Shown piece after piece: positions 1-64,000 of a stretch of DNA of 64,000 nt; the stretch's first letter is position 1; every line of letters begins with the position of its first letter. Below the pieces are notes generated by a model. It was given only the letters and a program-made list of their open reading frames with translations, was not told the DNA's origin and did no database searches. Position numbers and translations under genes: made by a program. Origin of the DNA: Mycolicibacterium confluentis (GTDB lineage: Bacteria > Actinomycetota > Actinomycetes > Mycobacteriales > Mycobacteriaceae); NCBI RefSeq assembly GCF_010729895.1, contig NZ_AP022612.1, forward strand, positions 5,332,001-5,396,000, read 5' to 3'.

Positions 1-666
1 CGGTTGTTGCGCACGATGCGCGAGTACGGCTACGTAGACCGGGCACACCGCGGGGAGTTCGTGCTCGGCACACGCCTCCTTCAGCTCGGTGCCGGCGTGG
101 CCGCACGATTCAACCTCCGCGAAGCTGCGCTTCCACGCATGTGGGAGCTGCGGGATGAGACCGACGCGACCGTGCTGCTCTTCGTCAAGCGTGGCGACCA
201 TGCCATCTGTGTCGAACGGTTCGACGGACGCTACGTGCGTTGGGAGATCACCGATGTCGGTGACCTCCTTCCTCTGTACGCGGGCGCGGCCCCCCGTTTG
301 ATGCTCGCACTGTCATCGGACGAGGAGATCGATCGATATCTGGACGAGGCCACCCTCGAGGCGCCGACCAAGCACTCCCCCACGTCTCCCCGCAGGGTCC
401 GCGAAATGCTGGCCGAGATCAGAACCACCGGCGTTGCGGTGAGTGATCAAGATCTGGTGATCGGGGTGGCGTCCATCGCCGCACCGATCAGGAACCATTC
501 GGGCGAGGTGGTGGGAGCAATGTCCTACTCCGGCCTGGCGGCAACCCTTCTGGGCAATGGCAATCGTGACAAGTCCATCGCATTGATCAAGGCTGCCGCC
601 CTGGCCACTTCCCTGGATCTGGGATGGAATCCCGACCGGAACACCCCAGTGGATCACTCGACGTGA
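1..666 (+). CDS. IclR-family transcriptional regulator, 5' end outside window
   Basis: The reading frame is open from the first base, so the gene starts upstream. What is visible is the end of the winged helix (RTMREYGYVDR) followed by an almost complete IclR effector-binding domain: the LGTRLLQLG hinge, then a GAF-like fold ending in the typical GVASIAAPI and GAMSYSG strands. IclR proteins are dimeric repressors or activators of catabolic genes that bind a small organic acid in this domain. The missing part should be about 40 residues of HTH. A second IclR gene follows 55 bp downstream in the same direction; the two are related but clearly different in sequence. The ligand and target cannot be read from the window. 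Confidence 0.9.
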   Translation, partial: RLLRTMREYGYVDRAHRGEFVLGTRLLQLGAGVAARFNLREAALPRMWELRDETDATVLLFVKRGDHAICVERFDGRYVRWEITDVGDLLPLYAGAAPRLMLALSSDEEIDRYLDEATLEAPTKHSPTSPRRVREMLAEIRTTGVAVSDQDLVIGVASIAAPIRNHSGEVVGAMSYSGLAATLLGNGNRDKSIALIKAAALATSLDLGWNPDRNTPVDHST

Positions 667-721
667 CTCTCCCCAACTCGACGTCGGTCTCTCCACATCA
701 AGCCTCGGTTAGGGTCCGATC

Positions 722-1501
722 GTGACTTCACGCGCAGATTCCTCCAAACGCGCCGCGCCCGACCACTCGGTCGAACTCATCGCCAAGGCCGATGAAGTGC
801 TCGAACTGCTGCTGTCGACTCCGTCCCTGACCGTCGCACAGATCGCCGAGGGCGTCGGCATGCCCCGGCCAAGCGTGTATCGGCTTCTTTCCACCCTGGA
901 GACAGTGGGATTCGTCAGGCCGACAGCTGCCGGCAATCGTTATCACCTTGGGCTGCGACTCTTCGAGTTGGGGCAGATCGCCAGCGCCCGAAACCCTCTC
1001 GTCAATCAGGCGCGTCCCGCCATGGAGGACCTCGCCCGCGTCACCGGGGAGTCGGTGTTCCTGACCGTGCGGAGAGGGGACGAAGCACTGTGTCTCGCCC
1101 GTATCGCGGGTGCACGAACGGCGCTGATGGTGCTCGAAGCGGGTACGAAGTTGCCGCTGCATGTGGGGGCAGGTCCACGCATGCTCCTGGCGAGCTCCGA
1201 CGATGCGGATATCGAGGACTACCTCGAACGCTGTGCGCTGACAGCGGAGCCGCCCTACCAGCTGCAGGACGTTGACCATCTGCGTGAGCAGCTTCGCACC
1301 GCCCGAGAGAACGGGTACTCGCTCAGTGAAGAGGACGTCGTTCCCGGTGTCGCGACGATCGCCGCGCCGCTCCGCAATCGCCAGGGGGCAACCATCGCGG
1401 CCCTCTCGGTTGGGGGCGCCCACGACGTGGTGATCGGTGGTGACCCCACGCGACTCGCGCGCACCATCGTGGAAGCCGCCGAGAGCATCCAGCTGGAGTG
1501 A
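722..1501 (+). CDS. IclR-family transcriptional regulator
   Basis: A complete 259-residue IclR protein. Residues about 20-80 form the winged helix (LTVAQIAEGVGMPRPSVYRLLSTLETVGFV is the HTH region, shortened: AQIAEGVGMPRPSVYRLL), and residues about 85-255 form the effector domain with YHLGLRLFELG, GARTALMV and GVATIAAPL. The start is the GTG at 722; no strong Shine-Dalgarno is visible, so a nearby alternative is possible. It lies in tandem with the preceding partial IclR gene, suggesting either a duplicated regulator pair or neighbours of a catabolic locus that lies to the left of the window. Effector and targets are unknown. Confidence 0.9.
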   Translation: MTSRADSSKRAAPDHSVELIAKADEVLELLLSTPSLTVAQIAEGVGMPRPSVYRLLSTLETVGFVRPTAAGNRYHLGLRLFELGQIASARNPLVNQARPAMEDLARVTGESVFLTVRRGDEALCLARIAGARTALMVLEAGTKLPLHVGAGPRMLLASSDDADIEDYLERCALTAEPPYQLQDVDHLREQLRTARENGYSLSEEDVVPGVATIAAPLRNRQGATIAALSVGGAHDVVIGGDPTRLARTIVEAAESIQLE

Positions 1502-1548
1502 CAGGGTGTGCGGTCAAACGCGTTGCCGTGGCCGCGTTCTCGAGATTC

Positions 1549-1763
1549 CTCGGTGACTCCTGCCCGAACACCTGCGCAAGGCTGAGGCGTTGCGCCTCGA
1601 ACATCCCGACGCCTCACTGGAGGAGCTGGGACGCCTCGCCCAGCCACCCATGACCAAAGACGCCATCGCCGGGCAACTGCGACGCCTGATGCGCAAAGAC
1701 GGACTGGCAGAAGAGAAGGCCAAAGCACAGGCCGTTCAATGCCCGATGGCCACCCGGGGCTGA
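1549..1763 (+). pseudogene. Fragment resembling the C-terminus of WhiA
   Basis: From 1560 the frame reads [19 protein letters not shown], then [19 protein letters not shown] and QLRRLM, ending at the TGA at 1761-1763. This matches the DNA-binding C-terminal domain of WhiA (sporulation/cell-division regulator of Actinobacteria; usual ending is [27 protein letters not shown]). The frame is closed by a TGA at 1554-1556. The preceding LGD of the WhiA consensus (LGD-x-PEHL) can be read in the adjacent frame at 1549-1557, so a one-base frameshift is likely. The homing-endonuclease-like N-terminal domain, several hundred bases in real whiA, is absent because the IclR gene ends at 1501. Most likely a remnant; the true whiA should be elsewhere in the genome (usually beside yvcK). 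Confidence 0.6.
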
Positions 1764-1767
1764 ACCG

Positions 1768-2179
1768 GTGCCTACGGCAGTCTTCACCGAGTCGAACAGG
1801 GCACTTCACGTGCTGACGGCAACCGCGTTGTCGGCAGCACTCGCAGCACTGGTCTACGGCCACCGGTGGCTGACCACACCCGTGGTGTGCAACGACTTCT
1901 GCGATCCAGACAGCATCCCGTCCGTCCTGATCGTCCTTGCGGCACTGGCAGTCACAGCTGGGTGGACCAGTATCGCGCTGCGTGCGGCACGCCAACTGGG
2001 TGACGGAGCGATCCGCAGCACAGCCCTTCTCCTCGGCGCGACCACGTCAGCCACCGCCCAGCCCGGAAGTGCTCGGCGCAGGGGAGCCACTGCTGCTGGC
2101 GACAACAGGGCGGCTCGCCACCGTCATCGACGAACTGGTGGTAAGCGGCAAGGCGCGGCTGGCGGCCCGTCCGCCATGA
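1768..2179 (+). pseudogene. Small membrane protein, probably frameshifted
   Basis: Starting at the GTG at 1768, frame 1 encodes about 95 residues with two hydrophobic segments (near residues 14-29, LTATALSAALAALVYG, and 51-68, SVLIVLAALAVTAGW). It then turns into arginine-rich low-complexity sequence typical of out-of-frame high-GC DNA. From about 2060 the +1 frame looks protein-like (EVLGAGEPLLLATTGRLATV) and ends at 2179. The simplest reading is a one-base indel near 2050-2070 in a gene for a two-helix membrane protein of about 137 residues. I do not recognise the family. Alternatively frame 1 simply ends in a non-functional tail. Confidence 0.35.
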
Positions 2180-2212
2180 ATGCGGGGGCAGCGCCCCGCG
2201 TGCGCCAGCAGG

Positions 2213-3019
2213 TTAGAAGATTTTCATGCCGCGAAGTCTCGCCGCTTCCACCAGCGGCTCGGTGTGCCTTCCGAGGGTTGAGGCCTCCAGCACGCCGACT
2301 TCATCATCACCGGTGCCGTCGTCGGTGCGCCGCAGCCACATCGCGTAGTTGTCGCCCAGGGAGGTGCCCCACTTTGACGGATAGACGACGCCGTGGGGGA
2401 GTTGACCATCGAACAGGACCACGTTGTCTCGAATCCATGTGGCAATTCCCGTAGTGAGCCTCTTCATGTCCGGCGCAGAGCTGGTCAGCTCGCTGATCGT
2501 GAGTTGGTCGATATTGCACTCGGCCAAGAGGGTTGCGCCTAACTCCTCGGTCAGCGTTGCGATTGACTGCGCGCCAGTGATGTTCACGAACCAGCCGTCG
2601 ACGGGAAGCCAGAGCTCGTAGAGCGCGCGTGCTTCACGCCACCCCTGGGAGATGGACCGGTAAGGCATGGCGCCGTGTGCGGGTAGCTCTCGCGCGACCT
2701 GCTCGGCCAGCGTGAACTCGTCATCATCAGAGACGTCATCGAACAGCTCGGCCAGCCGAATCTCAGGTGGATCTGGCCGGATGTAATCCAGGACCTCGAC
2801 CAGTGCGCCGGTCGGAGTGGTGCACCCGTAGATGGTTCGCCCGGGTGTGTCCCATCATCGGGACCAGTCCTTGGGGTCCTCGGTCGGCAAGCGAGCTGGC
2901 GGGTTGATCGGCCCGTACCGCGTCTGGGCCACCCGAAAGATACTGCGAACCGAGCTTGGTGTGATGTTGAATCCGGTGGCGGTGCAGACAGTCGCAGTCG
3001 TGAACGACGACACCTGCAC
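2213..3019 (-). pseudogene. RES-domain toxin (NAD+ phosphorylase type), interrupted by TGA
   Basis: Reading the minus strand from a GTG at 3019 (preceded by GAGAAGGG) gives a RES-family protein: FRVAQTRYGPINPPAR with the N-terminal Arg region of the NAD-binding pocket, then DPKDWSR, an in-frame TGA at 2855-2857, then WDTPGRTIYGCTTPTGALVE with the conserved Tyr and Glu region, and a C-terminal part with DGVVYPS-type spacing (HGVVYPSKWGTSLGDNYAMW). RES toxins degrade NAD+ and are paired with Xre/MbcA-type antitoxins. Here the antitoxin gene lies just upstream on the same strand. The frame is otherwise intact over about 265 codons, so inactivation looks recent, or the TGA could be a sequence error. 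Translation from an internal start would lack the first conserved Arg. Confidence 0.7.
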
Positions 3020-3066
3020 CCAGCCCTTCTCACATCCGCAATGGTCGGGCTGAGTATAGGGCTGGG

Positions 3067-3456
3067 TCAGGCGTAGTAGGTGTCGGAGACGAAAGCGTCT
3101 GCCGCCCGAAACACTTCCGGCGCTTGGTCGTTGCGTAGCAGTTCAGCGGGGGTCGAGCCGTCCAGGCGAGGGTTGGCCGAAATGAGCCAGCTCCGCGCCA
3201 CCTGGTCGTTCTCCGCCTTCTCGATCAGGACGAACACGGTGTGGGCGGCCTTCAGGCGCCGTGTCTTGTCGATCGACGGTGTCGCGTGGGTGCTGTCACC
3301 GGGCGGGGCTGCCCAGCGTGCGGGCATAGCGCGGCTCTTGGAGCCGGCGATGTAGGCGGTCAAGGTCGGTCCCAGACGCTGCAGCAGGTAGGCGACGACC
3401 TCGTGGGTGTCCATCCGCGCAGTGTCGTCACCAGCCTTGACTAGCAGGTCAGACAT
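3067..3456 (-). CDS. Antitoxin of a RES/Xre-type toxin-antitoxin pair
   Basis: A 129-residue protein. The start at 3456 (MSDLLVKAG) is chosen over the more upstream 3492 because GGGAGG lies 8-14 bases before it. The C-terminal half (LKAAHTVFVLIEKAENDQVA, SWLISANPRLDGSTPAELL, VFRAADAFV) has the layout of the toxin-binding domain of Xre/ParS/MbcA antitoxins (DUF2384-like: W-x-x-x-P-N-x-x-L-x-G-x-x-P). The N-terminal part is a short helical, probably DNA-binding, segment. It precedes the interrupted RES toxin gene by about 50 bp, the usual antitoxin-first order, and probably autoregulates the pair. It appears intact while its toxin is broken. Confidence 0.75.
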   Translation of the reverse strand: MSDLLVKAGDDTARMDTHEVVAYLLQRLGPTLTAYIAGSKSRAMPARWAAPPGDSTHATPSIDKTRRLKAAHTVFVLIEKAENDQVARSWLISANPRLDGSTPAELLRNDQAPEVFRAADAFVSDTYYA

Positions 3457-3580
3457 ATCATTCACCTCCCTTGTCAACCCGAGATTACCCATGACAACAG
3501 CAGACTACACATCAATCATCCACAGAATGACCGCATAATGCACGTCCAAATATACGCAGAGTGACCTGAGGTGGAGGTTC

Positions 3581-3715
3581 ATGTCAGTCTGGGACATGCC
3601 ATCGCGCCAGCTCAGAGGCCCGATATGTGACGTGCCACGGCTCGACCTGAAACAGGCAGCGATCTTCCTCACCAACCCACGCGGCAGGAATGACACCAAG
3701 CGGCCAACCCGCTAG
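3581..3715 (+). CDS. Small ORF of unknown function (44 aa)
   Basis: An ATG at 3581 preceded by GGTGGAGG at 3570-3577 opens a 44-codon frame (begins MSVWDMPSRQLRG, contains LKQAAIFLTNP) ending with TAG at 3713-3715. The ribosome-binding site is good, but spacing is short and no family is recognised. It lies between the toxin-antitoxin pair and the AraC fragment, in a decayed stretch, so it may be the 5' remnant of a longer gene rather than a working small protein. Confidence 0.25.
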   Translation: MSVWDMPSRQLRGPICDVPRLDLKQAAIFLTNPRGRNDTKRPTR

Positions 3716-3778
3716 ATCACCGCGGACCTGCGCCGATGGCACGTTTCGCCTCGACGGCCGCTGGCAGGCACTCGACGT

Positions 3779-4033
3779 CGGCGCCCACATCACGATGTTC
3801 GACAGCTGACCCGGTTGTTCCAGGCGGAACTGGGCATCACTCCCGCACGCTATGTCGAACGGGTGCGCGTCGACATCGCCCGCGCCGCACTGGATGCCGG
3901 CCACTGCGTCGGCGACAGTGCCCGACGTGCCGGGTTCGGCAGCGCCGAGACGTTCCGACGGGTCTTCTCCAGCCAGCTTGGGGTTTCGCCGAAGGCGCAT
4001 CGGGATCGGTTCCGCACCGTGGCAAGTCACTGA
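3779..4033 (+). pseudogene. AraC/GlxA-type regulator, C-terminal fragment
   Basis: The frame ending at the TGA 4031-4033 encodes RQLTRLFQAELGITPARYVE, then RVRVDIARAALDAGH, then DSARRAGFGSAETFRRVF and QLGVSPKAHRDRF. This is the second helix-turn-helix half of the AraC family, most like GlxA/FtrA regulators. Only about 80 residues remain. Upstream of about 3795 the same frame becomes arginine-rich and loses similarity, while the first HTH and the ligand-binding or DJ-1/PfpI-like domain are missing. No credible start codon with a ribosome-binding site is present. It is therefore a truncated remnant. Confidence 0.65.
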
Positions 4034-4057
4034 GCGCGACACCTGATCGACGCGGCC

Positions 4058-4700
4058 CTAGACGGGGAGACCCTCCACGGTTCCACCGAACGGTTTCGGC
4101 TTGAGCGTGGGATCAGCCGCCACCGCGGCGAGCGGCACGGCGGGAGCGATCGACATCACCAAGCGGTGCAACGCATCTCGGCTGATGCTGCGGTGTGCGA
4201 GCCAGTCCAGCGTCGCACCTTCAAGTAAACTCAGGGAATCCCTCGAACCCGACCCGAAGGGCCGGAGGCTCCACCTCTCCCGGCAGCACCATCTGCGTGA
4301 AAAGCGCGCGGTGCCGGGCACGCTGCTCGGCGACGAAGGCGCGCACCTCCGGGTCAGCGCCCAGTCCCCCGCTCATGATCGGGCGGTACGCAGGCTCTGC
4401 GTTGACGGCAAAGTCCAGGTAGCGGTCGAGCAGGTCCGACAACAACTCATGCGTCGGGACGCCGTCGCTGGACTGGGCACGATCGAGCAGTTGTTGGTGG
4501 AAGTCGGCGATGACGGCGAGATAGCACTGCCGCTTCGTGCCGAAGTAGTAGAACAACAGTCCCTTGGTGACGCCCGCGCGTGCCGCGATGTCATCCATCG
4601 ACACCTCATCGAATGCGCGGTCTGCAAAACACTGCGCGGCCGCGGCCAGCAGGGCCGCCCGACGGCCCGAGTCGCGGTGCTGGCGAGAACTGCTGTTCAC
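4058..4700 (-). pseudogene. TetR-family regulator with a frameshift
   Basis: From the GTG at 4700 the minus strand encodes a TetR protein: HTH at residues about 12-55 (DDIAARAGVTKGLLFYYFGT) and a helical ligand domain. After VGFEGF near 4235 the frame ends at TGA (4221), but the next frame continues exactly where the family would, with SLLEGATLDWLAHRS through to a stop at 4058. Removing one C from the CCC in GATTCCCTGAG would restore a protein of about 213 residues, normal for TetR. It is divergent from the DsbA-like gene at 4760, which it may have controlled. This is either a real one-base insertion or a sequencing error. Confidence 0.75.
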
Positions 4701-4759
4701 CAAGCGCCTCTCACTGGCGCCTGAGCACTCACCGGGCCGATACGTCTTAGGCTGGCGAG

Positions 4760-5494
4760 ATGCACGAACCGATTCGCGGTGGCGGTCCGAGCTCGGCCGG
4801 TGGCGCTCGTAAGCTGGCCATCCAGATCGGCGTCACCGTGTCCGTGGTCGTCATCGCGGTCGTGCTGGTTCTCTACCTCCTGATATCAGGGCGCGAGAAG
4901 CTCTCGGCGGGTAACGCAGTCGCCAGTCCCACCGCAGGCCAATCCGAATCGATCCGGGTGTCGTCAGACGCTCTGGTCACGAAGCCGGGCAGCACCGAAC
5001 CCAAGGTTGTGCTGTCGCTCTACGAGGACCTGCTCTGTCCACACTGCGCTCGCTTTGAGCAGGCGTATGGACCGACAATCGATGAGCTCATCGCTTCCGG
5101 GACGGTCGCGGTCGACTATTACCTGATCGCGATCCTGGATTCCCCCCGGAACCAGAACTACTCGTCGCGCGCTGCCGCCGCGGCGTACTGCGTCGCCGAC
5201 TATTCGGTGGAGGCATTCCGCGGTTTCCACGCGGCACTTCTTGCAGCCCAGCCCGACGAGTTCGCCAGAGACTTCCCCACCGACGACGACCTGGCCGAGA
5301 CCGCCGAAGAGGCCGGCGCGGGCGGAGACGTCGCAGACTGCATTCTCAGCGGGCGGTACGTGGAGATGACGAAGGGACTGGCCGCCGACACCGACGTCCA
5401 GAGCACTCCGACCGTGCGCATCAACGGCGAGGACTATGACCTGTCCACGCCTGAGGACTTGGTGCGGAAGGTCACCAGGTTGGCCAACCGCTGA
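4760..5494 (+). CDS. Membrane-anchored DsbA-like thiol oxidoreductase
   Basis: A 244-residue protein with a single N-terminal membrane helix (about residues 20-43, ITVSVVVIAVVLVLYLL) and no cleavage site, placing the rest outside the cytoplasmic membrane. The thioredoxin-like domain (about 60-244) has the active-site motif CPHC in LYEDLLCPHCARFE, a helical insertion, and the cis-Pro loop STPTVRING. This is the DsbA/Thioredoxin_4 type, which introduces or reshuffles disulphides in exported proteins. It is a single gene, divergent from the broken TetR gene. Substrates cannot be inferred. Confidence 0.88.
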   Translation: MHEPIRGGGPSSAGGARKLAIQIGVTVSVVVIAVVLVLYLLISGREKLSAGNAVASPTAGQSESIRVSSDALVTKPGSTEPKVVLSLYEDLLCPHCARFEQAYGPTIDELIASGTVAVDYYLIAILDSPRNQNYSSRAAAAAYCVADYSVEAFRGFHAALLAAQPDEFARDFPTDDDLAETAEEAGAGGDVADCILSGRYVEMTKGLAADTDVQSTPTVRINGEDYDLSTPEDLVRKVTRLANR

Positions 5495-5625
5495 AGGGGC
5501 ACCTCCGCTGACCTCCATCCACAGCCTCACGTAGTGCCTGACCTGCATTGACGGTAAATTACACACATGTTATTCACACCCCGCGCAGTGACCGCCCCGA
5601 CGTTCGACAAGCCCCTTTCAGGCTG

Positions 5626-6183
5626 TCACTCCACAGGTGTTCCCGGCCAGCCGGCCAGCGCCAGTTCCGCGACGGCATGCAGATCTGCCCGACTCGCTCC
5701 GCTGCGTGCCTGAACCGCGATCCCCTGACACACGGCGGCGATCCAGCGGGCCAGCACCTCGGTGTCCACGCCCGGCAACTCGCCGTCGGCCACCGCAGCA
5801 TCGAATCGCTCGGCCAGCTGTTGCACTGTCGCGTCGCGGAATTCGGCCAGCCCTGGGGCCGCTCCGACCGTCAGGCACCCGCGGATGTCGCCGCTGACCG
5901 TGTCAGCCGCACCGTGCACCATCGCCTCGGCGACCTCCCGCGCCGTCGGTCGCGTGAGCGCCTCGGCGGTGTAGGCGCTCGGACCGGCGAGGTACCTACG
6001 CAGGGCGCGATCGAACAGGTTCTCCTTGGACCCGAACTCGGCGTAGATGCTGCGACGGTTCACTCCCGTCGCGGCGGTGACGTCTGAAATCGACACGCCA
6101 TCAAAGCCGCGATCCCAGAACAGCTTCATCGCCGCGTCCTCGACTTGGTCCGGGTCGAACTCTCGAGGTCGCCCAACCGTCAT
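5626..6183 (-). CDS. TetR-family transcriptional regulator
   Basis: 185 residues, starting at the ATG at 6183, which has a strong GGAGGTGATC site just upstream. The longer frame to 6405 runs into the divergent SDR gene and is rejected. The N-terminus (TVGRPREFDPDQVEDAAMKL) and the HTH (ISDVTAATGVNRRSIYAEFG) are typical of the AcrR/YxaF-like TetR branch. The C-terminal domain belongs to the TetR_C_16-like type (GCLTVGAAPG). It is divergent from an SDR gene across a 109-bp region containing an inverted repeat, so it very probably represses that gene and itself. Confidence 0.88.
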   Translation of the reverse strand: MTVGRPREFDPDQVEDAAMKLFWDRGFDGVSISDVTAATGVNRRSIYAEFGSKENLFDRALRRYLAGPSAYTAEALTRPTAREVAEAMVHGAADTVSGDIRGCLTVGAAPGLAEFRDATVQQLAERFDAAVADGELPGVDTEVLARWIAAVCQGIAVQARSGASRADLHAVAELALAGWPGTPVE

Positions 6184-6230
6184 GAGATCACCTCCGTGAT
6201 GCCAGTCACACTGGGAATTCCACCCGCATA

Positions 6231-6253
6231 AGTACGCTTGACCTGAGCATACT
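6231..6253. promoter_or_regulatory. Inverted-repeat operator candidate between tetR and SDR genes
   Basis: AGTACGCT (6231-6238), a 7-bp spacer, then AGCATACT (6246-6253): 7 of 8 positions are complementary. Its size and position between divergent tetR and SDR genes fit a TetR dimer site. TTGACC at 6238-6243 inside it could be a -35 element of the SDR promoter. Confidence 0.5.
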
Positions 6254-6292
6254 AAGTAACACTTCGGTTCGGAATCACTTGGAGACGCGCAC

Positions 6293-7039
6293 ATGAGCAC
6301 AGCACATCTGACCGGACGGCGGGCACTGGTGACGGGAGGTTCACGCGGAATCGGCGCGGAGATCGTCCGGCGACTGTCCTCGGACGGCGCCGCGGTGGCG
6401 TTCACCTACTCAGCCTCGGCGTCCAACGCGGACGCACTTGTCGCCGAACTCACCGCAGCGGGCGCCACGGTGGTGGCCATCCAGGCCGACGCCGCCGTCC
6501 CAGCGCAGGCTGCCGACGCCGTCGAGCAGGCCGTCGCCGCGCTCGGCGGCCTGGACATCGTCGTGAACAATGCGGCCGTCGGGCATATGGCGCCGATCGA
6601 CGAGTTCCCGGGCGACGAGTTCGACCGCCTGGTGGCGATCAATATCGGCAGCACGTACTGGACAACCCGAACCGCGATCAAGCACCTCGGTGAAGGGGCC
6701 CGGATCATCAACATCGGCAGCATCAACGCCGACCGCATTCCGGGAGCCGGGTTGTCGGTGTACGGGATGACCAAGGGGGCGGTGGCTTCGTTCACCCGCG
6801 GCTTGGCCCGCGATCTCGGCGCCCGCGGCATCACGGTCAACAACGTGCAGCCCGGCCCCATCGACACCGACGCGAATCCCGACGAGGGTGACTTCGCCGA
6901 GAGCCTCAAGCAGGTGACGACACAGGGCCGCTACGGGCACACCACCGACGTCGCCTCCTTCGTGAGCTTCCTCGCCGGCCCCGAGTCCGGATACATCACC
7001 GGCGCGAACCTGAACGTCGACGGCGGCTTCACGGTGTGA
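6293..7039 (+). CDS. SDR-family NAD(P)-dependent oxidoreductase
   Basis: 248 residues with the classical short-chain dehydrogenase layout: the nucleotide-binding TGGSRGIG motif at about residue 15, NNAAVG at about 90, catalytic Ser in NIGSIN, the YGMTK (YxxxK) pair at about 155, and PGPIDTD. The ending ITGANLNVDGG is typical of 3-oxoacyl-[ACP] reductase-like SDRs. The substrate cannot be read from the sequence. The gene is probably controlled by the divergent TetR regulator and is followed by a perfect hairpin terminator. Confidence 0.9.
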   Translation: MSTAHLTGRRALVTGGSRGIGAEIVRRLSSDGAAVAFTYSASASNADALVAELTAAGATVVAIQADAAVPAQAADAVEQAVAALGGLDIVVNNAAVGHMAPIDEFPGDEFDRLVAINIGSTYWTTRTAIKHLGEGARIINIGSINADRIPGAGLSVYGMTKGAVASFTRGLARDLGARGITVNNVQPGPIDTDANPDEGDFAESLKQVTTQGRYGHTTDVASFVSFLAGPESGYITGANLNVDGGFTV

Positions 7040-7052
7040 CGAGCGCGGCGGC

Positions 7053-7072
7053 GCCTCAGGATCGCCTGAGGC
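7053..7072. terminator. Hairpin between convergent SDR and lipase genes
   Basis: GCCTCAGG (7053-7060), loop ATCG, CCTGAGGC (7065-7072): a perfect 8-bp stem with a 4-base loop, without a T-run on either side. This type is common in mycobacteria and is likely bidirectional. Confidence 0.6.
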
Positions 7073-7116
7073 ACAACCGCCGTCGACCGATTCCGCTCCG
7101 GCTCACCGCCGCGCCC

Positions 7117-9063
7117 CTACGGCGCGAACAGGATGCCGTCGTCGGACGCCGTCGCCAACAACTCGGGGATCGTCAACTTCCCGTAACCGGCGTGGACGGG
7201 TCCGCGGGCGGTGCCCAGGAAGGGCACCACACCGGGATCGGGCGTGACGTCCAGGTGGTAGGCCTGGATGCCGGGCAGGTGGTACTGGAAGAAGTTCATC
7301 AGGTAGTCGACCATGAAGATGACGCTGCCGGTCAGGCTCTTTCCCCACAGTGCCGACGCGTTGTACAGCGGCGTCATGGCGGCCGGATCCCCGACCATCA
7401 CGATCGGACCGTAGTGCGGCTTGCTGCCACCGTCGCCGGGGTTGGGGCCGCCGGGCACAAAGGGCGGCATGAACGGTTGCAGCCCAGGCAGATCGGTGGC
7501 CATGTACGGCGCGGAGCTTCCGTAGGTGCCGATGTTGACGAACATCGAGTCGGCGCCGTTGCCGTCGACGGTGGTGTTGATGCCGGGGGCTTCGAAGCCG
7601 ATGCCGGCCAGGCCGGTCTGCTGCGCGACGTACTGGGCCTCCCACCCGCCGAGTGAGTGGCCGGTGACGAAGACGTCGTCCTCGCTGTAACCCTGCAGGG
7701 CCGCCTCAGCCAGCACCTCCTCCGCGAAGTCGTGCGCGTCGTAGAACGCCCACGGCGTCGTACCGGTGAAGACCACCTGCAGATCCGCGATCAGCTGGGG
7801 AATCGCGATGAGCGGGTTGAACAGCAGATGCGTCCCGCCGGTCGTGCCCTGGTACGCGATGATCACCTGACCCTCGGGGGTCACCCAGGCCTTGCCCACC
7901 ATGCCCGTGAGGATGTTGGTCCTCGACATCTGGCGGCCGTTCACGACGAACGGCTTCAGGTCGCCGGGCGTGGACCCGAGGACGTACGCGGCCGTGGACG
8001 CGTTGAGGAACTGCGCCACCGTCGGGGTCAATCTGTCCGTCGGGCCGTCGTAGACCATGGTGGGGACCGCGGGTTGCGGCGGCGGGGTCTCCCACAGCCC
8101 CAGCAGTCGCTCGATCTCGCGGAACGCGCCGAAGATCAGGTCGTTGATCGGCCCCAGGCCGATCGGAAGGGTCGGGCTGTTCGCCGAGGAGGTGAAGTCC
8201 AGCGCCTCCAGCACCGCATTGACGATGCGGCCGGGCAACTCCAGCAGCTTGGCGACCGGCGAGAGCGGTTGCGGCGGGGTGGGAGTCGTGTCGACCGTGG
8301 TCGTGCTGACGAGGGCGGCGAGCGGCGCGAGGGCCTCAGTGGGCACCGTGCCCGAGGGCCGGACCGGCGGTGTCTGCGCGTTCGGGGCTGCGTCGGCCGG
8401 TAGGCCGGACGGCGGGGTCAGCGTCGCCACCACCGCGCTGAGCTCCTGGCGTGCCGTTCGGACGAACGGGGCCAGCGGGTGTTTGAGCGCCAGCTTGTCG
8501 CGGACCGTCAACGTCTCCGGCGCGGAACCCTGCTTCGCAGCCGGATCCGGCTCCACGACAACAGGTTCAGGAATGACGGGCACTTCGGGAGCAGGGTCGA
8601 TGGGCGGCGCCTGCTCCGGCATCTGGCCGTCGGCAGTCTGTGGTGACAGCGCTGCGGTCTGCCCGATCCTGTCTGCTTTGGAGTCGCTGATGTCGGTGTC
8701 CCGGACCGGACGCATCCAGCGGTCCTTGGCTCTGTCAAGGGCGCCCTTCACACTGGCCGACAGGTCGGCCGGGCGCTCGTCGACCTTCTCGGCCCTGCGG
8801 GTGGTGAAACGCTTGGGGAAGTCGAGTGGACCCACCACGCGGCCGGCCCGATCGGTCGGCCCCGCCGAACCGTTGTCGGCCGAACCCGCACCACTGCCGG
8901 ATGCGCCCGGTGTCGCCACGGAGGTGGTGGACTCGGTGGAGTCCGCCCAGGCGACACCCGGTGCCGGCGCCCCCAGAATCCCGATCGACACCGCCACCGC
9001 CGCAACGCCGACGTGAAACATCCTGCCCTTCGGGCGGATTCCCGCACCACCAACGCGCTTCAC
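7117..9063 (-). CDS. Exported lipase-like alpha/beta hydrolase with long disordered linker
   Basis: 648 residues from the GTG at 9063, chosen because GGGAGA lies 8 bases upstream; the frame is open further, to 9111. Residues about 1-40 form a signal peptide (positive N-terminus, FHVGVAAVAVSIGIL, AWA cleavage). Residues about 40-300 are rich in Pro, Ala, Thr and Ser and probably disordered or wall-spanning. The C-terminal 330 residues form a lipase-class hydrolase with the nucleophile elbow GHSLGG and an upstream YQGTTGG oxyanion region. The layout recalls mycobacterial exported lipases that follow PE-like or Ala/Pro-rich regions, but no PE or PPE domain is visible. Convergent with the SDR gene. 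Confidence 0.8.
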   Translation of the reverse strand: MKRVGGAGIRPKGRMFHVGVAAVAVSIGILGAPAPGVAWADSTESTTSVATPGASGSGAGSADNGSAGPTDRAGRVVGPLDFPKRFTTRRAEKVDERPADLSASVKGALDRAKDRWMRPVRDTDISDSKADRIGQTAALSPQTADGQMPEQAPPIDPAPEVPVIPEPVVVEPDPAAKQGSAPETLTVRDKLALKHPLAPFVRTARQELSAVVATLTPPSGLPADAAPNAQTPPVRPSGTVPTEALAPLAALVSTTTVDTTPTPPQPLSPVAKLLELPGRIVNAVLEALDFTSSANSPTLPIGLGPINDLIFGAFREIERLLGLWETPPPQPAVPTMVYDGPTDRLTPTVAQFLNASTAAYVLGSTPGDLKPFVVNGRQMSRTNILTGMVGKAWVTPEGQVIIAYQGTTGGTHLLFNPLIAIPQLIADLQVVFTGTTPWAFYDAHDFAEEVLAEAALQGYSEDDVFVTGHSLGGWEAQYVAQQTGLAGIGFEAPGINTTVDGNGADSMFVNIGTYGSSAPYMATDLPGLQPFMPPFVPGGPNPGDGGSKPHYGPIVMVGDPAAMTPLYNASALWGKSLTGSVIFMVDYLMNFFQYHLPGIQAYHLDVTPDPGVVPFLGTARGPVHAGYGKLTIPELLATASDDGILFAP

Positions 9064-9099
9064 GCGGAGACTCTCCCTTGAATCGGCACTGCACCGGCA

Positions 9100-9123
9100 A
9101 TGTGACAACACACAATGTCACAT
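9100..9123. promoter_or_regulatory. 24-bp inverted repeat upstream of the lipase gene
   Basis: ATGTGACA (9100-9107), 8-bp spacer, TGTCACAT (9116-9123): perfect arms. It lies 37 bp upstream of the chosen start of the minus-strand lipase gene and is a probable binding site for a dimeric regulator. Confidence 0.5.
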
Positions 9124-9247
9124 GGAGGGCATCACGGGAGGACGTTTCGTGTCATTGGGGATGCCCGTGCCGAAACGGCGGTAGACATGACGGACTTCCC
9201 CGTCCGCAAACCAGGCTCCCGGCGGGATCGGTGCGGACGAGGGGGCG

Positions 9248-9727
9248 TCAGCGCAGCGCCGGGGAGGTGAGGTCCACGCGCAGCGCCCAATGCTCATCGA
9301 GGATTCGGCGCAGCGCGGCGTCCATCGGGCGCGCGGCGGCGAGGTCACGACCGAAACGGCTGTCCACCACGGCCACCGCGCTCTCACGCAGTTCGGCCGT
9401 CTCGACCTGATCGACGAACGGATCGAACAGCGCGGGCGGCACGGCCAGGTAGTACAGCGCCCGACGTGGACTGTTCAACTCGGCTGCGTAGATCAGCCCC
9501 TGCTGGGTGATGACGAACAGTTCGGTGGCGAACCGGGAGTCACGCGCCTCGGTGCGCCCCCACGCGGTCGCTTGCCGCCGGCTCTGCTCCAGCGGATCCT
9601 GGACGGCGTCGGTCAGCCGAAACATTCTCTCGACGGGTCCCCCGCCCAACGTCGGATAGGCGTCGGCCGCGGGTCGGAAGTACCGCTGAAAGACCTCACC
9701 GAAGAAGTCGTACAGTTTCTTGGTCAT
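9248..9727 (-). CDS. Conserved-looking hypothetical protein (159 aa)
   Basis: The start is the ATG at 9727 (MTKKLYDFFGEVF), preceded by AAGGGGG; the longer open frame to 10060 overlaps the thioredoxin gene and is rejected. The protein is soluble, with no signal or membrane segment. It has a helical N-terminal half and a segment ATELFVITQQGLIYAAELNS followed by RALYYLAVPPALFDPF. I do not recognise the family. It lies on the same strand as, and 77 bp downstream of, the thioredoxin gene, so they may be co-transcribed. Confidence 0.7.
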   Translation of the reverse strand: MTKKLYDFFGEVFQRYFRPAADAYPTLGGGPVERMFRLTDAVQDPLEQSRRQATAWGRTEARDSRFATELFVITQQGLIYAAELNSPRRALYYLAVPPALFDPFVDQVETAELRESAVAVVDSRFGRDLAAARPMDAALRRILDEHWALRVDLTSPALR

Positions 9728-9804
9728 CGCGGCCCCCTTGGTTCGCCGACACCTCAAGTGTGCGCGCCGAACCACCGGCTGGCCAGATGTCCGCCGAATC
9801 GGCG

Positions 9805-10239
9805 CTACGTCGGAGGCGCGAGTGCCTGGTCCAGCCAGGTGCGCAACGCAGCCACCGGCGCGGCGCCCGCCCGACGGGCGAGAACGGTCCCACCGGCGAT
9901 GACGAGCAGGGTCGGAACAGCCTGAACTGAGAATCGCGCGGCAGTCTGCCGTGCGGCGTCCACATCGACTTTCACCAGCTTGAGCCCGCCCGCGCGCTCG
10001 GCGGCGAGCTGTTCGAGGGCCGGACTCACCATCCGGCAAGGACCGCACCAGGTCGCCCACAGGTCCACCAGCACAGGCACTTTGGAGCGCTCGGCAACCT
10101 CGGCGAAGTCGTCGTCACCGGCCACGGCAATCCACGGCAGCGGCTCTTTGCACTTGGCGCAGCGGGGCGTCCCGTTGGCGGCCGCGGGCAGCCGATTGAC
10201 CGTTGCACACTGCCGGCACTTCACGTTGGTGGTTGTCAT
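9805..10239 (-). CDS. Thioredoxin with N-terminal zinc ribbon (Trx2 type)
   Basis: 144 residues. An N-terminal zinc-binding ribbon has two CxxC pairs (CRQC at 8-11, CAKC at about 27-30), followed by a thioredoxin domain with the active site ATWCGPC, the buried Asp region LVDLWA, and the cis-Pro loop VQAVPTLL. This is the architecture of E. coli thioredoxin 2 (TrxC), a cytoplasmic disulphide reductase in which the ribbon responds to oxidation. It may be co-transcribed with the hypothetical gene downstream; the FMN enzyme gene lies 31 bp upstream on the same strand. Confidence 0.93.
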   Translation of the reverse strand: MTTTNVKCRQCATVNRLPAAANGTPRCAKCKEPLPWIAVAGDDDFAEVAERSKVPVLVDLWATWCGPCRMVSPALEQLAAERAGGLKLVKVDVDAARQTAARFSVQAVPTLLVIAGGTVLARRAGAAPVAALRTWLDQALAPPT

Positions 10240-10270
10240 CTGAGCTCCACGGTCCTGGTAGCCGGAACGG

Positions 10271-11872
10271 CTATTCCGTCGTCTCGTTCGGTTCGGTCAC
10301 CTTGAGCGGTTCATGCTCGACGACCTCGTTGGTGCCGGGCAGATCGTCGTAACGGCGCATGTACGTGTCGATCTCGGCGATGATCTCCGGACCGGGGGTG
10401 CCCCATATCTCCTGGTAGCCGTACACCTCTGCGAGCGGCCGGTGCCCGCGGTCTCCGTCGAGGATCTCCACATGCTTCGGGCTCAGCATGGCCGGGTGGC
10501 GCACGCCAGCCGCCTCCGACACCTTCAACAGGTCGCGCCGCAACGTCAGCACGTAGTTGGCCAGCCGATGCGACTTCAGTTCCGGGTCCAGCCCGCCTGC
10601 CAGCCATGGGTTCTGCGTGGCGACGCCGGTCGGACAGCGGTCGGTGTGGCACTTCTGCGCCTGGATGCAGCCGATCGCCAGCATCGCCTCCCGTGCCACG
10701 TTGATCAGGTCGACGCCCAGGGCGAAGGCCACGATCGCGTTGGCAGGCAGGCCGAGCTTGCCGGAGCCGATCCACGTGACCCGGTCGGTGAGACCCCGCT
10801 GGGCGAACATGCCGTAAACCCCGGCGAATCCCGTCCGGAACGGGAACGACACGTGGTCGGCGAAGACCAGCGGCGCGGCACCTGTCCCGCCCTCCCCGCC
10901 GTCGATCGTGATGAAGTCCACGCCGCGCTGCCCGTCATCCATCCGGTCCGCCAGTGACTCCCAGAAACCCGACTCCCCCACCGCGGACTTGATACCGACT
11001 GGCAGGCCGGTGGCATCCGCGATCCGCTCCACGACGTCGAGCATCTCGTCGACGTTGCGGAACGCGGTGTGCCGCGAGGGGCTCGCGATGTCCTTGCCCT
11101 GCTCGACACCCCGGATGCGGGCGATCTCCGCATTCACCTTGGCGCCCGGAAGATGTCCACCCAGGCCCGGTTTGGCGCCCTGGCTCAGCTTGATCTCGAT
11201 GGCACGCACCGGGCCGGAGCCGACGATGTCGACCAACCGGTCCAGATCGAGATTGCCGTGCTCGTCACGGCAGCCGAAGTAGCCGGTGCCGATCTGGAAC
11301 ACCAGGTCGCCGCCCTGGCGGTGATGGTCCGACAGGCCGCCCTCGCCGGTGTTGTGCCAAAAGCCACCGATCTTGGCGCCTTTGTTGATCGCCTCGATCG
11401 CCTGCGGGCTGAGCGAGCCGAACGACATCGCCGACACGTTGACGACAGACGCCGGACGGAAGGCGTGCCGACGCCCCCGGTGACCTCCGAGCACCTTGGC
11501 GCCCGGCACCTCGATATCGCGTCCGTGGATCGGGGACGCGGGTACGACGTCGGAGAATGTCGCCTGCTTGATGATCGGATACGCGGCGTTCTCGGTGTCG
11601 TTGTCGGTGCCGAACGCGAAGTAGTTGTTCTCCTTTTTCGCCGACGTGTACACCCAACGCCGCTGGTCGCGGCTGAACGGCCGCTCGGCGTCGTTGCTGG
11701 TGATGATGTACTGGCGCAACTCGGGGCCGACCGACTCCAGCAGGTACCTGGCCCGCGCGACGACCGGGAAGTTGCGGCGCAGCGCATGCTCCTTCTGCAG
11801 CAGGTCCTGCAACGCGACGCCGGCGAGTGCGGCCACAGGAGCGGCCAGCGCGGCGAACGTCCGCTTCTTCAT
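10271..11872 (-). CDS. FMN-binding glutamate-synthase-family protein
   Basis: 533 residues from the ATG at 11872 (MKKRTFAALAAP); the upstream extension to 11956 is rejected because it lacks a good ribosome-binding site. An N-terminal hydrophobic stretch (about 4-22) could anchor it in the membrane. The remainder is the FMN/Fe-S domain of glutamate synthase (GltS): SAMSFGSLSPQAIEA, GEGG, KPGLGGHLPG, the IDGGEGGTGAAP phosphate-binding loop, and a Cys cluster CIQAQKCHTDRCPTGVA for the 3Fe-4S centre. There is no glutamine amidotransferase domain, as usual for this stand-alone subfamily, whose physiological substrate is not established. Divergent from the small ferredoxin gene. Confidence 0.9.
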   Translation of the reverse strand: MKKRTFAALAAPVAALAGVALQDLLQKEHALRRNFPVVARARYLLESVGPELRQYIITSNDAERPFSRDQRRWVYTSAKKENNYFAFGTDNDTENAAYPIIKQATFSDVVPASPIHGRDIEVPGAKVLGGHRGRRHAFRPASVVNVSAMSFGSLSPQAIEAINKGAKIGGFWHNTGEGGLSDHHRQGGDLVFQIGTGYFGCRDEHGNLDLDRLVDIVGSGPVRAIEIKLSQGAKPGLGGHLPGAKVNAEIARIRGVEQGKDIASPSRHTAFRNVDEMLDVVERIADATGLPVGIKSAVGESGFWESLADRMDDGQRGVDFITIDGGEGGTGAAPLVFADHVSFPFRTGFAGVYGMFAQRGLTDRVTWIGSGKLGLPANAIVAFALGVDLINVAREAMLAIGCIQAQKCHTDRCPTGVATQNPWLAGGLDPELKSHRLANYVLTLRRDLLKVSEAAGVRHPAMLSPKHVEILDGDRGHRPLAEVYGYQEIWGTPGPEIIAEIDTYMRRYDDLPGTNEVVEHEPLKVTEPNETTE

Positions 11873-12065
11873 GTGGCCCACCCTGCCATATTCGACCAGG
11901 CCCAATGCCCGATCGCCGAGACGATATACAGTCTGCCGACAAGCGCAGCGTGCCAATCACTTTCGCACTCGCCACGCTGGTCAACGCGCCTTCGACCGTC
12001 TACGGTTCACCCGAGTGCGATCTTGTGATTCAGCCCTGCGATCGCACAGAGCAGAGGAGAGATCC

Positions 12066-12260
12066 TTGCGGGTACGAGTCGACCGTGATCGCTGCGAGGG
12101 CAACGCCTTCTGCGTGAAGATCGCACCAGAGGTGTTCGAACTCGACGACGACGAATATGCCGTCGTCATCGCCGATCCGGTCCCCGCCGGGCAGGAGAAG
12201 CTCGCCGTACAGGCCGTCGCCGACTGCCCTCGCGCGGCCCTGTCGCCATCCGATCAGTGA
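12066..12260 (+). CDS. Small ferredoxin, 3Fe-4S type (64 aa)
   Basis: A 64-residue protein that probably starts at the TTG at 12066, because GAGGAGAGAT precedes it. Cluster ligands are RCEGNAFC and DCPRAAL, i.e. CX2NX2C...CP, the pattern of the ferredoxins that feed actinobacterial P450s. The residue at the usual fourth-Cys position is Asn, so a 3Fe-4S cluster is expected. No P450 is adjacent; the nearest one is at 17231. The upstream 193-bp divergent region holds its promoter together with that of the GltS-like gene. Confidence 0.85.
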   Translation: MRVRVDRDRCEGNAFCVKIAPEVFELDDDEYAVVIADPVPAGQEKLAVQAVADCPRAALSPSDQ

Positions 12261-12308
12261 GGGGGCCCGGCGATCACGGTGGACAGCGTGCGTCGCAACT
12301 GGGCCGGC

Positions 12309-12719
12309 TCACTGTCCGGGGCTCATCATCGGGCCGGGCCCCATATCATCGTCCATACCCGGCTTGGTCAGGCCGCACTGTGTGCGCAGATCCTGAACCG
12401 GCTGGTGAATGTTCTTCATGGCGGTCGCCACGTCCGGATGAGTGTCGTTGTAGCTCTCGATCACCTCGCGGCGCGCCTCCGGCGTGGATTGGCTCCGGGC
12501 GTTGGTGAACACCTGCTGGACGTCGGGATGTGCGTCCAGATAGTCCGCCATCTGGGTCATCGCGCCGGCGTGGGCTCGCATCATCGCCGCCGGTGAACAC
12601 TGCTCCGCGGACGGGGCGGCATTCACCGTGCCCGCCGACGCCAGGGCCATCAGGCCTGCCGCACCGACAGCGGCCAGCATGCGCGGGACCCTGCCCCCCT
12701 CAACTCGTCGACCTGTCAT
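12309..12719 (-). CDS. Secreted hemophore-like small protein
   Basis: 136 residues from the ATG at 12719 (GGAGG 3-7 bases upstream). A clear signal peptide (MLAAVGAAGLMALASAGTVNA, cleaved after AA) is followed by a small helical domain with two Cys residues (QCSPAAM and RTQCGLT). The segments DYLDAHPDVQQVFTNAR and THPDVATAMKNIHQPV are typical of the mycobacterial haem-binding/hemophore-related family (Rv0203-like fold). It ends in a Met-Gly-Pro-rich tail. The proposed role is haem binding outside the membrane. It lies divergently upstream of the cation ATPase. Confidence 0.8.
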   Translation of the reverse strand: MTGRRVEGGRVPRMLAAVGAAGLMALASAGTVNAAPSAEQCSPAAMMRAHAGAMTQMADYLDAHPDVQQVFTNARSQSTPEARREVIESYNDTHPDVATAMKNIHQPVQDLRTQCGLTKPGMDDDMGPGPMMSPGQ

Positions 12720-12819
12720 CGCTCCTCCTTCATTACGACGGCTCAACCAGCACTGGTTTTCCGCTGAACCCAGATTCGAAACGTCGAAAGTGCTCCCCGA
12801 AGGATGCCGGTGACACCCA

Positions 12820-15696
12820 GTGGCGAAGTCACTGCGCCGGGGGATGGGGCAGGAGCATCATCGGTGGGTGGGAGTCGTGGTGGAACCGCCCCGGGATCCA
12901 TCGGTGCGGGAGGGCCCCGAGGTCGCCCGCGACCTCGGGGTCGATCCCGCGACGGGTCTGGCGCCAGCGGAGGCCGCACGCCGCCTGCACGGCGACGGCC
13001 CCAACGAACTCCGGGCCGCACCGCCGGTGCCGACATGGCGACGAGTTCTCCGCCAGTTCCAGGACCCGCTGGTCTACCTGCTTCTCGTCGCGGTCGTCAT
13101 CTCGACGGCAGCCTGGCTGGCCGAGGGCGGGGCCGGCGCACCGGTCGACGCCCTGGTCATCTCCGCGATCGTCGTGCTCAACGGCATCCTGGGATTCGTC
13201 CAGGAGAACCGTGCCGAAGCCGCCGTCAAGGCGCTGCAGTCGATGACCGACGCGACCTCGACGGTGCTGCGTGAGGGCGAACTGCGCACGGTGCCCTCGC
13301 GGGAGCTGGTGCGCGGCGACATCCTCGTCCTCAACGAGGGCGACGCTGTGGGCGCCGATGCGCGGGTGTTGACCGCAGCGGCGCTGCGCGTTTCCGAGGC
13401 GTCCCTGACCGGGGAAAGCGAACCCGTGACGAAGTCCGCTGCCACGTTGACCGAGCACCTGCCACTCGGCGACCGCAGGGACATGGTGTTCCGCGGCACG
13501 TCCGTGGTCCAGGGTGTGGGCCGTGCCGTGGTCACCGCCACCGGCATGGGCACCGAGGTCGGTTCCATCGCCGAGATGCTTGAGGACACCCGGGAGGAAC
13601 CCAGCCCGCTGCAGAAGGAGATCACGCGGGTCAGCAGGCTGCTGGGCATCACCGTCGTCGTTATCGCCGTGGTGGTCATGGTCGTCACGGCGCTGGTCAA
13701 CGAGATCTCCACCTTCGGTCATCTGGTCACCGTCCTGCTGCTCGGGGTGTCACTCGCGGTCGCGGCCGTCCCCGAGGGACTGCCCGCCATCCTGTCGGTG
13801 GTCCTGGCCATCGGAGTCCAGCAGTTGGCCCGGCACAAGGCCATCGTCAAGAAGTTGCACTCGGTGGAGACACTGGGCTCGGCCACCGTCATCGCCTCGG
13901 ACAAGACCGGCACCCTGACCAAGAACGAGATGACGATCCAGCGCATCCGGACCTTCTCGGGTGAGGTCGAGTTGACCGGCGTCGGGTACCGCCCGGAGGG
14001 CACCGCGCTGGTCGACGGTGCGCCGCTGTCCAACCCCGCACTGCAGCGCGAGGCGCGGATGGTGCTGGCCGGCGGTTCACTGGCCAACGACGCCCAGCTC
14101 ACCCACCGTGACGGCCAGTGGCAGATCCAGGGCGACCCGACCGAGGCGGCGTTCCTGGTGGCTTCGCACAAGCTCGCGGGTGCCGTCGACCGGGTGCGGC
14201 AGTTCCGCCGGCGGGACGAGATCCCGTTCACCTCCGAACGGAAGATGATGTCCGCGCTGGTGACCGGCGGCGCCGAAGGCACCGCGGTGGTTTCCAAGGG
14301 CGCGCCCGACGTGCTGCTGCAGCGCTGCGTCGCGGTACAAGTCGGCGATCAGACACTGCCGCTGGACGCCGACCGGCGCGCCGCCGCGTTGGCCGCCGTC
14401 GAGGAACTCTCGGCGCAGTCCTTCCGCACCCTCGGCGTCGCCTACCGCTGGGTCGACGATCCGGACACCGTCGGCCCGCTCGACGTCGCCGACGAACGGA
14501 ACCTCGTCTACCTGGGCGTCGTCGGCATCATCGACCCGCCCCGGCCCGAGGTGGCCGGGGCCATCGCCGAGGCGCACCGGGCCGGTGTCCGGGTCATGAT
14601 GATCACCGGAGATCACCCCACCACGGCCGCGCGCATCGCCGCGGACCTCGGCATCGTCGAACCCGGGGCCACCGCGCTCACCGGCACCGAACTCGACGCG
14701 CTGCCCCCTGATCAGCTCGAAGAGGTGACGGCCACGACGTCGGTCTACGCCCGCGTCGCTCCGCGCAACAAACTCCAGATCGTCGACGCGCTGCAGGCCC
14801 GCGGCGAGGTCGTGGCGATGACCGGCGACGGCGTCAACGACGCCCCGGCACTGAAGTCGGCCGACATCGGTGTCGCGATGGGGATCACCGGGACACCCGT
14901 GACCAGAGAAGCCGCGAAGATGATCCTGGCCGACGACAACTTCGCGACCATCGTCGCCGCGGTCCGCCAGGGCCGAGCCATCTTCGACGACATCAAGAAG
15001 TTCCTGCGCTACCTGCTCTCGTCGAACATGGGTGAGGTCTTCACGGTGTTCTTCGGCGTCGTGTTGGCCGGATTCATCGGGATCGGCGCCGGCTCGGGTC
15101 AGGAGATCGTGGTTCCGCTGCTGGCCACCCAGATCCTGTGGATCAATCTCGTCACCGATTCCGGACCCGCGCTGGCGATGGGCGTCGACCCCGAGATCGA
15201 CGACGTGATGAAACGGCCCCCGCGGCGGTCGACCGACCGCCTCATCGATGGCGAGATGTGGCGCGGCATCATGTCCGTCGGCCTGGTCATGGGCATCGCC
15301 ACGCTGCTGACAATGGACATCTTCCTACCGGGTGGTCTGGTCGAGGGCTCGGACTCGCTGGAGATGGCGCGCACCGCCGGGTTCACCACACTGGTGTTCG
15401 CCCAGTTCTTCAACGCCTTCAACTCCCGCTCGGAGACCACCAGCGCGTTCCGGCACCTGTTCAGCAACCGATGGCTGTGGGCGTCGGTCGGTCTGGGTGT
15501 GGTGCTGCAGGTCGCGGTGGTCGAAATGCCGCTGCTGCAGCGTGCTTTCGGCACGGTGCCGCTGGACGCGGCGCACTGGGCGGTGGCAGTCGCGATGGCC
15601 TCGACGGTGCTGTGGTTCGATGAACTCCGCAAGCTGGTGCTGCGGGCAGGGCGGCGCAAAGCCGCCTCCACAACAGATCGGACGAGCCGGGGATGA
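12820..15696 (+). CDS. Cation-transporting P-type ATPase (PacL/CtpF-like P2A)
   Basis: Up to 958 residues. An N-terminal cation-ATPase domain comes first, then the actuator domain with SLTGESEPV, membrane helices with VPEGLPAILS, the phosphorylation site DKTGTLTKN, the nucleotide-binding domain (KGAPDVLL), MITGDHPTTA, the hinge TGDGVNDAPAL, and a six-helix C-terminal block. VPEGLPA in M4 and the overall length fit Ca2+/Mn2+/alkali-type P2 pumps such as mycobacterial CtpF. The start is uncertain: GTG 12820 has no obvious ribosome-binding site, while GTG 12868 follows GCAGGAG. It is coupled to the CDF transporter gene by a 4-bp overlap, suggesting a shared metal-homeostasis role. Confidence 0.92.
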   Translation: MAKSLRRGMGQEHHRWVGVVVEPPRDPSVREGPEVARDLGVDPATGLAPAEAARRLHGDGPNELRAAPPVPTWRRVLRQFQDPLVYLLLVAVVISTAAWLAEGGAGAPVDALVISAIVVLNGILGFVQENRAEAAVKALQSMTDATSTVLREGELRTVPSRELVRGDILVLNEGDAVGADARVLTAAALRVSEASLTGESEPVTKSAATLTEHLPLGDRRDMVFRGTSVVQGVGRAVVTATGMGTEVGSIAEMLEDTREEPSPLQKEITRVSRLLGITVVVIAVVVMVVTALVNEISTFGHLVTVLLLGVSLAVAAVPEGLPAILSVVLAIGVQQLARHKAIVKKLHSVETLGSATVIASDKTGTLTKNEMTIQRIRTFSGEVELTGVGYRPEGTALVDGAPLSNPALQREARMVLAGGSLANDAQLTHRDGQWQIQGDPTEAAFLVASHKLAGAVDRVRQFRRRDEIPFTSERKMMSALVTGGAEGTAVVSKGAPDVLLQRCVAVQVGDQTLPLDADRRAAALAAVEELSAQSFRTLGVAYRWVDDPDTVGPLDVADERNLVYLGVVGIIDPPRPEVAGAIAEAHRAGVRVMMITGDHPTTAARIAADLGIVEPGATALTGTELDALPPDQLEEVTATTSVYARVAPRNKLQIVDALQARGEVVAMTGDGVNDAPALKSADIGVAMGITGTPVTREAAKMILADDNFATIVAAVRQGRAIFDDIKKFLRYLLSSNMGEVFTVFFGVVLAGFIGIGAGSGQEIVVPLLATQILWINLVTDSGPALAMGVDPEIDDVMKRPPRRSTDRLIDGEMWRGIMSVGLVMGIATLLTMDIFLPGGLVEGSDSLEMARTAGFTTLVFAQFFNAFNSRSETTSAFRHLFSNRWLWASVGLGVVLQVAVVEMPLLQRAFGTVPLDAAHWAVAVAMASTVLWFDELRKLVLRAGRRKAASTTDRTSRG

Positions 15697-16598
15697 CCGC
15701 GACTGCGTTGTCCAAGCAGCAGGAGCACCGCCTGCTGTCGCGGTTCATGCTGTTGAGCCTGGCCGCCGCCATCGTCACCATGGCGCTCAAAGCGGGCGCC
15801 GCCCTGATCACCGGTTCCGTCGGATTCCTTTCCGATGCACTGGAATCCGGCGTCAACCTGGTCGCGGCCGTGGTGGCACTGTGGGCGCTGCGGGTGGCGG
15901 CCCGCCCACGCGACGCCGACCACCACTTCGGGCACGGCAAGGCCGAATACCTGTCGGCGTTGGTCGAGGGCGCGATGATCTTCGTGGCTGCCACGGCGAT
16001 CATCTGGAGCGCGGTCGAACGCCTGCTGAGCCCGACCCCGCTGGAGCAGCCCGGCCTGGGCCTGGCGCTGTCGGGCGTCGCGGCGGTGGTCAACCTCGTC
16101 GTCGGTGTCACCCTGCAGCGGGTGGGCCGGCGACACAGATCGATCACCCTGGTCGCCGACGGCAAGCATCTGATGACCGACGTGTGGACCTCGGCCGGGG
16201 TGATCGTCGGCATCGCCCTGGTCGCCCTGACGAATTGGCAGCCGCTCGACCCGATCGTGGCGCTGGCGGTCGGGGTCAACATTCTCCTGACCGGATACCG
16301 GTTGTTGCGCGGTTCGATGAGCAGTCTGCTCAGCGCTGCCCTGCCCGAGGAGGACCACGCCGCGGTGGAGGCGGTGCTGTCCCGGTACCGCAGCGAGTAC
16401 CCGGTCGAGTTCGCACCGCTGCGCACCGTGGAGTCCGGCCGGCAGCGGCTGGTGTTCGTGGTGGTCACCGTTCCCGGCGAATGGACCGTACAGGCCGCGC
16501 ACGACCTGGCCGACCGTCTCGAAACCGACATCGACGCCGCGCTGCCCCACACCGAAACGTTCATCCACGTCGAACCTGCTGGCGCAGCGGCCCGATAG
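15693..16598 (+). CDS. Cation diffusion facilitator (CDF) transporter
   Basis: 301 residues, starting at the ATGA overlap with the ATPase stop codon. About six membrane helices are seen. The first metal site lies in GSVGFLSDALESGVN (helix II, with Asp but no preceding His), the cytoplasmic DADHHFGHGKAEY motif is present, and helix V has HLMTDVWTS (HxxxD). A cytosolic ferredoxin-like domain follows at the C-terminus (TETFIHVEP). CDF proteins export Zn2+, Fe2+, Mn2+ or Co2+ in exchange for protons. The replaced first His may alter the ion preference. The gene is followed at once by a hairpin. Confidence 0.9.
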   Translation: MTATALSKQQEHRLLSRFMLLSLAAAIVTMALKAGAALITGSVGFLSDALESGVNLVAAVVALWALRVAARPRDADHHFGHGKAEYLSALVEGAMIFVAATAIIWSAVERLLSPTPLEQPGLGLALSGVAAVVNLVVGVTLQRVGRRHRSITLVADGKHLMTDVWTSAGVIVGIALVALTNWQPLDPIVALAVGVNILLTGYRLLRGSMSSLLSAALPEEDHAAVEAVLSRYRSEYPVEFAPLRTVESGRQRLVFVVVTVPGEWTVQAAHDLADRLETDIDAALPHTETFIHVEPAGAAAR

Positions 16599-16616
16599 CC
16601 CGCGACCCTGCGCGGG
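16599..16616. terminator. Hairpin between convergent CDF and hemerythrin genes
   Basis: CCCGCG (16599-16604), 6-base loop, CGCGGG (16611-16616). The perfect stem fills exactly the gap between the two convergent stop codons, so it probably serves both genes. Confidence 0.5.
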
Positions 16617-17093
16617 TCACCGCCCGATCAGGTGCTGACCTGGATGTGCCGCCTGCCAGCCGGAGATCGCCGCGTCCCACTGCTCACCGTCGAGGGCGGT
16701 GAGCGAGGCCGGGAACAATCCGTCCTCCTCCTTGGCGATGTGCTCATACAGCTCGTCCATCGCGGCACGGATCCGCGCCTGGTCATCCGGGTCCGACAGG
16801 TCGACGGATTCCAGCAGCGCATCGAGGTCTCGGTGTTCGCGCACCAGCGGGGCGATGTAGTCGCCGTATAGATCGTCGGCGGCGGCCATCACCACGAACA
16901 GGCCCTCCTCCTCTCCGCGCCAGTGCGATCGCAGCTCCTCGGCCATCTCGGCCAGCAGGCTGCGGGCCTGCCCGTATTCGCCTCGATCCAGCGCGCGCAC
17001 GGCCTCGCCGCCGCAGTTGATCACCCGCTCGTGCTCCGCGATGTAATCACGCAGCAGCGGTATGTCGCGGCATCCGCAGTATTGGCACATCAT
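16617..17093 (-). CDS. Hemerythrin-domain protein with Cys-rich N-terminus
   Basis: 158 residues. A short N-terminal CQYCGC motif precedes a four-helix hemerythrin HHE domain with ligands in IAEHERV, HWRGEEEGLF, REHRDLD and EHIAKEEDGLFP (H...HxxxE...H...HxxxE/D). Such proteins bind a di-iron centre and sense or handle oxygen, NO or iron. The Cys motif could bind a metal or act as a redox switch; this is inference. The start at ATG 17093 is followed by a second ATG at 17090. Convergent with the CDF transporter and divergent from the P450 gene. Confidence 0.88.
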   Translation of the reverse strand: MMCQYCGCRDIPLLRDYIAEHERVINCGGEAVRALDRGEYGQARSLLAEMAEELRSHWRGEEEGLFVVMAAADDLYGDYIAPLVREHRDLDALLESVDLSDPDDQARIRAAMDELYEHIAKEEDGLFPASLTALDGEQWDAAISGWQAAHPGQHLIGR

Positions 17094-17230
17094 CCGCCCC
17101 CAGAAGTCCGTCCTCTTCGACAGTAGGCGCGGTGGCCATGCGGGTCTCGGATGGCTCGGGGCCGCCTCGGCATGGGTGTGGTTTTGCCGAGTACCGACTC
17201 CACCCTGTACTCCGCTCGTAGGGTGGGGCA

Positions 17231-18652
17231 ATGAGCGAGTCCGCCACGACCGCACTCCCCCCGGGGCCACGATTGCCGGCCGCCGTCCAGACCTGGATGT
17301 GGCTTCGGCACGGCCTGCGCTTCGTCGAGTTCTGCCAGCGCCGCTACGGGCCGGTGTCCACGCAGCGCATCTCGTCGGTGGGCACGGTCGTGTATCTGAC
17401 CGACCCCGCCGACATCAAGGCCGTCTTCGCCGGTGACCCGCACGTTTTCCACGCCGGGGAAGCCAACTCGATGCTCAAGGGCGTTCTCGGGGACACCTCG
17501 GTGCTGGTGATCGACGATGACGTGCACCGCGACCGGCGTCGGTTGATGTTGCCCCCGTTTCAGCGGGACGCGGTCACCAAGCAGGCAGCCGTGATGGCCG
17601 AGGTCGCCGCGGCCGACATCGCCGGATGGCCGACCGGAGTCTCGTTCCCGGTGGCGCCGAGGATGGCGGCGATCACGCTCGAGGTCATCCTGCGGACCGT
17701 CATCGGGGCCAGTGACCCGACCCGACTGGCCGCCCTGCGGACGGGGATGCCGCGGCTGCTCCGGATCAGCCCGTGGGAGACCCTTGCGGTGGCCAACCCC
17801 AAGCTGCAAAGACGATGGCCGTGGCGGCGCCTGCGACGTGCCCTCGCCGAGGCCGACCAACTGCTGTACGCCGAGATCGCCGATCGCCGTGCCGATCCCG
17901 AATTGGCAAGCCGGACAGACACGTTGGCGATGTTGGTGCGTGCCTCCGATGACGGCGACCGCACCATGACCGACCGTGAACTGCGCGATCAACTGATGAC
18001 GCTGCTGGTCGCCGGGCACGAGACCACCGCCAACGGATTGTCGTGGGCACTGGAGCGGCTGACCCGCCACCCCGCAGTGCTCGCCAAGGCGGTGGCAGCC
18101 GCGGAGGCCAGCGCCGCGGGCGACCCCGCCGGGGACGAATACCTCGACGCGGTGTGCAAGGAGACGCTGCGGGCACGCACCGTGGTGTTCGACGTCGGCC
18201 GCGTGCTCACCGAACCCGTGGAGATCGCCGGATATCGGCTGCCTGCCGGGACCATGGTGGTGCCGGGAATGGTGCGGGTGCACGCGGACGCCGAGCTGTA
18301 TCCGGATCCGGAACGCTTCGACCCCGATCGCATGTTGGGCGCGACGCTGAGCCCCAGCACGTGGTTCCCGTTCGGCGGCGGAAACCGACGCTGCCTGGGC
18401 GCCACCTTCGCAATGGTCGAGATGCGGGTGGTCCTGCGCGAAGTCCTGCGCCGCGTCGAGTTGGCCACCACCTCGGCGCCCGGCGAACGCCCCACCCTCA
18501 AGCAGGTCGTCTTCGTCCCGCACCGCGGCGCACGGGTCCGGGTCCGGAGCGTGCGGAACGTTCTGCCGAGCGGGGTCCCCGCGTCGGTCGACCAGGAGCC
18601 CGCGCCGGGATGCCCGGCGACCAGAACCGGACCATCCCCGGCCCACAACTAG
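17231..18652 (+). CDS. Cytochrome P450 (CYP135/138-like)
   Basis: 473 residues. Diagnostic elements are: the proline-rich start (LPPGPRLP), I-helix oxygen motif AGHETT, K-helix ExxR in KETLR, PERFDP, and the heme-binding loop FPFGGGNRRCLGA. The class resembles the mycobacterial CYP135/CYP138 group. There is no membrane anchor. The C-terminal 25 residues after RVRSVRNV are low-complexity. The next gene, a hydrolase-cyclase fusion, starts 10 bp downstream, so the two are probably co-transcribed. A ferredoxin partner could be the small protein at 12066. The substrate is unknown. Confidence 0.93.
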   Translation: MSESATTALPPGPRLPAAVQTWMWLRHGLRFVEFCQRRYGPVSTQRISSVGTVVYLTDPADIKAVFAGDPHVFHAGEANSMLKGVLGDTSVLVIDDDVHRDRRRLMLPPFQRDAVTKQAAVMAEVAAADIAGWPTGVSFPVAPRMAAITLEVILRTVIGASDPTRLAALRTGMPRLLRISPWETLAVANPKLQRRWPWRRLRRALAEADQLLYAEIADRRADPELASRTDTLAMLVRASDDGDRTMTDRELRDQLMTLLVAGHETTANGLSWALERLTRHPAVLAKAVAAAEASAAGDPAGDEYLDAVCKETLRARTVVFDVGRVLTEPVEIAGYRLPAGTMVVPGMVRVHADAELYPDPERFDPDRMLGATLSPSTWFPFGGGNRRCLGATFAMVEMRVVLREVLRRVELATTSAPGERPTLKQVVFVPHRGARVRVRSVRNVLPSGVPASVDQEPAPGCPATRTGPSPAHN

Positions 18653-18662
18653 GCCCACACGG

Positions 18663-20009
18663 ATGGTCAACGTTCCCGAGACCAGATACGCGCGAGACGG
18701 CGACGTCCACCTGGCGTATCAGGTCGTCGGGGACAGCGGACCCGACCTGCTGTTCGTGCCCACCGCGACCTTTCCCATCGACCTGCTGTGGGACGACCCG
18801 ACCGTGGCCAGACTGCTGCGCAGGCTGGCGTCCTTCGGTCGGCTGATCCTGTCCGACCTGCTGGGGGTCGGCAGTTCCGACGCGGTGCCCATCAACCGGC
18901 GTGCCGCGATGCAGGCCTGGACCGACGGGATGACCGCCGTGCTGGATGACGTCGGCAGCGACTGCGTGGCGATCGTAGCGATGTCGGAATCCGCGCTGCC
19001 CGCAATGCTTTTGAGTGCGACTCACCCGCAGCGCGTGCGGGCACTGGTGTTGTGGAGCCCCTTCGCGCGCTACGTTCGCGGCCCCGACCGGACGTTCGGA
19101 ATGCCCGAACCTGTGCTCACCAGGTACCTCCAGGGTTACCGAGACACCGTCGGCCGGGGTGCTGTCGTCGACCACCTCGCACCGAGCTGGGCCGGCGACG
19201 CCGCCAAACGGCGGTGGTGGGCCCGTAACGAGCGGTTATCCGGCGGCCCCGGGTATTTCGAGAAGATTCTGGACGTCTTCCTGCACACCGATGTCGGCCC
19301 CGCACTCGAGAGCATCCAGGCACCGACGCTGGTGCTGCACCGCCGAGGGGACCGTCACGTCATCGGCGCGCACGCACGCGAGGTCGCGGCGAGGATTCCG
19401 CACGCGCACCTGGTCCAACTCGACGGCGAGGACAACGCGTTGTTCGCCGGCGATGCCGACCGGGTCCTCGACGAGATCGAGTCGTTCGTCACCGGCACCC
19501 GCCGGAGCGGCCCGACCAGCCGAGTGCTGTCGACCGTGCTGTTCACCGACGTCGTCGGGTCCACCGAACGCGCCGCTGAAGTGGGTGACGAGGCCTGGTC
19601 GTCCATCCTCGAGGCGCACGACCAGATCGTGGCGCAGCATGTGAACGCCGCGCGGGGTGCCGTCGTCAAGTTCACCGGCGACGGTGCCATGGCCACCTTC
19701 GACGGTCCGGCACGGGCGATCGACTGCGCGTGCGCGATTCGTGACGCCGTGGATGACCTGGGACTGAAGATCCGCGCCGGCCTGCACACCGGCGAGGTGG
19801 AGATGGTCGACGGCGACGTCCACGGCATCGCCGTGCACATCGCAGCGCGGATCATGGCGCTCGCCGGTCCCGGGGAGGTGCTGGTGTCGGGTGGTATCCC
19901 GCCCCTGGTTCTCGGATCGAGGATCGTGTTCGAGAGTCGTGGCAGCCACGAACTCAGGGGCGTGCCGCACCGCTGGCCTGTGCACGCGGTCGTCGTGAGC
20001 CAGGGCTGA
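18663..20009 (+). CDS. Alpha/beta hydrolase fused to class III adenylate/guanylate cyclase
   Basis: 448 residues. Residues 1-275 form an alpha/beta hydrolase with a nucleophile-elbow-like MSESAL (not the classical GxSxG) and the late HVI acid/His region. Residues about 285-448 form a class III nucleotide cyclase homology domain with metal-binding Asp in LFTDVVGSTERA and FTGDGAMATF, plus GLHTGEVE and VHIAARI. The same fusion is known from M. tuberculosis Rv1900c (lipJ). It makes cAMP or cGMP, perhaps gated by the hydrolase domain. It is co-oriented with the P450 gene 10 bp upstream. Confidence 0.9.
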   Translation: MVNVPETRYARDGDVHLAYQVVGDSGPDLLFVPTATFPIDLLWDDPTVARLLRRLASFGRLILSDLLGVGSSDAVPINRRAAMQAWTDGMTAVLDDVGSDCVAIVAMSESALPAMLLSATHPQRVRALVLWSPFARYVRGPDRTFGMPEPVLTRYLQGYRDTVGRGAVVDHLAPSWAGDAAKRRWWARNERLSGGPGYFEKILDVFLHTDVGPALESIQAPTLVLHRRGDRHVIGAHAREVAARIPHAHLVQLDGEDNALFAGDADRVLDEIESFVTGTRRSGPTSRVLSTVLFTDVVGSTERAAEVGDEAWSSILEAHDQIVAQHVNAARGAVVKFTGDGAMATFDGPARAIDCACAIRDAVDDLGLKIRAGLHTGEVEMVDGDVHGIAVHIAARIMALAGPGEVLVSGGIPPLVLGSRIVFESRGSHELRGVPHRWPVHAVVVSQG

Positions 20010-20098
20010 ACCCAGACCGGTCCCGATTCCACCGATTGTGGACTCCCCCAGCCGGGTTGCGCTGCACACTTGTCCCACACAACGGCGAAGGAGTCTGG

Positions 20099-20356
20099 AT
20101 GAGAAAAGCGGTTGCACCGATAGTGATGGCTGTCGGCATGGCCCTGGCGCCGTTGCCGTTCGCCCCGGTGGTTCAGGCCGACGTGTGCGCGGCGGCGGGC
20201 GGGCGCCACGTCTCGGTGGGTGGCTGTACGAATGTGGCCGGTGACGCCGCGGCCGCGACGATCGTGTCCCAAGATCATCCCTACGTACCCAACGAGATTC
20301 CGTGCTACACCGTGCAGGGCACGCCGTACTACACCCCTCCCGGCCAGCCCTGCTGA
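20099..20356 (+). CDS. Small secreted Cys-containing protein (85 aa)
   Basis: Starts at the ATG at 20099 with GAAGGAG upstream. A signal peptide (VAPIVMAVGMALAPLPFA, cleavage near VQA|DV) leaves a mature protein of about 60 residues with four Cys (DVCAA, GGCTN, IPCYT, GQPC), probably two disulphides. It has no family that I recognise; similar short secreted proteins are common in mycobacteria. It lies between the cyclase fusion and the beta-lactamase-fold hydrolase. Confidence 0.75.
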   Translation: MRKAVAPIVMAVGMALAPLPFAPVVQADVCAAAGGRHVSVGGCTNVAGDAAAATIVSQDHPYVPNEIPCYTVQGTPYYTPPGQPC

Positions 20357-20385
20357 AGCTCGCCGCACAGCCGACCGCCCGACGG

Positions 20386-21885
20386 GTGACGCGCGTCGCG
20401 GGGCTGGTTGTCCTCACCTTCGCGACGGCGCTGTCCTGCGGACATCAGGCATCTGTCCCGTCGCCGAGTGCCACGCGACCGGCGCCGACCGTCGACGTCC
20501 CCACGACCGCGTCAGCCGTCCCCCCGACCGTCACCCCGACCGCTGACTTCTCCGCGGTGGCCCGCCTGATGGACGACGCGATCGCCGCACACCGGTTGCC
20601 CGGCTCGGTCGTTCAGATCGGGCACGCCGGCGACATCGTCTACCGGCAGGCGTTCGGAGCACGCAAGCTCGCCGGCGAACCCGGATTGAACGGCGCGCCC
20701 GCCCCCGCCGAGCCGATGACCGAGGACACCCTCTTCGACCTCGCGTCGTTGACCAAAAGCCTCACCACCGCAACAGCTTTCCTGCAGCTCTACGAACAGG
20801 GCCTCGTTCACATCGACGCCCCAGTGGAGACCCTCTTGCCCGATTTCAACCCGACAGGCGACCCGCGACGCGCGCAGGTGACGCTGCGCATGCTGCTCAC
20901 CCATTTCTCCGGCATCGCGGGCGATCTGAGCCTGGACGGCCCCTGGGGACTGGACGGGCCCGCCAAGGAGGAGGGCATCCGCCGGGCCCTTGGGGCATGG
21001 GTGGTGTTCGAGCCCGGGTCGGTCTTCCACTACTCCGACATCAACTTCATCCTGCTCGGCGCGATCATCGAGAACATCACCGGTGAACCGTTGGACGACT
21101 ACATGCAGGAGCACGTGTTCGACCCGCTCGGCATGGTGGACACGCATTACCTGCCCATCGCGAAAGTGTGTGGTCCCCACCAGGTCCGGGGAACCGCCGT
21201 CGCGCTGGACGGGTACTCGCCCTGGGCGGGCAGGTGCCCGGCGGGCACCTGGAGCACGGAATTGTTGGCGCGTGTCGCACCGACCGCACTGGACGAGGAC
21301 ACCCCGGGCCTCAACGCGGACTACGGCCACCCCCTGCGCGGCACCGTGCACGACCCGACCGCGCGCCGGATGGGTGGAGTGACCGGCAACGCCGGAGTGT
21401 TCTCGACGGTCGACGATCTCGGCAGGTTCGCCCAGGCGCTGCTCGATCGGCTCGCCGGCCGGCCAAGTGCGTTCCCGCTCAGCCGAGACAGCGTGGCGCT
21501 GATGACCTCTCCGCAGCAACCCGGACACCACCCCGGCCAACTGGACGCCGCGAATCGGGCTGTCCTGGAAGCCGTCGGAGCGCCACCCGGTGACAGCGAT
21601 GCCCTTCTCGCTCCGAACTATCCGGCGATTGCGGGACAGGACCTGCGCGGTTTCGGCTGGGATATCGACACACCCCATTCCCGGCCGCGCGGAATCGTCT
21701 TCCCGGTGGGAAGTTTCGGGCACACCGGCTTCACCGGCGTGACGCTGTGGATCGACCCGGGGTCAAACACGTACGTGGTGGTGTTGGCCAACGTGATCCA
21801 TCAGCGCGGTGGTCCGCCGATCGCCGGGTTGAGCGGCGCCATCGCCACGGTGACCGCCCGGGCTTTGGGCCTGTACGGGAGTTAG
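20386..21885 (+). CDS. Exported beta-lactamase-fold serine hydrolase
   Basis: About 499 residues from the GTG at 20386, chosen because it gives a compact signal sequence (GLVVLTFATALSC); the frame is open back to 20302. The Cys after ALS could be lipid-modified, but the lipobox is weak. After a Pro/Thr linker, the domain carries the SxxK nucleophile in ASLTKSLTT, YSD (YxN-type) in FHYSDINF, and HTGFTG near the end, corresponding to the HxG/KTG strand. This is the class C beta-lactamase/esterase/DD-peptidase clan (Pfam Beta-lactamase). Envelope-related esterase or peptidase activity is likely. Confidence 0.85.
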   Translation: MTRVAGLVVLTFATALSCGHQASVPSPSATRPAPTVDVPTTASAVPPTVTPTADFSAVARLMDDAIAAHRLPGSVVQIGHAGDIVYRQAFGARKLAGEPGLNGAPAPAEPMTEDTLFDLASLTKSLTTATAFLQLYEQGLVHIDAPVETLLPDFNPTGDPRRAQVTLRMLLTHFSGIAGDLSLDGPWGLDGPAKEEGIRRALGAWVVFEPGSVFHYSDINFILLGAIIENITGEPLDDYMQEHVFDPLGMVDTHYLPIAKVCGPHQVRGTAVALDGYSPWAGRCPAGTWSTELLARVAPTALDEDTPGLNADYGHPLRGTVHDPTARRMGGVTGNAGVFSTVDDLGRFAQALLDRLAGRPSAFPLSRDSVALMTSPQQPGHHPGQLDAANRAVLEAVGAPPGDSDALLAPNYPAIAGQDLRGFGWDIDTPHSRPRGIVFPVGSFGHTGFTGVTLWIDPGSNTYVVVLANVIHQRGGPPIAGLSGAIATVTARALGLYGS

Positions 21886-21937
21886 CGGTGGGGCCACGGT
21901 GGATGTGGGGATCGTTGCGTCCGGAGCGCCCTTTCCG

Positions 21938-22582
21938 TCAACTGCGCAGGTAGGTCAGCACCGCGAGGACCCGGCGGTGCTGTTCACTGTCGGGCGGCAG
22001 CGCGAGCTTGGTGAAGATGCTGCGGATGTGCTTCTCCACCGCGCCGTCACTCACGACCAGAGTGCGCGCGATGTTGGTGTTGGACCGGCCCTCGGCCATC
22101 AACGTCAGCACCTCCTGTTCGCGCAGCGTCAACTGCCGCAGAGGGTCGTCGCGACGACGCCGGACCACCAGTTGGGCAACCACATCCGGGTCGAGCACAG
22201 TGCCGCCGGAGGCCACTCGCTGCACCGCGTCGAGGAACTCGGTGACGGCCACGACGCGGTCCTTGAGCAGGTAGCCGATGGCGCCGGTGCCGTCGGCCAA
22301 CAGGTCGTCGGCGTAGGACGCCTCGACGTATTGGGACAGCACGAGAATCGGCGACCGCGGCACGCGGTGTCGGGCTTCGACCGCCGCGCGCAGACCCTCG
22401 TCGGTGTGCGACGGCGGCATCCGGACGTCCACCACGGAGACATCGGGTCGGTGGGTTTCGACCGCCTGCACCAGGGACGGTCCGTCGCCGACGGCCGCGA
22501 CCACCTCATGACCGCCCTCGGTGAGCAGCCGAATCAGGCCCTCCCGCAGCAACACCGAGTCATCGGCCACGACGACTTTCAT
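21938..22582 (-). CDS. NarL/LuxR-type response regulator
   Basis: 214 residues. An N-terminal receiver domain has the acidic pair in VVVADDSVL, the phosphoacceptor Asp in VSVVDVRMPP and the Lys in GYLLKDR. The C-terminal LuxR HTH has LTLREQEVLTLMAEG and SDGAVEKHIRSIFTKL. It is 10 bp downstream of its histidine kinase gene on the same strand and forms a two-component system with it. Target genes are unknown. Confidence 0.95.
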   Translation of the reverse strand: MKVVVADDSVLLREGLIRLLTEGGHEVVAAVGDGPSLVQAVETHRPDVSVVDVRMPPSHTDEGLRAAVEARHRVPRSPILVLSQYVEASYADDLLADGTGAIGYLLKDRVVAVTEFLDAVQRVASGGTVLDPDVVAQLVVRRRRDDPLRQLTLREQEVLTLMAEGRSNTNIARTLVVSDGAVEKHIRSIFTKLALPPDSEQHRRVLAVLTYLRS

Positions 22583-22592
22583 ACGGCCCCTC

Positions 22593-23870
22593 TCATACCG
22601 GAAGCTCCACCGAGATCGTCGACGGGCCGCCCGCAGGGCTCGTCACCTCCAGGATGCCCCCGTGGGCGCGGACGCGGTCCGCGAGTCCGGCCAGACCGTG
22701 TCCCTTGGCCAGATGTGCGCCGCCGTCCCCATTGTCGACGATCTCGACGCTGATCCGGTCGGGACCGTGCGCGTTCTGTGTCACGGTCGCGACGGTGACC
22801 CAGCAGTTCATCGCTGCGCTGTGCTTGGCGACGTTGGTCAGCGCCTCGGCGACCGCGAAGTACACGGTGCTCTCCACCGCCGGATCGAGCCTGCCCGCCG
22901 GGGTGCCCAGGTCCGGATCGACGACGAGTTCCACCGGCACCGTGCACCGAATGGCGAGCGCGGCAAGTGCACTGGGCAAGCCGCGGTCGGTGAGCACCGG
23001 CGGTGCGATCCCCCGTGACAGCGCACGCAGTTCGTCGAGAGTCTCCTGGGTCTGCACCACCGCCTCGTCGAGGATGTCCTGCAGGGCGCCGGGCTGACTG
23101 TGTTGGCGGGCGCGGCCCAGGTCCATGGCCAGGCGGATGAGCCGCTGCTGCGGGCCGTCGTGGATGTCGCGTTCCAGCCTGCGCAACGCGTGTGCCTCGG
23201 CGGACGTCGCCGCGGATTTCTGTTCGGTCAGCACGGTGATCGTCTGACGCATCTCCGAAACCCCGCAGAGCAGCATGTGGGCCAGAGCGGCGTCGAGCAG
23301 CGCGCAACCGCGGACCACCCACGGCAGGCTGACCAGGCAGACCAGGCCTATGGCGGTCTGGAGTCCGACCCGGGCGGCATCGCTGTCACCCAGACCGATC
23401 AGCTGCGCCAGCGAGGTGTTGTCCGGGCCGCGCGGAATGGCCCAATCCCACGCGATGGTCAGGGTGCCGGCCACCGCCGTGGCCCACCAGCTGACCACCA
23501 CGCTGAAGGTGGCCACCGCGAACGGGAATCGCACCAGGGCATACACCACATCGAGCCAGGACTGACCGTCGGAGAGCACCGCGCCGAGCCGACGCCATAC
23601 CGTCGACCCTGGGGCGGCGCTGCGGTAGGCCGGCCGGGTGCGTGCACGCCGAAGGACGGCGGGAAGGCGCAGCCGTTCGATGTCGGCGAGCACGCGGGCC
23701 ACCAGGAGCGTTCCGACGATGATCGGCAGTCCGATGACCACCACGAGCGTGCCGATCCCGGCCGCCAGCATGGTCACGATGACGCTGAAACTGATTGTGG
23801 CGAGCGGGAATCCGAGAAGGATGTAGGCGGTGTCGATGCCCAGCTGACGAATTCGTCCGGTGCGCTGCAT
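22593..23870 (-). CDS. Membrane sensor histidine kinase (NarX/LiaS-like)
   Basis: About 425 residues; the ATG at 23870 has GAGGGA 11-16 bases upstream, while the frame allows 23897. The N-terminal half contains four membrane helices in a repeated sensor-domain pattern. The DHp motif RRLERDIHDGPQQRLIRLA carries the phosphorylatable His (HisKA_3), and a HATPase_c domain follows with EALTNVAKHS, VEIVDNGDGG and GHGLAGLADRVRAHGG. The signal is unknown but is probably membrane or envelope stress. The partner response regulator follows directly. Confidence 0.93.
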   Translation of the reverse strand: MQRTGRIRQLGIDTAYILLGFPLATISFSVIVTMLAAGIGTLVVVIGLPIIVGTLLVARVLADIERLRLPAVLRRARTRPAYRSAAPGSTVWRRLGAVLSDGQSWLDVVYALVRFPFAVATFSVVVSWWATAVAGTLTIAWDWAIPRGPDNTSLAQLIGLGDSDAARVGLQTAIGLVCLVSLPWVVRGCALLDAALAHMLLCGVSEMRQTITVLTEQKSAATSAEAHALRRLERDIHDGPQQRLIRLAMDLGRARQHSQPGALQDILDEAVVQTQETLDELRALSRGIAPPVLTDRGLPSALAALAIRCTVPVELVVDPDLGTPAGRLDPAVESTVYFAVAEALTNVAKHSAAMNCWVTVATVTQNAHGPDRISVEIVDNGDGGAHLAKGHGLAGLADRVRAHGGILEVTSPAGGPSTISVELPV

Positions 23871-23933
23871 GTGTGCCACGTCCCTCAGACTAGGCATCTG
23901 CCGGCTTCACCCCCATCCCGTGCGCCTGCGTTT

Positions 23934-24674
23934 TCAGGGTAGGGCTGTCCCCACCTTCGGGACACCCCGCGACAGGAGCGTGGCGGCCTTGCACACCGAT
24001 TCGGCCAGGCGGGGCAGGTTTTCGGGAGACATTCGCTCGGCGGGTCCCGTGATCGCCACCGCGCCGATCGGGCGGCCGTCGATCTCGAACACCGGCGCGG
24101 CAATCGTCATGCTGGGGGCGTCCACTTCGCGGCTGGCCGCGTACCCGTGGACCCGGCACTCCTCGAACAGCGCCAGCAACGCCTCGTCGGGCGGGCCGCC
24201 CAACAGTTCGGCCTGGCGTTGCGGACTGAGGTAGGGCAGCAGAATGCGGCCGGTGGCGCTCTCGCGGGCGGGGACGATCGCGCCGACGCGCGGCACCATC
24301 CGCAGCGGGTGTCGACTCTCCGCCACCTGGGACACCACCAGGTGTGCGCCATCCGGTTCGTTGAAGATCGCGGTCTCGCCGGTCTGTGCGGCCAGTTGTT
24401 CGAGCACCTGCTGAATGTTCTGGCGCAGGTCCGCCTTGCCGTGCGAGCTGAGCGCGATGTTCAGGACGCGCGGCGTGGTCTCCCATCGGGTCATCTGATC
24501 TTCGCGCGCCTGGATCCAGCCCTGATCGGCCAACGTCACAAGCGCCCGTTGAACAGCGCTCTTGTCGATGTCGAGCATCCGGGACAGCGCGGCCACACCC
24601 ACCGGTTGATGCGCGGCGACCGCCTCGAACACCACCAGGACGCGCGCAGCGGTGGAACTGCCCTTGACGGCCAT
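23934..24674 (-). CDS. IclR-family transcriptional regulator
   Basis: 246 residues. N-terminal winged HTH: GVAALSRMLDIDKSAVQRAL; effector domain with GETAIFNEPDG, RVGAIVPARESATGR and PIGAVAITGP. It is divergent from a TauD/TfdA dioxygenase gene with an 81-bp A/T-rich region holding two inverted repeats, so it probably controls that gene. It is distinct from the two IclR proteins at the left end of the window. Confidence 0.92.
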   Translation of the reverse strand: MAVKGSSTAARVLVVFEAVAAHQPVGVAALSRMLDIDKSAVQRALVTLADQGWIQAREDQMTRWETTPRVLNIALSSHGKADLRQNIQQVLEQLAAQTGETAIFNEPDGAHLVVSQVAESRHPLRMVPRVGAIVPARESATGRILLPYLSPQRQAELLGGPPDEALLALFEECRVHGYAASREVDAPSMTIAAPVFEIDGRPIGAVAITGPAERMSPENLPRLAESVCKAATLLSRGVPKVGTALP

Positions 24675-24684
24675 TCCGCATCCT

Positions 24685-24725
24685 CACTAATGTTAGATAG
24701 TGATTTACCGTATCAATTATTGATA
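24685..24725. promoter_or_regulatory. IclR operator candidates in the iclR-tauD divergent region
   Basis: Two inverted repeats: CACTA...TAGTG (24685-24689 and 24698-24702), and a perfect 15-bp palindrome TATCAATTATTGATA (24711-24725). The palindrome size is close to the usual IclR dimer site. Both lie just before the two divergent start codons in unusually A/T-rich DNA. Confidence 0.55.
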
Positions 24726-24755
24726 TAGGAAGCAAGGTCAGCGAGGAGCGCCGTC

Positions 24756-25712
24756 ATGTCATCCATCACCGTCAGCCCCCTGCGCGCGGGCCTCTCGTTC
24801 GGCGCCCGGGTCAGCGGCGTCACCCTCACCACGCTGGCGGATGAGCAGGTCCGCGCCCAGCTCCGGGAGGTTTTCGAGGACCGCGGCATGATCCTGTTCG
24901 AGGACGTCGAGCCCGGCGGCCGACTCCAAGTCGAGATCAGCACGGTGTTCGGCCCGCTCAAGGACCATCCGGTGCCTACGGTGCCGCGCGTGGGGCAAGC
25001 CCTGCATCCCGGCATCATCGAGATCGGCCAGGCTCCGCGCGAGGGCAACATCGTCGAGATCGACGGCAGGGAGGTCACCTCCTGGCTGCCCTGGCATTTC
25101 GACCACTGCTACAACAACGAACTCAACCGGGCCGGTGTGCTGCGCTGCATCACCGGCGTCACCGAAGGCGGCGAGACCGGATTCGCCGACGGCATCGAGC
25201 TTTACCGGCAGCTGTCGCCCGAACTGCGACAGCGGATCGAGACCCGCAACGTGCTCTACAGCCTGAACCTGCGCTTCCGCGACATGCGGTTCGGCCTGGC
25301 CGATGGATTCCGCGAGGTGCAGCCCCACGCGGCCCTGCAGAAGACCATCGACTACGGCAAGCAGCTCCCGCGTGCCGTGCACCCCGCGGTGTGGACCCGC
25401 ACCACCGGGGAGAAGGTGCTGCACGTCTCACCGTGGATGGCCGAAGGCATCGAGGGCGACGAGACACCCGACGGCGACCAACTGCTCGAGGCGGTGTGCC
25501 GGGACGTCCTGACCAAGATCACCCCCTACTTCCACAGGTGGCGCCCCACCGACATGGTGATCTGGGACAACTGGCGGATGCTGCACGCTGTCAGCGGCCA
25601 CGATCCCGACGAGGCCCGCGTCATGCACCGCACCACCATCGAGGGCGACTATGGCCTTGGTTACTTCGAAGGCCACGCGGTCGGGGACGAGATCCTGGAA
25701 ATGACCGTCTGA
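24756..25712 (+). CDS. TauD/TfdA-family Fe(II)/2-oxoglutarate dioxygenase
   Basis: 318 residues. The metal-binding facial triad is visible: HFDH (HxD) at about residue 114 and the distal His in RVMHRTTIEGD, with the 2-oxoglutarate-binding Arg following. WDNWRMLHAVSGHD and the jelly-roll pattern support the family. These enzymes hydroxylate sulphonates, aryloxy acids or amino-acid-like substrates, releasing sulphite or other fragments. No sulphonate transporter is adjacent, so the substrate is open. Divergent iclR probably regulates it. Confidence 0.88.
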   Translation: MSSITVSPLRAGLSFGARVSGVTLTTLADEQVRAQLREVFEDRGMILFEDVEPGGRLQVEISTVFGPLKDHPVPTVPRVGQALHPGIIEIGQAPREGNIVEIDGREVTSWLPWHFDHCYNNELNRAGVLRCITGVTEGGETGFADGIELYRQLSPELRQRIETRNVLYSLNLRFRDMRFGLADGFREVQPHAALQKTIDYGKQLPRAVHPAVWTRTTGEKVLHVSPWMAEGIEGDETPDGDQLLEAVCRDVLTKITPYFHRWRPTDMVIWDNWRMLHAVSGHDPDEARVMHRTTIEGDYGLGYFEGHAVGDEILEMTV

Positions 25713-25817
25713 GACGTCCGCCACCGGCGGCAGGTCGCGCCCGGTTGCGCGGCGATGTCATATTGGCCAACTACCATTCCTCTCCGACCCTGGCCGCCCC
25801 GACGGAGAGAACGAGTA

Positions 25818-27851
25818 GTGAGTTACACCGCCGCCGACATCACCGAGCTCGACGATGTCCAGCACACCCGCCTGCGGCCGGCGGTGAATCTCGGCCTGGA
25901 CGTCCTCAACACCGCCCTGCGCGAGATCGTCGACAACGCGATCGAAGAGGTCGCTGAACCCAGCCACGGCGGTTCGACCGTCACGATCACCCTGCACGCC
26001 GACGGATCGGTCAGTGTCGCCGACGACGGTCGCGGTCTTCCCGTCGACACCGACCCCGTGACCGGCAAGAACGGCATCGTCAAGACGCTCGGCACCGCCC
26101 GGGCGGGTGGCAAGTTCTCCGCACACGCCGACGCCGCAAGCACGGGCGCCGGCCTCAACGGCATCGGCGCCGCAGCCGCCGTGTTCATCTCGGCCCGCAC
26201 CGACGTGACGGTCCGCCGAGCCGGAAAGACCTACCTGCAGAGCTTCGGGGCCGGCTACCCCGGTGTCTTCGAGGGCGACGACTTCGATCCGAACGCCCCG
26301 TTCACCCGCGCAGACGCGCAGAAACTGCGCGGCGTCGGCAACCGCAAGCCCAACGCACACGGCACAGAAGTTCGCATCCTGTTCGACCCGGCCGTGGTCC
26401 CGGATTCGACCGTCGACATCGGCGAAGTGCTGCTGCGCGCGCACGCCGCGGCACGGATGTCTCCCGGCGTGCACCTGACCGTCGTCGACGAGGGCTGGCC
26501 TGGCGAGGAGGTTCCGCCGGCGCTGCTCGAGCCCTTCAGCGGACCGTGGGGCACCGACACCCTGCTGGACCTCATGTGCACGGCGGCCGGCACTCCCCTG
26601 CCCGAGATCCGCGCCGTCGTGGAGGGTCGTGGCGAGTACACGACTGGTCGGGGACCGACGCCGTTCCGGTGGTCGCTGACCGCGGGTCCGGCCGAACCGG
26701 TGACCATCGCCGCGTTCTGCAACACCGTGCGCACCCCCGGCGGCGGATCGCACCTGACCGCCGCGATCAAGGGACTGTCCGAGGCGTTGGCCGACCGCGC
26801 CTCCCGGATCCGCGATCTCGGCCTGGCCAAGGGTGAAGAAGGCCCGGAGCCACAGGATTTCGCGGCCGTCACCGCTTTGGCCGTGGATACCCGCGCGCCC
26901 GACGTGGCATGGGACTCCCAGGCCAAGACCGCGGTGTCGTCGCGGTCGCTGAACATGGCGATGGCCCCGGATGTGGCCCGCAGCGTCACCATCTGGGCGG
27001 CCAACCCCGCCAACACCGACACCGTCACGTTGTGGACGAAGCTGGCGCTCGAGTCCGCGCGGGCCCGCCGCAGTGCCGAGGGTGCGAAGGCCCGATCCCG
27101 CGCGGCATCGAAGGCCAAGGGCCTGGGGACCAACCTGTCGCTGCCACCGAAACTGTTGCCCAGCAGGGAAACCGGACGCGGATCCGGCGCTGAGCTGTTC
27201 CTCTGCGAGGGCGATTCGGCGCTGGGCACCATCAAGGCCGCGCGTGACGCCACCTTCCAGGCGGCCTTCCCCCTGAAAGGGAAGCCGCCGAATGTGTACG
27301 GATTCGCGCTGAGCAAGGCCCGAGTCAAGGACGAGTTCGACGCGATCGAACGCATCCTGGGCTGCGGGGTGCGCGACAGCTGCGATCCGGAACTGTGCCG
27401 GTACGACCGGATCCTGTTCGCCTCCGACGCCGACCCCGACGGTGGCAACATCAACTCGAGCCTGATCTCGATGTTCCTGGACTTCTACCGCCCGCTCGTC
27501 GAGGCCGGCATGGTCTATGTGACGCTGCCGCCACTGTTCGTGGTCAAGGCCGCCGATCAGCGGATCTACTGCCAGGACGAGTCCGAGCGCGATGCCGCGG
27601 TGGCCCAGTTGAAGGCCACCTCGAACCGCCGGGTCGAGGTGCAGCGCAACAAGGGTCTCGGTGAGATGGACGCCGACGACTTCTGGACCACCGTGCTGGA
27701 CCCACAGCGCCGCACGGTGATTCGGGTCCACCTCGATGACAGCGAGAAGAAGCTGCATCACACACTGTTCGGCGGGCCGCCGGAGGGCCGGCGCACGTGG
27801 ATGGCGGATGTCGCCTCCCGTGTCGACACCTCCGCGCTGGACCTGACGTAG
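25818..27851 (+). CDS. topoN: GyrB-like subunit of accessory type II topoisomerase
   Basis: About 677 residues from the GTG at 25818; the 63-bp upstream extension lacks a ribosome-binding site. The GHKL ATPase has EIVDNAIEE (Asp/Asn for Mg-ATP), DDGRGLPVD and a Gly-rich lid (GAGLNGIGAA). A transducer region follows, then the Toprim domain with EGDSALGTI and DADPDGGNI and the GyrB tail NKGLGEM. This is not the replication-locus gyrB, which sits beside recF. It matches the second gyrase-like enzyme described in M. smegmatis (TopoN with TopoM), reported to introduce positive supercoils. Its partner gene starts 19 bp downstream. Confidence 0.88.
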   Translation: MSYTAADITELDDVQHTRLRPAVNLGLDVLNTALREIVDNAIEEVAEPSHGGSTVTITLHADGSVSVADDGRGLPVDTDPVTGKNGIVKTLGTARAGGKFSAHADAASTGAGLNGIGAAAAVFISARTDVTVRRAGKTYLQSFGAGYPGVFEGDDFDPNAPFTRADAQKLRGVGNRKPNAHGTEVRILFDPAVVPDSTVDIGEVLLRAHAAARMSPGVHLTVVDEGWPGEEVPPALLEPFSGPWGTDTLLDLMCTAAGTPLPEIRAVVEGRGEYTTGRGPTPFRWSLTAGPAEPVTIAAFCNTVRTPGGGSHLTAAIKGLSEALADRASRIRDLGLAKGEEGPEPQDFAAVTALAVDTRAPDVAWDSQAKTAVSSRSLNMAMAPDVARSVTIWAANPANTDTVTLWTKLALESARARRSAEGAKARSRAASKAKGLGTNLSLPPKLLPSRETGRGSGAELFLCEGDSALGTIKAARDATFQAAFPLKGKPPNVYGFALSKARVKDEFDAIERILGCGVRDSCDPELCRYDRILFASDADPDGGNINSSLISMFLDFYRPLVEAGMVYVTLPPLFVVKAADQRIYCQDESERDAAVAQLKATSNRRVEVQRNKGLGEMDADDFWTTVLDPQRRTVIRVHLDDSEKKLHHTLFGGPPEGRRTWMADVASRVDTSALDLT

Positions 27852-27870
27852 GCGACGTAGGAGAACCACT

Positions 27871-30015
27871 GTGACCGCCACCCTGGATGTTCCTGAGCAG
27901 AACCCCGATATGGTGCTCGACCAGAGCGCCGACGACTACTGGAACCATTACCAGCTGACCTTCGCGCTCTACAGCGTCAGCGACCGCGCCATCCCGTCCG
28001 CGTATGACGGGCTCAAGCCGGGCCAGCGTCGTCTGCTCTACCAGATGCACGACTCCAAACTGCTGCCCGGCAACAAGCCGCAGAAGTCCTCGAAGGTGTG
28101 CTCGGCCGTCACCGGCAACCTGCACCCCCACGGCGGCGCGTCGATGTATGGCGCCGCGGCGCTGATGGCCGCCGACTTCCAGCGCGTGAAAGTCATTGAC
28201 GGACAAGGCGCTTTCCCGCGCATCCAGGGCGACATCCCCGCAGCCGACCGCTACACCGAGATGCGGTTGTCGGCCCCCGGCGCGGCGCTGACCGCCGAAC
28301 TCGACAGTCATGCGGTGCCGATGGTGCCGACCTTCGACGGTGAGTGGGTCGAACCGACGTGGCTCCCAGCCCAGTGGCCGGTTCTGCTGTGCAACGGTGC
28401 CGTCGGCATCGCCGAGGGGTGGGCCACCAAGGTGCCCGCGCACAATCCCCGCGAGGTCATGGCCGCCTGCCGGGCACTGCTGAAGACCCCCAACATGACC
28501 GACGACCGGTTGGTGAAGCTCATTCCGGGTCCCGACTGGGGTTCCGGAGCCTCGGTGATCGGCACCGCCGGACTGCGGGAGTACATCACCACGGGCAGGG
28601 GCCACTTCACGGTGCGCGGCACGGTGTCGGTCGAGGGCAAGAACTGCATCATCACCGAACTGCCGCCCGGTGTCGCGAGTAACACTGTGCAGGACCGTAT
28701 TCGGGCCCTGGTCGAGTCCGGTGAGATGTCCGGCGTGGCGGACATGTCGGACCTGACGGACCGCCGCAACGGACTGCGCATCGTCGTCACCGCCAAGCGC
28801 GGCCACAACGCCGAGCAGATCCGTGACCAACTGCTGGCCCTGACCCCGCTGGAGTCGACGTTCGCGGCCAGCCTGGTGGCACTCGACGAGAACCGCGTGC
28901 CGCGGTGGTGGTCGGTGCGCGAACTGATCGCCGCGTTCCTGCATCTGCGGGATTCGGTGGTGCTGCACCGCAGCGAGTACCGACTGGAGAAGGTCACCGC
29001 ACGCCGCCACCTGGTGGCCGGCCTGATGAAGATCCACCTGGACATCGACGCCGCGGTCGCGGTCATCCGGGGATCCGAGACCGTCGACGAGGCCCGTCAG
29101 GGTCTTCAGAAGCGGTTCTCGATCGATGCTGAACAGGCCGATTACGTTCTGGGACTGCAGCTTCGGCGGCTCACCAAGCTCGACGTCATCGAACTGCAGG
29201 CCGAAGCGGAGAAGCTGGACGCCGAGTTCGCCGCACTGTCCGAACTGGTGGCCAACCCCGATGCGCGCCGGAAGGTGATCGACCAGGAACTGGTCGAGAC
29301 CGCGAAGCTGTTCAAGGGTCCCGAGTACGACCGCCGCACCGTGCTGGACTTCGACGCCACCCCGGTGTCGTCCAGCGCCGACGACGACGGTCCGCGCGAG
29401 CGTAAGGTCAACGCGGCCTGGCGGCTTGATGACCGGGGTGTGTTCTCCGACAGCCACGGCGAACTGCTCACCTCGGGTCTGGGCTGGGCCGTGTGGACCG
29501 ACGGGCGGGTGAAGTTCACCAACGGCAATGGTCTGCCGTTCAAGATCCGCGACATCCCGGTGGCACCGGACATCACCGGACTGCTGCGCTCGGGGGTGTT
29601 GCCGGACGGGTATCACCTGGCGCTGGTGACCCGGCGCGGCAAGATTCTGCGCATCGACCCCGCGGCGGTGAACCCTCAGGGCGCGGCGGGCAACGGCGTG
29701 GCCGGGGTGAAGCTGGCCGCCGACGGTGACGAGGTCATCGCCGCGCTTCCCGTCTCCTGCGGCAACGGCGAGGCCATCCTGTCGGTGGCCGAAAAGAGTT
29801 GGAAGGTCACCGAAGTCGCCGACATCCCCGTCAAGGGTCGCGGTGGCGCCGGGGTCGGGTTCCACCCGTTCGTCAAGGGTGAGGACGCGCTGCTGGGGGC
29901 CGCGATCTCCCCGACCGGCTATGTCCGGGGCAAGAGGGCCGTGCGCGCCGAGAACCGAGCGAAGGCGTCCATCAAGGGCACCGGCGCCGACGTCGCACCC
30001 GCACCTGCGGAGTAG
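27871..30015 (+). CDS. topoM: GyrA-like subunit of accessory type II topoisomerase
   Basis: 714 residues. The breakage-reunion domain has QRRLLYQMHD, HPHGGASMYGAA and the catalytic Tyr in AADRYTEMRLS. NNGAVGIAEG-like GAVGIAEGWAT and a coiled-coil tower (QLRRLTKLDVIELQAE) follow. The C-terminal region contains several degenerate gyrase-type beta-pinwheel blades (GRVKFTNGNG, GKILRIDPAAV, GVAGVKLAADGD), shorter than in GyrA. It forms an A2B2 enzyme with the gene just upstream; overlapping transcription is likely. The canonical GyrA-box (QRRGGKG) was not seen. Confidence 0.88.
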   Translation: MTATLDVPEQNPDMVLDQSADDYWNHYQLTFALYSVSDRAIPSAYDGLKPGQRRLLYQMHDSKLLPGNKPQKSSKVCSAVTGNLHPHGGASMYGAAALMAADFQRVKVIDGQGAFPRIQGDIPAADRYTEMRLSAPGAALTAELDSHAVPMVPTFDGEWVEPTWLPAQWPVLLCNGAVGIAEGWATKVPAHNPREVMAACRALLKTPNMTDDRLVKLIPGPDWGSGASVIGTAGLREYITTGRGHFTVRGTVSVEGKNCIITELPPGVASNTVQDRIRALVESGEMSGVADMSDLTDRRNGLRIVVTAKRGHNAEQIRDQLLALTPLESTFAASLVALDENRVPRWWSVRELIAAFLHLRDSVVLHRSEYRLEKVTARRHLVAGLMKIHLDIDAAVAVIRGSETVDEARQGLQKRFSIDAEQADYVLGLQLRRLTKLDVIELQAEAEKLDAEFAALSELVANPDARRKVIDQELVETAKLFKGPEYDRRTVLDFDATPVSSSADDDGPRERKVNAAWRLDDRGVFSDSHGELLTSGLGWAVWTDGRVKFTNGNGLPFKIRDIPVAPDITGLLRSGVLPDGYHLALVTRRGKILRIDPAAVNPQGAAGNGVAGVKLAADGDEVIAALPVSCGNGEAILSVAEKSWKVTEVADIPVKGRGGAGVGFHPFVKGEDALLGAAISPTGYVRGKRAVRAENRAKASIKGTGADVAPAPAE

Positions 30016-30199
30016 GTCAGCGCAGGTCTTTCACCGGTGAGTTCGTCCCACCGGTGCCTTGGCGGTGACCCATGGAAACGCCCGCAGGCTCTGCCGAAAC
30101 ACCGCTGGGTCCACCTTCACCGAGGGTGCCGGTTCAGTGGCCTGTGACCTGGTCCTGTCGTCCATGCAGACATGATCACGCACTCAAGGCCGTTCGCAA

Positions 30200-30216
30200 T
30201 GCGCCATATTGGCGCA
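30200..30216. promoter_or_regulatory. Perfect palindrome in the topoM-MFS gap
   Basis: TGCGCCA (30200-30206), TAT, TGGCGCA (30210-30216). The 331-bp gap 30016-30346 holds no convincing gene. This palindrome and the nearby tandem repeat are the only ordered elements seen, and it may be an operator for the MFS gene. Confidence 0.4.
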
Positions 30217-30249
30217 CAGCGGCCGTCGTAATGTACGAGATGTCCAATG

Positions 30250-30283
30250 ACTTTGGGGCTCTTCGAACTTTGGGGCTCTTCGA
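30250..30283. repeat. 17-bp perfect tandem duplication
   Basis: ACTTTGGGGCTCTTCGA occurs twice head to tail (30250-30266 and 30267-30283), about 65 bp upstream of the MFS start. It is either a recent slippage duplication or a doubled regulator site. Confidence 0.8.
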
Positions 30284-30346
30284 TCAGTAGGGTCAAGCGC
30301 CGACGATTTCGGGCTGAAATCCCGTATCGTCACTGGTCATGGGGGT

Positions 30347-31651
30347 TTGATCGGACATCGCAGTACTCGCTGGATACTGACGGCGACCGCCGTCGCACTG
30401 TTCTGCGTCCAGATCGACTTCTTCGCAGTCAATCTGGCGCTGCCGCGGATCGCCGCGGATCTGAACAGCAGCATCACCGACATGCGGTGGGTGGTCAGCA
30501 TCTACATGTTGACGTTGGGCGCCTTCATGGTGCCCGCGGGCCGCGTCGCGGACATCTTCGGCCGGCGACGCGTGCTGCTCTCCGGTATCGCGCTTTTCGC
30601 GGTGGCGTCGGTGCTGTGCGCGGTGGCCCCGACCGCGGCCGCGCTGGTGGGGTCCCGTGCACTGCAGGGTGTCGGGGCGGCGATGATCTTTCCGGTCTCC
30701 GTCAGCGTCTTGACCAACGCTTACCCAGCTGAGCGTTCGGGCCGTGCCATCGGTGTGGCCTACGGCATCGCCGGGCTCGGGAATGCGGCCGGGCCGTTGG
30801 TGGGCGGTGTGCTGACCGAGACCGTGGGATGGCGCGCGGTGTTCTGGCTGCTGGTGCCTTTCACGGTGATCTCACTGCTGATCGGCGCGCGCGCGATACC
30901 CGAAACGTTCGATGAAAGTGCGCCGCGCCGAATCGATGTGGGCGGTTTGGCGTTGATCATCACGGGGATCGGTCTGTTCACCCTGGTCTTCGATCGCGCA
31001 CCCACATGGGGCTGGCTGTCGGCGACGACCCTCGCCGCCGGCGTCGCCTCGGTCGGCCTGCTGGCCGCGTTCGTGAGCGTCGAGCGACGGACGCGCCACC
31101 CGCTGGTCGATGTGCGCCTGTTCGCCAACCGTGGCTTCGCAGTGCTCGTGATCGCCGGGACGGTCGCCAACGTCGCCTATGTGGTCACGGTCTTTCTCTC
31201 CACGCTGAACCTGCAGGACGTCCGTGGCCTCGATCCACTGACCGCGGGCCTGGTGTTCCTGGGGCCGTCGGTGGGTGCCGCTGCGGGAGGCACCCTCTCC
31301 GGCCGACTGCCGTCACGGCTCTCGCCCGTCACGGTCATGGGTGCAGGGTGCGTGGTTGCGGCGATATCCCTTGCCGCACTGTCTCTTTCCACCTCCTGGC
31401 CGCGGTACGTGATGGCACTGACCGCGTGCGGCTTCACCATGGGATTCGTGTACGCCTACACCACGGTCGCCACTCAAGCTGTGGTCGATCCGGCTCGGGC
31501 GGGCGAGGCGGCGGGGGTGACCCTCGCCCTGGCGTTGTTGGTGTCCGGGCTGGGAGTGCTCACCCGGTCCGCCACGGATCGAGATGACCTGCTTCAGGTG
31601 ACGCGCAACATCACGCACACACGCGGCAACGGAGTCGTATTCCAGCGATAA
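30347..31651 (+). CDS. MFS drug:H+ antiporter-like transporter (DHA2 type)
   Basis: About 434 residues with many membrane helices. MFS signatures include NLALPRIAADL (helix I end), GRVADIFGRRRVLL (loop 2-3, motif A), RALQGVGAAMIFPV (motif B) and GIAGLGNAAGPLVGGVL (motif C, antiporter). It belongs to the EmrB/QacA-type DHA2 branch, which normally has 14 helices and 450-500 residues. Here the last helix (ALALLVSGLGV) runs into a short polar tail (TRSATDRDDLLQV), so the C-terminus may be truncated. The TTG start at 30347 is weak, and the true start may differ. Confidence 0.82.
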   Translation: MIGHRSTRWILTATAVALFCVQIDFFAVNLALPRIAADLNSSITDMRWVVSIYMLTLGAFMVPAGRVADIFGRRRVLLSGIALFAVASVLCAVAPTAAALVGSRALQGVGAAMIFPVSVSVLTNAYPAERSGRAIGVAYGIAGLGNAAGPLVGGVLTETVGWRAVFWLLVPFTVISLLIGARAIPETFDESAPRRIDVGGLALIITGIGLFTLVFDRAPTWGWLSATTLAAGVASVGLLAAFVSVERRTRHPLVDVRLFANRGFAVLVIAGTVANVAYVVTVFLSTLNLQDVRGLDPLTAGLVFLGPSVGAAAGGTLSGRLPSRLSPVTVMGAGCVVAAISLAALSLSTSWPRYVMALTACGFTMGFVYAYTTVATQAVVDPARAGEAAGVTLALALLVSGLGVLTRSATDRDDLLQVTRNITHTRGNGVVFQR

Positions 31652-31729
31652 CCAACACGAAATGGGCCGGGCCTGTACTGGGATCAGTTCAGTCAGCCAG
31701 CCGAGTCACCCTGAAACCCGGAGCCCGCC

Positions 31730-32251
31730 ATGCCATTTGATGCGACCATTGCCGAGAATATCGCCACCTCGCTCGCCGAGATCCCGCACCCCTCGCTGCC
31801 CAAGGGCTCGAACCTCTACGGCGGCACCAAGGTGTTTCCCGATTACCAGGCCGAGGAGGGCGAGAGCTACTTCACCCTGGTCCACGGCATCGCGCACGAG
31901 TCTTCGGTGAGCTTCGTAGCGGTGCTGCAGGCCACCCGGGCGTTGCGCAAAGGTTTCGAATCGGCCATCTACTTCTACGGCCCCGGCGCCATCAACTGCC
32001 TGGCCACCCGCGGATTCCCCAAGACCGGCGACTCCGGCTTCCCCGGCGAACAGAACATCAACGATGCCCTGGCCACCTTCATCGGTGAAGGGGGCACCGT
32101 CTTCGCCTGCCGCTTCGGTCTCGCCCTGCACGGCGGTCGCGAGGAGGACCTCATCGCGGGCGTCATCCCCTGCCACCCGCTCGATGTCCAGGACGCGTTG
32201 ATCTACTACGCGCGCAAGGGTGCGATCATCAACTCCACCTACATGGTGTGA
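31730..32251 (+). CDS. MSMEG_0572/Sll0783-family nitrogen-starvation protein
   Basis: 173 residues, soluble, no signal; starts at ATG 31730 after CCCGGAG. Recognisable segments: HPSLPKGSNLYGGTKVFPDY near the N-terminus, HGIAHESSVSF, NCLATRGFP, and ALHGGREEDLIAGVIPCHPL. This family heads or belongs to the Nit1C-type nitrilase clusters. The Synechocystis member Sll0783 is induced by nitrogen starvation and needed for polyhydroxybutyrate accumulation; its biochemical role is unknown. Here it is the first gene of an eight-gene co-directional block (to 39176) and is 33 bp from the nitrilase gene. Confidence 0.88.
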   Translation: MPFDATIAENIATSLAEIPHPSLPKGSNLYGGTKVFPDYQAEEGESYFTLVHGIAHESSVSFVAVLQATRALRKGFESAIYFYGPGAINCLATRGFPKTGDSGFPGEQNINDALATFIGEGGTVFACRFGLALHGGREEDLIAGVIPCHPLDVQDALIYYARKGAIINSTYMV

Positions 32252-32284
32252 GTTTGGTTCTGGTGTGAGACAGAGGATTCCGCC

Positions 32285-33175
32285 ATGACGACTCTCGCCG
32301 CCGCGTCCGCGAACTTCACCAGGGAGCTCGACCAGAACTATGCAGTCATCGCCGCGCTGACCGATGAGGCCCGGGATCGCGGCGTGGACTTCCTCGCGCT
32401 GCCCGAGGCCGCCATCGGCGGCTACCTGTCATCGTTGGGCAATCACGGCGACACCGTGCGGGCCACCACCCGCTCACTGCCGCCCGCCATCCGCATCGAT
32501 GGACCCGAGATCGCGCGGGTGCAGCAACTCGCCGGAGACCTCGTCGTGGCGATCGGGTTCTGCGAACTCGCCGACGACGGCGAAACACGCTACAACGCCG
32601 CCGCACTGCTCGACGGCGGCCATGTCTACGGCGTGTACCGCAAGGTGCATCAGCCGTTGGGTGAGGGCATGTCGTATTCCGCGGGATCGCGCTACGACGT
32701 TCACGACACCCCGGCCGGCCGCATCGGGCTGCAGATCTGTTACGACAAAGCGTTTCCGGAAGCCGCTCGAATCATGGCGCTCGGCGGCGCTCAGATCATC
32801 GCCAGTCTGTCGGCCTGGCCCGCGGCTCGCACCGCCACCGCAGAGAATCTGCAGGACGACCGATGGACGTACCGGTTCAACCAGTTCGACATCGCCCGCG
32901 CTCTGGACAATCAGGTGTTCTGGTTGGCGGCAAACCAGTCCGGCACCTTCGGGTCGTTGCGCTACGTCGGCAACGCCAAGGTGGTCGATCCCGGCGGCAA
33001 CATCCTGGCCACGACCCTGCTGGGCAGCGGTATGGCGGTGGCCGACGTCGACATCGACGAGACATTCCGCACCATGCGGGCCGGCATGTTCCACCTGCGC
33101 GACCGGCGACCGGACGTCTACGGACCCCTGGTCGAGACCGACGCCACCCCGTGGGCGGATCTGGCCCATGCCTGA
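32285..33175 (+). CDS. Nitrilase-superfamily (carbon-nitrogen) hydrolase, triad intact
   Basis: 296 residues with the complete Glu-Lys-Cys triad of the superfamily: Glu in FLALPEAAIGGY (about residue 41), Lys in VYRKVHQP (about 121) and Cys in GLQICYDKAFPEA (about 154). Hydrolysis of a nitrile or amide C-N bond is expected. The sequence is strikingly similar along its length to the second nitrilase-like protein of the same cluster (37237-38082), indicating an old duplication. It overlaps the next gene by 8 bp. The sequence around Cys looks more amidase-like than classical nitrilase (CWEH/CWEN), so an amide or carbamoyl substrate is possible. Confidence 0.9.
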   Translation: MTTLAAASANFTRELDQNYAVIAALTDEARDRGVDFLALPEAAIGGYLSSLGNHGDTVRATTRSLPPAIRIDGPEIARVQQLAGDLVVAIGFCELADDGETRYNAAALLDGGHVYGVYRKVHQPLGEGMSYSAGSRYDVHDTPAGRIGLQICYDKAFPEAARIMALGGAQIIASLSAWPAARTATAENLQDDRWTYRFNQFDIARALDNQVFWLAANQSGTFGSLRYVGNAKVVDPGGNILATTLLGSGMAVADVDIDETFRTMRAGMFHLRDRRPDVYGPLVETDATPWADLAHA

Positions 33176-33464
33176 GATGACGTTCGACGTGCGCTGGCCC
33201 GACGGCAGTGTCCAGTCCTGCTACTCCCCCAGCCTGGTCATGCACGACTACCTGACCACCGGAGGCCGCTACACCGTCGCCGAGTTCCTCACCCGCTCCG
33301 GTCAGGCACTGCAGCAGGCCAGTGAGCGGGTACGGGCCAAGTACGGCTTCGTCTGTACCTCGGCCGCGGCCACCGCCGACCGGATCCGCCGGACCGCCAA
33401 CCGCTTTCCGGGCGATGCGGAGGTCGAGATCACCGCCATGCAACCCGAACCGGAGCGAACATGA
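33168..33464 (+). CDS. MSMEG_0570-family small nitrogen-starvation protein (98 aa)
   Basis: 98 residues from ATG 33168, overlapping the nitrilase stop; an alternative ATG lies at 33177. Segments TFDVRWPDGSVQSCYSPS and YTVAEFLTRSGQALQQAS match the small protein conserved in these clusters. The single Cys in QSCYSPS is a possible functional residue. No enzymatic motif is visible; a role as chaperone or carrier in the pathway is possible but speculative. Its stop overlaps the start of the flavoprotein gene (ATGA), showing translational coupling. Confidence 0.85.
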   Translation: MPEMTFDVRWPDGSVQSCYSPSLVMHDYLTTGGRYTVAEFLTRSGQALQQASERVRAKYGFVCTSAAATADRIRRTANRFPGDAEVEITAMQPEPERT

Positions 33465-34738
33465 CGTCCGCACATCACGTACCGGTCGCGATCGTCGGCG
33501 GCGGGCAGGCCGGTCTGTCCGTCAGCTGGTATCTCGGCCGCGCCGGCATCGAACACGTCGTCCTGGAGTCCCACACCCCGGTGCACGCATGGGCCGACAA
33601 CCGTTGGGACAACTTCACCCTGGTGACGCCGAACTGGCACTGTCAGCTGCCCGGTTACCCCTACGCAGGTTCCGACCCCGACGGATTCATGACCCGCGAC
33701 GAAGTCGTCGCGTGGTTGGCCGACTGGCTGGACACCTTCACCCCGCCGGTGCGGGCCCACACCCGGGTGACCAGGCTGCAGAACCGCCCCGAGGGCGGGT
33801 TCGAGCTCACATTGCAGACGTCCGCGGGCAGCGAAACTCTCACCTGCGAGAGTGCGGTGATCGCGACCGGGGGCTACCCGCTTCCGGTGATTCCGTCGTT
33901 CGCCGGCTCGCTGGACCCTGCAGTCGTCCAAATCCACTCCGAGCAGTACCGCAACCCCAGCCAGCTGCCAGACGGCGCCGTGCTGGTGGTCGGGACAGGG
34001 CAGTCCGGCACCCAGATCGCCGAGGATCTGCATCTGGCCGGTCGCCAAGTTCACCTCGCGGTCGGCAGCGCGCCCCGCGTGGCGCGCTTCTACCGCGGTC
34101 GGGACTGCATGACCTGGCTCGCCGAGATGGGCGTGTATGACCGCCCGGCCCAGCAGTATCCGGGCGGAAAGGCGGCGATCGAGAAGACCAATCACTATGT
34201 GACCGGGCGTGACGGTGGCCGGGATGTGGATCTGCGGCAGTTCGCGCTCGACGGGATGAAGCTCTACGGAACGCTGGCCGACGGCAGGGACTCCACGCTG
34301 CACTTTGACCCGAATCTGCGCGCGGCCCTGAATGCGGCCGATTCGGTGTACAACTCGATCTGCTCGGACATCGACGCCCACATCGAGCGCGAGCAGATCA
34401 GTGCGCCGCCGGCCACCCGGTACGCGCCGGTGTGGGAACCCGAAGCGGAGCCCATCAATGTGGACTTGGCGGCCGAGAACGTCACCAGCATCGTGTGGGC
34501 GATCGGCTACCGGCCCGACTATCGGTGGATCGAGGCCAGTGCGTTCGACGGCGGTGGTCGTCCCATGCAGACCCGCGGCATCACCGCGGTACCCGGCCTG
34601 AGCTTCATCGGCCTGCCCTGGATGCACACCTGGGGTTCAGGCCGATTCCTGGGGATCGACCGCGACGCCTCCCACATCGCCGCGACCCTCATCAGCGGTC
34701 ACCACGAGTCGGTGCTGCGGCTCGCCGTCGGGCACTGA
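33461..34738 (+). CDS. MSMEG_0569-family flavin-dependent oxidoreductase
   Basis: 425 residues. Two Rossmann dinucleotide-binding motifs are seen: FAD-type VAIVGGGQAGLSVSWYLG at the N-terminus and NADPH-type LVVGTGQSGTQIAEDL at about residue 180. VWAIGYRPDYRWI near the end closes the FAD site. The layout is that of flavin monooxygenases and related CzcO-like enzymes. In related Nit1C clusters this is the NitH-type oxygenase. It is coupled to the 98-aa protein upstream and lies 15 bp from the radical SAM gene, which has its own AAAAGGAG. Confidence 0.88.
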   Translation: MTSAHHVPVAIVGGGQAGLSVSWYLGRAGIEHVVLESHTPVHAWADNRWDNFTLVTPNWHCQLPGYPYAGSDPDGFMTRDEVVAWLADWLDTFTPPVRAHTRVTRLQNRPEGGFELTLQTSAGSETLTCESAVIATGGYPLPVIPSFAGSLDPAVVQIHSEQYRNPSQLPDGAVLVVGTGQSGTQIAEDLHLAGRQVHLAVGSAPRVARFYRGRDCMTWLAEMGVYDRPAQQYPGGKAAIEKTNHYVTGRDGGRDVDLRQFALDGMKLYGTLADGRDSTLHFDPNLRAALNAADSVYNSICSDIDAHIEREQISAPPATRYAPVWEPEAEPINVDLAAENVTSIVWAIGYRPDYRWIEASAFDGGGRPMQTRGITAVPGLSFIGLPWMHTWGSGRFLGIDRDASHIAATLISGHHESVLRLAVGH

Positions 34739-34753
34739 AAAGGAGACCGCGAG

Positions 34754-35809
34754 ATGTCTGCATCCACCCGAGTTGATCTGGCACTGCTGGGAATCCGCGG
34801 CCGGCCACCGGTCAGCCGGACCGCAGGCGCAGGACCGAGCGCCGACGGGCACCTGGTCATCGACGGCCTCAACGCCGCGATCCCGCGAAACCCCAACAGC
34901 CCCTTCGTCTTCGACGGCACCCGGGTGATTCTCGACGGCGAGGACACCGGGCTCGATGTCGAAGTCGTCGCTCGGCCGCACTTCTATGACCTGGTGACCC
35001 CCGATGGCGTGCCCTACGAGAAGCTGGCCCGCCTGCACGGCCGCAACGTCCTGGCCACCACCGTCGTTCAGACCTGCATCCGATACAGCGCCGACCAACG
35101 CTGCCGGTTCTGCACCATCGAGGAGTCGCTGCGCTCGGGCGCCACCACCGCCGTCAAACGTCCCGCCGAGCTCGCCGAGGTCGCCGCCGCTGCCGTTCGC
35201 CTCGACGGCGTGACCCAGATGGTCATGACCACTGGAACCTCGGCGGGCAGTGACCGCGGCGCCCGCCACCTCGCCCGGTGCGTGCGCGCCGTCAAGGCGG
35301 CGGTGCCGACGCTGCCGATCCAGGTGCAGTGCGAACCACCCGCCGATCCTGCGGTGCTGACCGAACTGCGGGAGGCCGGCGCCGACGCCATCGGCATCCA
35401 CATCGAATCCCTCGAAGAGGACGTCCGGCGTCGCTGGATGCCCGGAAAGGCCACCGTGTCGGTGGAGCGCTACCGAGACGCCTGGCGAGAGGCCGTCCGA
35501 GTGTTCGGCCGCAACCAGGTCTCGACCTACCTGCTCGTCGGACTCGGCGAGGACGCCGAGCAGATGATCAGCGGGGCCGCCGATCTCATCGAGATGGGCG
35601 TGTACCCATTCGTCGTCCCGTTCCGCCCGCAGCCGGGGTCGTTGGCGGTCGACGTCGATGGCGCGGCGGCGCCCGATGCCGCCGTTGTCGAGAAGGTCAG
35701 CCGCGAGGTCGCGCTGTTGCTGCGCGCTGCCGGGATGACCGGTGCCGACCAACGTGCGGGCTGCGCAGCCTGCGGCGCGTGCGGCGTGCTGCAGAACCTG
35801 GGCGCCTGA
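34754..35809 (+). CDS. MSMEG_0568-family radical SAM protein
   Basis: 351 residues. The SAM-type 4Fe-4S site is CIRYSADQRCRFC, i.e. CX8CX2C instead of the usual CX3CX2C; the GGE-like motif reads TTGTSAG. A second Cys cluster, CAACGAC, closes the protein (CxxCxxC), probably binding an auxiliary Fe-S cluster. A TIM-barrel-like middle includes VQCEPPADP and IGIHIESLEE. A radical transformation of the pathway substrate is expected; the chemistry is unknown. The stop overlaps the next start (TGATG). Confidence 0.88.
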   Translation: MSASTRVDLALLGIRGRPPVSRTAGAGPSADGHLVIDGLNAAIPRNPNSPFVFDGTRVILDGEDTGLDVEVVARPHFYDLVTPDGVPYEKLARLHGRNVLATTVVQTCIRYSADQRCRFCTIEESLRSGATTAVKRPAELAEVAAAAVRLDGVTQMVMTTGTSAGSDRGARHLARCVRAVKAAVPTLPIQVQCEPPADPAVLTELREAGADAIGIHIESLEEDVRRRWMPGKATVSVERYRDAWREAVRVFGRNQVSTYLLVGLGEDAEQMISGAADLIEMGVYPFVVPFRPQPGSLAVDVDGAAAPDAAVVEKVSREVALLLRAAGMTGADQRAGCAACGACGVLQNLGA

Positions 35810-37230
35810 TGATCCCGTTCACGGCCAGCGGTCACAGCGCCCCCGTCAGTTCGTCCATCCTCTGCGGGACACCGCGCCCGTCGGCGTCGTACCTGGTGAT
35901 CCGGGCCGAGAGCGCCTCGCAGATCGCCGGCTATCGGCAACTGCGCCATGACTCTTTCGTCACCGAGCAGGGGCTGTTCACCCGCACCGACCGCGACGAC
36001 ATCGACGACGACCCGCGCACCGTGGTGCTGGTGGCGAGCAGCCCCGAGGGCCGCCTCCTCGGCGGCGTCCGTCTGGCACCGGCCACAGCGACCGATCTCG
36101 GCTGGTGGACGGGCAGTCGGTTGGTGACCGACCCGGCGGTTCGCGCGAGCGGCGTCGGCCCGGCACTGGTCCGGGCGGCGTGCGCCTTCGCCGAGGCGTC
36201 GGGCGTGCTGCGCTTCGAGGCGACGGTGCAGCAGCGTTATGCCGCCCTATTCGACACGCTCGGCTGGCAGCGGGTGGGATCGCGCCGGGTGGCCGGCGTC
36301 GAACACGCCTGGATGCGCTGGCCGCTGGACCCGGTGCAGCGTGCCGCCGCTGCCACCAAGTCATTTCTGGGCTCGACCCTGGCGCCGCTGCGGCGGACTC
36401 CCGGTGGCCTGGGGCCGGCGGGTTTCGTCGGGGACGACGGCGTCCCGGTCGGCGGGACCGACCTGATCGCCGCCTGTGATGCCATCATCCCGTCGATGGT
36501 CGAACGGGATCCTGAATGGGCGGGCTGGTGTTCGGTGCTGGTCAACGTCAACGATCTGACCGCGATGGGCGCTGCGCCGGTGGGGCTGCTCGACGCTGTG
36601 GGTGCCCCCACCCGCGGCATCCTCGACCGGGTGATCTCCGGTGTCGCGGCGGCCTCGGCCGCCTGGCAGGTGCCCGTCCTGGGCGGACACACCCAACTCG
36701 GTGTCCCCGCCGCGCTGTCGGTGACCGCGCTGGGCCGCACCCGCGCACCGGTCCGTGCCGGCGGCGGCATCGTCGGCGACCCGATCCGGTTGACCGTCGA
36801 CACCACCGGTCGGTGGCGGCCGGGTTACCACGGGCGGCAATGGGATTCGACGAGTACGCGCAGCAGCGCGGACCTGGCGGCGATGACCACCCTGGTGGCA
36901 CGCTCGGCACCCCGGGCGGCCAAGGATGTCAGCATGGCCGGCATCGTCGGAACACTGGGGATGATGGCCGAAGCCTGCGGCACCGGTGCCGAACTGGAGG
37001 TGTCCACCGTGCCCCGCCCGGCGGACGCCGCAGTGGGTGACTGGCTGACCTGTTTTCCCGGCTACGCCATGTTGACCGCCGGCCCGCAGGCGCCCGCGGC
37101 GGCCCCACATAGTGTTGTCAACACCGAGTGTGGCTTTCTCACAAGAGATCTGGGTGTCCGGCTGCGCTGGCCCGACGGCGTGGTCACGTCAGCGCTCACA
37201 CCGGCGGTGACCGGTCTCGGATCGAGCTGA
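35809..37230 (+). CDS. Fused GNAT acetyltransferase-AIR synthase-like protein (MSMEG_0567)
   Basis: 473 residues from the ATG at 35809 that overlaps the radical SAM stop. Residues about 25-180 form a GNAT domain (YLVIRAESASQIAGYRQLRH, GVGPALVRAACAFAE, YAALFDTLGWQRVG). Residues about 190-470 form an AIR synthase/PurM-like ATP-dependent domain (GDDGVPVGGTDLIAA, VLVNVNDLTAMGAAPVGLLD, VLGGHTQLG). In cyanobacteria the two activities are separate neighbours (Sll0786, Sll0787), so here they are fused. PurM relatives activate an amide or formyl oxygen with ATP (PurM, PurL, SelD, HypE), and the GNAT domain would acylate an amine. The substrate is unknown. Confidence 0.88.
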   Translation: MIPFTASGHSAPVSSSILCGTPRPSASYLVIRAESASQIAGYRQLRHDSFVTEQGLFTRTDRDDIDDDPRTVVLVASSPEGRLLGGVRLAPATATDLGWWTGSRLVTDPAVRASGVGPALVRAACAFAEASGVLRFEATVQQRYAALFDTLGWQRVGSRRVAGVEHAWMRWPLDPVQRAAAATKSFLGSTLAPLRRTPGGLGPAGFVGDDGVPVGGTDLIAACDAIIPSMVERDPEWAGWCSVLVNVNDLTAMGAAPVGLLDAVGAPTRGILDRVISGVAAASAAWQVPVLGGHTQLGVPAALSVTALGRTRAPVRAGGGIVGDPIRLTVDTTGRWRPGYHGRQWDSTSTRSSADLAAMTTLVARSAPRAAKDVSMAGIVGTLGMMAEACGTGAELEVSTVPRPADAAVGDWLTCFPGYAMLTAGPQAPAAAPHSVVNTECGFLTRDLGVRLRWPDGVVTSALTPAVTGLGSS

Positions 37231-37236
37231 GCCACC

Positions 37237-38082
37237 ATGGCACCGGTGGTCCTGGCGGCGGTGGCGGCACACTTCGGCCGCGACGTGCCGCGCTGCGTGG
37301 ACAAGGCCGTCGGCATCATCGACACCGCCCGCCATGAGGGCGTTGACCTCCTGGTCCTTCCCGACGCCTGCCTGGGCGGGTATATCGGGGACTTCCAGGC
37401 GCCCGATCCCGACGACCCACCACCGGCGCTGGACCACGACGGACCGGAGATCGCCGCGATCGTCGCTGCGGCTGGACCGGCGACGGTGTGCCTGGGATAC
37501 GCCGAGGCCGCACCCGGCGGAGGCCGCTACAACACCGCTGTCTGCGTCACCGGCGACGGAGTGCTGGGCAGCTACCGCAAGGTGCATCAACCCGCCGGTG
37601 AAGCCCTGACCTACCTCGCCGGTGACCGGTTCTCCACCTTCGACACCCCGGTGGGCCGGCTCGGCATGCTCATCGACTACGACAAGACCTTCCCCGAAGC
37701 TGCCCGCACCCTGGCCGCTGCCGACGCCGGCATCATCGCCGCGCTGTCGGCGTGGCCGGCCAGCATCACCGACCGTGCCTCACGCCTGCCGGCCGACCGG
37801 CAGTCGCGACTGTTCGACCTCTACGACTGCGCGCGGGCCGCCGAGAACCAGGTGGTTTTGGTGTCGTCGAACCAAACCGGAGTGACGGGCAACCTGCGCT
37901 TCCTGGGCCAGGCCAAGATCGTCGGCCCCGGTGGGGACATCCTGGCCACCACCCGCGCCAAAGGTGGGCTGGCCAGAATCGAGATCGATGTCGATGGCGA
38001 GATCGCTCGTGCCCGAAAGGTGTTGAATCACTTGGCCGAACTGCGTCCCGACACCTACCAGAGCCGCGGTGAGTGCCGATGA
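37237..38082 (+). CDS. Nitrilase-superfamily protein with degenerate triad (predicted pseudoenzyme)
   Basis: 281 residues, closely similar to the active-looking paralogue at 32285-33175. The fold motifs are kept (DLLVLPDACLGGY, GSYRKVHQP, GRLGMLIDYDKTFPEAA, ALSAWPAS), but the catalytic Glu is Asp (LPDA) and the catalytic Cys is Asp (LIDYDK versus QICYDK). The Lys is kept. Without Cys no acyl-enzyme can form, so hydrolysis is not expected. It may be a structural or regulatory partner in a hetero-oligomer, since nitrilases assemble into dimers and larger forms. It starts 6 bp after the GNAT-AIRS gene and overlaps the glycosyltransferase by 4 bp. The M. smegmatis counterpart is MSMEG_0566. Confidence 0.88.
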   Translation: MAPVVLAAVAAHFGRDVPRCVDKAVGIIDTARHEGVDLLVLPDACLGGYIGDFQAPDPDDPPPALDHDGPEIAAIVAAAGPATVCLGYAEAAPGGGRYNTAVCVTGDGVLGSYRKVHQPAGEALTYLAGDRFSTFDTPVGRLGMLIDYDKTFPEAARTLAAADAGIIAALSAWPASITDRASRLPADRQSRLFDLYDCARAAENQVVLVSSNQTGVTGNLRFLGQAKIVGPGGDILATTRAKGGLARIEIDVDGEIARARKVLNHLAELRPDTYQSRGECR

Positions 38083-39176
38083 GCCTGCGCGTTGCGCTTC
38101 TCACCTACTCCACGAAGCCACGCGGCGGTGTGGTTCACACCCTCAACCTTGCCGAGGCGCTGGCCGCCCAGGGTGCCGATGTCACCGTGTGGTCATTGGC
38201 CCGCGCCGGGGACCGCGGGTTCTTCCGTCCGGTTTCTCCCGCTGTCTCGGTTCGACTCGTCGAGTTCACCGACGTCGCCGGGGACACCGTCACCGACCGC
38301 ATTGTCCGCTCCATCGAACTGCTCCGGCAGGCGTTCACGCCGCAGGACTACGACATCGTGCACGCGCAGGACTGCATCAGCGCCAACGCCGTCGGCAGCT
38401 GCATCCGCACCATCCACCACCTCGACGAGTTCACCACGCCGGTGCTCGCGCAGTGCCACGAGCGGGCGATCATCGAGCCCTACGCGCGGATCTGCGTCTC
38501 CGAGGCGGTGGCCGCCGAGGTGCGCGCGGGGTGGGCGCTGTCGCCCACGGTCATCCCCAACGGTGTTCAAGCGCAGCGGTTCACCGACGCAGCCGGTGAC
38601 TCACCGGAGGCCGTCGCCGCACGACGCCGCTGGCAGTCGCAACTGGGCCGCTACGTGCTGGCCGTCGGCGGCATCGAACCGCGCAAAGGCACGATCGATC
38701 TGGTCGACGCGATGGCGCTTCTGCGACGCCGAGATCCGCGGCTGACGCTGGTGATCGCCGGCGGTGAAACGTTGTTCGATTACCGCGACTACCGCACGGC
38801 CTTCGACCAACGGTGTCTCGAACACGGTGTCAGCCCGGTGATCCTCGGCGCCATCGAGGATTCCGACCTGCCTGCCCTGGTCGCCGGCTGCGCGGCGTTC
38901 GCGTTCCCTTCGACCAAGGAGGGATTCGGTCTCGCCGCGATGGAGGCGCTTGCCGCGGGCCGCCCCGTCGTCGGACGAGACTTACCGGTGCTGCGCGAAG
39001 TGTTCGGTGCCACCATCGGTTTCGCGACCGACGCTGCCGGCTTCGCCGAGGCGCTGACCGCAGCGCTCACACATTCCCAGGATCCGGCGGCCGGACGCGC
39101 GCTGGCGGCATCCAGGACCTGGGCCAGCGCCGCGCGAGCGCACCTCGACTTCTACCTGCGCCACTCTCGGCGCTGA
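38079..39176 (+). CDS. MSMEG_0565-family glycosyltransferase (GT4 type)
   Basis: 365 residues, last gene of the block. GT-B fold: N-terminal LLTYSTKPRGGVVHTLNLA, the linker VIPNGV, then the donor-binding half with VGGIEPRKG, GAIEDSDLPALVAG and the GT4 EX7E motif in PSTKEGFGLAAMEALAAGRP. Cytoplasmic, no membrane segment. Its presence suggests that the end product of the cluster is a glycoside or a glycosylated small molecule. Convergent with the aldehyde dehydrogenase, 10 bp apart. Confidence 0.9.
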   Translation: MSLRVALLTYSTKPRGGVVHTLNLAEALAAQGADVTVWSLARAGDRGFFRPVSPAVSVRLVEFTDVAGDTVTDRIVRSIELLRQAFTPQDYDIVHAQDCISANAVGSCIRTIHHLDEFTTPVLAQCHERAIIEPYARICVSEAVAAEVRAGWALSPTVIPNGVQAQRFTDAAGDSPEAVAARRRWQSQLGRYVLAVGGIEPRKGTIDLVDAMALLRRRDPRLTLVIAGGETLFDYRDYRTAFDQRCLEHGVSPVILGAIEDSDLPALVAGCAAFAFPSTKEGFGLAAMEALAAGRPVVGRDLPVLREVFGATIGFATDAAGFAEALTAALTHSQDPAAGRALAASRTWASAARAHLDFYLRHSRR

Positions 39177-39186
39177 CGACAGGCGC

Positions 39187-40611
39187 CTACTGCGGCGCGT
39201 ATCCCAACGCGGCTTTGGTCTCCAGGAACTCATCGAAGGCGAAGTGTCCCCACTCGCGGCCGTTGCCACTGCGCTTGTACCCGCCGAACGGCGCGCTGAT
39301 GTCGAAATTGTGGTTGATGGCCACCGAACCCGCCCGGATCCGGCGGACCACCGCGCGGGCTGTCTCCAGATCCGCGCCCGACACGTAACCGGCGAGCCCG
39401 TACTCGGTGTCGTTGGCGATCTCGACGGCCTGGTCGAGATCGTCGTAGCCGAGGATGCACAGCACGGGGCCGAAGATCTCCTCCCGCGCGATCGTCATGT
39501 CGTTGGTGACGTTGGCGAACACGGTCGGTTTGACGTAGTAGCCGACGCCGAGTCCGTCGGGACGGCCGACTCCGCCGACGACGACGTCGGCGCCCTCGTC
39601 GACACCCTTCTGCAGCAGTCCCTGGATCTTGTCGAACTGCACCTTCGAGGCCACCGGCCCGATCGCTGACTTCTCCGACGGGTCACCAACCTTGACCGCG
39701 GCGGCGGTCTCGCGGGCGATGGCGGCGGCCTCGTCCATCCGGGACTTCGGCACCAGCATCCGCGACGGGGCGTTGCAGCTCTGCCCGCTGTTCACCATCA
39801 TCACCGACACTCCAGAAGCCACACTCTTGGCGAAGTCGGCGTCGTCGAGCACGATGTTGGGGCTCTTGCCGCCGAGTTCCTGCGTGACCCGCTTGACCGT
39901 CGGGGCGGCATTCTTGGCCACCTCGATGCCCGCGCGGGTGGACCCCGTGAAGGAAACCATGTCGATGTCGGGATGGCTGGCCAGCGCGGTGCCGACGCCG
40001 GGGCCGTCGCCGTAGACCAGGTTGTACACCCCGGCCGGGACGCCGGCGGCGTCGATGATCTCGGTGAAGATCTGCGCGGAGTAGGGCGCCACCTCGGACG
40101 GCTTGAGCACCATGGTGTTGCCGGTGGCCAGCGCGGGAAAGACCTTGCAGGCGATCTGGTTGATCGGCCAGTTCCACGGCGTGATCAGGCCGCACACCCC
40201 GATCGGCTCCTTCACCACCAGGGTGCTGCCGTGCTGTTCCTCGAACTGGAACTTCTTCAGCGCCTCGATCGCGGTCGCCAAGTGCCCCATGCCCATCCCG
40301 ACCTGCGAACCCGCGGCCAGGCTCGGGGGCGCGCCCATCTCCTCGCTGACCGCGTCGGCCAGGTCGGACGACCGTTTCTGGTACTCGGCCAGGATCGCTC
40401 CCAGCAGGGCCAGACGTTCGTCACGGGTGGTCAGTGACCAGGTGGTGAACACCTTGCGGGCCGCTTCGACCGCGGCGTCGACGTCGGCCGCACCGCCGAG
40501 GGCGATCCGACCGGAAACCTGTTCGGTGGTCGGGTTGTCGACGTCGAGGCTCTTCGGCTCGATCGGATCCACCCACTGGCCATTGATGTAGAACTTCAGA
40601 TATTCGCGCAC
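39187..40611 (-). CDS. NAD(P)-dependent aldehyde dehydrogenase
   Basis: 474 residues of the ALDH superfamily: TPWNWPINQ, KPSEVAPYSA, FTGSTRAG (cofactor loop), catalytic Glu in TQELGGKSPN, catalytic Cys in NSGQSCNAPSRM, and EEIFGPVL. It oxidises an aldehyde to the acid; the specificity is not readable. It is convergent with the nitrilase cluster and divergent from the kinase operon, so it could take part in either pathway or neither. The 230-bp region upstream contains two overlapping palindromes nearer the kinase. Confidence 0.93.
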   Translation of the reverse strand: MREYLKFYINGQWVDPIEPKSLDVDNPTTEQVSGRIALGGAADVDAAVEAARKVFTTWSLTTRDERLALLGAILAEYQKRSSDLADAVSEEMGAPPSLAAGSQVGMGMGHLATAIEALKKFQFEEQHGSTLVVKEPIGVCGLITPWNWPINQIACKVFPALATGNTMVLKPSEVAPYSAQIFTEIIDAAGVPAGVYNLVYGDGPGVGTALASHPDIDMVSFTGSTRAGIEVAKNAAPTVKRVTQELGGKSPNIVLDDADFAKSVASGVSVMMVNSGQSCNAPSRMLVPKSRMDEAAAIARETAAAVKVGDPSEKSAIGPVASKVQFDKIQGLLQKGVDEGADVVVGGVGRPDGLGVGYYVKPTVFANVTNDMTIAREEIFGPVLCILGYDDLDQAVEIANDTEYGLAGYVSGADLETARAVVRRIRAGSVAINHNFDISAPFGGYKRSGNGREWGHFAFDEFLETKAALGYAPQ

Positions 40612-40761
40612 GGTCCCACTCTTCCTCAGCGTCGACGGATTCGGGAGAGTTCTGAGCGCATCATTTTCCGACCAAACCCTCCATTCAACGGGAAGGGGCG
40701 GGCGGTGGCCTCTGCCCGGCCACTCAGAAGTCTTGCGGGGGCACTCACGGCGCGTTTAAGA

Positions 40762-40787
40762 TCGTTCCGTATTTGAACGAATGTTCA
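40762..40787. promoter_or_regulatory. Overlapping palindromes before the kinase operon
   Basis: TCGTTC-N7-GAACGA (40762-40767 and 40775-40780) overlaps TGAAC-GAAT-GTTCA (40774-40787). Both arm sets are perfect and sit 55-80 bp before ATG 40842, which also argues against a start as far upstream as 40773. Probable operator in the ALDH-kinase divergent region. Confidence 0.5.
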
Positions 40788-40841
40788 CATTTCGGAGGGA
40801 CGCACGCCGAGACCGTCCGCGACGACAACCGGAAGAGGGAC

Positions 40842-41963
40842 ATGACGCCGCACCGGACGGAGGCATCAGCCCCCCGTACGACCGACCACCTGGACAGCTT
40901 CTTCGACCGCGTGGTCGCGGACACCGGACTGAACGGAAACGGTGCGCCGATCAGCACCGGCGTGGTCGATGACCACCTGCGTCGCCACTTCAACCTCTCC
41001 GGTGAGCTCAAGCGGATTCCCACCGAGAAGGACGACACGTTCAAGCTCACGACCGACACCCGCCCCTACCTGGTGAAGGTCGCCGCGGCGGATGAGGATC
41101 CGGCGATAGTTGATCTGCAGAGTTCGGTGATGCGGTTCCTCGGCCAGAGTGCACCTGAACTTCCCGTTCCCGGACTTCTCAGCACCGCAGACGGCGCTGT
41201 TCACGTGGAGATCCCCTGCGGGACAGGTGAATCACCACGCCTGCTGCGGGTCATGGAGTTCATTGAGGGAAGCACGCTGAGCGAGGCCACGCCGTCGCAC
41301 TCCCAGTTGGAGGATGTCGGAGCGGCCTTGGCGAAGCTGTCGATCGCGCTGCGCCCCTTCAGCCACCCCCGCGAGGATCGACTGGTCCTGTGGGATCTGG
41401 CCAACTTCCACCGACTGGGCGAGTTGCGCCAGTACGTCAGGGAGGCCGAGCACCAGAGGCTGGCCGATCTGGTGTTCGCCCGCTACGAGGACATGGTCGT
41501 GCCGGTGCTGCCGGATCTCGAAACCCAGTTCGTCCACAACGATTTCAGCCCGTACAACACCATCGTCGACGACGCGTCCCCCGAGTACGTCACCGGCATC
41601 CTGGACTTCGGCGACTCCGGACGGTCGGCGGTCATCTTCGACGTGACCGTCGCGGTGGCCAATCAGATCGACAGCAGGCTGACCGACCCGTGGGCCCGGG
41701 CATTGTCGGTGTTGTCGGGATACCGACGCGTGCGCGACCTTCCCGATGACCACGTCGATCTGCTGGCCGCGACGGTGCCCGCCCGACTGGTATTGCGGGT
41801 GCTCATCGCCGGGTGGCGGGCTCAGCAGAACCCAGAACGACACGAGTACCTGATGAGCCATGCGGGGCGGGACTGGGTCGACCTCGACGCGATCATGAGC
41901 GTCCCGGTCAGCGACGTCGTCACCAAACTGCGCTCCACTGCAACGTCAGGAAGGTCCGCATGA
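40842..41963 (+). CDS. APH/choline-kinase-fold phosphotransferase
   Basis: About 373 residues from ATG 40842 (GGAAGAGGG upstream); the frame is open to 40773. The aminoglycoside/choline-kinase fold has the catalytic loop FVHNDFSPYNTI (Brenner HxDxxxxN) and metal-binding Asp in GILDFGDSG. It is coupled by an ATGA overlap to a class III aminotransferase-like gene of the phospholyase type. In animals and some bacteria the same pairing (hydroxylysine kinase plus 5-phosphohydroxylysine or phosphoethanolamine phospholyase) breaks down amino alcohols. It therefore probably phosphorylates an amino-alcohol substrate; antibiotic resistance is unlikely. Confidence 0.85.
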   Translation: MTPHRTEASAPRTTDHLDSFFDRVVADTGLNGNGAPISTGVVDDHLRRHFNLSGELKRIPTEKDDTFKLTTDTRPYLVKVAAADEDPAIVDLQSSVMRFLGQSAPELPVPGLLSTADGAVHVEIPCGTGESPRLLRVMEFIEGSTLSEATPSHSQLEDVGAALAKLSIALRPFSHPREDRLVLWDLANFHRLGELRQYVREAEHQRLADLVFARYEDMVVPVLPDLETQFVHNDFSPYNTIVDDASPEYVTGILDFGDSGRSAVIFDVTVAVANQIDSRLTDPWARALSVLSGYRRVRDLPDDHVDLLAATVPARLVLRVLIAGWRAQQNPERHEYLMSHAGRDWVDLDAIMSVPVSDVVTKLRSTATSGRSA

Positions 41964-43306
41964 CTCCCCCTCCCTCGGTCAACTCCTCCCGCGCGCCGAT
42001 GGTCAACGGCTTCGACCCGGCCGACGTCGACCGTCTCGATCCTCAAGTGGCGGAGCTGATTCAGCGCAGGTCGAAGGTGTTCGGTCCCGGCTACCGGCTC
42101 TTCTACCGGGAACCGCCCGAGTTCGTCCGCGGCGAGGCGGCACACCTGTTCGACGCCGACGGCAACGACTACCTGGACGTCTACAACAACGTCCCCTGCG
42201 TCGGCCACTGCCATCCGCACGTCGTGGAGGCAGTACATCGCCAGATGCAGACGTTGAACACCAACACCCGCTACGTCCAGCGCGCCGTCGTCGAGTACGC
42301 CGAACGCCTCGTCGCGAAGTTCCCAAGCGAGCTGACCCGGGCGACGTTCACCTGCACCGGATCCGAGGCCAACGACCTGGCGCTGCGACTGGCGAAGTAC
42401 GTCACGGGTAACGAAGGCGTCATCGTCACCGAGGGCGCCTACCACGGTCTGACCACCGAGGTCGCCGCCATCTCCCCGTCACTCGGGACCGGCACACCGC
42501 TGGGCCGCCATGTCCGCGTCGTCGCCGCACCCGACCGACGGACCGCGCCGGACGGCGACCTCGCTGCCGAGATGCGCCGCAGGGTCCGCGCCGCGATCGC
42601 GGACCTGCACCGGCACGGATACCGCCTGGCGGCATTCGTCGCCGACAGCATCTTCTCCAGCGACGGCGTGTTCGCCGATCCCGTCGGGTTCCTGCAGCCC
42701 ATCGTCGAGGAGGTCCACGCCGCTGGCGGGTTGTACATCGCCGACGAGGTGCAACCCGGCTTCTGCCGCACCGGCCAGTCCTGGTGGGGCTTCCAGCGCC
42801 ACCGCATCGTTCCCGACATCGTCACCATCGGCAAGCCGATGGGCAACGGCATCCCGATCGCCGCGGCAATCTTCCGTCCCGAACTCATCGAAGAGTTCGA
42901 CCGCAATGTCCGCTACTTCAACACCTTTGGCGGCAACACGGTGTCGATCGCCGCGGCCGGTGCGGTGCTCGACGTTCTCGAGTCCGAGGGGCTGCTGTCC
43001 CATGCGGATGAGGTCGGACAGGTGCTTCGCGGGTCTCTCGAGGGGCTGATCGACGGCCATTCCACCCTCGCCGAGGTTCGCGGCGCCGGGCTGTTCATCG
43101 GGGTCGACGTGGTCGACGGTGCCGGTGAACCGGACCCCGTCGGGGCCGCCGACATCGTCAACAGCCTGCGTGATCGGCGAATCCTGATCTCGGCCAGCGG
43201 ATTACACGGCAACGTCCTCAAGATCCGGCCGCCGCTGGTCTTCAACGACGCCGATGCCGACCGGTTCCTCACCGAGTTCGCCGCGGTCATCGACGGGCGG
43301 GACTGA
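41960..43306 (+). CDS. Class III aminotransferase-like PLP enzyme, phospholyase type
   Basis: 448 residues. Fold type I PLP enzyme: YLDVYNNVPCVGHCHPHVV, CTGSEANDLALRLAK, YHGLT, ADEVQPGFCRTG, Schiff-base Lys in TIGKPMGNGIP, and FNTFGGN. The YNNVPxVGHCHP region is typical of AGXT2L-type phospholyases (ethanolamine-phosphate, 5-phosphohydroxylysine), which eliminate phosphate and ammonia rather than transaminate. The kinase directly upstream would supply the phosphorylated substrate. The alternative is an ordinary omega-transaminase. The next gene starts 1 bp after its stop codon. Confidence 0.87.
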   Translation: MTPPPSVNSSRAPMVNGFDPADVDRLDPQVAELIQRRSKVFGPGYRLFYREPPEFVRGEAAHLFDADGNDYLDVYNNVPCVGHCHPHVVEAVHRQMQTLNTNTRYVQRAVVEYAERLVAKFPSELTRATFTCTGSEANDLALRLAKYVTGNEGVIVTEGAYHGLTTEVAAISPSLGTGTPLGRHVRVVAAPDRRTAPDGDLAAEMRRRVRAAIADLHRHGYRLAAFVADSIFSSDGVFADPVGFLQPIVEEVHAAGGLYIADEVQPGFCRTGQSWWGFQRHRIVPDIVTIGKPMGNGIPIAAAIFRPELIEEFDRNVRYFNTFGGNTVSIAAAGAVLDVLESEGLLSHADEVGQVLRGSLEGLIDGHSTLAEVRGAGLFIGVDVVDGAGEPDPVGAADIVNSLRDRRILISASGLHGNVLKIRPPLVFNDADADRFLTEFAAVIDGRD

Positions 43307-43307
43307 G

Positions 43308-43811
43308 ATGCGCATGCCCTCCCGCCCAGCCGACTCTGCGATGTGGAAGCAGCGCCACCTCGACGCCCTCGCTGACGAGGAGGGCCTCGACTTTCCCTTC
43401 TTCGACCATGCGCGGGCATGGAAGCTCGGCTCGGCGATGGTGTCGACCGCTGTGGATGCCGCACTCCCGGTGACGATCGCGATCGCCTTCGGGGAGCAGC
43501 GGGTGTTCCATGCCGCGCTCGCCGGTTCGGCTGCCACCAATGACGACTGGATGGCACGCAAGTTCCGTGCCGTCGCCAAACACAACTGCTCATCCTGGGC
43601 CGTGGCGTGTGAGGCCCGTACCGAACCGGAGGACTACTACATCTATGGCGGCTACCGCACGGAGGACATCGCGTTGGCCGGCGGCGCGGTGCCCCTGCGG
43701 GTCTGCGGTTCGCTGATCGGTGCCGTCGGCGTGTCGGGCTTGTCCGAATACGACGACCACCGCTTTGCTGTCGACGCCATTCGCGCCTTTCGTGCTTCAG
43801 TGACGCCCTGA
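43308..43811 (+). CDS. UPF0303/heme-degrading-domain-like protein
   Basis: 167 residues from ATG 43308, directly after the lyase stop (TGAGATG). HbpS/GlcG-like fold of the UPF0303 family: AWKLGSAMVSTAV near residue 45, QRVFHAAL, DDWMARKFRAVAKH, and a C-terminal GGAVPLRVCGSLIGAVGVSGL. Members are often labelled heme-degrading-domain proteins, but the function in this context is unknown. Its place in the kinase-lyase operon suggests an accessory or binding role for the same pathway. Confidence 0.8.
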   Translation: MRMPSRPADSAMWKQRHLDALADEEGLDFPFFDHARAWKLGSAMVSTAVDAALPVTIAIAFGEQRVFHAALAGSAATNDDWMARKFRAVAKHNCSSWAVACEARTEPEDYYIYGGYRTEDIALAGGAVPLRVCGSLIGAVGVSGLSEYDDHRFAVDAIRAFRASVTP

Positions 43812-44079
43812 CTGGCCTGCGCGCGCTGTTGGTGGCCATGGAGGTCGCCGCATGTGCAGGTTATCGGTGGGCTCTGCGCCATTCCGCACCGACAAGCTGC
43901 ACAGTCGGCGTGGGTGCGCGGTGGGCGACAACCTCGTAGAGGTAGAGAGGGTCGAGGAGCAGGACGTCGCCAAGTCGGCCTGACTCGGACCACAGGCGGG
44001 CGCCGTGGACACCGCAGGAGCCGGACACCCTCCGGCGAGTCGCAGCAGTTAACAGCAGCCTCATTGTTAACATCCCGCC

Positions 44080-44886
44080 GTGCAGAACTCGGCGGAGACG
44101 TCCAGCCGGCGGCGGGACCGGGTCTCGCGTCGCGACGCGCTGCGCTACGCCGGTGCCGCATCGGTGCTGGCCGGTCTGGGTGCGGCGTCAGCCATCCCCA
44201 CGGCTCCCCCTGCAGCGGCCGCCGGCTCGCAACTGATCGACTTCGCCGCGGCTCAGATTCCCGCCGAACACATTCGGGCTGCAGGCTACGCCGGGGTGAT
44301 CAACTACGTCTCCACGTCGCGTCCCGGCTCGAACTTCGGGGCCAAGCCGATCACCCGCCCGTATGCCGAGTCACTGGTCAGGGCCGGGCTGGTGATCGTC
44401 AGCAACTTCCAGTACGGAAAACCGGGCGGCACCGCACCATCGGACTTCCTGCGTGGGGGACCCGGCGGTGTCGCCGATGCCAAGACCGCCTGGCACCTGC
44501 ACACCGCGGCAGGCGGCGGGCAGAGCGCACCAATCTACTTCTCCGTCGACGACGACATCGACCGGGAGACGTGGAACAACCGGGCACTTCCGTGGTTTCG
44601 TGGAATCAACTCGGTGATCGGCGTGCTGCGCACCGGTGTCTACGGTGGCGTCAAGGTGTGCGAATGGGCCATCGCCGACGGTGTCATCGGGCAGTCCCGC
44701 ACACCCGGGAAACGGTGGGCGTGGCAGACCCGGTCGTGGTCGAACGGAAAGATCCACCCCGCCGCGGTCCTCTACCAACGCGTCATCGACACCGCGTCGA
44801 GTCCGGGACCGCTGGTCGGCGGCATCCGCGTCGACGTCAACGACGTCCTGGCTCAGGATGTCGGCCAGTGGAACCTGCATCCCTGA
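44080..44886 (+). CDS. Tat-exported DUF1906 glycoside-hydrolase-like protein
   Basis: 268 residues from GTG 44080. A twin-arginine signal (VSRRDALRYAGAASVLAGLG) is cleaved near AAAA. The mature domain is DUF1906 (Rv2525c family, a TIM-barrel glycoside-hydrolase-like fold): LIDFAAAQIP, GYAGVINYVS, IYFSVDDDID, GVYGGVKVCEWA, WQTRSWS and DVNDVLAQD. A role in the envelope, perhaps arabinogalactan or peptidoglycan turnover, has been proposed for the family. The 268 bp before it (43812-44079) show no convincing gene; two GTTAAC sites flank a short spacer at 44047-44070. Confidence 0.88.
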   Translation: MQNSAETSSRRRDRVSRRDALRYAGAASVLAGLGAASAIPTAPPAAAAGSQLIDFAAAQIPAEHIRAAGYAGVINYVSTSRPGSNFGAKPITRPYAESLVRAGLVIVSNFQYGKPGGTAPSDFLRGGPGGVADAKTAWHLHTAAGGGQSAPIYFSVDDDIDRETWNNRALPWFRGINSVIGVLRTGVYGGVKVCEWAIADGVIGQSRTPGKRWAWQTRSWSNGKIHPAAVLYQRVIDTASSPGPLVGGIRVDVNDVLAQDVGQWNLHP

Positions 44887-44934
44887 GGGGTTGATCACGG
44901 GCGCGAGCGCCGGGGGATCGTCGCCGCGCGACCC

Positions 44935-44991
44935 CGAGCCTGTAGTTGTCGAGGACTTTGTCGAGAGGGGGCCTCGATAACCACAGGCTCG
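44935..44991. repeat. 20-bp imperfect inverted repeat (stem-loop)
   Basis: The arms at 44935-44954 (starts CGAGCCTGTAG) and 44972-44991 (ends CCACAGGCTCG) are complementary at 18 of 20 positions, with a 17-base loop. It lies between two co-directional exported-protein genes. Probably a transcription terminator for the DUF1906 gene; a repeated genomic element is also possible. Confidence 0.65.
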
Positions 44992-45115
44992 CGGAGAAGC
45001 GTCAAGTCGGACGAACGTGGGTAGTCAGACGGCGTCGGTCCGGCCGCCGAATTAGGCTGTCGGCACCGATGGGTGCAGTGTTGCCCCTGGCGACGGATCT
45101 ACTCGGAGGACACTC

Positions 45116-46027
45116 ATGCGTCGGCTCCAGCCGAAATCGGCGATGACGGGTGCGGCCCTCGCCTGCGTGGCGCTGCTCGTGGGCGGGTGTGCGCAGGGAT
45201 GGGGTGCACCGCCGACTGAACCAGCCCCCGAGGCGACGGTCGTCGTCCCGCAGGCCCCGATGCCCGAACTGCCCGCTGTCCCACCGGCATCGTTCGCCGG
45301 ACTCGACGGCCGCCTCCAGGAGGCCACCGTCGACGCCGCGGCGTCCGGTGCGAACATCGCGGTCGTTGTCCTGGACCGCACCACCGGTCAGCGCGTCTCC
45401 AACGGCAACAACAGCCCCTTCCCGATCGCGTCGGTGGTGAAGCTGTTCATCGCCGACGACCTCCTGCTGCAGGAGGCAGAGGGCAAGACGAAGCTGTCCC
45501 CCGCCGACCGCCAGTCGCTCGACATCATGCTGCGGTCTTCGGATGACAGTGCGGCACAGATGTTTTGGGACCGCAACGGCGGGAACGCCATCATCGGGCG
45601 CATCAAGGCCCGCTACGGGCTGGGCGCTACGACCGCGCCCTACAACGGGCACTGGGACGTCACCCAGAGCACCGCTGCCGATCTGGTCCGCTACTACGAG
45701 ATGCTGTTGAACGGCTCCGGCGGACTGCCCCGTGAACAGGCCGACGTCATCATCAACAACCTCGCGGCCTTCACACCGACGGGGAACGACGGCTACCCAC
45801 AGCGATTCGGCATCCCCGACGGGCTCCCCGGCGAGAAGGTCGCCGTCAAGCAGGGGTGGTTCTGCTGCTGGAATCCCGGCAAGCAGCTGCATGTGTCCAC
45901 CGGCGTCATCGGGCCCGACCGCCGCTACGTGATGGCGATCGGCGCCCTGGACCCCACCAGTGACGCCGCCGCCCGCGCCAACATCACGCAGGCCGTCAAG
46001 GCGATGTTCCCCGGCGGCAGGATCTAG
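45116..46027 (+). CDS. Beta-lactamase-like lipoprotein (LppW-like)
   Basis: 303 residues. Signal with a clear lipobox (LLVGGC, Cys at about 25), then a Pro/Ala-rich linker and a class A beta-lactamase/DD-peptidase-like domain. The nucleophile motif is PIASVVKLF (SxxK); the SDN loop reads RSSDDSAAQ and the KTG strand KQGWFC, so two of three active-site motifs are changed and ordinary beta-lactamase activity is doubtful. It resembles mycobacterial LppW (Rv2905). Lipid-anchored outside the membrane. Its stop overlaps the stop of the convergent tetR gene by 4 bp. Confidence 0.8.
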   Translation: MRRLQPKSAMTGAALACVALLVGGCAQGWGAPPTEPAPEATVVVPQAPMPELPAVPPASFAGLDGRLQEATVDAAASGANIAVVVLDRTTGQRVSNGNNSPFPIASVVKLFIADDLLLQEAEGKTKLSPADRQSLDIMLRSSDDSAAQMFWDRNGGNAIIGRIKARYGLGATTAPYNGHWDVTQSTAADLVRYYEMLLNGSGGLPREQADVIINNLAAFTPTGNDGYPQRFGIPDGLPGEKVAVKQGWFCCWNPGKQLHVSTGVIGPDRRYVMAIGALDPTSDAAARANITQAVKAMFPGGRI

Positions 46028-46608
46028 ACACCGGTTCGTCCCTGGGGCGCTCGGAGGCCGAGGGTGCGACGGCCGGCCGCGATCAGTTCGTCACGCAGGG
46101 CCGCCTCGTCCACGTCGCCGAAGTCGACGCCTGCGGCCGACGCGATCCCCGACATCACCAGCGCCGCCTTCACCTGCCCGCCCAAGCCGGGTTCGACATC
46201 AGCGAACAGCGCCATCTGGCGTTCGACGACGGCGGCCCACTCGGTGCGAGTGCGCAACAGGGCGACCACGCCGGGATCGCCGGAGAGCAGCGACAGGACC
46301 TCGCGCTGCGATGCGGCCAGCGAGGCGTAGCCGACGAGCATGTGGTCGGCGCGGGCGCGCGCGCCGCGGTGTACCTCTGCGGCGGCGACCAGTGCGGCGA
46401 CCTCGGTGATCAGCGGCTCCATCACGGCGGTCAGAAGCTCATCGCGGGTGCGGAAGTGGTGGTAGATCGCGGACTTGGTCAGCCCCAGTTCATCGGAGAT
46501 CATCTGCAGTGACGTGCCGGCGACGCTGTTCTGCTTGAACAGTTCGATCGCGACGTCGATCAGGCGCTGCCGGGTGGGTCCGCTGGACTCCGATGAGTGA
46601 CCGCTCAC
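46024..46608 (-). CDS. TetR-family transcriptional regulator
   Basis: 194 residues. HTH: LQMISDELGLTKSAIYHHFRTRDEL; the rest is the helical ligand-binding domain. It is divergent from an SDR gene; between them lies a strong inverted repeat with an extra half-site, so it very likely represses both genes. The Fad35R/KstR-like spacing hints at a lipid or steroid ligand, but this is inference only. Confidence 0.9.
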   Translation of the reverse strand: MSGHSSESSGPTRQRLIDVAIELFKQNSVAGTSLQMISDELGLTKSAIYHHFRTRDELLTAVMEPLITEVAALVAAAEVHRGARARADHMLVGYASLAASQREVLSLLSGDPGVVALLRTRTEWAAVVERQMALFADVEPGLGGQVKAALVMSGIASAAGVDFGDVDEAALRDELIAAGRRTLGLRAPQGRTGV

Positions 46609-46648
46609 ACAGGTGCCTTTCTGGAGTCACTGACATCACACACTCTAG

Positions 46649-46709
46649 CTGACCAGGCGTACAGGAACCTGCTGTACGTTTGGTCAGGAGAAACTTTACG
46701 TTTGGTCAG
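46649..46709. promoter_or_regulatory. TetR operator with three half-sites
   Basis: CTGACCAGGCGTACAG (46649-46664) and CTGTACGTTTGGTCAG (46672-46687) form a 16-bp inverted repeat with 14 complementary positions and a 7-bp spacer. A third copy of the right arm, CTTTACGTTTGGTCAG (46694-46709), repeats 22 bp downstream. It lies in the tetR-SDR divergent region. Confidence 0.75.
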
Positions 46710-46768
46710 TTGGTTACGCATGACGGCCACCTGTCGTGGCGCCTGTTACACACGGAAAGAGGACCATC

Positions 46769-47623
46769 GTGTCGATTGACTTCCACCAGAGGGGACGCAC
46801 CGCGTTCGACCTGTCCGACAAGGTCGTCGTCGTGGTGGGCGCCGGACAGAGCGACGGTCCCGGCATGGGCAACGGGCGGGCGATCTCGCTCCTGGCCGCA
46901 CGCCACGGTGCCGAAGTGGTCGCGGTGGACCTGAACCCGGCGTCTGTGAAGGAGACGGTCGAGATGATCGTTGCCGAGGGCGGCCGTGCGTACGCCATCG
47001 AGGCCAACGTCGCCCACGAGGACGACTGCCGGCGCATCTTCGACACGGCCATGGCGACCAGCGGCCGCGTGGACGGCATGGTCTACAGCGTCGCGACGAA
47101 TCCGCCGTTCGACTTCGAGACGAACTCGATGACGGTCGAGAACTTCAACTACGGCCTCAACGTCAACATGCTCGGCTGTTATCACTGCAATCTCTTTGCC
47201 GCGCAGTGCATGGAGAAGAACGACGGCGACACCGCGGGCAGCATCGTGAACATCTCATCGATCGCCAGTGTCAAGAACGAGATCGGCCTGAACGTCGGCA
47301 TCATGCCGTACGCGTTGGGGAAGTGCGGGCTTAACCAGATCACCGAGATCGCCGCCGTGCAGTACGCCGGGGCCGGCATCCGCGTCAACACGTTGATGTT
47401 GGGTCCCATCAACTCCGTGCTGGCCCAGCAGGCGTCGCAGTCACTGTTCGGGGTCGATGCCGACGAGGCGGCTCAGCGACACAGCGAGGTCGTCAAGCTC
47501 AAGATGGGACGCGGCACCGTCTGGGAATCCGCTTATGCCGCACTGTATCTGCTTGCCGACGAGTCACGGTTCATGACCGGACAGCAGATCCGTCTCGACG
47601 GCGGCGCGACTCTGGTGCGCTGA
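46769..47623 (+). CDS. SDR-family oxidoreductase
   Basis: 284 residues from GTG 46769 (AAAGAGGA upstream). Classical SDR with an extended nucleotide loop: VVGAGQSDGPGMGNG, VYSVATNPP in place of NNAG, Ser in NISSIASV, YALGK (YxxxK) and the C-terminal GQQIRLDGG. Two unusual points are the long Gly-rich loop insertion (SDGPGMGN) and NPP after the fourth strand. Controlled by the divergent TetR protein. The substrate is unknown; a role in lipid or hydroxy-acid oxidation is plausible. Confidence 0.88.
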   Translation: MSIDFHQRGRTAFDLSDKVVVVVGAGQSDGPGMGNGRAISLLAARHGAEVVAVDLNPASVKETVEMIVAEGGRAYAIEANVAHEDDCRRIFDTAMATSGRVDGMVYSVATNPPFDFETNSMTVENFNYGLNVNMLGCYHCNLFAAQCMEKNDGDTAGSIVNISSIASVKNEIGLNVGIMPYALGKCGLNQITEIAAVQYAGAGIRVNTLMLGPINSVLAQQASQSLFGVDADEAAQRHSEVVKLKMGRGTVWESAYAALYLLADESRFMTGQQIRLDGGATLVR

Positions 47624-47640
47624 CCGCGCTGACCGCGCGG
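47624..47640. terminator. Short hairpin after the SDR gene
   Basis: CCGCGC (47624-47629), 5-base loop, GCGCGG (47635-47640), directly after the stop codon, between convergent genes. It is a short stem without a T-run. Confidence 0.4.
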
Positions 47641-47653
47641 ACGGCGTCGGGGC

Positions 47654-48877
47654 TCAGGCGACGTGGCTGACGTGTGCGGCAGACTCACCGATGGTGGCCG
47701 AGGCGTCGTCACCGATCATGGTGCGCAACAACTTCCGATGCTCGCGGCGGCCCCTGTGGTCGGCACGCTCCATGCCGCCCGGCACGGTGAGCGCTGTGAG
47801 GCTGCGCGACAGGTTCAGCGGCAGTCGCAGCAGCGGATACCACGGCAACGAGTAGGACGGCAGGCCCAGGGACCGTACCGCGCGCCGGCCCAGGAAGGCG
47901 CTGGTGATCGACAGGTGCTGAGCGCGCGCGAGCCTGCGGCGCAGACCCGGAAGGGCGTCGTAGTGCCAGGCCAGTGGGTCCTCGATCATGGGGACGGCCA
48001 GTTGCCTGGTGGATTCGTCGGGCGCGGCCAGCGCGGACAGCGTGTGCGCGAGGACTCGGACGCTGTCGCGGAAATCCCTTGGCAGCCATTGGTCTTCGAC
48101 GCCGATCAGCCAGCCGACGTAGCGGGTCAGGTGGGCGACCGCCCTGTATTCTGACGGTGACAGCACCACACCCATGCCGAGCGCGCCCACGGCCGGTGCG
48201 ACGAGGGCGCCGACCAGCGTCGCGGCCATGTCGGTCTGATTGACCGGCAGCCCCCACTCGTCGGCGCGCCAGTCCGGCATGGCCGACACATGGCGCCGGA
48301 CGAAGGAATGGATCAGCCGCACCCGGATGGTGGACCGGTATCCGACACCTCGCGGCCCGAGTCCGTCTTCGGCGATGACGTCCATGGCCCACTGCATGGT
48401 CTCGGCGAACCGCTTGTTGGAGCCCTTCTCCAGAGCACCGGTGCGAATCAGCGTCTTGTTGAATCCGGAGAACTGGTAGCCGCCCAGCAGGGACACATCC
48501 CGGGCGACGTACATGCCGTCGGCCCCACCGCGCCGCAGTGCGCGCTGCCCCCTGCGGACGGTGTCCATGTCCACCCAGTCCGGCAGCGCCTCATAGGTGT
48601 CGAAGAAGTCGCGCAGCGGTCCTGGGGCGTCTTCGAGGCTCGCGATGCCGTCGTGGAGCGCTCGCTCGAACAACGGCCGCGTGTCTTCCATCCCCGCTTC
48701 GGCCATCCACTCGACCAGGCGGTCCATCGGTTCGTCGCCGACGGTGAGCCGTTCCCCGAGGACCTGCCACTGCTGGGGCGTCGGGTCCTTGATCGCCAGC
48801 GCCGTAGCGATGGTGCGAACGCCGGCCGGAATCGGCCGTGGACGGTCCGGGTGGCGCGTCGGGATCGGCCCGCTCAT
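47654..48877 (-). CDS. Oxygenase MpaB/DUF2236-family protein
   Basis: 407 residues, soluble, no signal. The DUF2236 (MpaB/latex-clearing-protein-like) domain shows RDVSLLGGYQFSGFN, the RSTIRVRLIHSFVRRHV helix with the candidate heme-ligand His, VNQTDMAATLVG, and EDQWLPRDF. The fold is shared with Lcp b-type cytochrome oxygenases and with fungal MpaB; oxidation of a hydrophobic substrate is a reasonable guess. Mycobacteria carry several copies. Convergent with the SDR gene upstream. Confidence 0.82.
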   Translation of the reverse strand: MSGPIPTRHPDRPRPIPAGVRTIATALAIKDPTPQQWQVLGERLTVGDEPMDRLVEWMAEAGMEDTRPLFERALHDGIASLEDAPGPLRDFFDTYEALPDWVDMDTVRRGQRALRRGGADGMYVARDVSLLGGYQFSGFNKTLIRTGALEKGSNKRFAETMQWAMDVIAEDGLGPRGVGYRSTIRVRLIHSFVRRHVSAMPDWRADEWGLPVNQTDMAATLVGALVAPAVGALGMGVVLSPSEYRAVAHLTRYVGWLIGVEDQWLPRDFRDSVRVLAHTLSALAAPDESTRQLAVPMIEDPLAWHYDALPGLRRRLARAQHLSITSAFLGRRAVRSLGLPSYSLPWYPLLRLPLNLSRSLTALTVPGGMERADHRGRREHRKLLRTMIGDDASATIGESAAHVSHVA

Positions 48878-49002
48878 GGCAGGAGGCCCTCCTCCTCTGA
48901 CAACAGGTGTAGTCAGAATGCTACGACGGAGGGTTCGGCACTGTCAACGAGGGCGGGTCGCGCCGGGACCCCCTACGGAGGCCCCGGACGGTTCGGGCCT
49001 CG

Positions 49003-49743
49003 TCAGATCTGGATCTGCCCACCATCGACGACCAGCTCTGCTCCGGTCATGAAGCTGCTCTGGTCCGAGGCCAGGAACAGCACCGCGGCGGCGATCTCGT
49101 CAGGATGGCCCACCCGCTTCATCGGCACCTGCTCCGCCCAGCTGTCGAGCAGGGCCTGCTGTTCACCCTCTGGTGCCAGGCCGGTGAGTCCGGGGGTTTC
49201 GATCGGACCGGGAATGATGGTGTTCACCCGGATCTTGCGGTCGGCCAACTCGGCGGCCCAGGTGCGGCCCAGGGATCGGATGGCGGCCTTGGACGCGGCG
49301 TAGAGGCCGAACGCCGGGATGCCCTTGGAGGGGGCGGTGGATCCGGCCAGCACGACCGAGGCGCCCGCATTGAGCAGCGGCAGCGCCTTCTGCACGGTGA
49401 ACACCGTGCCTGCGACATTGCGGTCGAAGTTGTCCCGGTAGTGCTGCGGTGTCACCTCGGCGAGCGTGGCGAAATCGCCGCCGCCGGCGTTGGCGAAGAG
49501 GACATCGAGGCCCTTTCCGCGCTCGGCGATCTCGGCGGCCAGGGCGTCCAGTTCCTCCGGCTTGCTGATGTCGCTCTGCACGCCGTGCGCGCCGATCTTG
49601 GCGGCGGCCTCGTCGAGGCGTTTGCGGTCGCGTCCGGTGATGAAGACATACGCGCCCTCATCGGCCAGGCGCTTGGCCGTCGCCAGGCCGATGCCCGAGT
49701 TTCCGCCGGTGACCAGTGCTGTCCTGCCGTCGAGCTGTCCCAT
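49003..49743 (-). CDS. SDR-family oxidoreductase
   Basis: 246 residues: TGGNSGIG cofactor motif, VFITGRD, ANAGGGDF (NAG motif), Ser in VVLAGSTAPSKG, the YAASK (YxxxK) pair, and the C-terminal GAELVVDGGQIQI. The family often reduces quinones or aldehydes; the exact substrate is unknown. It lies downstream of a marR gene on the same strand, separated by 99 bp that contain a perfect palindrome, so it is likely controlled by that MarR protein. Confidence 0.92.
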   Translation of the reverse strand: MGQLDGRTALVTGGNSGIGLATAKRLADEGAYVFITGRDRKRLDEAAAKIGAHGVQSDISKPEELDALAAEIAERGKGLDVLFANAGGGDFATLAEVTPQHYRDNFDRNVAGTVFTVQKALPLLNAGASVVLAGSTAPSKGIPAFGLYAASKAAIRSLGRTWAAELADRKIRVNTIIPGPIETPGLTGLAPEGEQQALLDSWAEQVPMKRVGHPDEIAAAVLFLASDQSSFMTGAELVVDGGQIQI

Positions 49744-49791
49744 TGTCGGGCTCCGTTCGTGTGGTTGGTGCGCTTCGCCCGCTACAACATC

Positions 49792-49805
49792 GGTGATATA
49801 TCACC
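49792..49805. promoter_or_regulatory. MarR-type operator palindrome
   Basis: GGTGATATATCACC (49792-49805), a perfect 14-bp palindrome, 49 bp upstream of the SDR start and just after the marR gene. The A/T-rich core and length fit a MarR site. Confidence 0.6.
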
Positions 49806-49842
49806 TATTCCCGGCGGCCCCGGTTCCGTCCAGGTGCACCGG

Positions 49843-50343
49843 TTACTTGGGAGCGGGCGGCAGCGAACTGTTGTGGTTGAGGTTCACGTGAATGTGCTCC
49901 AGCGCGGCGGTGAACGGGCCGAGCAGGTTCTCGGGCAGAGGATCGAAGAACATGGTGCGCACGAGGTCGACGTGTCCTGGCGCGGCCTCGACGATCGCCC
50001 GCCGACCAGTCGCCGTGAGCACGACGTTGGTGGTGCGACGGTCCTCGGCGTTCGGGCGACGCTCGGTGAGTCCGCGTTCCTCCATGCGCCGCAATTGATG
50101 TGACAGCCTGCTGCGTTCCCAGCCGATCTGCGCGGCCAGGTCACTGACGCGCATGCCCTGGTCCTCGTCGCTGAGCGCCACCAGCACGTCATAGTCGGCC
50201 AGTGACAATCCCGAGTCGGCCTGCAACTGGCGGTTCATCTCGTAACTCAGCCGCAGTTGCACCCGCATATAGGCGACCCAGGCGCGCTGCTGGTTCGGCG
50301 ACAGCCATCCCCGCTTAGGTGATGTGTCCCGCTTCTTCGTCAC
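49843..50343 (-). CDS. MarR-family transcriptional regulator
   Basis: 166 residues with an extended N-terminal helix (NQQRAWVAYMRVQLRL) and a winged HTH (RVSDLAAQIGWERSRLSHQL, RRMEERGLTERR, wing DRRTTNVVLTATG). A typical MarR dimer that responds to phenolic or oxidative signals. Followed on the same strand by the palindrome and the SDR gene, its probable target. Confidence 0.92.
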   Translation of the reverse strand: MTKKRDTSPKRGWLSPNQQRAWVAYMRVQLRLSYEMNRQLQADSGLSLADYDVLVALSDEDQGMRVSDLAAQIGWERSRLSHQLRRMEERGLTERRPNAEDRRTTNVVLTATGRRAIVEAAPGHVDLVRTMFFDPLPENLLGPFTAALEHIHVNLNHNSSLPPAPK

Positions 50344-50372
50344 GGTTGCAGTATGACGGGCGGGGGCGACGG

Positions 50373-51500
50373 CTAACGGCGAGGTGTGGTCGTGACGTGC
50401 ACGTGGTCGTAGTGGCCGTAACCCGTCGCCTGCGGACCGGCCGGGGTGTAGTAGGTGCCGCGCCAGATGGCATCCTGCAACCCGAATCGGCCAGCGTTAC
50501 TCAGCGCGTACGCGAGGATCGCATCGCCGAGCGCGATGCCCTCTGGGCTGGTGGGATTGGGAATCATCACGTCGATCGCCAAGCCGCTCGGATGCCAGGG
50601 CTTCGAGTCCGGCCGGACTCCGCCGATCTCGGCGATCTGCGGAAACTGCGCGCTGATCGCCCGAGCCGCCAGGATTGTGTTGCGCTGCAGGCCCATCTCG
50701 GAGGCGACGCCGACCGGCAGCGCCTCGGGGATGTCGGCGAGCAGCGGTTCCGGGGCCGCGGGGGGTGGCGCAACGTCACCGGGCATCGCGGCGATCGCCG
50801 GATCCTCCGGAGCGGGTGCAATCGGGGGTGGCGGCATGCTGTCGACCACTGCCTGCTGCTGCGGTGTCAATGCCGCGTACTGCGCCTCGGCGGCGGCGAT
50901 CTGTTTCAGCAGTTCACTCCACTTGGCCTGAAGTTCTGCGCGCGTCGCGGCGGCCTGCTCCGCCTTGGCGCGGGCGTCGGCGGCCGATTTCTCGGAGGCC
51001 TGCGCGGCGCCGGCCGCGAGCTCACGTGCCGCGTGGAAGGCCTTCATCTGGTTGGCGGCCTCGATGGACACCGTCCGCTGCACCGACAGTCCGTCGATCA
51101 GCTGCTGCGGCGAGGTCGCGGTGAGCACCGCCGCCATCTGCCCGGTGCGGCCGCTCATGTAGGTCATCGCCGCGATCCGGTCGTATGCGGCCTGGTGGGG
51201 CTCAAGCTGGGCGTTGGCGGCCGCGAGGGCGTCCAGGTCAGCGCGGTGGCGGTCTTCTGCTGCGGTCTGCTCAGCCAGCTTGGCGTCGGCGTCGTGCTGG
51301 GCGTTGGTGACGGACTCGCGGGTCTGCACCGCCTGACTGGACAGCTCCTTGAGTTTGGTCAGTGCGTCATCGGCGGGATCGGCCTTCACATCGCCCATCG
51401 ATATGCCCAGCACCAGGCACGCGGCGGCAGCACCGCACGCCGCTCGACGAAGGGTATGGCGAAGCCCGGTCACTCGATTTGTCTCTATCCCTCGATGCAC
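50373..51500 (-). CDS. Exported coiled-coil protein with M15-like peptidase domain
   Basis: About 375 residues; the start could be 51473 (GTG), which gives a more compact signal peptide (RAACGAAAACLVLGISMG, cleavage near VKA|DP). Residues about 45-225 form two long coiled-coil stretches resembling the N-terminal regulatory domains of RipA-type wall hydrolases. After a Pro-rich linker the C-terminal domain (about 265-375) has HPSGLAIDVMIPNP and YDHVHV, the zinc-ligand pattern (HxxGxAxD...HxH) of M15B D,D- or L,D-carboxypeptidases. A cell-wall peptide hydrolase held in check by its coiled coil is the likely role. Confidence 0.8.
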   Translation of the reverse strand: MHRGIETNRVTGLRHTLRRAACGAAAACLVLGISMGDVKADPADDALTKLKELSSQAVQTRESVTNAQHDADAKLAEQTAAEDRHRADLDALAAANAQLEPHQAAYDRIAAMTYMSGRTGQMAAVLTATSPQQLIDGLSVQRTVSIEAANQMKAFHAARELAAGAAQASEKSAADARAKAEQAAATRAELQAKWSELLKQIAAAEAQYAALTPQQQAVVDSMPPPPIAPAPEDPAIAAMPGDVAPPPAAPEPLLADIPEALPVGVASEMGLQRNTILAARAISAQFPQIAEIGGVRPDSKPWHPSGLAIDVMIPNPTSPEGIALGDAILAYALSNAGRFGLQDAIWRGTYYTPAGPQATGYGHYDHVHVTTTPRR

Positions 51501-51652
51501 GGACCTGACCCCTGGTCCGCCTGTAGCCCCCGGGACAGGCTACGAACTGGTCACGGTGATGTCCACCCGCGCGTGCATGTGTGTGCCGATCGACGCGCTC
51601 CGGTGCTCGCGGCATCATGGGTGGCGCACCGCCACGGCCGTGGGGCGAGCCG

Positions 51653-52459
51653 TTACGCCTGTGCGCCGGATGCACCCTGCCAGACGGCGTCGAACGGTGC
51701 GTTGCCGCCGATCCGCTGGACGATTCCGGCCGTGGTGAACTCCTTGGCCCGCCGTACCGCGGCAGGGACCTCGGCCCCCTTGGCGAGCTCGGCGGTGATC
51801 GCCGCGGCGAGCGTGCATCCTGCTCCGGCGACGCGGGCATTGCCGACCTTCGGTGCCCGCAGCACGCTGGCGTCGTCGCCGTCGAAGAGGACGTCGACCG
51901 CGTCGTCACCGGGAAACTCGACGCCGCCTTTCACTACGACATACTTCGGTCCCAGATCGGCGATACGCCGGGCCGCCTCGATGAGATCCTCAATCGAGGA
52001 GATGTCATCCATTCCGGCGAGTGTGCGGGCTTCGAACAGGTTGGGCGTGACGACGGTCGCCAGCGGCAGGATCTGGCGGCGCAGAGCGGTGTCGGTGTCG
52101 AGGGCGGCTCCGGGCTCCTGGCCCTTGCAGATCAGAACCGGGTCGACGACGATGTGTCGCCAGGTCTGGGAGGCCAGGGCCTCTGCGACGACGTCGATCG
52201 TCGCAGGGGTGCCCAGCATGCCGATCTTGACGACATCGAGGTCATAGGCCGATGTCGCCGCTTCGATCTGGTCCGCGACGACCTGCTGCTCAACGGGAAC
52301 GAATCGGTGCGCCCAGTTCGCCTTCGGGTCGAAGGACACGATGCACGTGACGGTGCCCACGCCGTACGTGCCGAGCTGTTGAAAGGTGCGCAGATCTGCC
52401 TGCAGGCCGGCGCCGCCGGTTGCTTCGGATCCGGCGATGACATAGGCGAGGTCGACCAC
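51653..52459 (-). CDS. ThiD/PdxK-type hydroxymethylpyrimidine or pyridoxal kinase
   Basis: 268 residues of the ribokinase-like family: AGSEATGGAGLQADLRTFQQLG at the start (substrate site), VKIGMLGTP, VVDPVLICK, TPNLFEA, and the anion-hole/catalytic Asp loop reading GNARVAGAGCTLAAAI instead of the usual DT-x-GAGC/DxxGTGC. VVKGG before it is typical. Both ThiD and PdxK types are possible; the sequence alone does not decide. No thiamine riboswitch or other thi genes are nearby. Confidence 0.85.
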   Translation of the reverse strand: MVDLAYVIAGSEATGGAGLQADLRTFQQLGTYGVGTVTCIVSFDPKANWAHRFVPVEQQVVADQIEAATSAYDLDVVKIGMLGTPATIDVVAEALASQTWRHIVVDPVLICKGQEPGAALDTDTALRRQILPLATVVTPNLFEARTLAGMDDISSIEDLIEAARRIADLGPKYVVVKGGVEFPGDDAVDVLFDGDDASVLRAPKVGNARVAGAGCTLAAAITAELAKGAEVPAAVRRAKEFTTAGIVQRIGGNAPFDAVWQGASGAQA

Positions 52460-52669
52460 GCTATGAGCCTACGACACGGTTGAACACCGCCGGTCACGGC
52501 GCCTTCGCCGACAGCATCCGTCACCGCAGTGGCGCGCGACGAGGTCATGGCGAGTCCGAGAACTGCGGCGCGAGAACGAGTTCCGATGCCTCGACGTGGA
52601 GCCCGAGCGAACGCCTCCGTGGGGAGCGGCGCCGGGGTCCGGCGGCGAAACTCGGCGTGCTGCAGCCCG

Positions 52670-52775
52670 AAGTGGGACGTCAGGCGTCACAGTCGCGGCC
52701 TCCTGGCGATCAACCACCCGCCGGCCGGGCCGCTCGATCTGCATTTCCAGCGCCTGAGCATGCGCGGCAGCGCGT
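52670..52775 (+). pseudogene. Fragment of an MmyB-like XRE regulator C-terminus
   Basis: The plus strand encodes WDVRRHSRGLLAINH and PPAGPLDLHFQRLSMRGS. It closely matches YDVKRHGRGLLLINH and GPLDLHFQHLALRGS of the intact XRE regulator at 57986-58810. Similarity is lost on both sides, and neither an HTH nor a start is present. It is the only recognisable content of the 438-bp gap 52460-52897. Confidence 0.65.
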
Positions 52776-52897
52776 ACAATGGAAAACACTGTCCGCCTGA
52801 AGAATTCACCGGTGCGATCCGGATCGACGGCCATACGACCATCGTGGCGCTGTGCGCAACGGTGATCCAGGCAGCGTTGTCACCACCATGGCGCGCA

Positions 52898-53683
52898 TCA
52901 AACCTGAGCCGATTCCTTCGCGGCCCTGTCGATCACGTCGGCGACGACGCGGGGATGGGTCAGGAACGCGACGTGACTGCCGTCGACCTCGGTGATCTGC
53001 GCGCCGATCCGCTCGGCGGTCTGCCGCAGCATCCGCGGATCGATCGCCTCGTCCTGAGTGGCAACCACAGCCCAGCTGGGCTTGGTTCGCCACGCCGCAT
53101 CGGTGAAGGTGTCGCCGAAGATGGACATGTTGATCGGCACCTGGGCATCGCGGAGGAACGCGGCGACCTCGTCGGTGGTGTCCCCGGCGAAGCCGGCTTT
53201 TAACTTCTCCTCATTCAAGAACCCGAAACCGTCGGGCCCGGTCTCGATCACGAAACTGGGAGGGGCGGGGAAATCGGCGTACTGCTGGCCGATCGTCTCC
53301 CCGACATCCGGCGCCAGTCCGGAGACGTAGACCAGCCCGGTGACCTTCGGGTCCACTCCGACCGCGGTGATCACGGCGCCGCCATAGGAGTGTCCGACGA
53401 GCAGGGTGGGGCCGTCCTGTCGGGCGACGACCCGCTGGGTCGCGGCGATGTCGTCGCTCAGCGCGGTGAGCGGATTCTGCACGATCGTGACCCGATACCC
53501 GCGGGCCACCAGCTCGTCGTAGACGCCGCGCCAGCCGGACCCGTCGGCGAAGGCGCCGTGCACAAGCACGACGTTCTTCACCTCCGCGGGTTGAGCGTGT
53601 GCGGGCCCGCCGGGGGCGATGGCGGCGAGGAACGCCGCGGTTGCGGCGGCGGTGGTGACGAGGCTGCGGAAGGGGATGTTCAT
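52898..53683 (-). CDS. Exported alpha/beta hydrolase
   Basis: 261 residues from ATG 53683 (AAAGGA upstream). Signal peptide (TTAAATAAFLAAIAPG, cleavage after AHA). The hydrolase has VVLVHGAFADGSGW (oxyanion HG), nucleophile elbow GHSYGG, and a late His in VDGSHVAFLTHP. The small size and sequence resemble EstC/salicylate-esterase-like hydrolases. It starts 4 bp inside the end of the creatininase-family gene, so both are one operon. Confidence 0.88.
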   Translation of the reverse strand: MNIPFRSLVTTAAATAAFLAAIAPGGPAHAQPAEVKNVVLVHGAFADGSGWRGVYDELVARGYRVTIVQNPLTALSDDIAATQRVVARQDGPTLLVGHSYGGAVITAVGVDPKVTGLVYVSGLAPDVGETIGQQYADFPAPPSFVIETGPDGFGFLNEEKLKAGFAGDTTDEVAAFLRDAQVPINMSIFGDTFTDAAWRTKPSWAVVATQDEAIDPRMLRQTAERIGAQITEVDGSHVAFLTHPRVVADVIDRAAKESAQV

Positions 53684-54468
53684 GACGGTCCTTTCGTTGG
53701 GCTGTGCTGGTCGCCCGACGGCAGCTTCGCCGCGGGGTCGGACATCGGTTCGGTCTCGGCGCGGACCTGCTCCAGCAACCGAGTGACTCCGTCGACGACC
53801 GCGGCGAAGAGGGCCGTGCCGGAGTCCACGGTGGCCGCTGTGGGCTGGCCGACGACGCCGCTGCGTGTCACATCGGGCATCGGATAGGTCAGCACGCGGC
53901 TGAAGGTGCGGTCTTCCTCGTCGACCGCCCGGTCGAGCATGACCAGTTCCGGGTCGAGATGCAGCACCATCGAGGTCTCGGCCACGTTCGCGTGCGGATC
54001 GTCGGCGTCGCTGAAGTACCCCGCGCGAGCCTCCGGGCTGATGTCGTACAGCGACGCGAAACACGTTCGCAGCGAGGGGTTCTCATGGCGCAGAGTGAGC
54101 AGAGCGCTCTGCGCGGAGGGTCCGTTGGTGGCGTGGGAGTTGATCACCACGAGCTTTCGGAATCCGGACGTGACCACCCAGCGTCCGATGTCGGTGACGA
54201 TCGCGGTCAACGTCGCCACCGACAGCGACAACGTGCCTGGCCAGTGCGCGGTGTGCCCGAGCGAACAGCCGTACGCCAACGCAGGGAGCACGACATCGCC
54301 CGTGCGCGCGACGGCGGCGTCAGCGGCGGCGACAGCCAGGAGGACGTCGGTGCCGGTGGGCAGGTGGGCGCCGTGCTGCTCAATCGCGCCCAGCGGCAAC
54401 ACCGCGACGGCTCCTGACCGGGCGGCCGCCGCCACCTCATCGCGATTCATGTCGCACCACTTGGGCAT
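53680..54468 (-). CDS. Creatininase-family amidohydrolase
   Basis: 262 residues. Metal-binding motifs of the family: LPLGAIEQHGAHLPTGTD (Glu, His and Asp ligands), INSHATNG (the usual NGHGGN varied), and HANVAETSMVLHL with the Glu ligand. Members cleave cyclic or linear amides (creatinine, formamides; also the peptide protease MftE). No mycofactocin genes are nearby. It overlaps the exported hydrolase gene by 4 bp and is divergent from the glutamine-synthetase-like gene, suggesting amide or amine nitrogen metabolism. Confidence 0.87.
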   Translation of the reverse strand: MPKWCDMNRDEVAAAARSGAVAVLPLGAIEQHGAHLPTGTDVLLAVAAADAAVARTGDVVLPALAYGCSLGHTAHWPGTLSLSVATLTAIVTDIGRWVVTSGFRKLVVINSHATNGPSAQSALLTLRHENPSLRTCFASLYDISPEARAGYFSDADDPHANVAETSMVLHLDPELVMLDRAVDEEDRTFSRVLTYPMPDVTRSGVVGQPTAATVDSGTALFAAVVDGVTRLLEQVRAETEPMSDPAAKLPSGDQHSPTKGPS

Positions 54469-54703
54469 TCCGCGTCATCCTCCGCTCGCGGTGCCGACGA
54501 CCGATCGTCGCTCCGGCTGTGAGCAGAAGCTATGTCGCCGCAGGAGGTCCCATCCCCGCTCGCCATGAAACTATGGACACATTGCACGCAGACCGCGTTG
54601 ACGCAGCCGGGTTAGGTTGGCCATGCACCCGAACCACCGCCGGTGGGGGGCGACGACGCAGTCGATGTCAGGTGACTCCGTCGCTTCGAAAAGGAGTTCG
54701 GCA

Positions 54704-56110
54704 ATGACCAACACATCGATCGGAACCGCGCAAACCGGCGCGATGAACGGACAGGCGGTCCACACCGTGGACGCAGCCCGTGCGCTGTTCGAACGCCATC
54801 AGATCACCACGGTGCAGTTCGGAATGACCGATCTCGACGGACAGATGCGCGGCAAGTTCGTGCCCGCCGACTTCTTCCTCGACTCGATCGCCAGTCGAGG
54901 ATCGTCGATCCCCAACATCGTCTTCGGCTGGGACATCGCAGACACGCTGATGGACTGTTTCACGCTATCCGGTTGGCACACCGGCTATTCCGATGTGGTG
55001 CTGATGCCGGACCTGACCACCCTGCGGCCGGTGCCCTGGGAGCCAGGACATGCCTTCGTGCTGTGCGACGTCGTGCATACCGACGGGTCCGAGGTGCCGG
55101 TCGTTCCGCGCACCGTCCTGGCCCGACAGGTGGCCCGCGCCGCGGCACTCGGCTACCAGCTCACGGCCGGCTACGAACTGGAGTTCTACCTGTATCGCGA
55201 GACGCCGGAAACGGCAGCGGAAAAGGGCTACCGGAACCTCACACCGGCCGCACCGGGCATCGCAACCTTCAGCCTGCACCGGCACAGCGCGCTCGAACAC
55301 GTCATCGGCGCCATCCGGGAGGGCATGCGCGCCTGCGACATCCCCATCCTGGCGTCCAACACCGAGTACGGCGCCGGCCAGATCGAGATCAACATCGAAC
55401 ACGCCGACGTGCTCACCACCGCCGACCGGGTGGCGATCTACAAGAACGGTGTCCGCCGGATCGCCGAGCAGCACGGTTATCTCGCCACCTTCATGGCGAA
55501 AGTGGCCACCGATGCGGCCGGTTCGAGCGCCCATATCCACCAGAGCATGCAGTCGCTGGCGACACCGACCCGCAACGCGATGTGGGACGGTGACGGCCCG
55601 TCGACGCTGATGCGCCAGGCGGTGGCCGGCCAATTGGCCACGATGAGCGACTTCACCGCGCTGTACTGTCCGACGATCAACTCCTACAAGCGACGGGTCC
55701 CCGGATCGTGGTCTCCGGTATCGGCGGCGTGGGGCACCGACAACCGCACCGCCGCCCTGCGGGCCATCGCCCATGACGAAGCGGCCTGCCGGATGGAGAA
55801 CCGGGTGCCCGGCGCCGACGCCAACCCCTATCTTGCGTTGGCGGCGTGTGTGGCCGGGGTGCTGCACGGGGTGGAGAATCAGTTGGAGCCGCCGGAGCCG
55901 GTCCACGGCAACGCCTACGAGGGCGATGCCGCACCGCTTCCGCACTCACTGGCCGAGGCCGTCGACGCACTCGCGCAAAGCACCACCGCCCGTACCGCAT
56001 TCGGCGACGCTTTCGTCGACCACTATCTGGCATCGCGGATCTGGGAACGCGACCGCCACCGCGAGGCGGTCAGCGATTGGGAGACCGGACGCTATCTGAC
56101 CCGCATCTGA
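54704..56110 (+). CDS. Glutamine-synthetase-family ligase (gamma-glutamyl-amine type)
   Basis: 468 residues from ATG 54704, preceded by AAAAGGAG; the upstream frame is rejected. GS beta-grasp start VQFGMTDLDGQMRGKFVP, catalytic domain with AGYELEFYLYRE, EYGAGQIEIN, GSSAHIHQSM, PTINSYKRRVPGSWSP and RMENRVPGADANPYLAL. The length and motifs resemble PuuA-type gamma-glutamylpolyamine synthetases and other GS-like enzymes rather than GlnA. It probably ligates glutamate to an amine, the first step of amine use as nitrogen source. A PucR regulator follows 49 bp downstream. Confidence 0.88.
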   Translation: MTNTSIGTAQTGAMNGQAVHTVDAARALFERHQITTVQFGMTDLDGQMRGKFVPADFFLDSIASRGSSIPNIVFGWDIADTLMDCFTLSGWHTGYSDVVLMPDLTTLRPVPWEPGHAFVLCDVVHTDGSEVPVVPRTVLARQVARAAALGYQLTAGYELEFYLYRETPETAAEKGYRNLTPAAPGIATFSLHRHSALEHVIGAIREGMRACDIPILASNTEYGAGQIEINIEHADVLTTADRVAIYKNGVRRIAEQHGYLATFMAKVATDAAGSSAHIHQSMQSLATPTRNAMWDGDGPSTLMRQAVAGQLATMSDFTALYCPTINSYKRRVPGSWSPVSAAWGTDNRTAALRAIAHDEAACRMENRVPGADANPYLALAACVAGVLHGVENQLEPPEPVHGNAYEGDAAPLPHSLAEAVDALAQSTTARTAFGDAFVDHYLASRIWERDRHREAVSDWETGRYLTRI

Positions 56111-56159
56111 GTTGCCCGCAATGCCTCCCGGTCACGGAGTCGGCGAACTACGATGGGCC

Positions 56160-57980
56160 ATGGCCGATGAGTCGCTGCCGCAGGTGGAGCTGCGCGCCGT
56201 CGAGCACATGGCGCGGATCCTCGCCGCCTCCGACGACGTTTCGGTGGTCGCCCAGGGCCTCGCCGAAGCGATCCAGGCGGGACGGGGCAATCGCGATGCC
56301 TACGCCTACGTCTACGACACCGCGACCAAGGAACTCGTCCTGACAGGTGCCACCGAAAGCCCCGCCGCCGAGCATGTGGGCGCGCTGCGGTTGGCCTACG
56401 GAGAGGGCGTCACCGGCTGGGTCGCCGCCACCAAGCAGAGCTACCTGGTGCCCGATGAGCCTGCCGAGGACCCGCGATTTCAGCCCTACCCGGGAATCGG
56501 CGAGGAGCGCTACGGTGCGATCTTCTCGGTGCCGATCGTCTCGTCCCGCGCCGAGCCACTGGGCTGCATCACGGTGTGGGCGACCGCCGGTAACCGTTTC
56601 GATCCCGGTGAGGTGGCGTTCGTCGAGCGGATGGCCGCGTTGGTCGCGCCGGTGTTCGACACGGCCCGAGAGCGTCAGGCGGGCAGTCGACTGACCGCGG
56701 TGGCCGACGGGCTCACCGAGTTGGCGTCGATGGTCGCCTCGGGGACGTCGACCGGCTCGACGATCGACTACGCGGTCGGGTTCCTCACCGAAGCCGCGGA
56801 GGTCGACGTCGCGGTCGCCCTCGTGACCGACCCATCGGGCGCGGACCGAATGCACACGAAGGTGCGCACCGACGCGCCGGGAGCCGAAGTCGAAACGCTG
56901 CACGCCGAGTTGCTCACCGTCGACATGGACGTCCGCAACGGGATCGCCGACTGGCGCAGCGCCGCGCAATCGGTGAACCGCGCATTCGACGGCATCGCCG
57001 GCGCGGTGACAAGCTGCCCGGTACGCGTCGGTGCCGAGGAGTTCGGCCTGCTGGCCTGCTATCGGCTGACCGCCACGCGTTTCACCACCGCCGAGACCGC
57101 GTTGGCCGGGGCGGTGGCGCATCAGGCCGCTGTGGCGATCCGATTGGCGATGCTGACCGATGAACTGTCCTCCCGCAACAGGCTGAACTGGTTCCTGCGC
57201 GACCTCACCCAGGGCCGGCTCAGCGCCGAGGAGTTGCGGCGCCGCGCCGCAGCGCTCGGGTTGGACACCGCCGCCAGCCATGTGTTCGTGGTGGCCAGCG
57301 CATCCACGTTGGCGCTGCGCCGGGGCGAGACGCGGCCGATCACCCCCGCGCTCGGAGAGCTCCTGGCCGACGGCGCGGTACTACCGTCGGGCAGCCTGTT
57401 CGCATCGACTCCGAATCAGACGGTGGCGGTGGTGCCGTGGCAGGGCGACGACGCGTCGATCGACACGTTGCGGATGCCACTGCTGGAGGTGTGTTCGCGG
57501 CTGCGGGCCGCTGGACACGCCGTCACGTTCGGTGTATCCAAACCTGTTTCGGCGCTGGCGGAGCTCGGGAGCGCTCTGGCCGAGGCGCGGGAGGCGATGG
57601 CGATCGGCAGCCGGCTCGACAACCCGAACGGGGTCTTCACCCTCGACGACGTCGGGCAGCACCTGCTGCTGATGCGGGTCTCCGGCGTCGACTCGATTCG
57701 TGATCGCTATGCCACGGCGATCTCTCGCATCGCCGAGTACGACCGGGTCAAGGGCACCGAACTCCTCGATACGTTGGCGGTGTTCCTGCACTATCGCAGC
57801 CAGAGTGTCGCCAGCCGTGAGCTTTTCGTGCACCGCAACACCTTGTCCCAGCGTCTGGCGCGGGCCGCCGACCTCAGCGGCGTCGACGTGATGGAGCCGT
57901 CGGAGTGGTTCCCGCTGCAACTCGCGTTGAAGGTGCACCAGTCGCGGGCGCGGACACCGTCCGGGACTGGCGACGACTGA
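56160..57980 (+). CDS. PucR-type regulator with N-terminal GAF domain
   Basis: 606 residues from ATG 56160. Residues about 15-180 form a GAF domain (RLAYGEGVTGWVAATKQ, YGAIFSVPIVSS). A second GAF-like region follows at about 190-340, and the C-terminal PucR HTH reads LLDTLAVFLHYRSQSVASRE followed by LFVHRNTLSQRLARA. PucR/CdaR proteins activate purine, polyamine or sugar-acid catabolism. Its position right after the GS-like ligase makes amine or amide metabolism the likely target. It is convergent with the XRE gene, 5 bp apart. Confidence 0.88.
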   Translation: MADESLPQVELRAVEHMARILAASDDVSVVAQGLAEAIQAGRGNRDAYAYVYDTATKELVLTGATESPAAEHVGALRLAYGEGVTGWVAATKQSYLVPDEPAEDPRFQPYPGIGEERYGAIFSVPIVSSRAEPLGCITVWATAGNRFDPGEVAFVERMAALVAPVFDTARERQAGSRLTAVADGLTELASMVASGTSTGSTIDYAVGFLTEAAEVDVAVALVTDPSGADRMHTKVRTDAPGAEVETLHAELLTVDMDVRNGIADWRSAAQSVNRAFDGIAGAVTSCPVRVGAEEFGLLACYRLTATRFTTAETALAGAVAHQAAVAIRLAMLTDELSSRNRLNWFLRDLTQGRLSAEELRRRAAALGLDTAASHVFVVASASTLALRRGETRPITPALGELLADGAVLPSGSLFASTPNQTVAVVPWQGDDASIDTLRMPLLEVCSRLRAAGHAVTFGVSKPVSALAELGSALAEAREAMAIGSRLDNPNGVFTLDDVGQHLLLMRVSGVDSIRDRYATAISRIAEYDRVKGTELLDTLAVFLHYRSQSVASRELFVHRNTLSQRLARAADLSGVDVMEPSEWFPLQLALKVHQSRARTPSGTGDD

Positions 57981-57985
57981 CGCCG

Positions 57986-58810
57986 TCAGCGCCTGTCTGA
58001 CAACCGGCACTCGCTCAACGCCCGCAACGCCGCCTCCGACGGCGAGCCGGGGTCCGCCCAGTAGACCACCATGACGTACTCGCTACCGCGCAGCGCCAGG
58101 TGCTGAAAATGCAGATCGAGCGGTCCAACCTGCTGGTGGTTGATCAACAGCAGGCCGCGACCGTGACGCTTGACGTCGTAGCCAGCCCACAACGTGCGGA
58201 AGCGTGGACTCTGCGTGCGCAGTTCTTCGATCAACGCGGCCAGCTCCGGCTCTGGGTGGTGGCCGGCGAAGTCACGAAGCCAGCGCACCGCCCACGCCGT
58301 GAGACCGTCCCAGTCGCGGTAGAACTCGCGCAAGTGCTCGTCGAGGAACAGGCTGCGCAGTGGATTCCCGCCAACCCCGAAGCTCTCCGACAACGCGGCA
58401 GCACATCCGTTGGCCATCACCACGTTCACGGAGCCGTCGTGGATGCTCGCCGGAGAGAGGTGCCAAGTGTCGATCAGGACCTGCAGCGCAGGATTGATCG
58501 ACCGCTTCGGTTTAACGACTGCCCGCCGGGATGCACAGTCCGCCACCAGGCTCCGCAGGTACCTCACGGCGTCAGGATTGAGCCGCAGCGTACGGCCAAT
58601 CGCATCGATCACCTGGTCGGACGGCCGTTCCCGTCCTTGTTCGATGCGGTGGTAGTAGTCGACACTGATGCCGGCCAGGCTCGCCACCTCTTCCCTACGC
58701 AGCCCCGTCACGCGCCGGCGGCGTCCCGCCGGCAGCCCGACGTCGGTCGGCTGAATCTTGGCCCGGTGTTGCCGAAGAAACTCCGCGAGCGGCGTGTTCT
58801 TGCTTGCCAC
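57986..58810 (-). CDS. XRE-family regulator with MmyB-like ligand domain
   Basis: 274 residues. N-terminal Cro/C1 HTH: VTGLRREEVASLAGISVDYYHR, IEQGRERPSDQVIDAIGRTL; C-terminal PAS-like MmyB domain with HLSPASIHDGS, RWLRDFAGHHP, FRTLWAGYDV and GPLDLHFQHLALRGS. The family controls nearby SDR or dehydrogenase genes and may bind fatty acids. Here the adjacent dehydrogenase is only a fragment (59080-59377). A piece of a similar regulator sits at 52670. Confidence 0.9.
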   Translation of the reverse strand: MASKNTPLAEFLRQHRAKIQPTDVGLPAGRRRRVTGLRREEVASLAGISVDYYHRIEQGRERPSDQVIDAIGRTLRLNPDAVRYLRSLVADCASRRAVVKPKRSINPALQVLIDTWHLSPASIHDGSVNVVMANGCAAALSESFGVGGNPLRSLFLDEHLREFYRDWDGLTAWAVRWLRDFAGHHPEPELAALIEELRTQSPRFRTLWAGYDVKRHGRGLLLINHQQVGPLDLHFQHLALRGSEYVMVVYWADPGSPSEAALRALSECRLSDRR

Positions 58811-59079
58811 TCGATCAGGGTAAGTCGCGCACCAACGGTCCGTCAGCAGCAGAATTCACAGAGTCTGGTGTGCGAGTAGCACCGTTCTGCTGGGCCGCCG
58901 GGCTGCACGTGTTCCGATCCGCAACGCGGCACCGGCGCGTACACGCTCTCACAAGAACGCTGGTGGACACCGCAATTGGGGTCGCCTTCTCATCTGGCGG
59001 TGGCTCCTCAGAGTATGTGCGGATCGCATACAAAGTGCCCACACGATGTCTACCCGGCCACCATTGCGCGAGCTCCGGG

Positions 59080-59377
59080 GGTATCGGAGTCACTTGGTCT
59101 GGCCGCGTCGATCCTCGCGATCGAGGGCGCCCTCTCGCAGGTCGGCTTGATGGGGACGACGGTGGAACTGCCGCTGTTTCCCTTCGTCAGCGGCGAGCGG
59201 TCCTACTTCGGGTCGTTCTGGGGGAACCGCGCCGACCTGCAGGAGGTGCTGGCTCTCGCCAGCGAGGGGAAGCTCAAACACAATGTGGTGACAACGAAGT
59301 TCGATGACATCAACGACAGTCTCGAAGCCCTCGGTCGCGGCGATATCGTCGGGCGCGCGGTGGTCATGTTCGACTGA
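59080..59377 (+). pseudogene. C-terminal fragment of a zinc alcohol dehydrogenase
   Basis: From about 59080 the frame reads SILAIEGALSQVGLMGTT, VELPLFPFVSGERSYFGSFW, ADLQEVLALASEGKL and EALGRGDIVGRAVVMFD, ending at 59377. This is the last third of a medium-chain zinc ADH, normally about 350 residues. The catalytic zinc and most of the Rossmann domain are missing. The upstream 269 bp (58811-59079) hold no convincing coding sequence. Confidence 0.7.
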
Positions 59378-59479
59378 TCTCGTTGGCAGCGCTCCGCGTG
59401 CCGGCGCTCCGGGTAGCTCTCCTGGTGCTAGGAAAAACGCTGCCTGGGCAGGTCGTTACGGCGTGGCCAGGATGGCACT

Positions 59480-60709
59480 ATGAACGTGCAGCAGATCAGC
59501 GATCGACGCGGACAAACCCCATTCACGCTGGATGATTCGTTCTTCCAAGACCCTCACGCGGTGTATGCAGAGCTACGGCGCCGCGGCGCGGTGCACCGGG
59601 TGCGGATGTGGAGCGGTGCGGACGTCTGGATGGTCACGGGCTACGCCGAGGCACGAAAGCTGCTCGCCGATCCCCGGTTGAAGAAACACGGCCCGACCGC
59701 CAGCAGTCTCTTCCCCCCGAGCCACCCCACCACCATCGGCACGGTACTGGGCGACAACATGTTGTTTCGAGATCCGCCGGACCACACGCGGTTACGCCGC
59801 CTCGTCACCGCGGCGTTCACGGCACGTACAGTGCGCGGATTGCGTCCGGCCGTCGTCGGCATCGCCGACGATCTGCTCGCCGCGATGAGCCGTCGGGCAC
59901 CCGGACGCGTCGACCTCGTGCAGTCGTTCGCTCAGCCGCTGCCGCTGCGGGTGATCAGCGAATTGCTCGGTGTCCCACCGGAATCACGCGAGCGGTTCTC
60001 TTCGCTCGTGATGCCGATCTTCAACACCAGCGTTCCGGCAGAGGTGGACGCCGCACAGCAGGAGCTGACGCAGCTCCTGCAATCGATCGTTGCCGCCAAG
60101 CGGAAGGAGCCGGCCAAAGATGTGCTCGGCCATCTCGTCCATCTGCGCGACGACGGTGATCGCCTGACCGAGGACGAGCTGCTGGGGACGGCGTTTCTGC
60201 TGATCGTCGCCGGCTTCGAGACGACGGTGAACCTGATCGCCAGCGGTGTACTGGCGCTGCTGCGCAACCCGGCGCAGATGACGGCGGTGCGCGCCGACAG
60301 AACCCTGCTTCCCTCCGCAATCGAGGAGATGCTGCGTTGCGAAAGCCCACTCAGTACCGCGACCGCCCGCTTCACCGGTGAGCCGGTCCGCGTCGGCGAT
60401 ATCGAGATCCCGGCCGGCGAGCTGGTCATCATCGCCCTTCTGGGTGCCAATCGCGACGAACTTCAGTTCCACGACCCCGACGCTTTCAATGTTTCCCGCA
60501 CGGACAACCGTCATCTCGCGTTCGGTCACGGCATTCACCACTGCATCGGGGCTCCGCTGGCCCGGATGGAAGCCGAGATCGCGCTCGACGGACTGCTGAC
60601 GCGCTTCAGCCACATCGAACTGGCCGCCGATGAGCCGCTGACTTATCGCCCGAGCGCGCTGATGCGCGGGCTGGTGAGCCTGCCGGTCGAGCTCGGCGGC
60701 CCGCGCTGA
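59480..60709 (+). CDS. Cytochrome P450 (CYP107-like)
   Basis: 409 residues, soluble bacterial class I P450: DPPDHTRLRRLVTAAFTAR (C-helix), I-helix VAGFETTVN, ExxR in EEMLRCESP, and the heme loop FGHGIHHCIGAPLARME. The I-helix motif AGFETT has Phe where most have His, Gly or Asp before the acid-alcohol pair. CYP107-type enzymes hydroxylate macrolides, steroids or fatty acids. It precedes a GMC oxidoreductase on the same strand (97 bp gap), so the two may act in sequence (alcohol formed, then oxidised). Confidence 0.93.
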   Translation: MNVQQISDRRGQTPFTLDDSFFQDPHAVYAELRRRGAVHRVRMWSGADVWMVTGYAEARKLLADPRLKKHGPTASSLFPPSHPTTIGTVLGDNMLFRDPPDHTRLRRLVTAAFTARTVRGLRPAVVGIADDLLAAMSRRAPGRVDLVQSFAQPLPLRVISELLGVPPESRERFSSLVMPIFNTSVPAEVDAAQQELTQLLQSIVAAKRKEPAKDVLGHLVHLRDDGDRLTEDELLGTAFLLIVAGFETTVNLIASGVLALLRNPAQMTAVRADRTLLPSAIEEMLRCESPLSTATARFTGEPVRVGDIEIPAGELVIIALLGANRDELQFHDPDAFNVSRTDNRHLAFGHGIHHCIGAPLARMEAEIALDGLLTRFSHIELAADEPLTYRPSALMRGLVSLPVELGGPR

Positions 60710-60806
60710 GCGCGCTGTCCGGGCGCACTCCAGTTCTTCGAATATCCACCACATCAACGGGTTCGGCCTGCGGCCGCCCCCCACCTCAAAGAAAAGTGCG
60801 ACACCT

Positions 60807-62360
60807 GTGAACACCGACAAAACCCACGCAGATGGGCCGCTGCACCACGACTACATCGTCATCGGCGCCGGATCCGCCGGATGCGTACTGGCGGCACGGT
60901 TGTCCGAGAACCCAGACACCACGGTGTTGTTGTTGGAATCCGGTCCCGAGGACACCAGGCCGGAGATCGACGCGCCGCTCGCGTGGCCGGCACTGTGGGG
61001 TACCGAGGTCGACTACGCCTACAGCACGGTTCCGCAACCGGGCACCGCCGGGCTCCGACACGACTGGCCGAGGGGCCACACGCTCGGGGGAAGCAGCAGC
61101 ATCAACGCGATGGTGTTCCTGCGTGGGCACCCGAACGATTTCAACAGCTGGAACTGTGCCGGCTGGGACTACGAGTCGGTTCTTCCGTATTTCAAGCGCA
61201 TGGAGACGGTGCAGGGCGGCGATCCGCAGTTCCGTGGCGCAGACGGTCCGATGCGGCCGGCGCCGGCCGCTCCCGACATCGCCAACCCGCTGTCCGAGGT
61301 ATTTCTGCGCGGAGCCGTCGCAGCAGGGTTTCCGCTCACCGACGATTTCAACGGCTCGTGCGCCGAGGGTGCGGGTTGGCACGATCTGTCGATCACCGGT
61401 GGCGCACGACAGAGCACCGCACGGGCGTATCTGCACCCGGTGCGCGGCGACCGACCCAATCTGACGGTGGTCACCAGCGCCCGTGCCCGCAGGCTGATCA
61501 TCGACGGCAACCGCTGTACCGGAGTTGAGTTCGAACAGATGGGGCGGACCGTCTCGGCATACGCCCATGCCGAGGTGATCGTCAGCGCAGGGGCGGTCGA
61601 CTCTCCGAGACTGCTCCTGTTGTCCGGAGTGGGTCCGGCGGCCGAACTCGAAGCCGTCGGCGTCGAGGTCGTCCACAACCTGCCGGGGGTCGGCCGAAAC
61701 CTGCACGACCACCCAGCGTGTGGAGTGGTCTACGAAGCCGCGCAGCCGTTACCGGTCGGACAGACCAACCACGCCGAGACGTCGATGACGTGGCGCAGCG
61801 ACGCGTCCATGGCAGGCCCCGACATGCAGATGATGTTCATCCACGTGCCGTTCAACCCGCCGCACCTGTCCGCCCCCGCGAACAGCTTCACGTTCGGAGT
61901 AGCCGTGATGGTGCCGGAAGCGCGCGGGTCGATTCGGCTCGCAGGGCCGCATCCGCAGACCCCACCGCTCATCGACCCGAACTACCTCGGAGCGGAGTCC
62001 GACCTGCGGCGGATGGTCGAGGGCATCGGGGTGGCGCGCGAGATCGCAGCCAGTGAACCGTTCGCCCCATGGCGTGCACGCGAGGTGCTGCCCGGCCCCG
62101 ACGCCTCCGACCCGAAAGCGTTGCGTTCCTTCCTGTCTACCGCCGCCGTCACCTACTTCCACCCGGTGGGCACCTGCAGGATGGGTTCCGGCGCGGAGTC
62201 GGTGGTGGATCCCCAACTGCGGGTGCACGGTCTCGACGGCCTACGGGTGGCGGACGCCTCGGTGATGCCGAGAGTCGTGTCGGTCAACACCAATGCCGCC
62301 GCGATCATGATCGGAGAGAAGGCCGCCGACCTGATCCGCGACGGCGCCATCGAAGGCTGA
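60807..62360 (+). CDS. GMC-family FAD oxidoreductase (choline dehydrogenase-like)
   Basis: 517 residues. FAD Rossmann motif YIVIGAGSAGCVLAARLSE at the N-terminus, GMC signature 1 in HTLGGSSSINAMVFLRGHP, signature 2 in VIVSAGAVDSPRLLLLSGVG, and the catalytic His region YFHPVGTCRMG with NTNAAAIMIGEKAADLI at the end. It oxidises an alcohol to an aldehyde or ketone with FAD. It starts with GTG at 60807 and is followed by a very strong hairpin terminator. Confidence 0.93.
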   Translation: MNTDKTHADGPLHHDYIVIGAGSAGCVLAARLSENPDTTVLLLESGPEDTRPEIDAPLAWPALWGTEVDYAYSTVPQPGTAGLRHDWPRGHTLGGSSSINAMVFLRGHPNDFNSWNCAGWDYESVLPYFKRMETVQGGDPQFRGADGPMRPAPAAPDIANPLSEVFLRGAVAAGFPLTDDFNGSCAEGAGWHDLSITGGARQSTARAYLHPVRGDRPNLTVVTSARARRLIIDGNRCTGVEFEQMGRTVSAYAHAEVIVSAGAVDSPRLLLLSGVGPAAELEAVGVEVVHNLPGVGRNLHDHPACGVVYEAAQPLPVGQTNHAETSMTWRSDASMAGPDMQMMFIHVPFNPPHLSAPANSFTFGVAVMVPEARGSIRLAGPHPQTPPLIDPNYLGAESDLRRMVEGIGVAREIAASEPFAPWRAREVLPGPDASDPKALRSFLSTAAVTYFHPVGTCRMGSGAESVVDPQLRVHGLDGLRVADASVMPRVVSVNTNAAAIMIGEKAADLIRDGAIEG

Positions 62361-62381
62361 AATTCAACGCCGTTTCGGGTC

Positions 62382-62418
62382 GCGCGGGACAGCACTGCCG
62401 TTCGGTGCTGTCCCGCGC
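62382..62418 (+). terminator. Strong perfect hairpin after the GMC gene
   Basis: GCGCGGGACAGCAC (62382-62395), 9-base loop, GTGCTGTCCCGCGC (62405-62418): a perfect 14-bp GC-rich stem, 22 bases after the stop codon. Confidence 0.8.
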
Positions 62419-62520
62419 AGTCGTGGCCCACCGGCCAATGCTCCCCTTCCCATAGCGTTCGCGGTTCGCCCCGCACGCTCGGCTTCACTGGACGATTTGT
62501 TTGCATTGGGAAGGACAACC

Positions 62521-62925
62521 GTGGGCAAGATAGTGACCATCGAATACGTCGACGACCTCGAAGGCACATCGATCTCCGCATAATCGGTTGATACCGTCGA
62601 GTTTTCGTACCGGGGCCAGGACTACACCCTGGTCCTGACCAAGAAGAACGGCGCCCAGTTCGACAAGGACATCGCGCGCTACATCACCGCCGCCAAGAAG
62701 GCGCAATCCCGCGAGGCCCGGGCGGCACGCGCGTCGACCAAGACCACCGCGCGAAAGGCCAAGGCCACGAAACCGGCCGGTGCGCGCCGCAAGTCCGCCG
62801 GCAAGACCACCGCCCCGGCGCGCACGAGTGCGATCCGGCAATGGGCCACGGAGAACGGGCACACCGTATCGACCCGCGGGCGGATACCGGCGGCGGTCCT
62901 GCAGGCCTACACCGCAGCGCACTGA
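62521..62925 (+). pseudogene. Lsr2 paralogue interrupted by TAA at codon 21
   Basis: A GTG at 62521 with GGGAAGGA upstream opens an Lsr2-like frame: GKIVTIEYVDDLEGTSISA, then TAA (62581-62583), then [37 protein letters not shown], a Lys/Ala-rich linker, and the DNA-binding end [20 protein letters not shown] with the RGR AT-hook-like motif, stopping at 62923-62925. Lsr2 is the mycobacterial H-NS-like silencer of AT-rich DNA. Apart from the TAA, all 134 codons are intact, and no ATG, GTG or TTG follows soon in frame, so only readthrough could make the DNA-binding part. This is not the main lsr2 (which lies next to clpC1 and lysS). Confidence 0.8.
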
Positions 62926-63112
62926 TTCCGGACGACGAATCCGGTGATCCGACGCTGTAGTCCCGATTCGAGTGCCGGGTCGCGACAGCCGTGTCATTTT
63001 CCTCGCGATTATTGGCGAAACCGCCACTAGCTGACGGTGCTCCCACCCGCAAGACTGAGTTCACCGCCCCCTTGGGCGAATCACACTCAGGACAACGGTG
63101 AGGAACACCGAT

Positions 63113-64000
63113 ATGACCGATCCGATGAAGGCCGTCGTACTCGCCCGTTTTGGAGGACCCGAGGCTTTCGAGCTTCGTGACGTCTCGGTTCCACAGGTCG
63201 GGCCCCGCCAGGTACGGGTCAATGTGCATGCGACTGCGGTCAATCCGCTGGACTACCAGATCCGGCGCGGCGACTACGCGGATCACGTGCCGCTGCCGGC
63301 GATCATCGGACACGACGTCTCCGGCGTGATCGAGGAAGTCGGATCCGACGTGACCGAGTTCGCACCCGGCGACGCGGTCTACTACACGCCCCGGATCTTC
63401 GGCGGGCCAGGCTCCTACGCCGAGCAGCACGTCGCCGACGTCGACCTCGTCGGTCGCAAGCCGGAGAACATCAATCATCTGGAAGCGGCCAGCCTCACGC
63501 TGGTCGGCGGCACCGTCTGGGAGTCCCTGGTCACGCGCGCGCAACTCAGCGTCGGGGAGACCATCCTCATCCACGGCGGCACCGGCGGGGTCGGGACAAT
63601 TGCCATCCAGACCGCGAAAGCAATTGGTGCACAGGTGATCACCACCGCCAAAGCGGCCGCCCACGAGTTCGTCCGCTCGCTCGGGGCGGATGCGGCCATC
63701 GACTTCACCTCGACCGACTACGTCGAAGCGGTGGCCGATCTGACCCGCGGCAAGGGTGTTGATGTCGTCTTCGACACGATCGGAGGCGACACGCTGACCA
63801 AGAGCCCGCTCACGCTCACCGATGGTGGGCGCGTGATCAGCATCGTCGACATCGCGCAGCCACAGAATCTCATCGAAGCCTGGGGCCGCAACGCCGCCTA
63901 TCACTTCGTCTTCACCCGGCAGAACCAGGGAAAGCTCAACGCGCTCACCACCCTGGTCGAACGGGGCCTCGTCAAACCCGTCATCGGCGCAACGCTTCCG
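63113..64000 (+). CDS. Zinc-type/quinone oxidoreductase, 3' end outside window
   Basis: At least 296 residues from ATG 63113, open to the window end. Medium-chain dehydrogenase/reductase: [50 protein letters not shown], and the NADPH-binding [16 protein letters not shown]. No catalytic zinc Cys is evident, so it is of the quinone oxidoreductase (QOR) type, which reduces quinones or enones with NADPH. The 187 bp between the Lsr2 paralogue and this gene contain its promoter; no palindrome stood out. Confidence 0.9.

Follow-up and report, generated by a model that had tools for sequence, protein, structure and literature searches.

The second of the two nitrilase-like proteins encoded in an eight-gene block of Mycolicibacterium confluentis carries an aspartate at the position of the catalytic cysteine. 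Three points are new here: this exchange, conserved in every relative examined, the recurrence of the GT4 family also near deeper-type loci that lack nitrilases, and the exclusion, for this genome, of a published selenoprotein fusion. The block, located in a window of 64,000 nucleotides, is itself not new; in M. smegmatis it corresponds to MSMEG_0565-0572, the GlnR-dependent 'gpr' operon.

All eight ORFs were confirmed on the plus strand, with the families named for them beforehand. The order is Sll0783-type protein, CN-hydrolase 1, small protein, flavoprotein, radical SAM enzyme, GNAT-AIR fusion, CN-hydrolase 2 and GT4 glycosyltransferase. Neighbours are spaced by +33, -8, -4, +15, -1, +6 and -4 bp, as computed with the ATG starts at 33168 (small protein), 35809 (GNAT-AIR fusion) and 38079 (GT4). 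The preliminary description of eight coupled genes on one strand thus holds, and so do its family assignments, with NCBIfam models over cut-off for six genes and PF00795 for the two CN-hydrolases. The matching NCBIfam families carry gpr (MSMEG_0565-0572) names. An MFS gene lies upstream of the block; none of the eight genes is a transporter.

Both nitrilase-like proteins match PF00795 (CN_hydrolase), CN-hydrolase 1 (296 aa; 32285..33175, +) with 133 bits and CN-hydrolase 2 (281 aa; 37237..38082, +) with 99 bits. The Glu-Lys-Cys triad of CN-hydrolase 1 (E41, K120, C152) is intact and was found throughout the 75 sequences compared (the window plus 74 loci). By sequence its best match is the N-carbamoylputrescine / N-carbamoyl amino acid amidase branch, with which it shares the triad, but the protein falls far under the cut-off of that family (104 vs 410 bits). 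CN-hydrolase 2, unlike that branch, has neither the Cys nor the Glu. Asp147 (codon 37675-37677) replaces the nucleophile and Asp43 (codon 37363-37365) the Glu, while Lys115 is retained. D147 and K115 are present in all 78 sequences compared (77 loci and the window), the three positions reading D-K-D in 75 and H-K-D in three. D147 also recurs in 240 of 240 database relatives listed (two listings, 120/120 each). The Glu position is mainly D in the Asp paralog and its relatives, otherwise H, G, N and once E. In a tree, 35 Asp-type and 43 Cys-type rows were parted by a single branch (100/94). The median dN/dS was 0.105 for the Asp paralog and 0.121 for the intact one; in the closest pair, the window and L001, it was higher for the Asp paralog (0.144 vs 0.042). 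The preliminary description listed C-N hydrolysis among the activities of the set; the second protein, lacking the catalytic Cys, should not be counted as performing it by the known mechanism.

The Asp-for-Cys paralog would have lost hydrolysis. Since its Lys and Asp are conserved while the Glu position varies freely, binding of the pathway substrate or a partnership with the intact hydrolase is its likelier role. We tentatively propose, as a possibility rather than a probability, that it represents a widespread actinobacterial family, an in-cluster duplicate of the nitrilase fold that abandoned hydrolysis and took a new role on the invariant Lys-Asp pair, either as a new catalyst or as an obligate partner steering the intact hydrolase. 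The same C-to-D change is expected in MSMEG_0566 of M. smegmatis; the named loci contain no M. smegmatis DNA.

For M. smegmatis it was proposed that UGA read-through joins CN-hydrolase 1 and the flavoprotein into one selenoprotein (Yang et al. 2018). In line with this, CN-hydrolase 1 ends with TGA in all 75 sequences, and both genes share a common frame in 69 of 75. However, the frame is open through to the flavoprotein in 28 of 75 sequences only, and that of the window is shut 150 nt past the TGA. In the window this TGA is itself contained in ATGCCTGAG, where the gene that follows begins. Three genomes have CN-hydrolase 1 and the flavoprotein as a unit with the small gene not between them. 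In the genome of the window no match was found for selA, and neither selB (at most 206 of 242 bits, from a frame of 407 codons of which only the first part matched) nor selD (best 57 of 125 bits) exceeded its cut-off. The fusion was therefore rejected for this genome, and as an account of the cluster read-through is barely credible.

The Sll0783-type protein (MSMEG_0572/Sll0783 family, 173 aa; 31730..32251, +) scored 255 bits with TIGR04044 (cut-off 110). Its C127 is invariant (14/14 aligned) and by eye sits at what we take to be the Cys position of DsrE proteins. The structure model of this protein was poor (mean pLDDT 52) and its best PDB sequence match insignificant (E 0.75); a DsrE/YchN fold has been assigned to it in the literature (PMC1199592, PMC3901256). 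The small protein (MSMEG_0570 family, 98 aa; 33168..33464, +) reached 123 bits with TIGR04042 (cut-off 80) when scanned from 33177. It has an invariant C63, an AlphaFold2 model with a mean pLDDT of 95, and an MPEM start that is found in Proteobacteria too. The MSMEG_0569 family flavin-dependent oxidoreductase (425 aa; 33461..34738, +; TIGR04046, 635 bits, cut-off 498) shows two GxGQxG motifs conserved across 75 sequences. In the MSMEG_0568 family radical SAM enzyme (351 aa; 34754..35809, +; TIGR04043, 512 bits, cut-off 304), a CX8CX2C motif is combined with a C-terminal CX2CX2C, and the six cysteines (108, 117, 120, 337, 340, 343) were present in 91 of 91 sequences. The MSMEG_0565 family GT4 glycosyltransferase (38079..39176, +; alternative start GTG 38073) matched TIGR04047 with 464 bits (cut-off 260), with GGIEPRKG in 76 of 76 sequences and EGFGLAA in all patterns listed.

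The GNAT-AIR synthase fusion (MSMEG_0567 type, 473 aa; 35809..37230, +) is a single protein, with 86 bits for the GNAT part (TIGR04045, cut-off 68) and 477 bits for the AIR part (TIGR04050, cut-off 312). Sequence comparison with solved structures placed the AIR part closest to ThiL, with HypE second. A role as selenophosphate synthetase, the label given to MSMEG_0567, was considered and rejected, the SelD model giving 29.9 bits against a cut-off of 125. In that enzyme a catalytic Cys/Sec precedes the GDD motif; no invariant Cys was found ahead of G208-D209-D210 in 21 aligned sequences.

Upstream of the block, a GlnR-box-like site, ATAACCAACACGAAAT (31648..31663, +), overlaps the stop codon of the MFS gene. 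It fits six of the eight defined positions of GTNAC-N6-GNAAC, a weak match. A site with at least 7/8 was present in 68 of 77 upstream regions including the window, against 15.4 expected from shuffles; the 77 are taken from 81, three having no gene and one lying too near a contig end. Since 6/8 is the usual score of shuffles, the evidence for the window box is its positional homology in a shared block, judged by eye. A possible -10 element, TGTACT (31674..31679, +), was seen by eye 10 bp past the box, and CTGTA(A/C)T occurs at a similar position in other mycobacterial loci. A GlnR ChIP peak and a 263-fold change were reported at MSMEG_0572 (PMC3662644). The block is very probably an operon under GlnR.

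With the gpr operon the window shares eight coupled genes of the same families and a probable GlnR link (PMC6039565), but its GlnR box is weak and the Sec fusion proposed for gpr is excluded here. Deletion of gpr in M. smegmatis causes loss of peroxide resistance, NADPH/NADP ratio and low-nitrogen biofilm growth, recorded in N0 or N1/2 Sauton's medium (PMC6039565). Similarly, the sll0783 mutant of Synechocystis shows a phenotype under nitrogen starvation, with low NADPH/NADP (PMC3901256). The link to nitrogen starvation made earlier is supported by these phenotypes. Operon deletion and GlnR tests are thus already published for M. smegmatis (2013, 2018); no report of metabolomes or of growth on cyanide for this operon was found in the accessible parts of the literature.

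The label 'Nit1C-type' fits in part. With Nit1C, a cluster described in 2005 without known function (Podar 2005, PMC1199592; Synechocystis sll0783-0787, Pseudomonas), the window shares co-occurring genes for Sll0783, radical SAM, GNAT, AIR, ORF6 and flavoprotein. In contrast to Nit1C, it lacks a subfamily-1 (Nit6803/NitC) nitrilase; its two CN-hydrolases come from a different branch, and one of them carries the Asp exchange. GNAT and AIR are fused, a GT4 is present, which Podar reported for Burkholderia and Rubrivivax only, and the gene order differs from ORF1-nitrilase-rSAM-GNAT-AIR-ORF6 (PMC1199592). The label is loose because both CN-hydrolases stay short of the Nit6803 model TIGR04048 (cut-off 503), with 31 bits for CN-hydrolase 1 and no match listed for CN-hydrolase 2. 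This model was over cut-off in none of 396 phylum genomes; the best hit (G161, 484 bits) had no other cluster genes within the 18.8 kb fetched.

Among the best 80 of 442 related loci, 71 hold all eight genes together; of the remaining nine, six miss genes at a contig end and three carry two genes elsewhere in the genome. The grouping thus exceeds what chance would give. The 71 loci fall into three orders (45, 20 and 6), all of which keep the units CN-hydrolase 1-small protein-flavoprotein, radical SAM-GNAT/AIR and CN-hydrolase 2-GT4. An even class draw gave 33 untruncated window-type clusters from 44 radical SAM-positive genomes, two of them counted across two contigs (G637, G646). Contig ends took G519 and G586 out of the count. 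G574 and G582 are of the deeper type, with radical SAM below 400 bits, no CN-hydrolase match and only weak GT hits below the 250-bit tblastn line. Also outside the 33 are G422, G441 and G456 (radical SAM below 400 bits) and G000, G074, G214 and G298, these seven lying beyond the set of loci fetched. G423 has the Asp paralog and no radical SAM. The Sll0783-type protein, radical SAM enzyme, GNAT-AIR, E-K-C hydrolase and GT4 were each present in 33/33. The Asp paralog is absent from 11 of the 33 and is therefore not essential to the core. The MSMEG_0569-type flavoprotein was not found in 10; among six ORFs tested at its position, five had matches in other FAD-binding families and the sixth had none. 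It accompanies the Asp paralog in 21 of 22 clusters and occurs in two of the 11 without it (Fisher p 1.3e-5, kinship ignored). Ten of these 11 clusters belong to one family (f91).

The GT4 family TIGR04047 was detected near six of six deeper-type loci tested (371-396 bits, cut-off 260). No CN-hydrolase was found at deeper-type loci, and away from the locus a match better than 1e-23 turned up in only one of eight deeper-type genomes. As GT4 persists in all 33 window-type clusters and at six of six deeper-type loci tested, which lack the nitrilases, glycosylation appears to belong to the core and C-N hydrolysis does not. Glycosylation is not universal, since no GT4 match was found at L138 (19 kb fetched), at L140 and L142 (deeper type) or at two of five Proteobacterial loci (L083, L085).

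We consider it slightly more likely than not that the block, the mycobacterial gpr-type form of the Sll0783/Nit1C-like cluster, turns an endogenous precursor into a small nitrogen-containing metabolite that bears a sugar. An endogenous substrate is suggested because the gpr and sll0783 mutant phenotypes arise in nitrogen-starved medium. Together with the GT4 distribution, these phenotypes favour the biosynthetic over the purely catabolic reading, as the preliminary description had it. HypE, PurL and PurM activate amide oxygens using ATP. Here, the GNAT domain would acylate an amine, and the AIR domain of the same chain would then activate the new amide with ATP. The radical SAM enzyme and the flavoprotein would alter the skeleton, the intact hydrolase would cleave a single C-N bond, of an amide or a carbamoyl group, in a lineage-specific tailoring step, and the GT4 would attach a sugar; this order of steps is a guess. 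Loss of the product would lower NADPH/NADP and hence cause peroxide sensitivity. No product of the cluster was found in the literature. A cyanide-trapping or signalling compound, put forward in the preliminary description, is speculative.

Scavenging of nitriles, cyanide adducts or amides, imported or endogenous, to ammonia when nitrogen limits appears unlikely. It would agree with GlnR control, with the intact hydrolase of all 33 window-type clusters and with the Nit1C link to cyanide assimilation in Pseudomonas (PMC9716671). That link, and the true nitrilase of the Proteobacterial relatives of the cluster, also speak against the biosynthetic reading. Such a nitrilase is absent from the window's locus, which weakens a transfer of the Pseudomonas results, and no phylum genome among the 396 has it over cut-off. 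Moreover, the eight genes include no transporter, the MFS gene lying upstream, and acetyltransferase, ATP-using and GT4 steps fit catabolism poorly. The available text on the gpr phenotypes in Sauton's medium mentions neither cyanide nor nitriles (PMC6039565). Still less probable is a redox device, with cluster reductases that regenerate NADPH, as seen by Yang et al. (2018), and the remaining genes in a supporting part. The lowered NADPH/NADP of both mutants fits it (PMC6039565, PMC3901256), but the AIR, GNAT and GT4 genes are left unexplained and the flavoprotein is not found in 10/33 clusters. A flavin enzyme from a monooxygenase-like family, such as the one encoded here, is expected to consume NADPH rather than produce it.

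The cluster couples nitrogen starvation to redox state in cyanobacteria and mycobacteria alike. Its recurrent actinobacterial set (Sll0783, radical SAM, GNAT, AIR and GT4, with variable hydrolases) narrows the targets for assays, and the conserved nitrilase-fold protein without a nucleophile offers a direct handle for testing its role in the pathway.

The eight coupled genes of one strand that the preliminary description had placed at 31730–39176 were borne out. All ORFs are encoded on the + strand, the largest gap between neighbours is 33 bp, and four pairs overlap. Six of the ORFs scored over the cut-off with curated models, the remaining two being CN_hydrolase proteins. The block is preceded by an MFS transporter gene and followed by an aldehyde dehydrogenase gene on the opposite strand. 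GyrB-like and GyrA-like type II topoisomerase genes (25755–27851 and 27871–30015, +) are located directly 5' of the MFS gene and possibly code for an additional topoisomerase. An APH-type kinase ORF (40773–41963) and a class III aminotransferase gene (41813–43306), both +, were identified downstream of the block.

The block represents a known operon type, for which phenotypes have already been published. The counterpart in M. smegmatis, the gpr operon, is described as GlnR-dependent (Yang et al., PMC6039565), and binding of GlnR upstream of MSMEG_0572 with a 263-fold change in expression is reported for that organism (PMC3662644). At least 7 of the 8 positions of GTNAC-N6-GNAAC were matched in 68 of 77 upstream regions vs 15.4 expected, these regions being related and not independent. 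The GlnR-like site of the window matches 6 of 8 positions, which is no better than shuffles, and sits in a block that by eye is common to several mycobacterial loci (GTATTCC..ATAACCA...CG.AA).

Strictly taken, the label 'Nit1C-type' could not be maintained, as a profile search of the block did not reveal Nit6803 (TIGR04048), the nitrilase by which Nit1C is defined. Across 396 genomes of the phylum, no protein reached the TIGR04048 cut-off (best score 484 of 503 bits, in genome G161, in the 18.8 kb around which no other cluster gene was seen), and the radical SAM protein was over cut-off in 22 of the same genomes. In five loci of Proteobacteria fetched for comparison, a NitC-type nitrilase was detected by tblastn in all five (annotated as Nit6803 in three), GNAT and AIR matches are separate, and a GT4 is present in three. 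In a tree, a very long branch separates their nitrilases from the two CN-hydrolases of the window.

With the radical SAM protein as query, 442 relatives were recovered from bacterial and archaeal genomes. The best 80 of these, all actinobacterial as judged by title, were kept; the closest was Mycobacterium sp. ACS4331 (97% on the radical SAM protein). The complete set of eight genes was found together at 71 of the 80 loci, in three gene orders (45, 20 and 6 loci) that all conserve the units g2-g3-g4, g5-g6 and g7-g8. At six loci, genes are missing where the contig ends. In the other three (L049, L077, L079), the genes of the intact hydrolase and the flavoprotein are absent from the locus and adjoin each other elsewhere in the genome; this split-off unit is headed by a second Sll0783 gene copy in L181 (3869–4381), and the edge of such a copy is also seen in L182 (7178–7089). 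The block is accessory: of the 18 genomes of the same genus that were listed, 3 carry the radical SAM gene. The radical SAM protein also matched 515 plasmid records, 373 of them from Klebsiella, and the matches listed for this genus carry the annotation 'MSMEG_0568 family radical SAM'.

The second CN-hydrolase displays Asp147 at the position of the nucleophilic Cys in all 78 sequences compared, those of 77 loci plus that of the window. Lys115 is retained throughout, and the Glu position is occupied by Asp (75 sequences) or His (3 sequences). D-K-D was found in all of the best 120 of 3515 database relatives of the window protein. L136, a distant member 58% identical to the window protein, gave x-K-D in all of the best 120 of 4135 relatives (x being D in 115, H in 3, N in 1 and E in 1), and six further clusters have Gly at this position. 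The first CN-hydrolase shows E-K-C in 75/75 sequences, and likewise in 33/33 clusters. A single branch (100/94) separates 35 Asp-type from 43 Cys-type sequences in an unrooted tree, which fits one nucleophile change with subsequent drift of the Glu residue. Over 55 pairs of 11 close sequences, the median dN/dS was 0.105 for the Asp paralog vs 0.121 for the intact one, and 0.144 vs 0.042 for the closest pair alone; by either comparison the Asp paralog is thus not in free decay. Glu-dependent catalysis is unlikely, and the protein may act in binding, in partnering or by a Lys-Asp mechanism. An Asp-type paralog is also present in genome G423 (L252, 9390 onward), where the radical SAM protein was not matched in the genome and other cluster genes were not found in the 19.5 kb fetched.

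In an even draw of 296 genomes of the class, the radical SAM protein was over cut-off in 44, a CN-hydrolase (E ≤ 1e-60) was matched in 40, and both in 39. Of the clusters of the window's type, 33 were untruncated, and each of these contains Sll0783, radical SAM, GNAT-AIR, intact hydrolase and GT4. The Asp paralog was detected in 22 (16 DKD, 6 GKD) and the MSMEG_0569-type flavoprotein in 23, namely in 21/22 clusters with the Asp paralog vs 2/11 without it. Five of six ORFs tested from the flavoprotein slot were over the Pfam cut-off for FAD-binding families; the sixth, from L225, had no match among them. The small protein was found in 10/33 by tblastn, a method with little power at this query length. 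An Amidohydro_2 gene, named from four proteins of other loci, occurs in 28/33 clusters; a search of the window's genome for it at E ≤ 1e-5, run without positive control, gave no match.

According to the proposal of Yang et al. (PMC6039565) for M. smegmatis, Sec is inserted at the TGA of the first nitrilase gene, giving a fusion to the flavoprotein. The gene does end in TGA in 75/75 sequences, and the frame remains open as far as the flavoprotein in 28 of them; the fusion is thus not general among these 75 sequences. The fusion was rejected for the window's genome, because the frame is closed by a stop 150 nt on, short of the flavoprotein, and selA gave no match and selB and selD none over cut-off.

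Ten loci of a deeper type (L140–L149, two of them cut short) retain the radical SAM gene and mostly also Sll0783, GNAT, AIR, an unknown protein of ~210–230 aa and Amidohydro_2. No CN-hydrolase was found at these loci, nor in two deeper-type clusters fetched from the class draw (G574, G582). In whole-genome searches, seven of eight deeper-type genomes had no CN-hydrolase match better than 1e-23, and G143 alone has one of this kind (E 1e-68). A GT4 match lies some kilobases off in 7/10 loci, and all six GT4s tested belong to the MSMEG_0565 family (371–396 bits vs a cut-off of 260). Therefore, in Actinobacteria the GT4 is counted among the core genes, and it is the C-N hydrolases that vary. This assignment is new, as are the failure of the selenoprotein reading, the Asp-for-Cys paralog family and the two-paralog structure. 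The favoured hypothesis is that the block would make a glycosylated metabolite.
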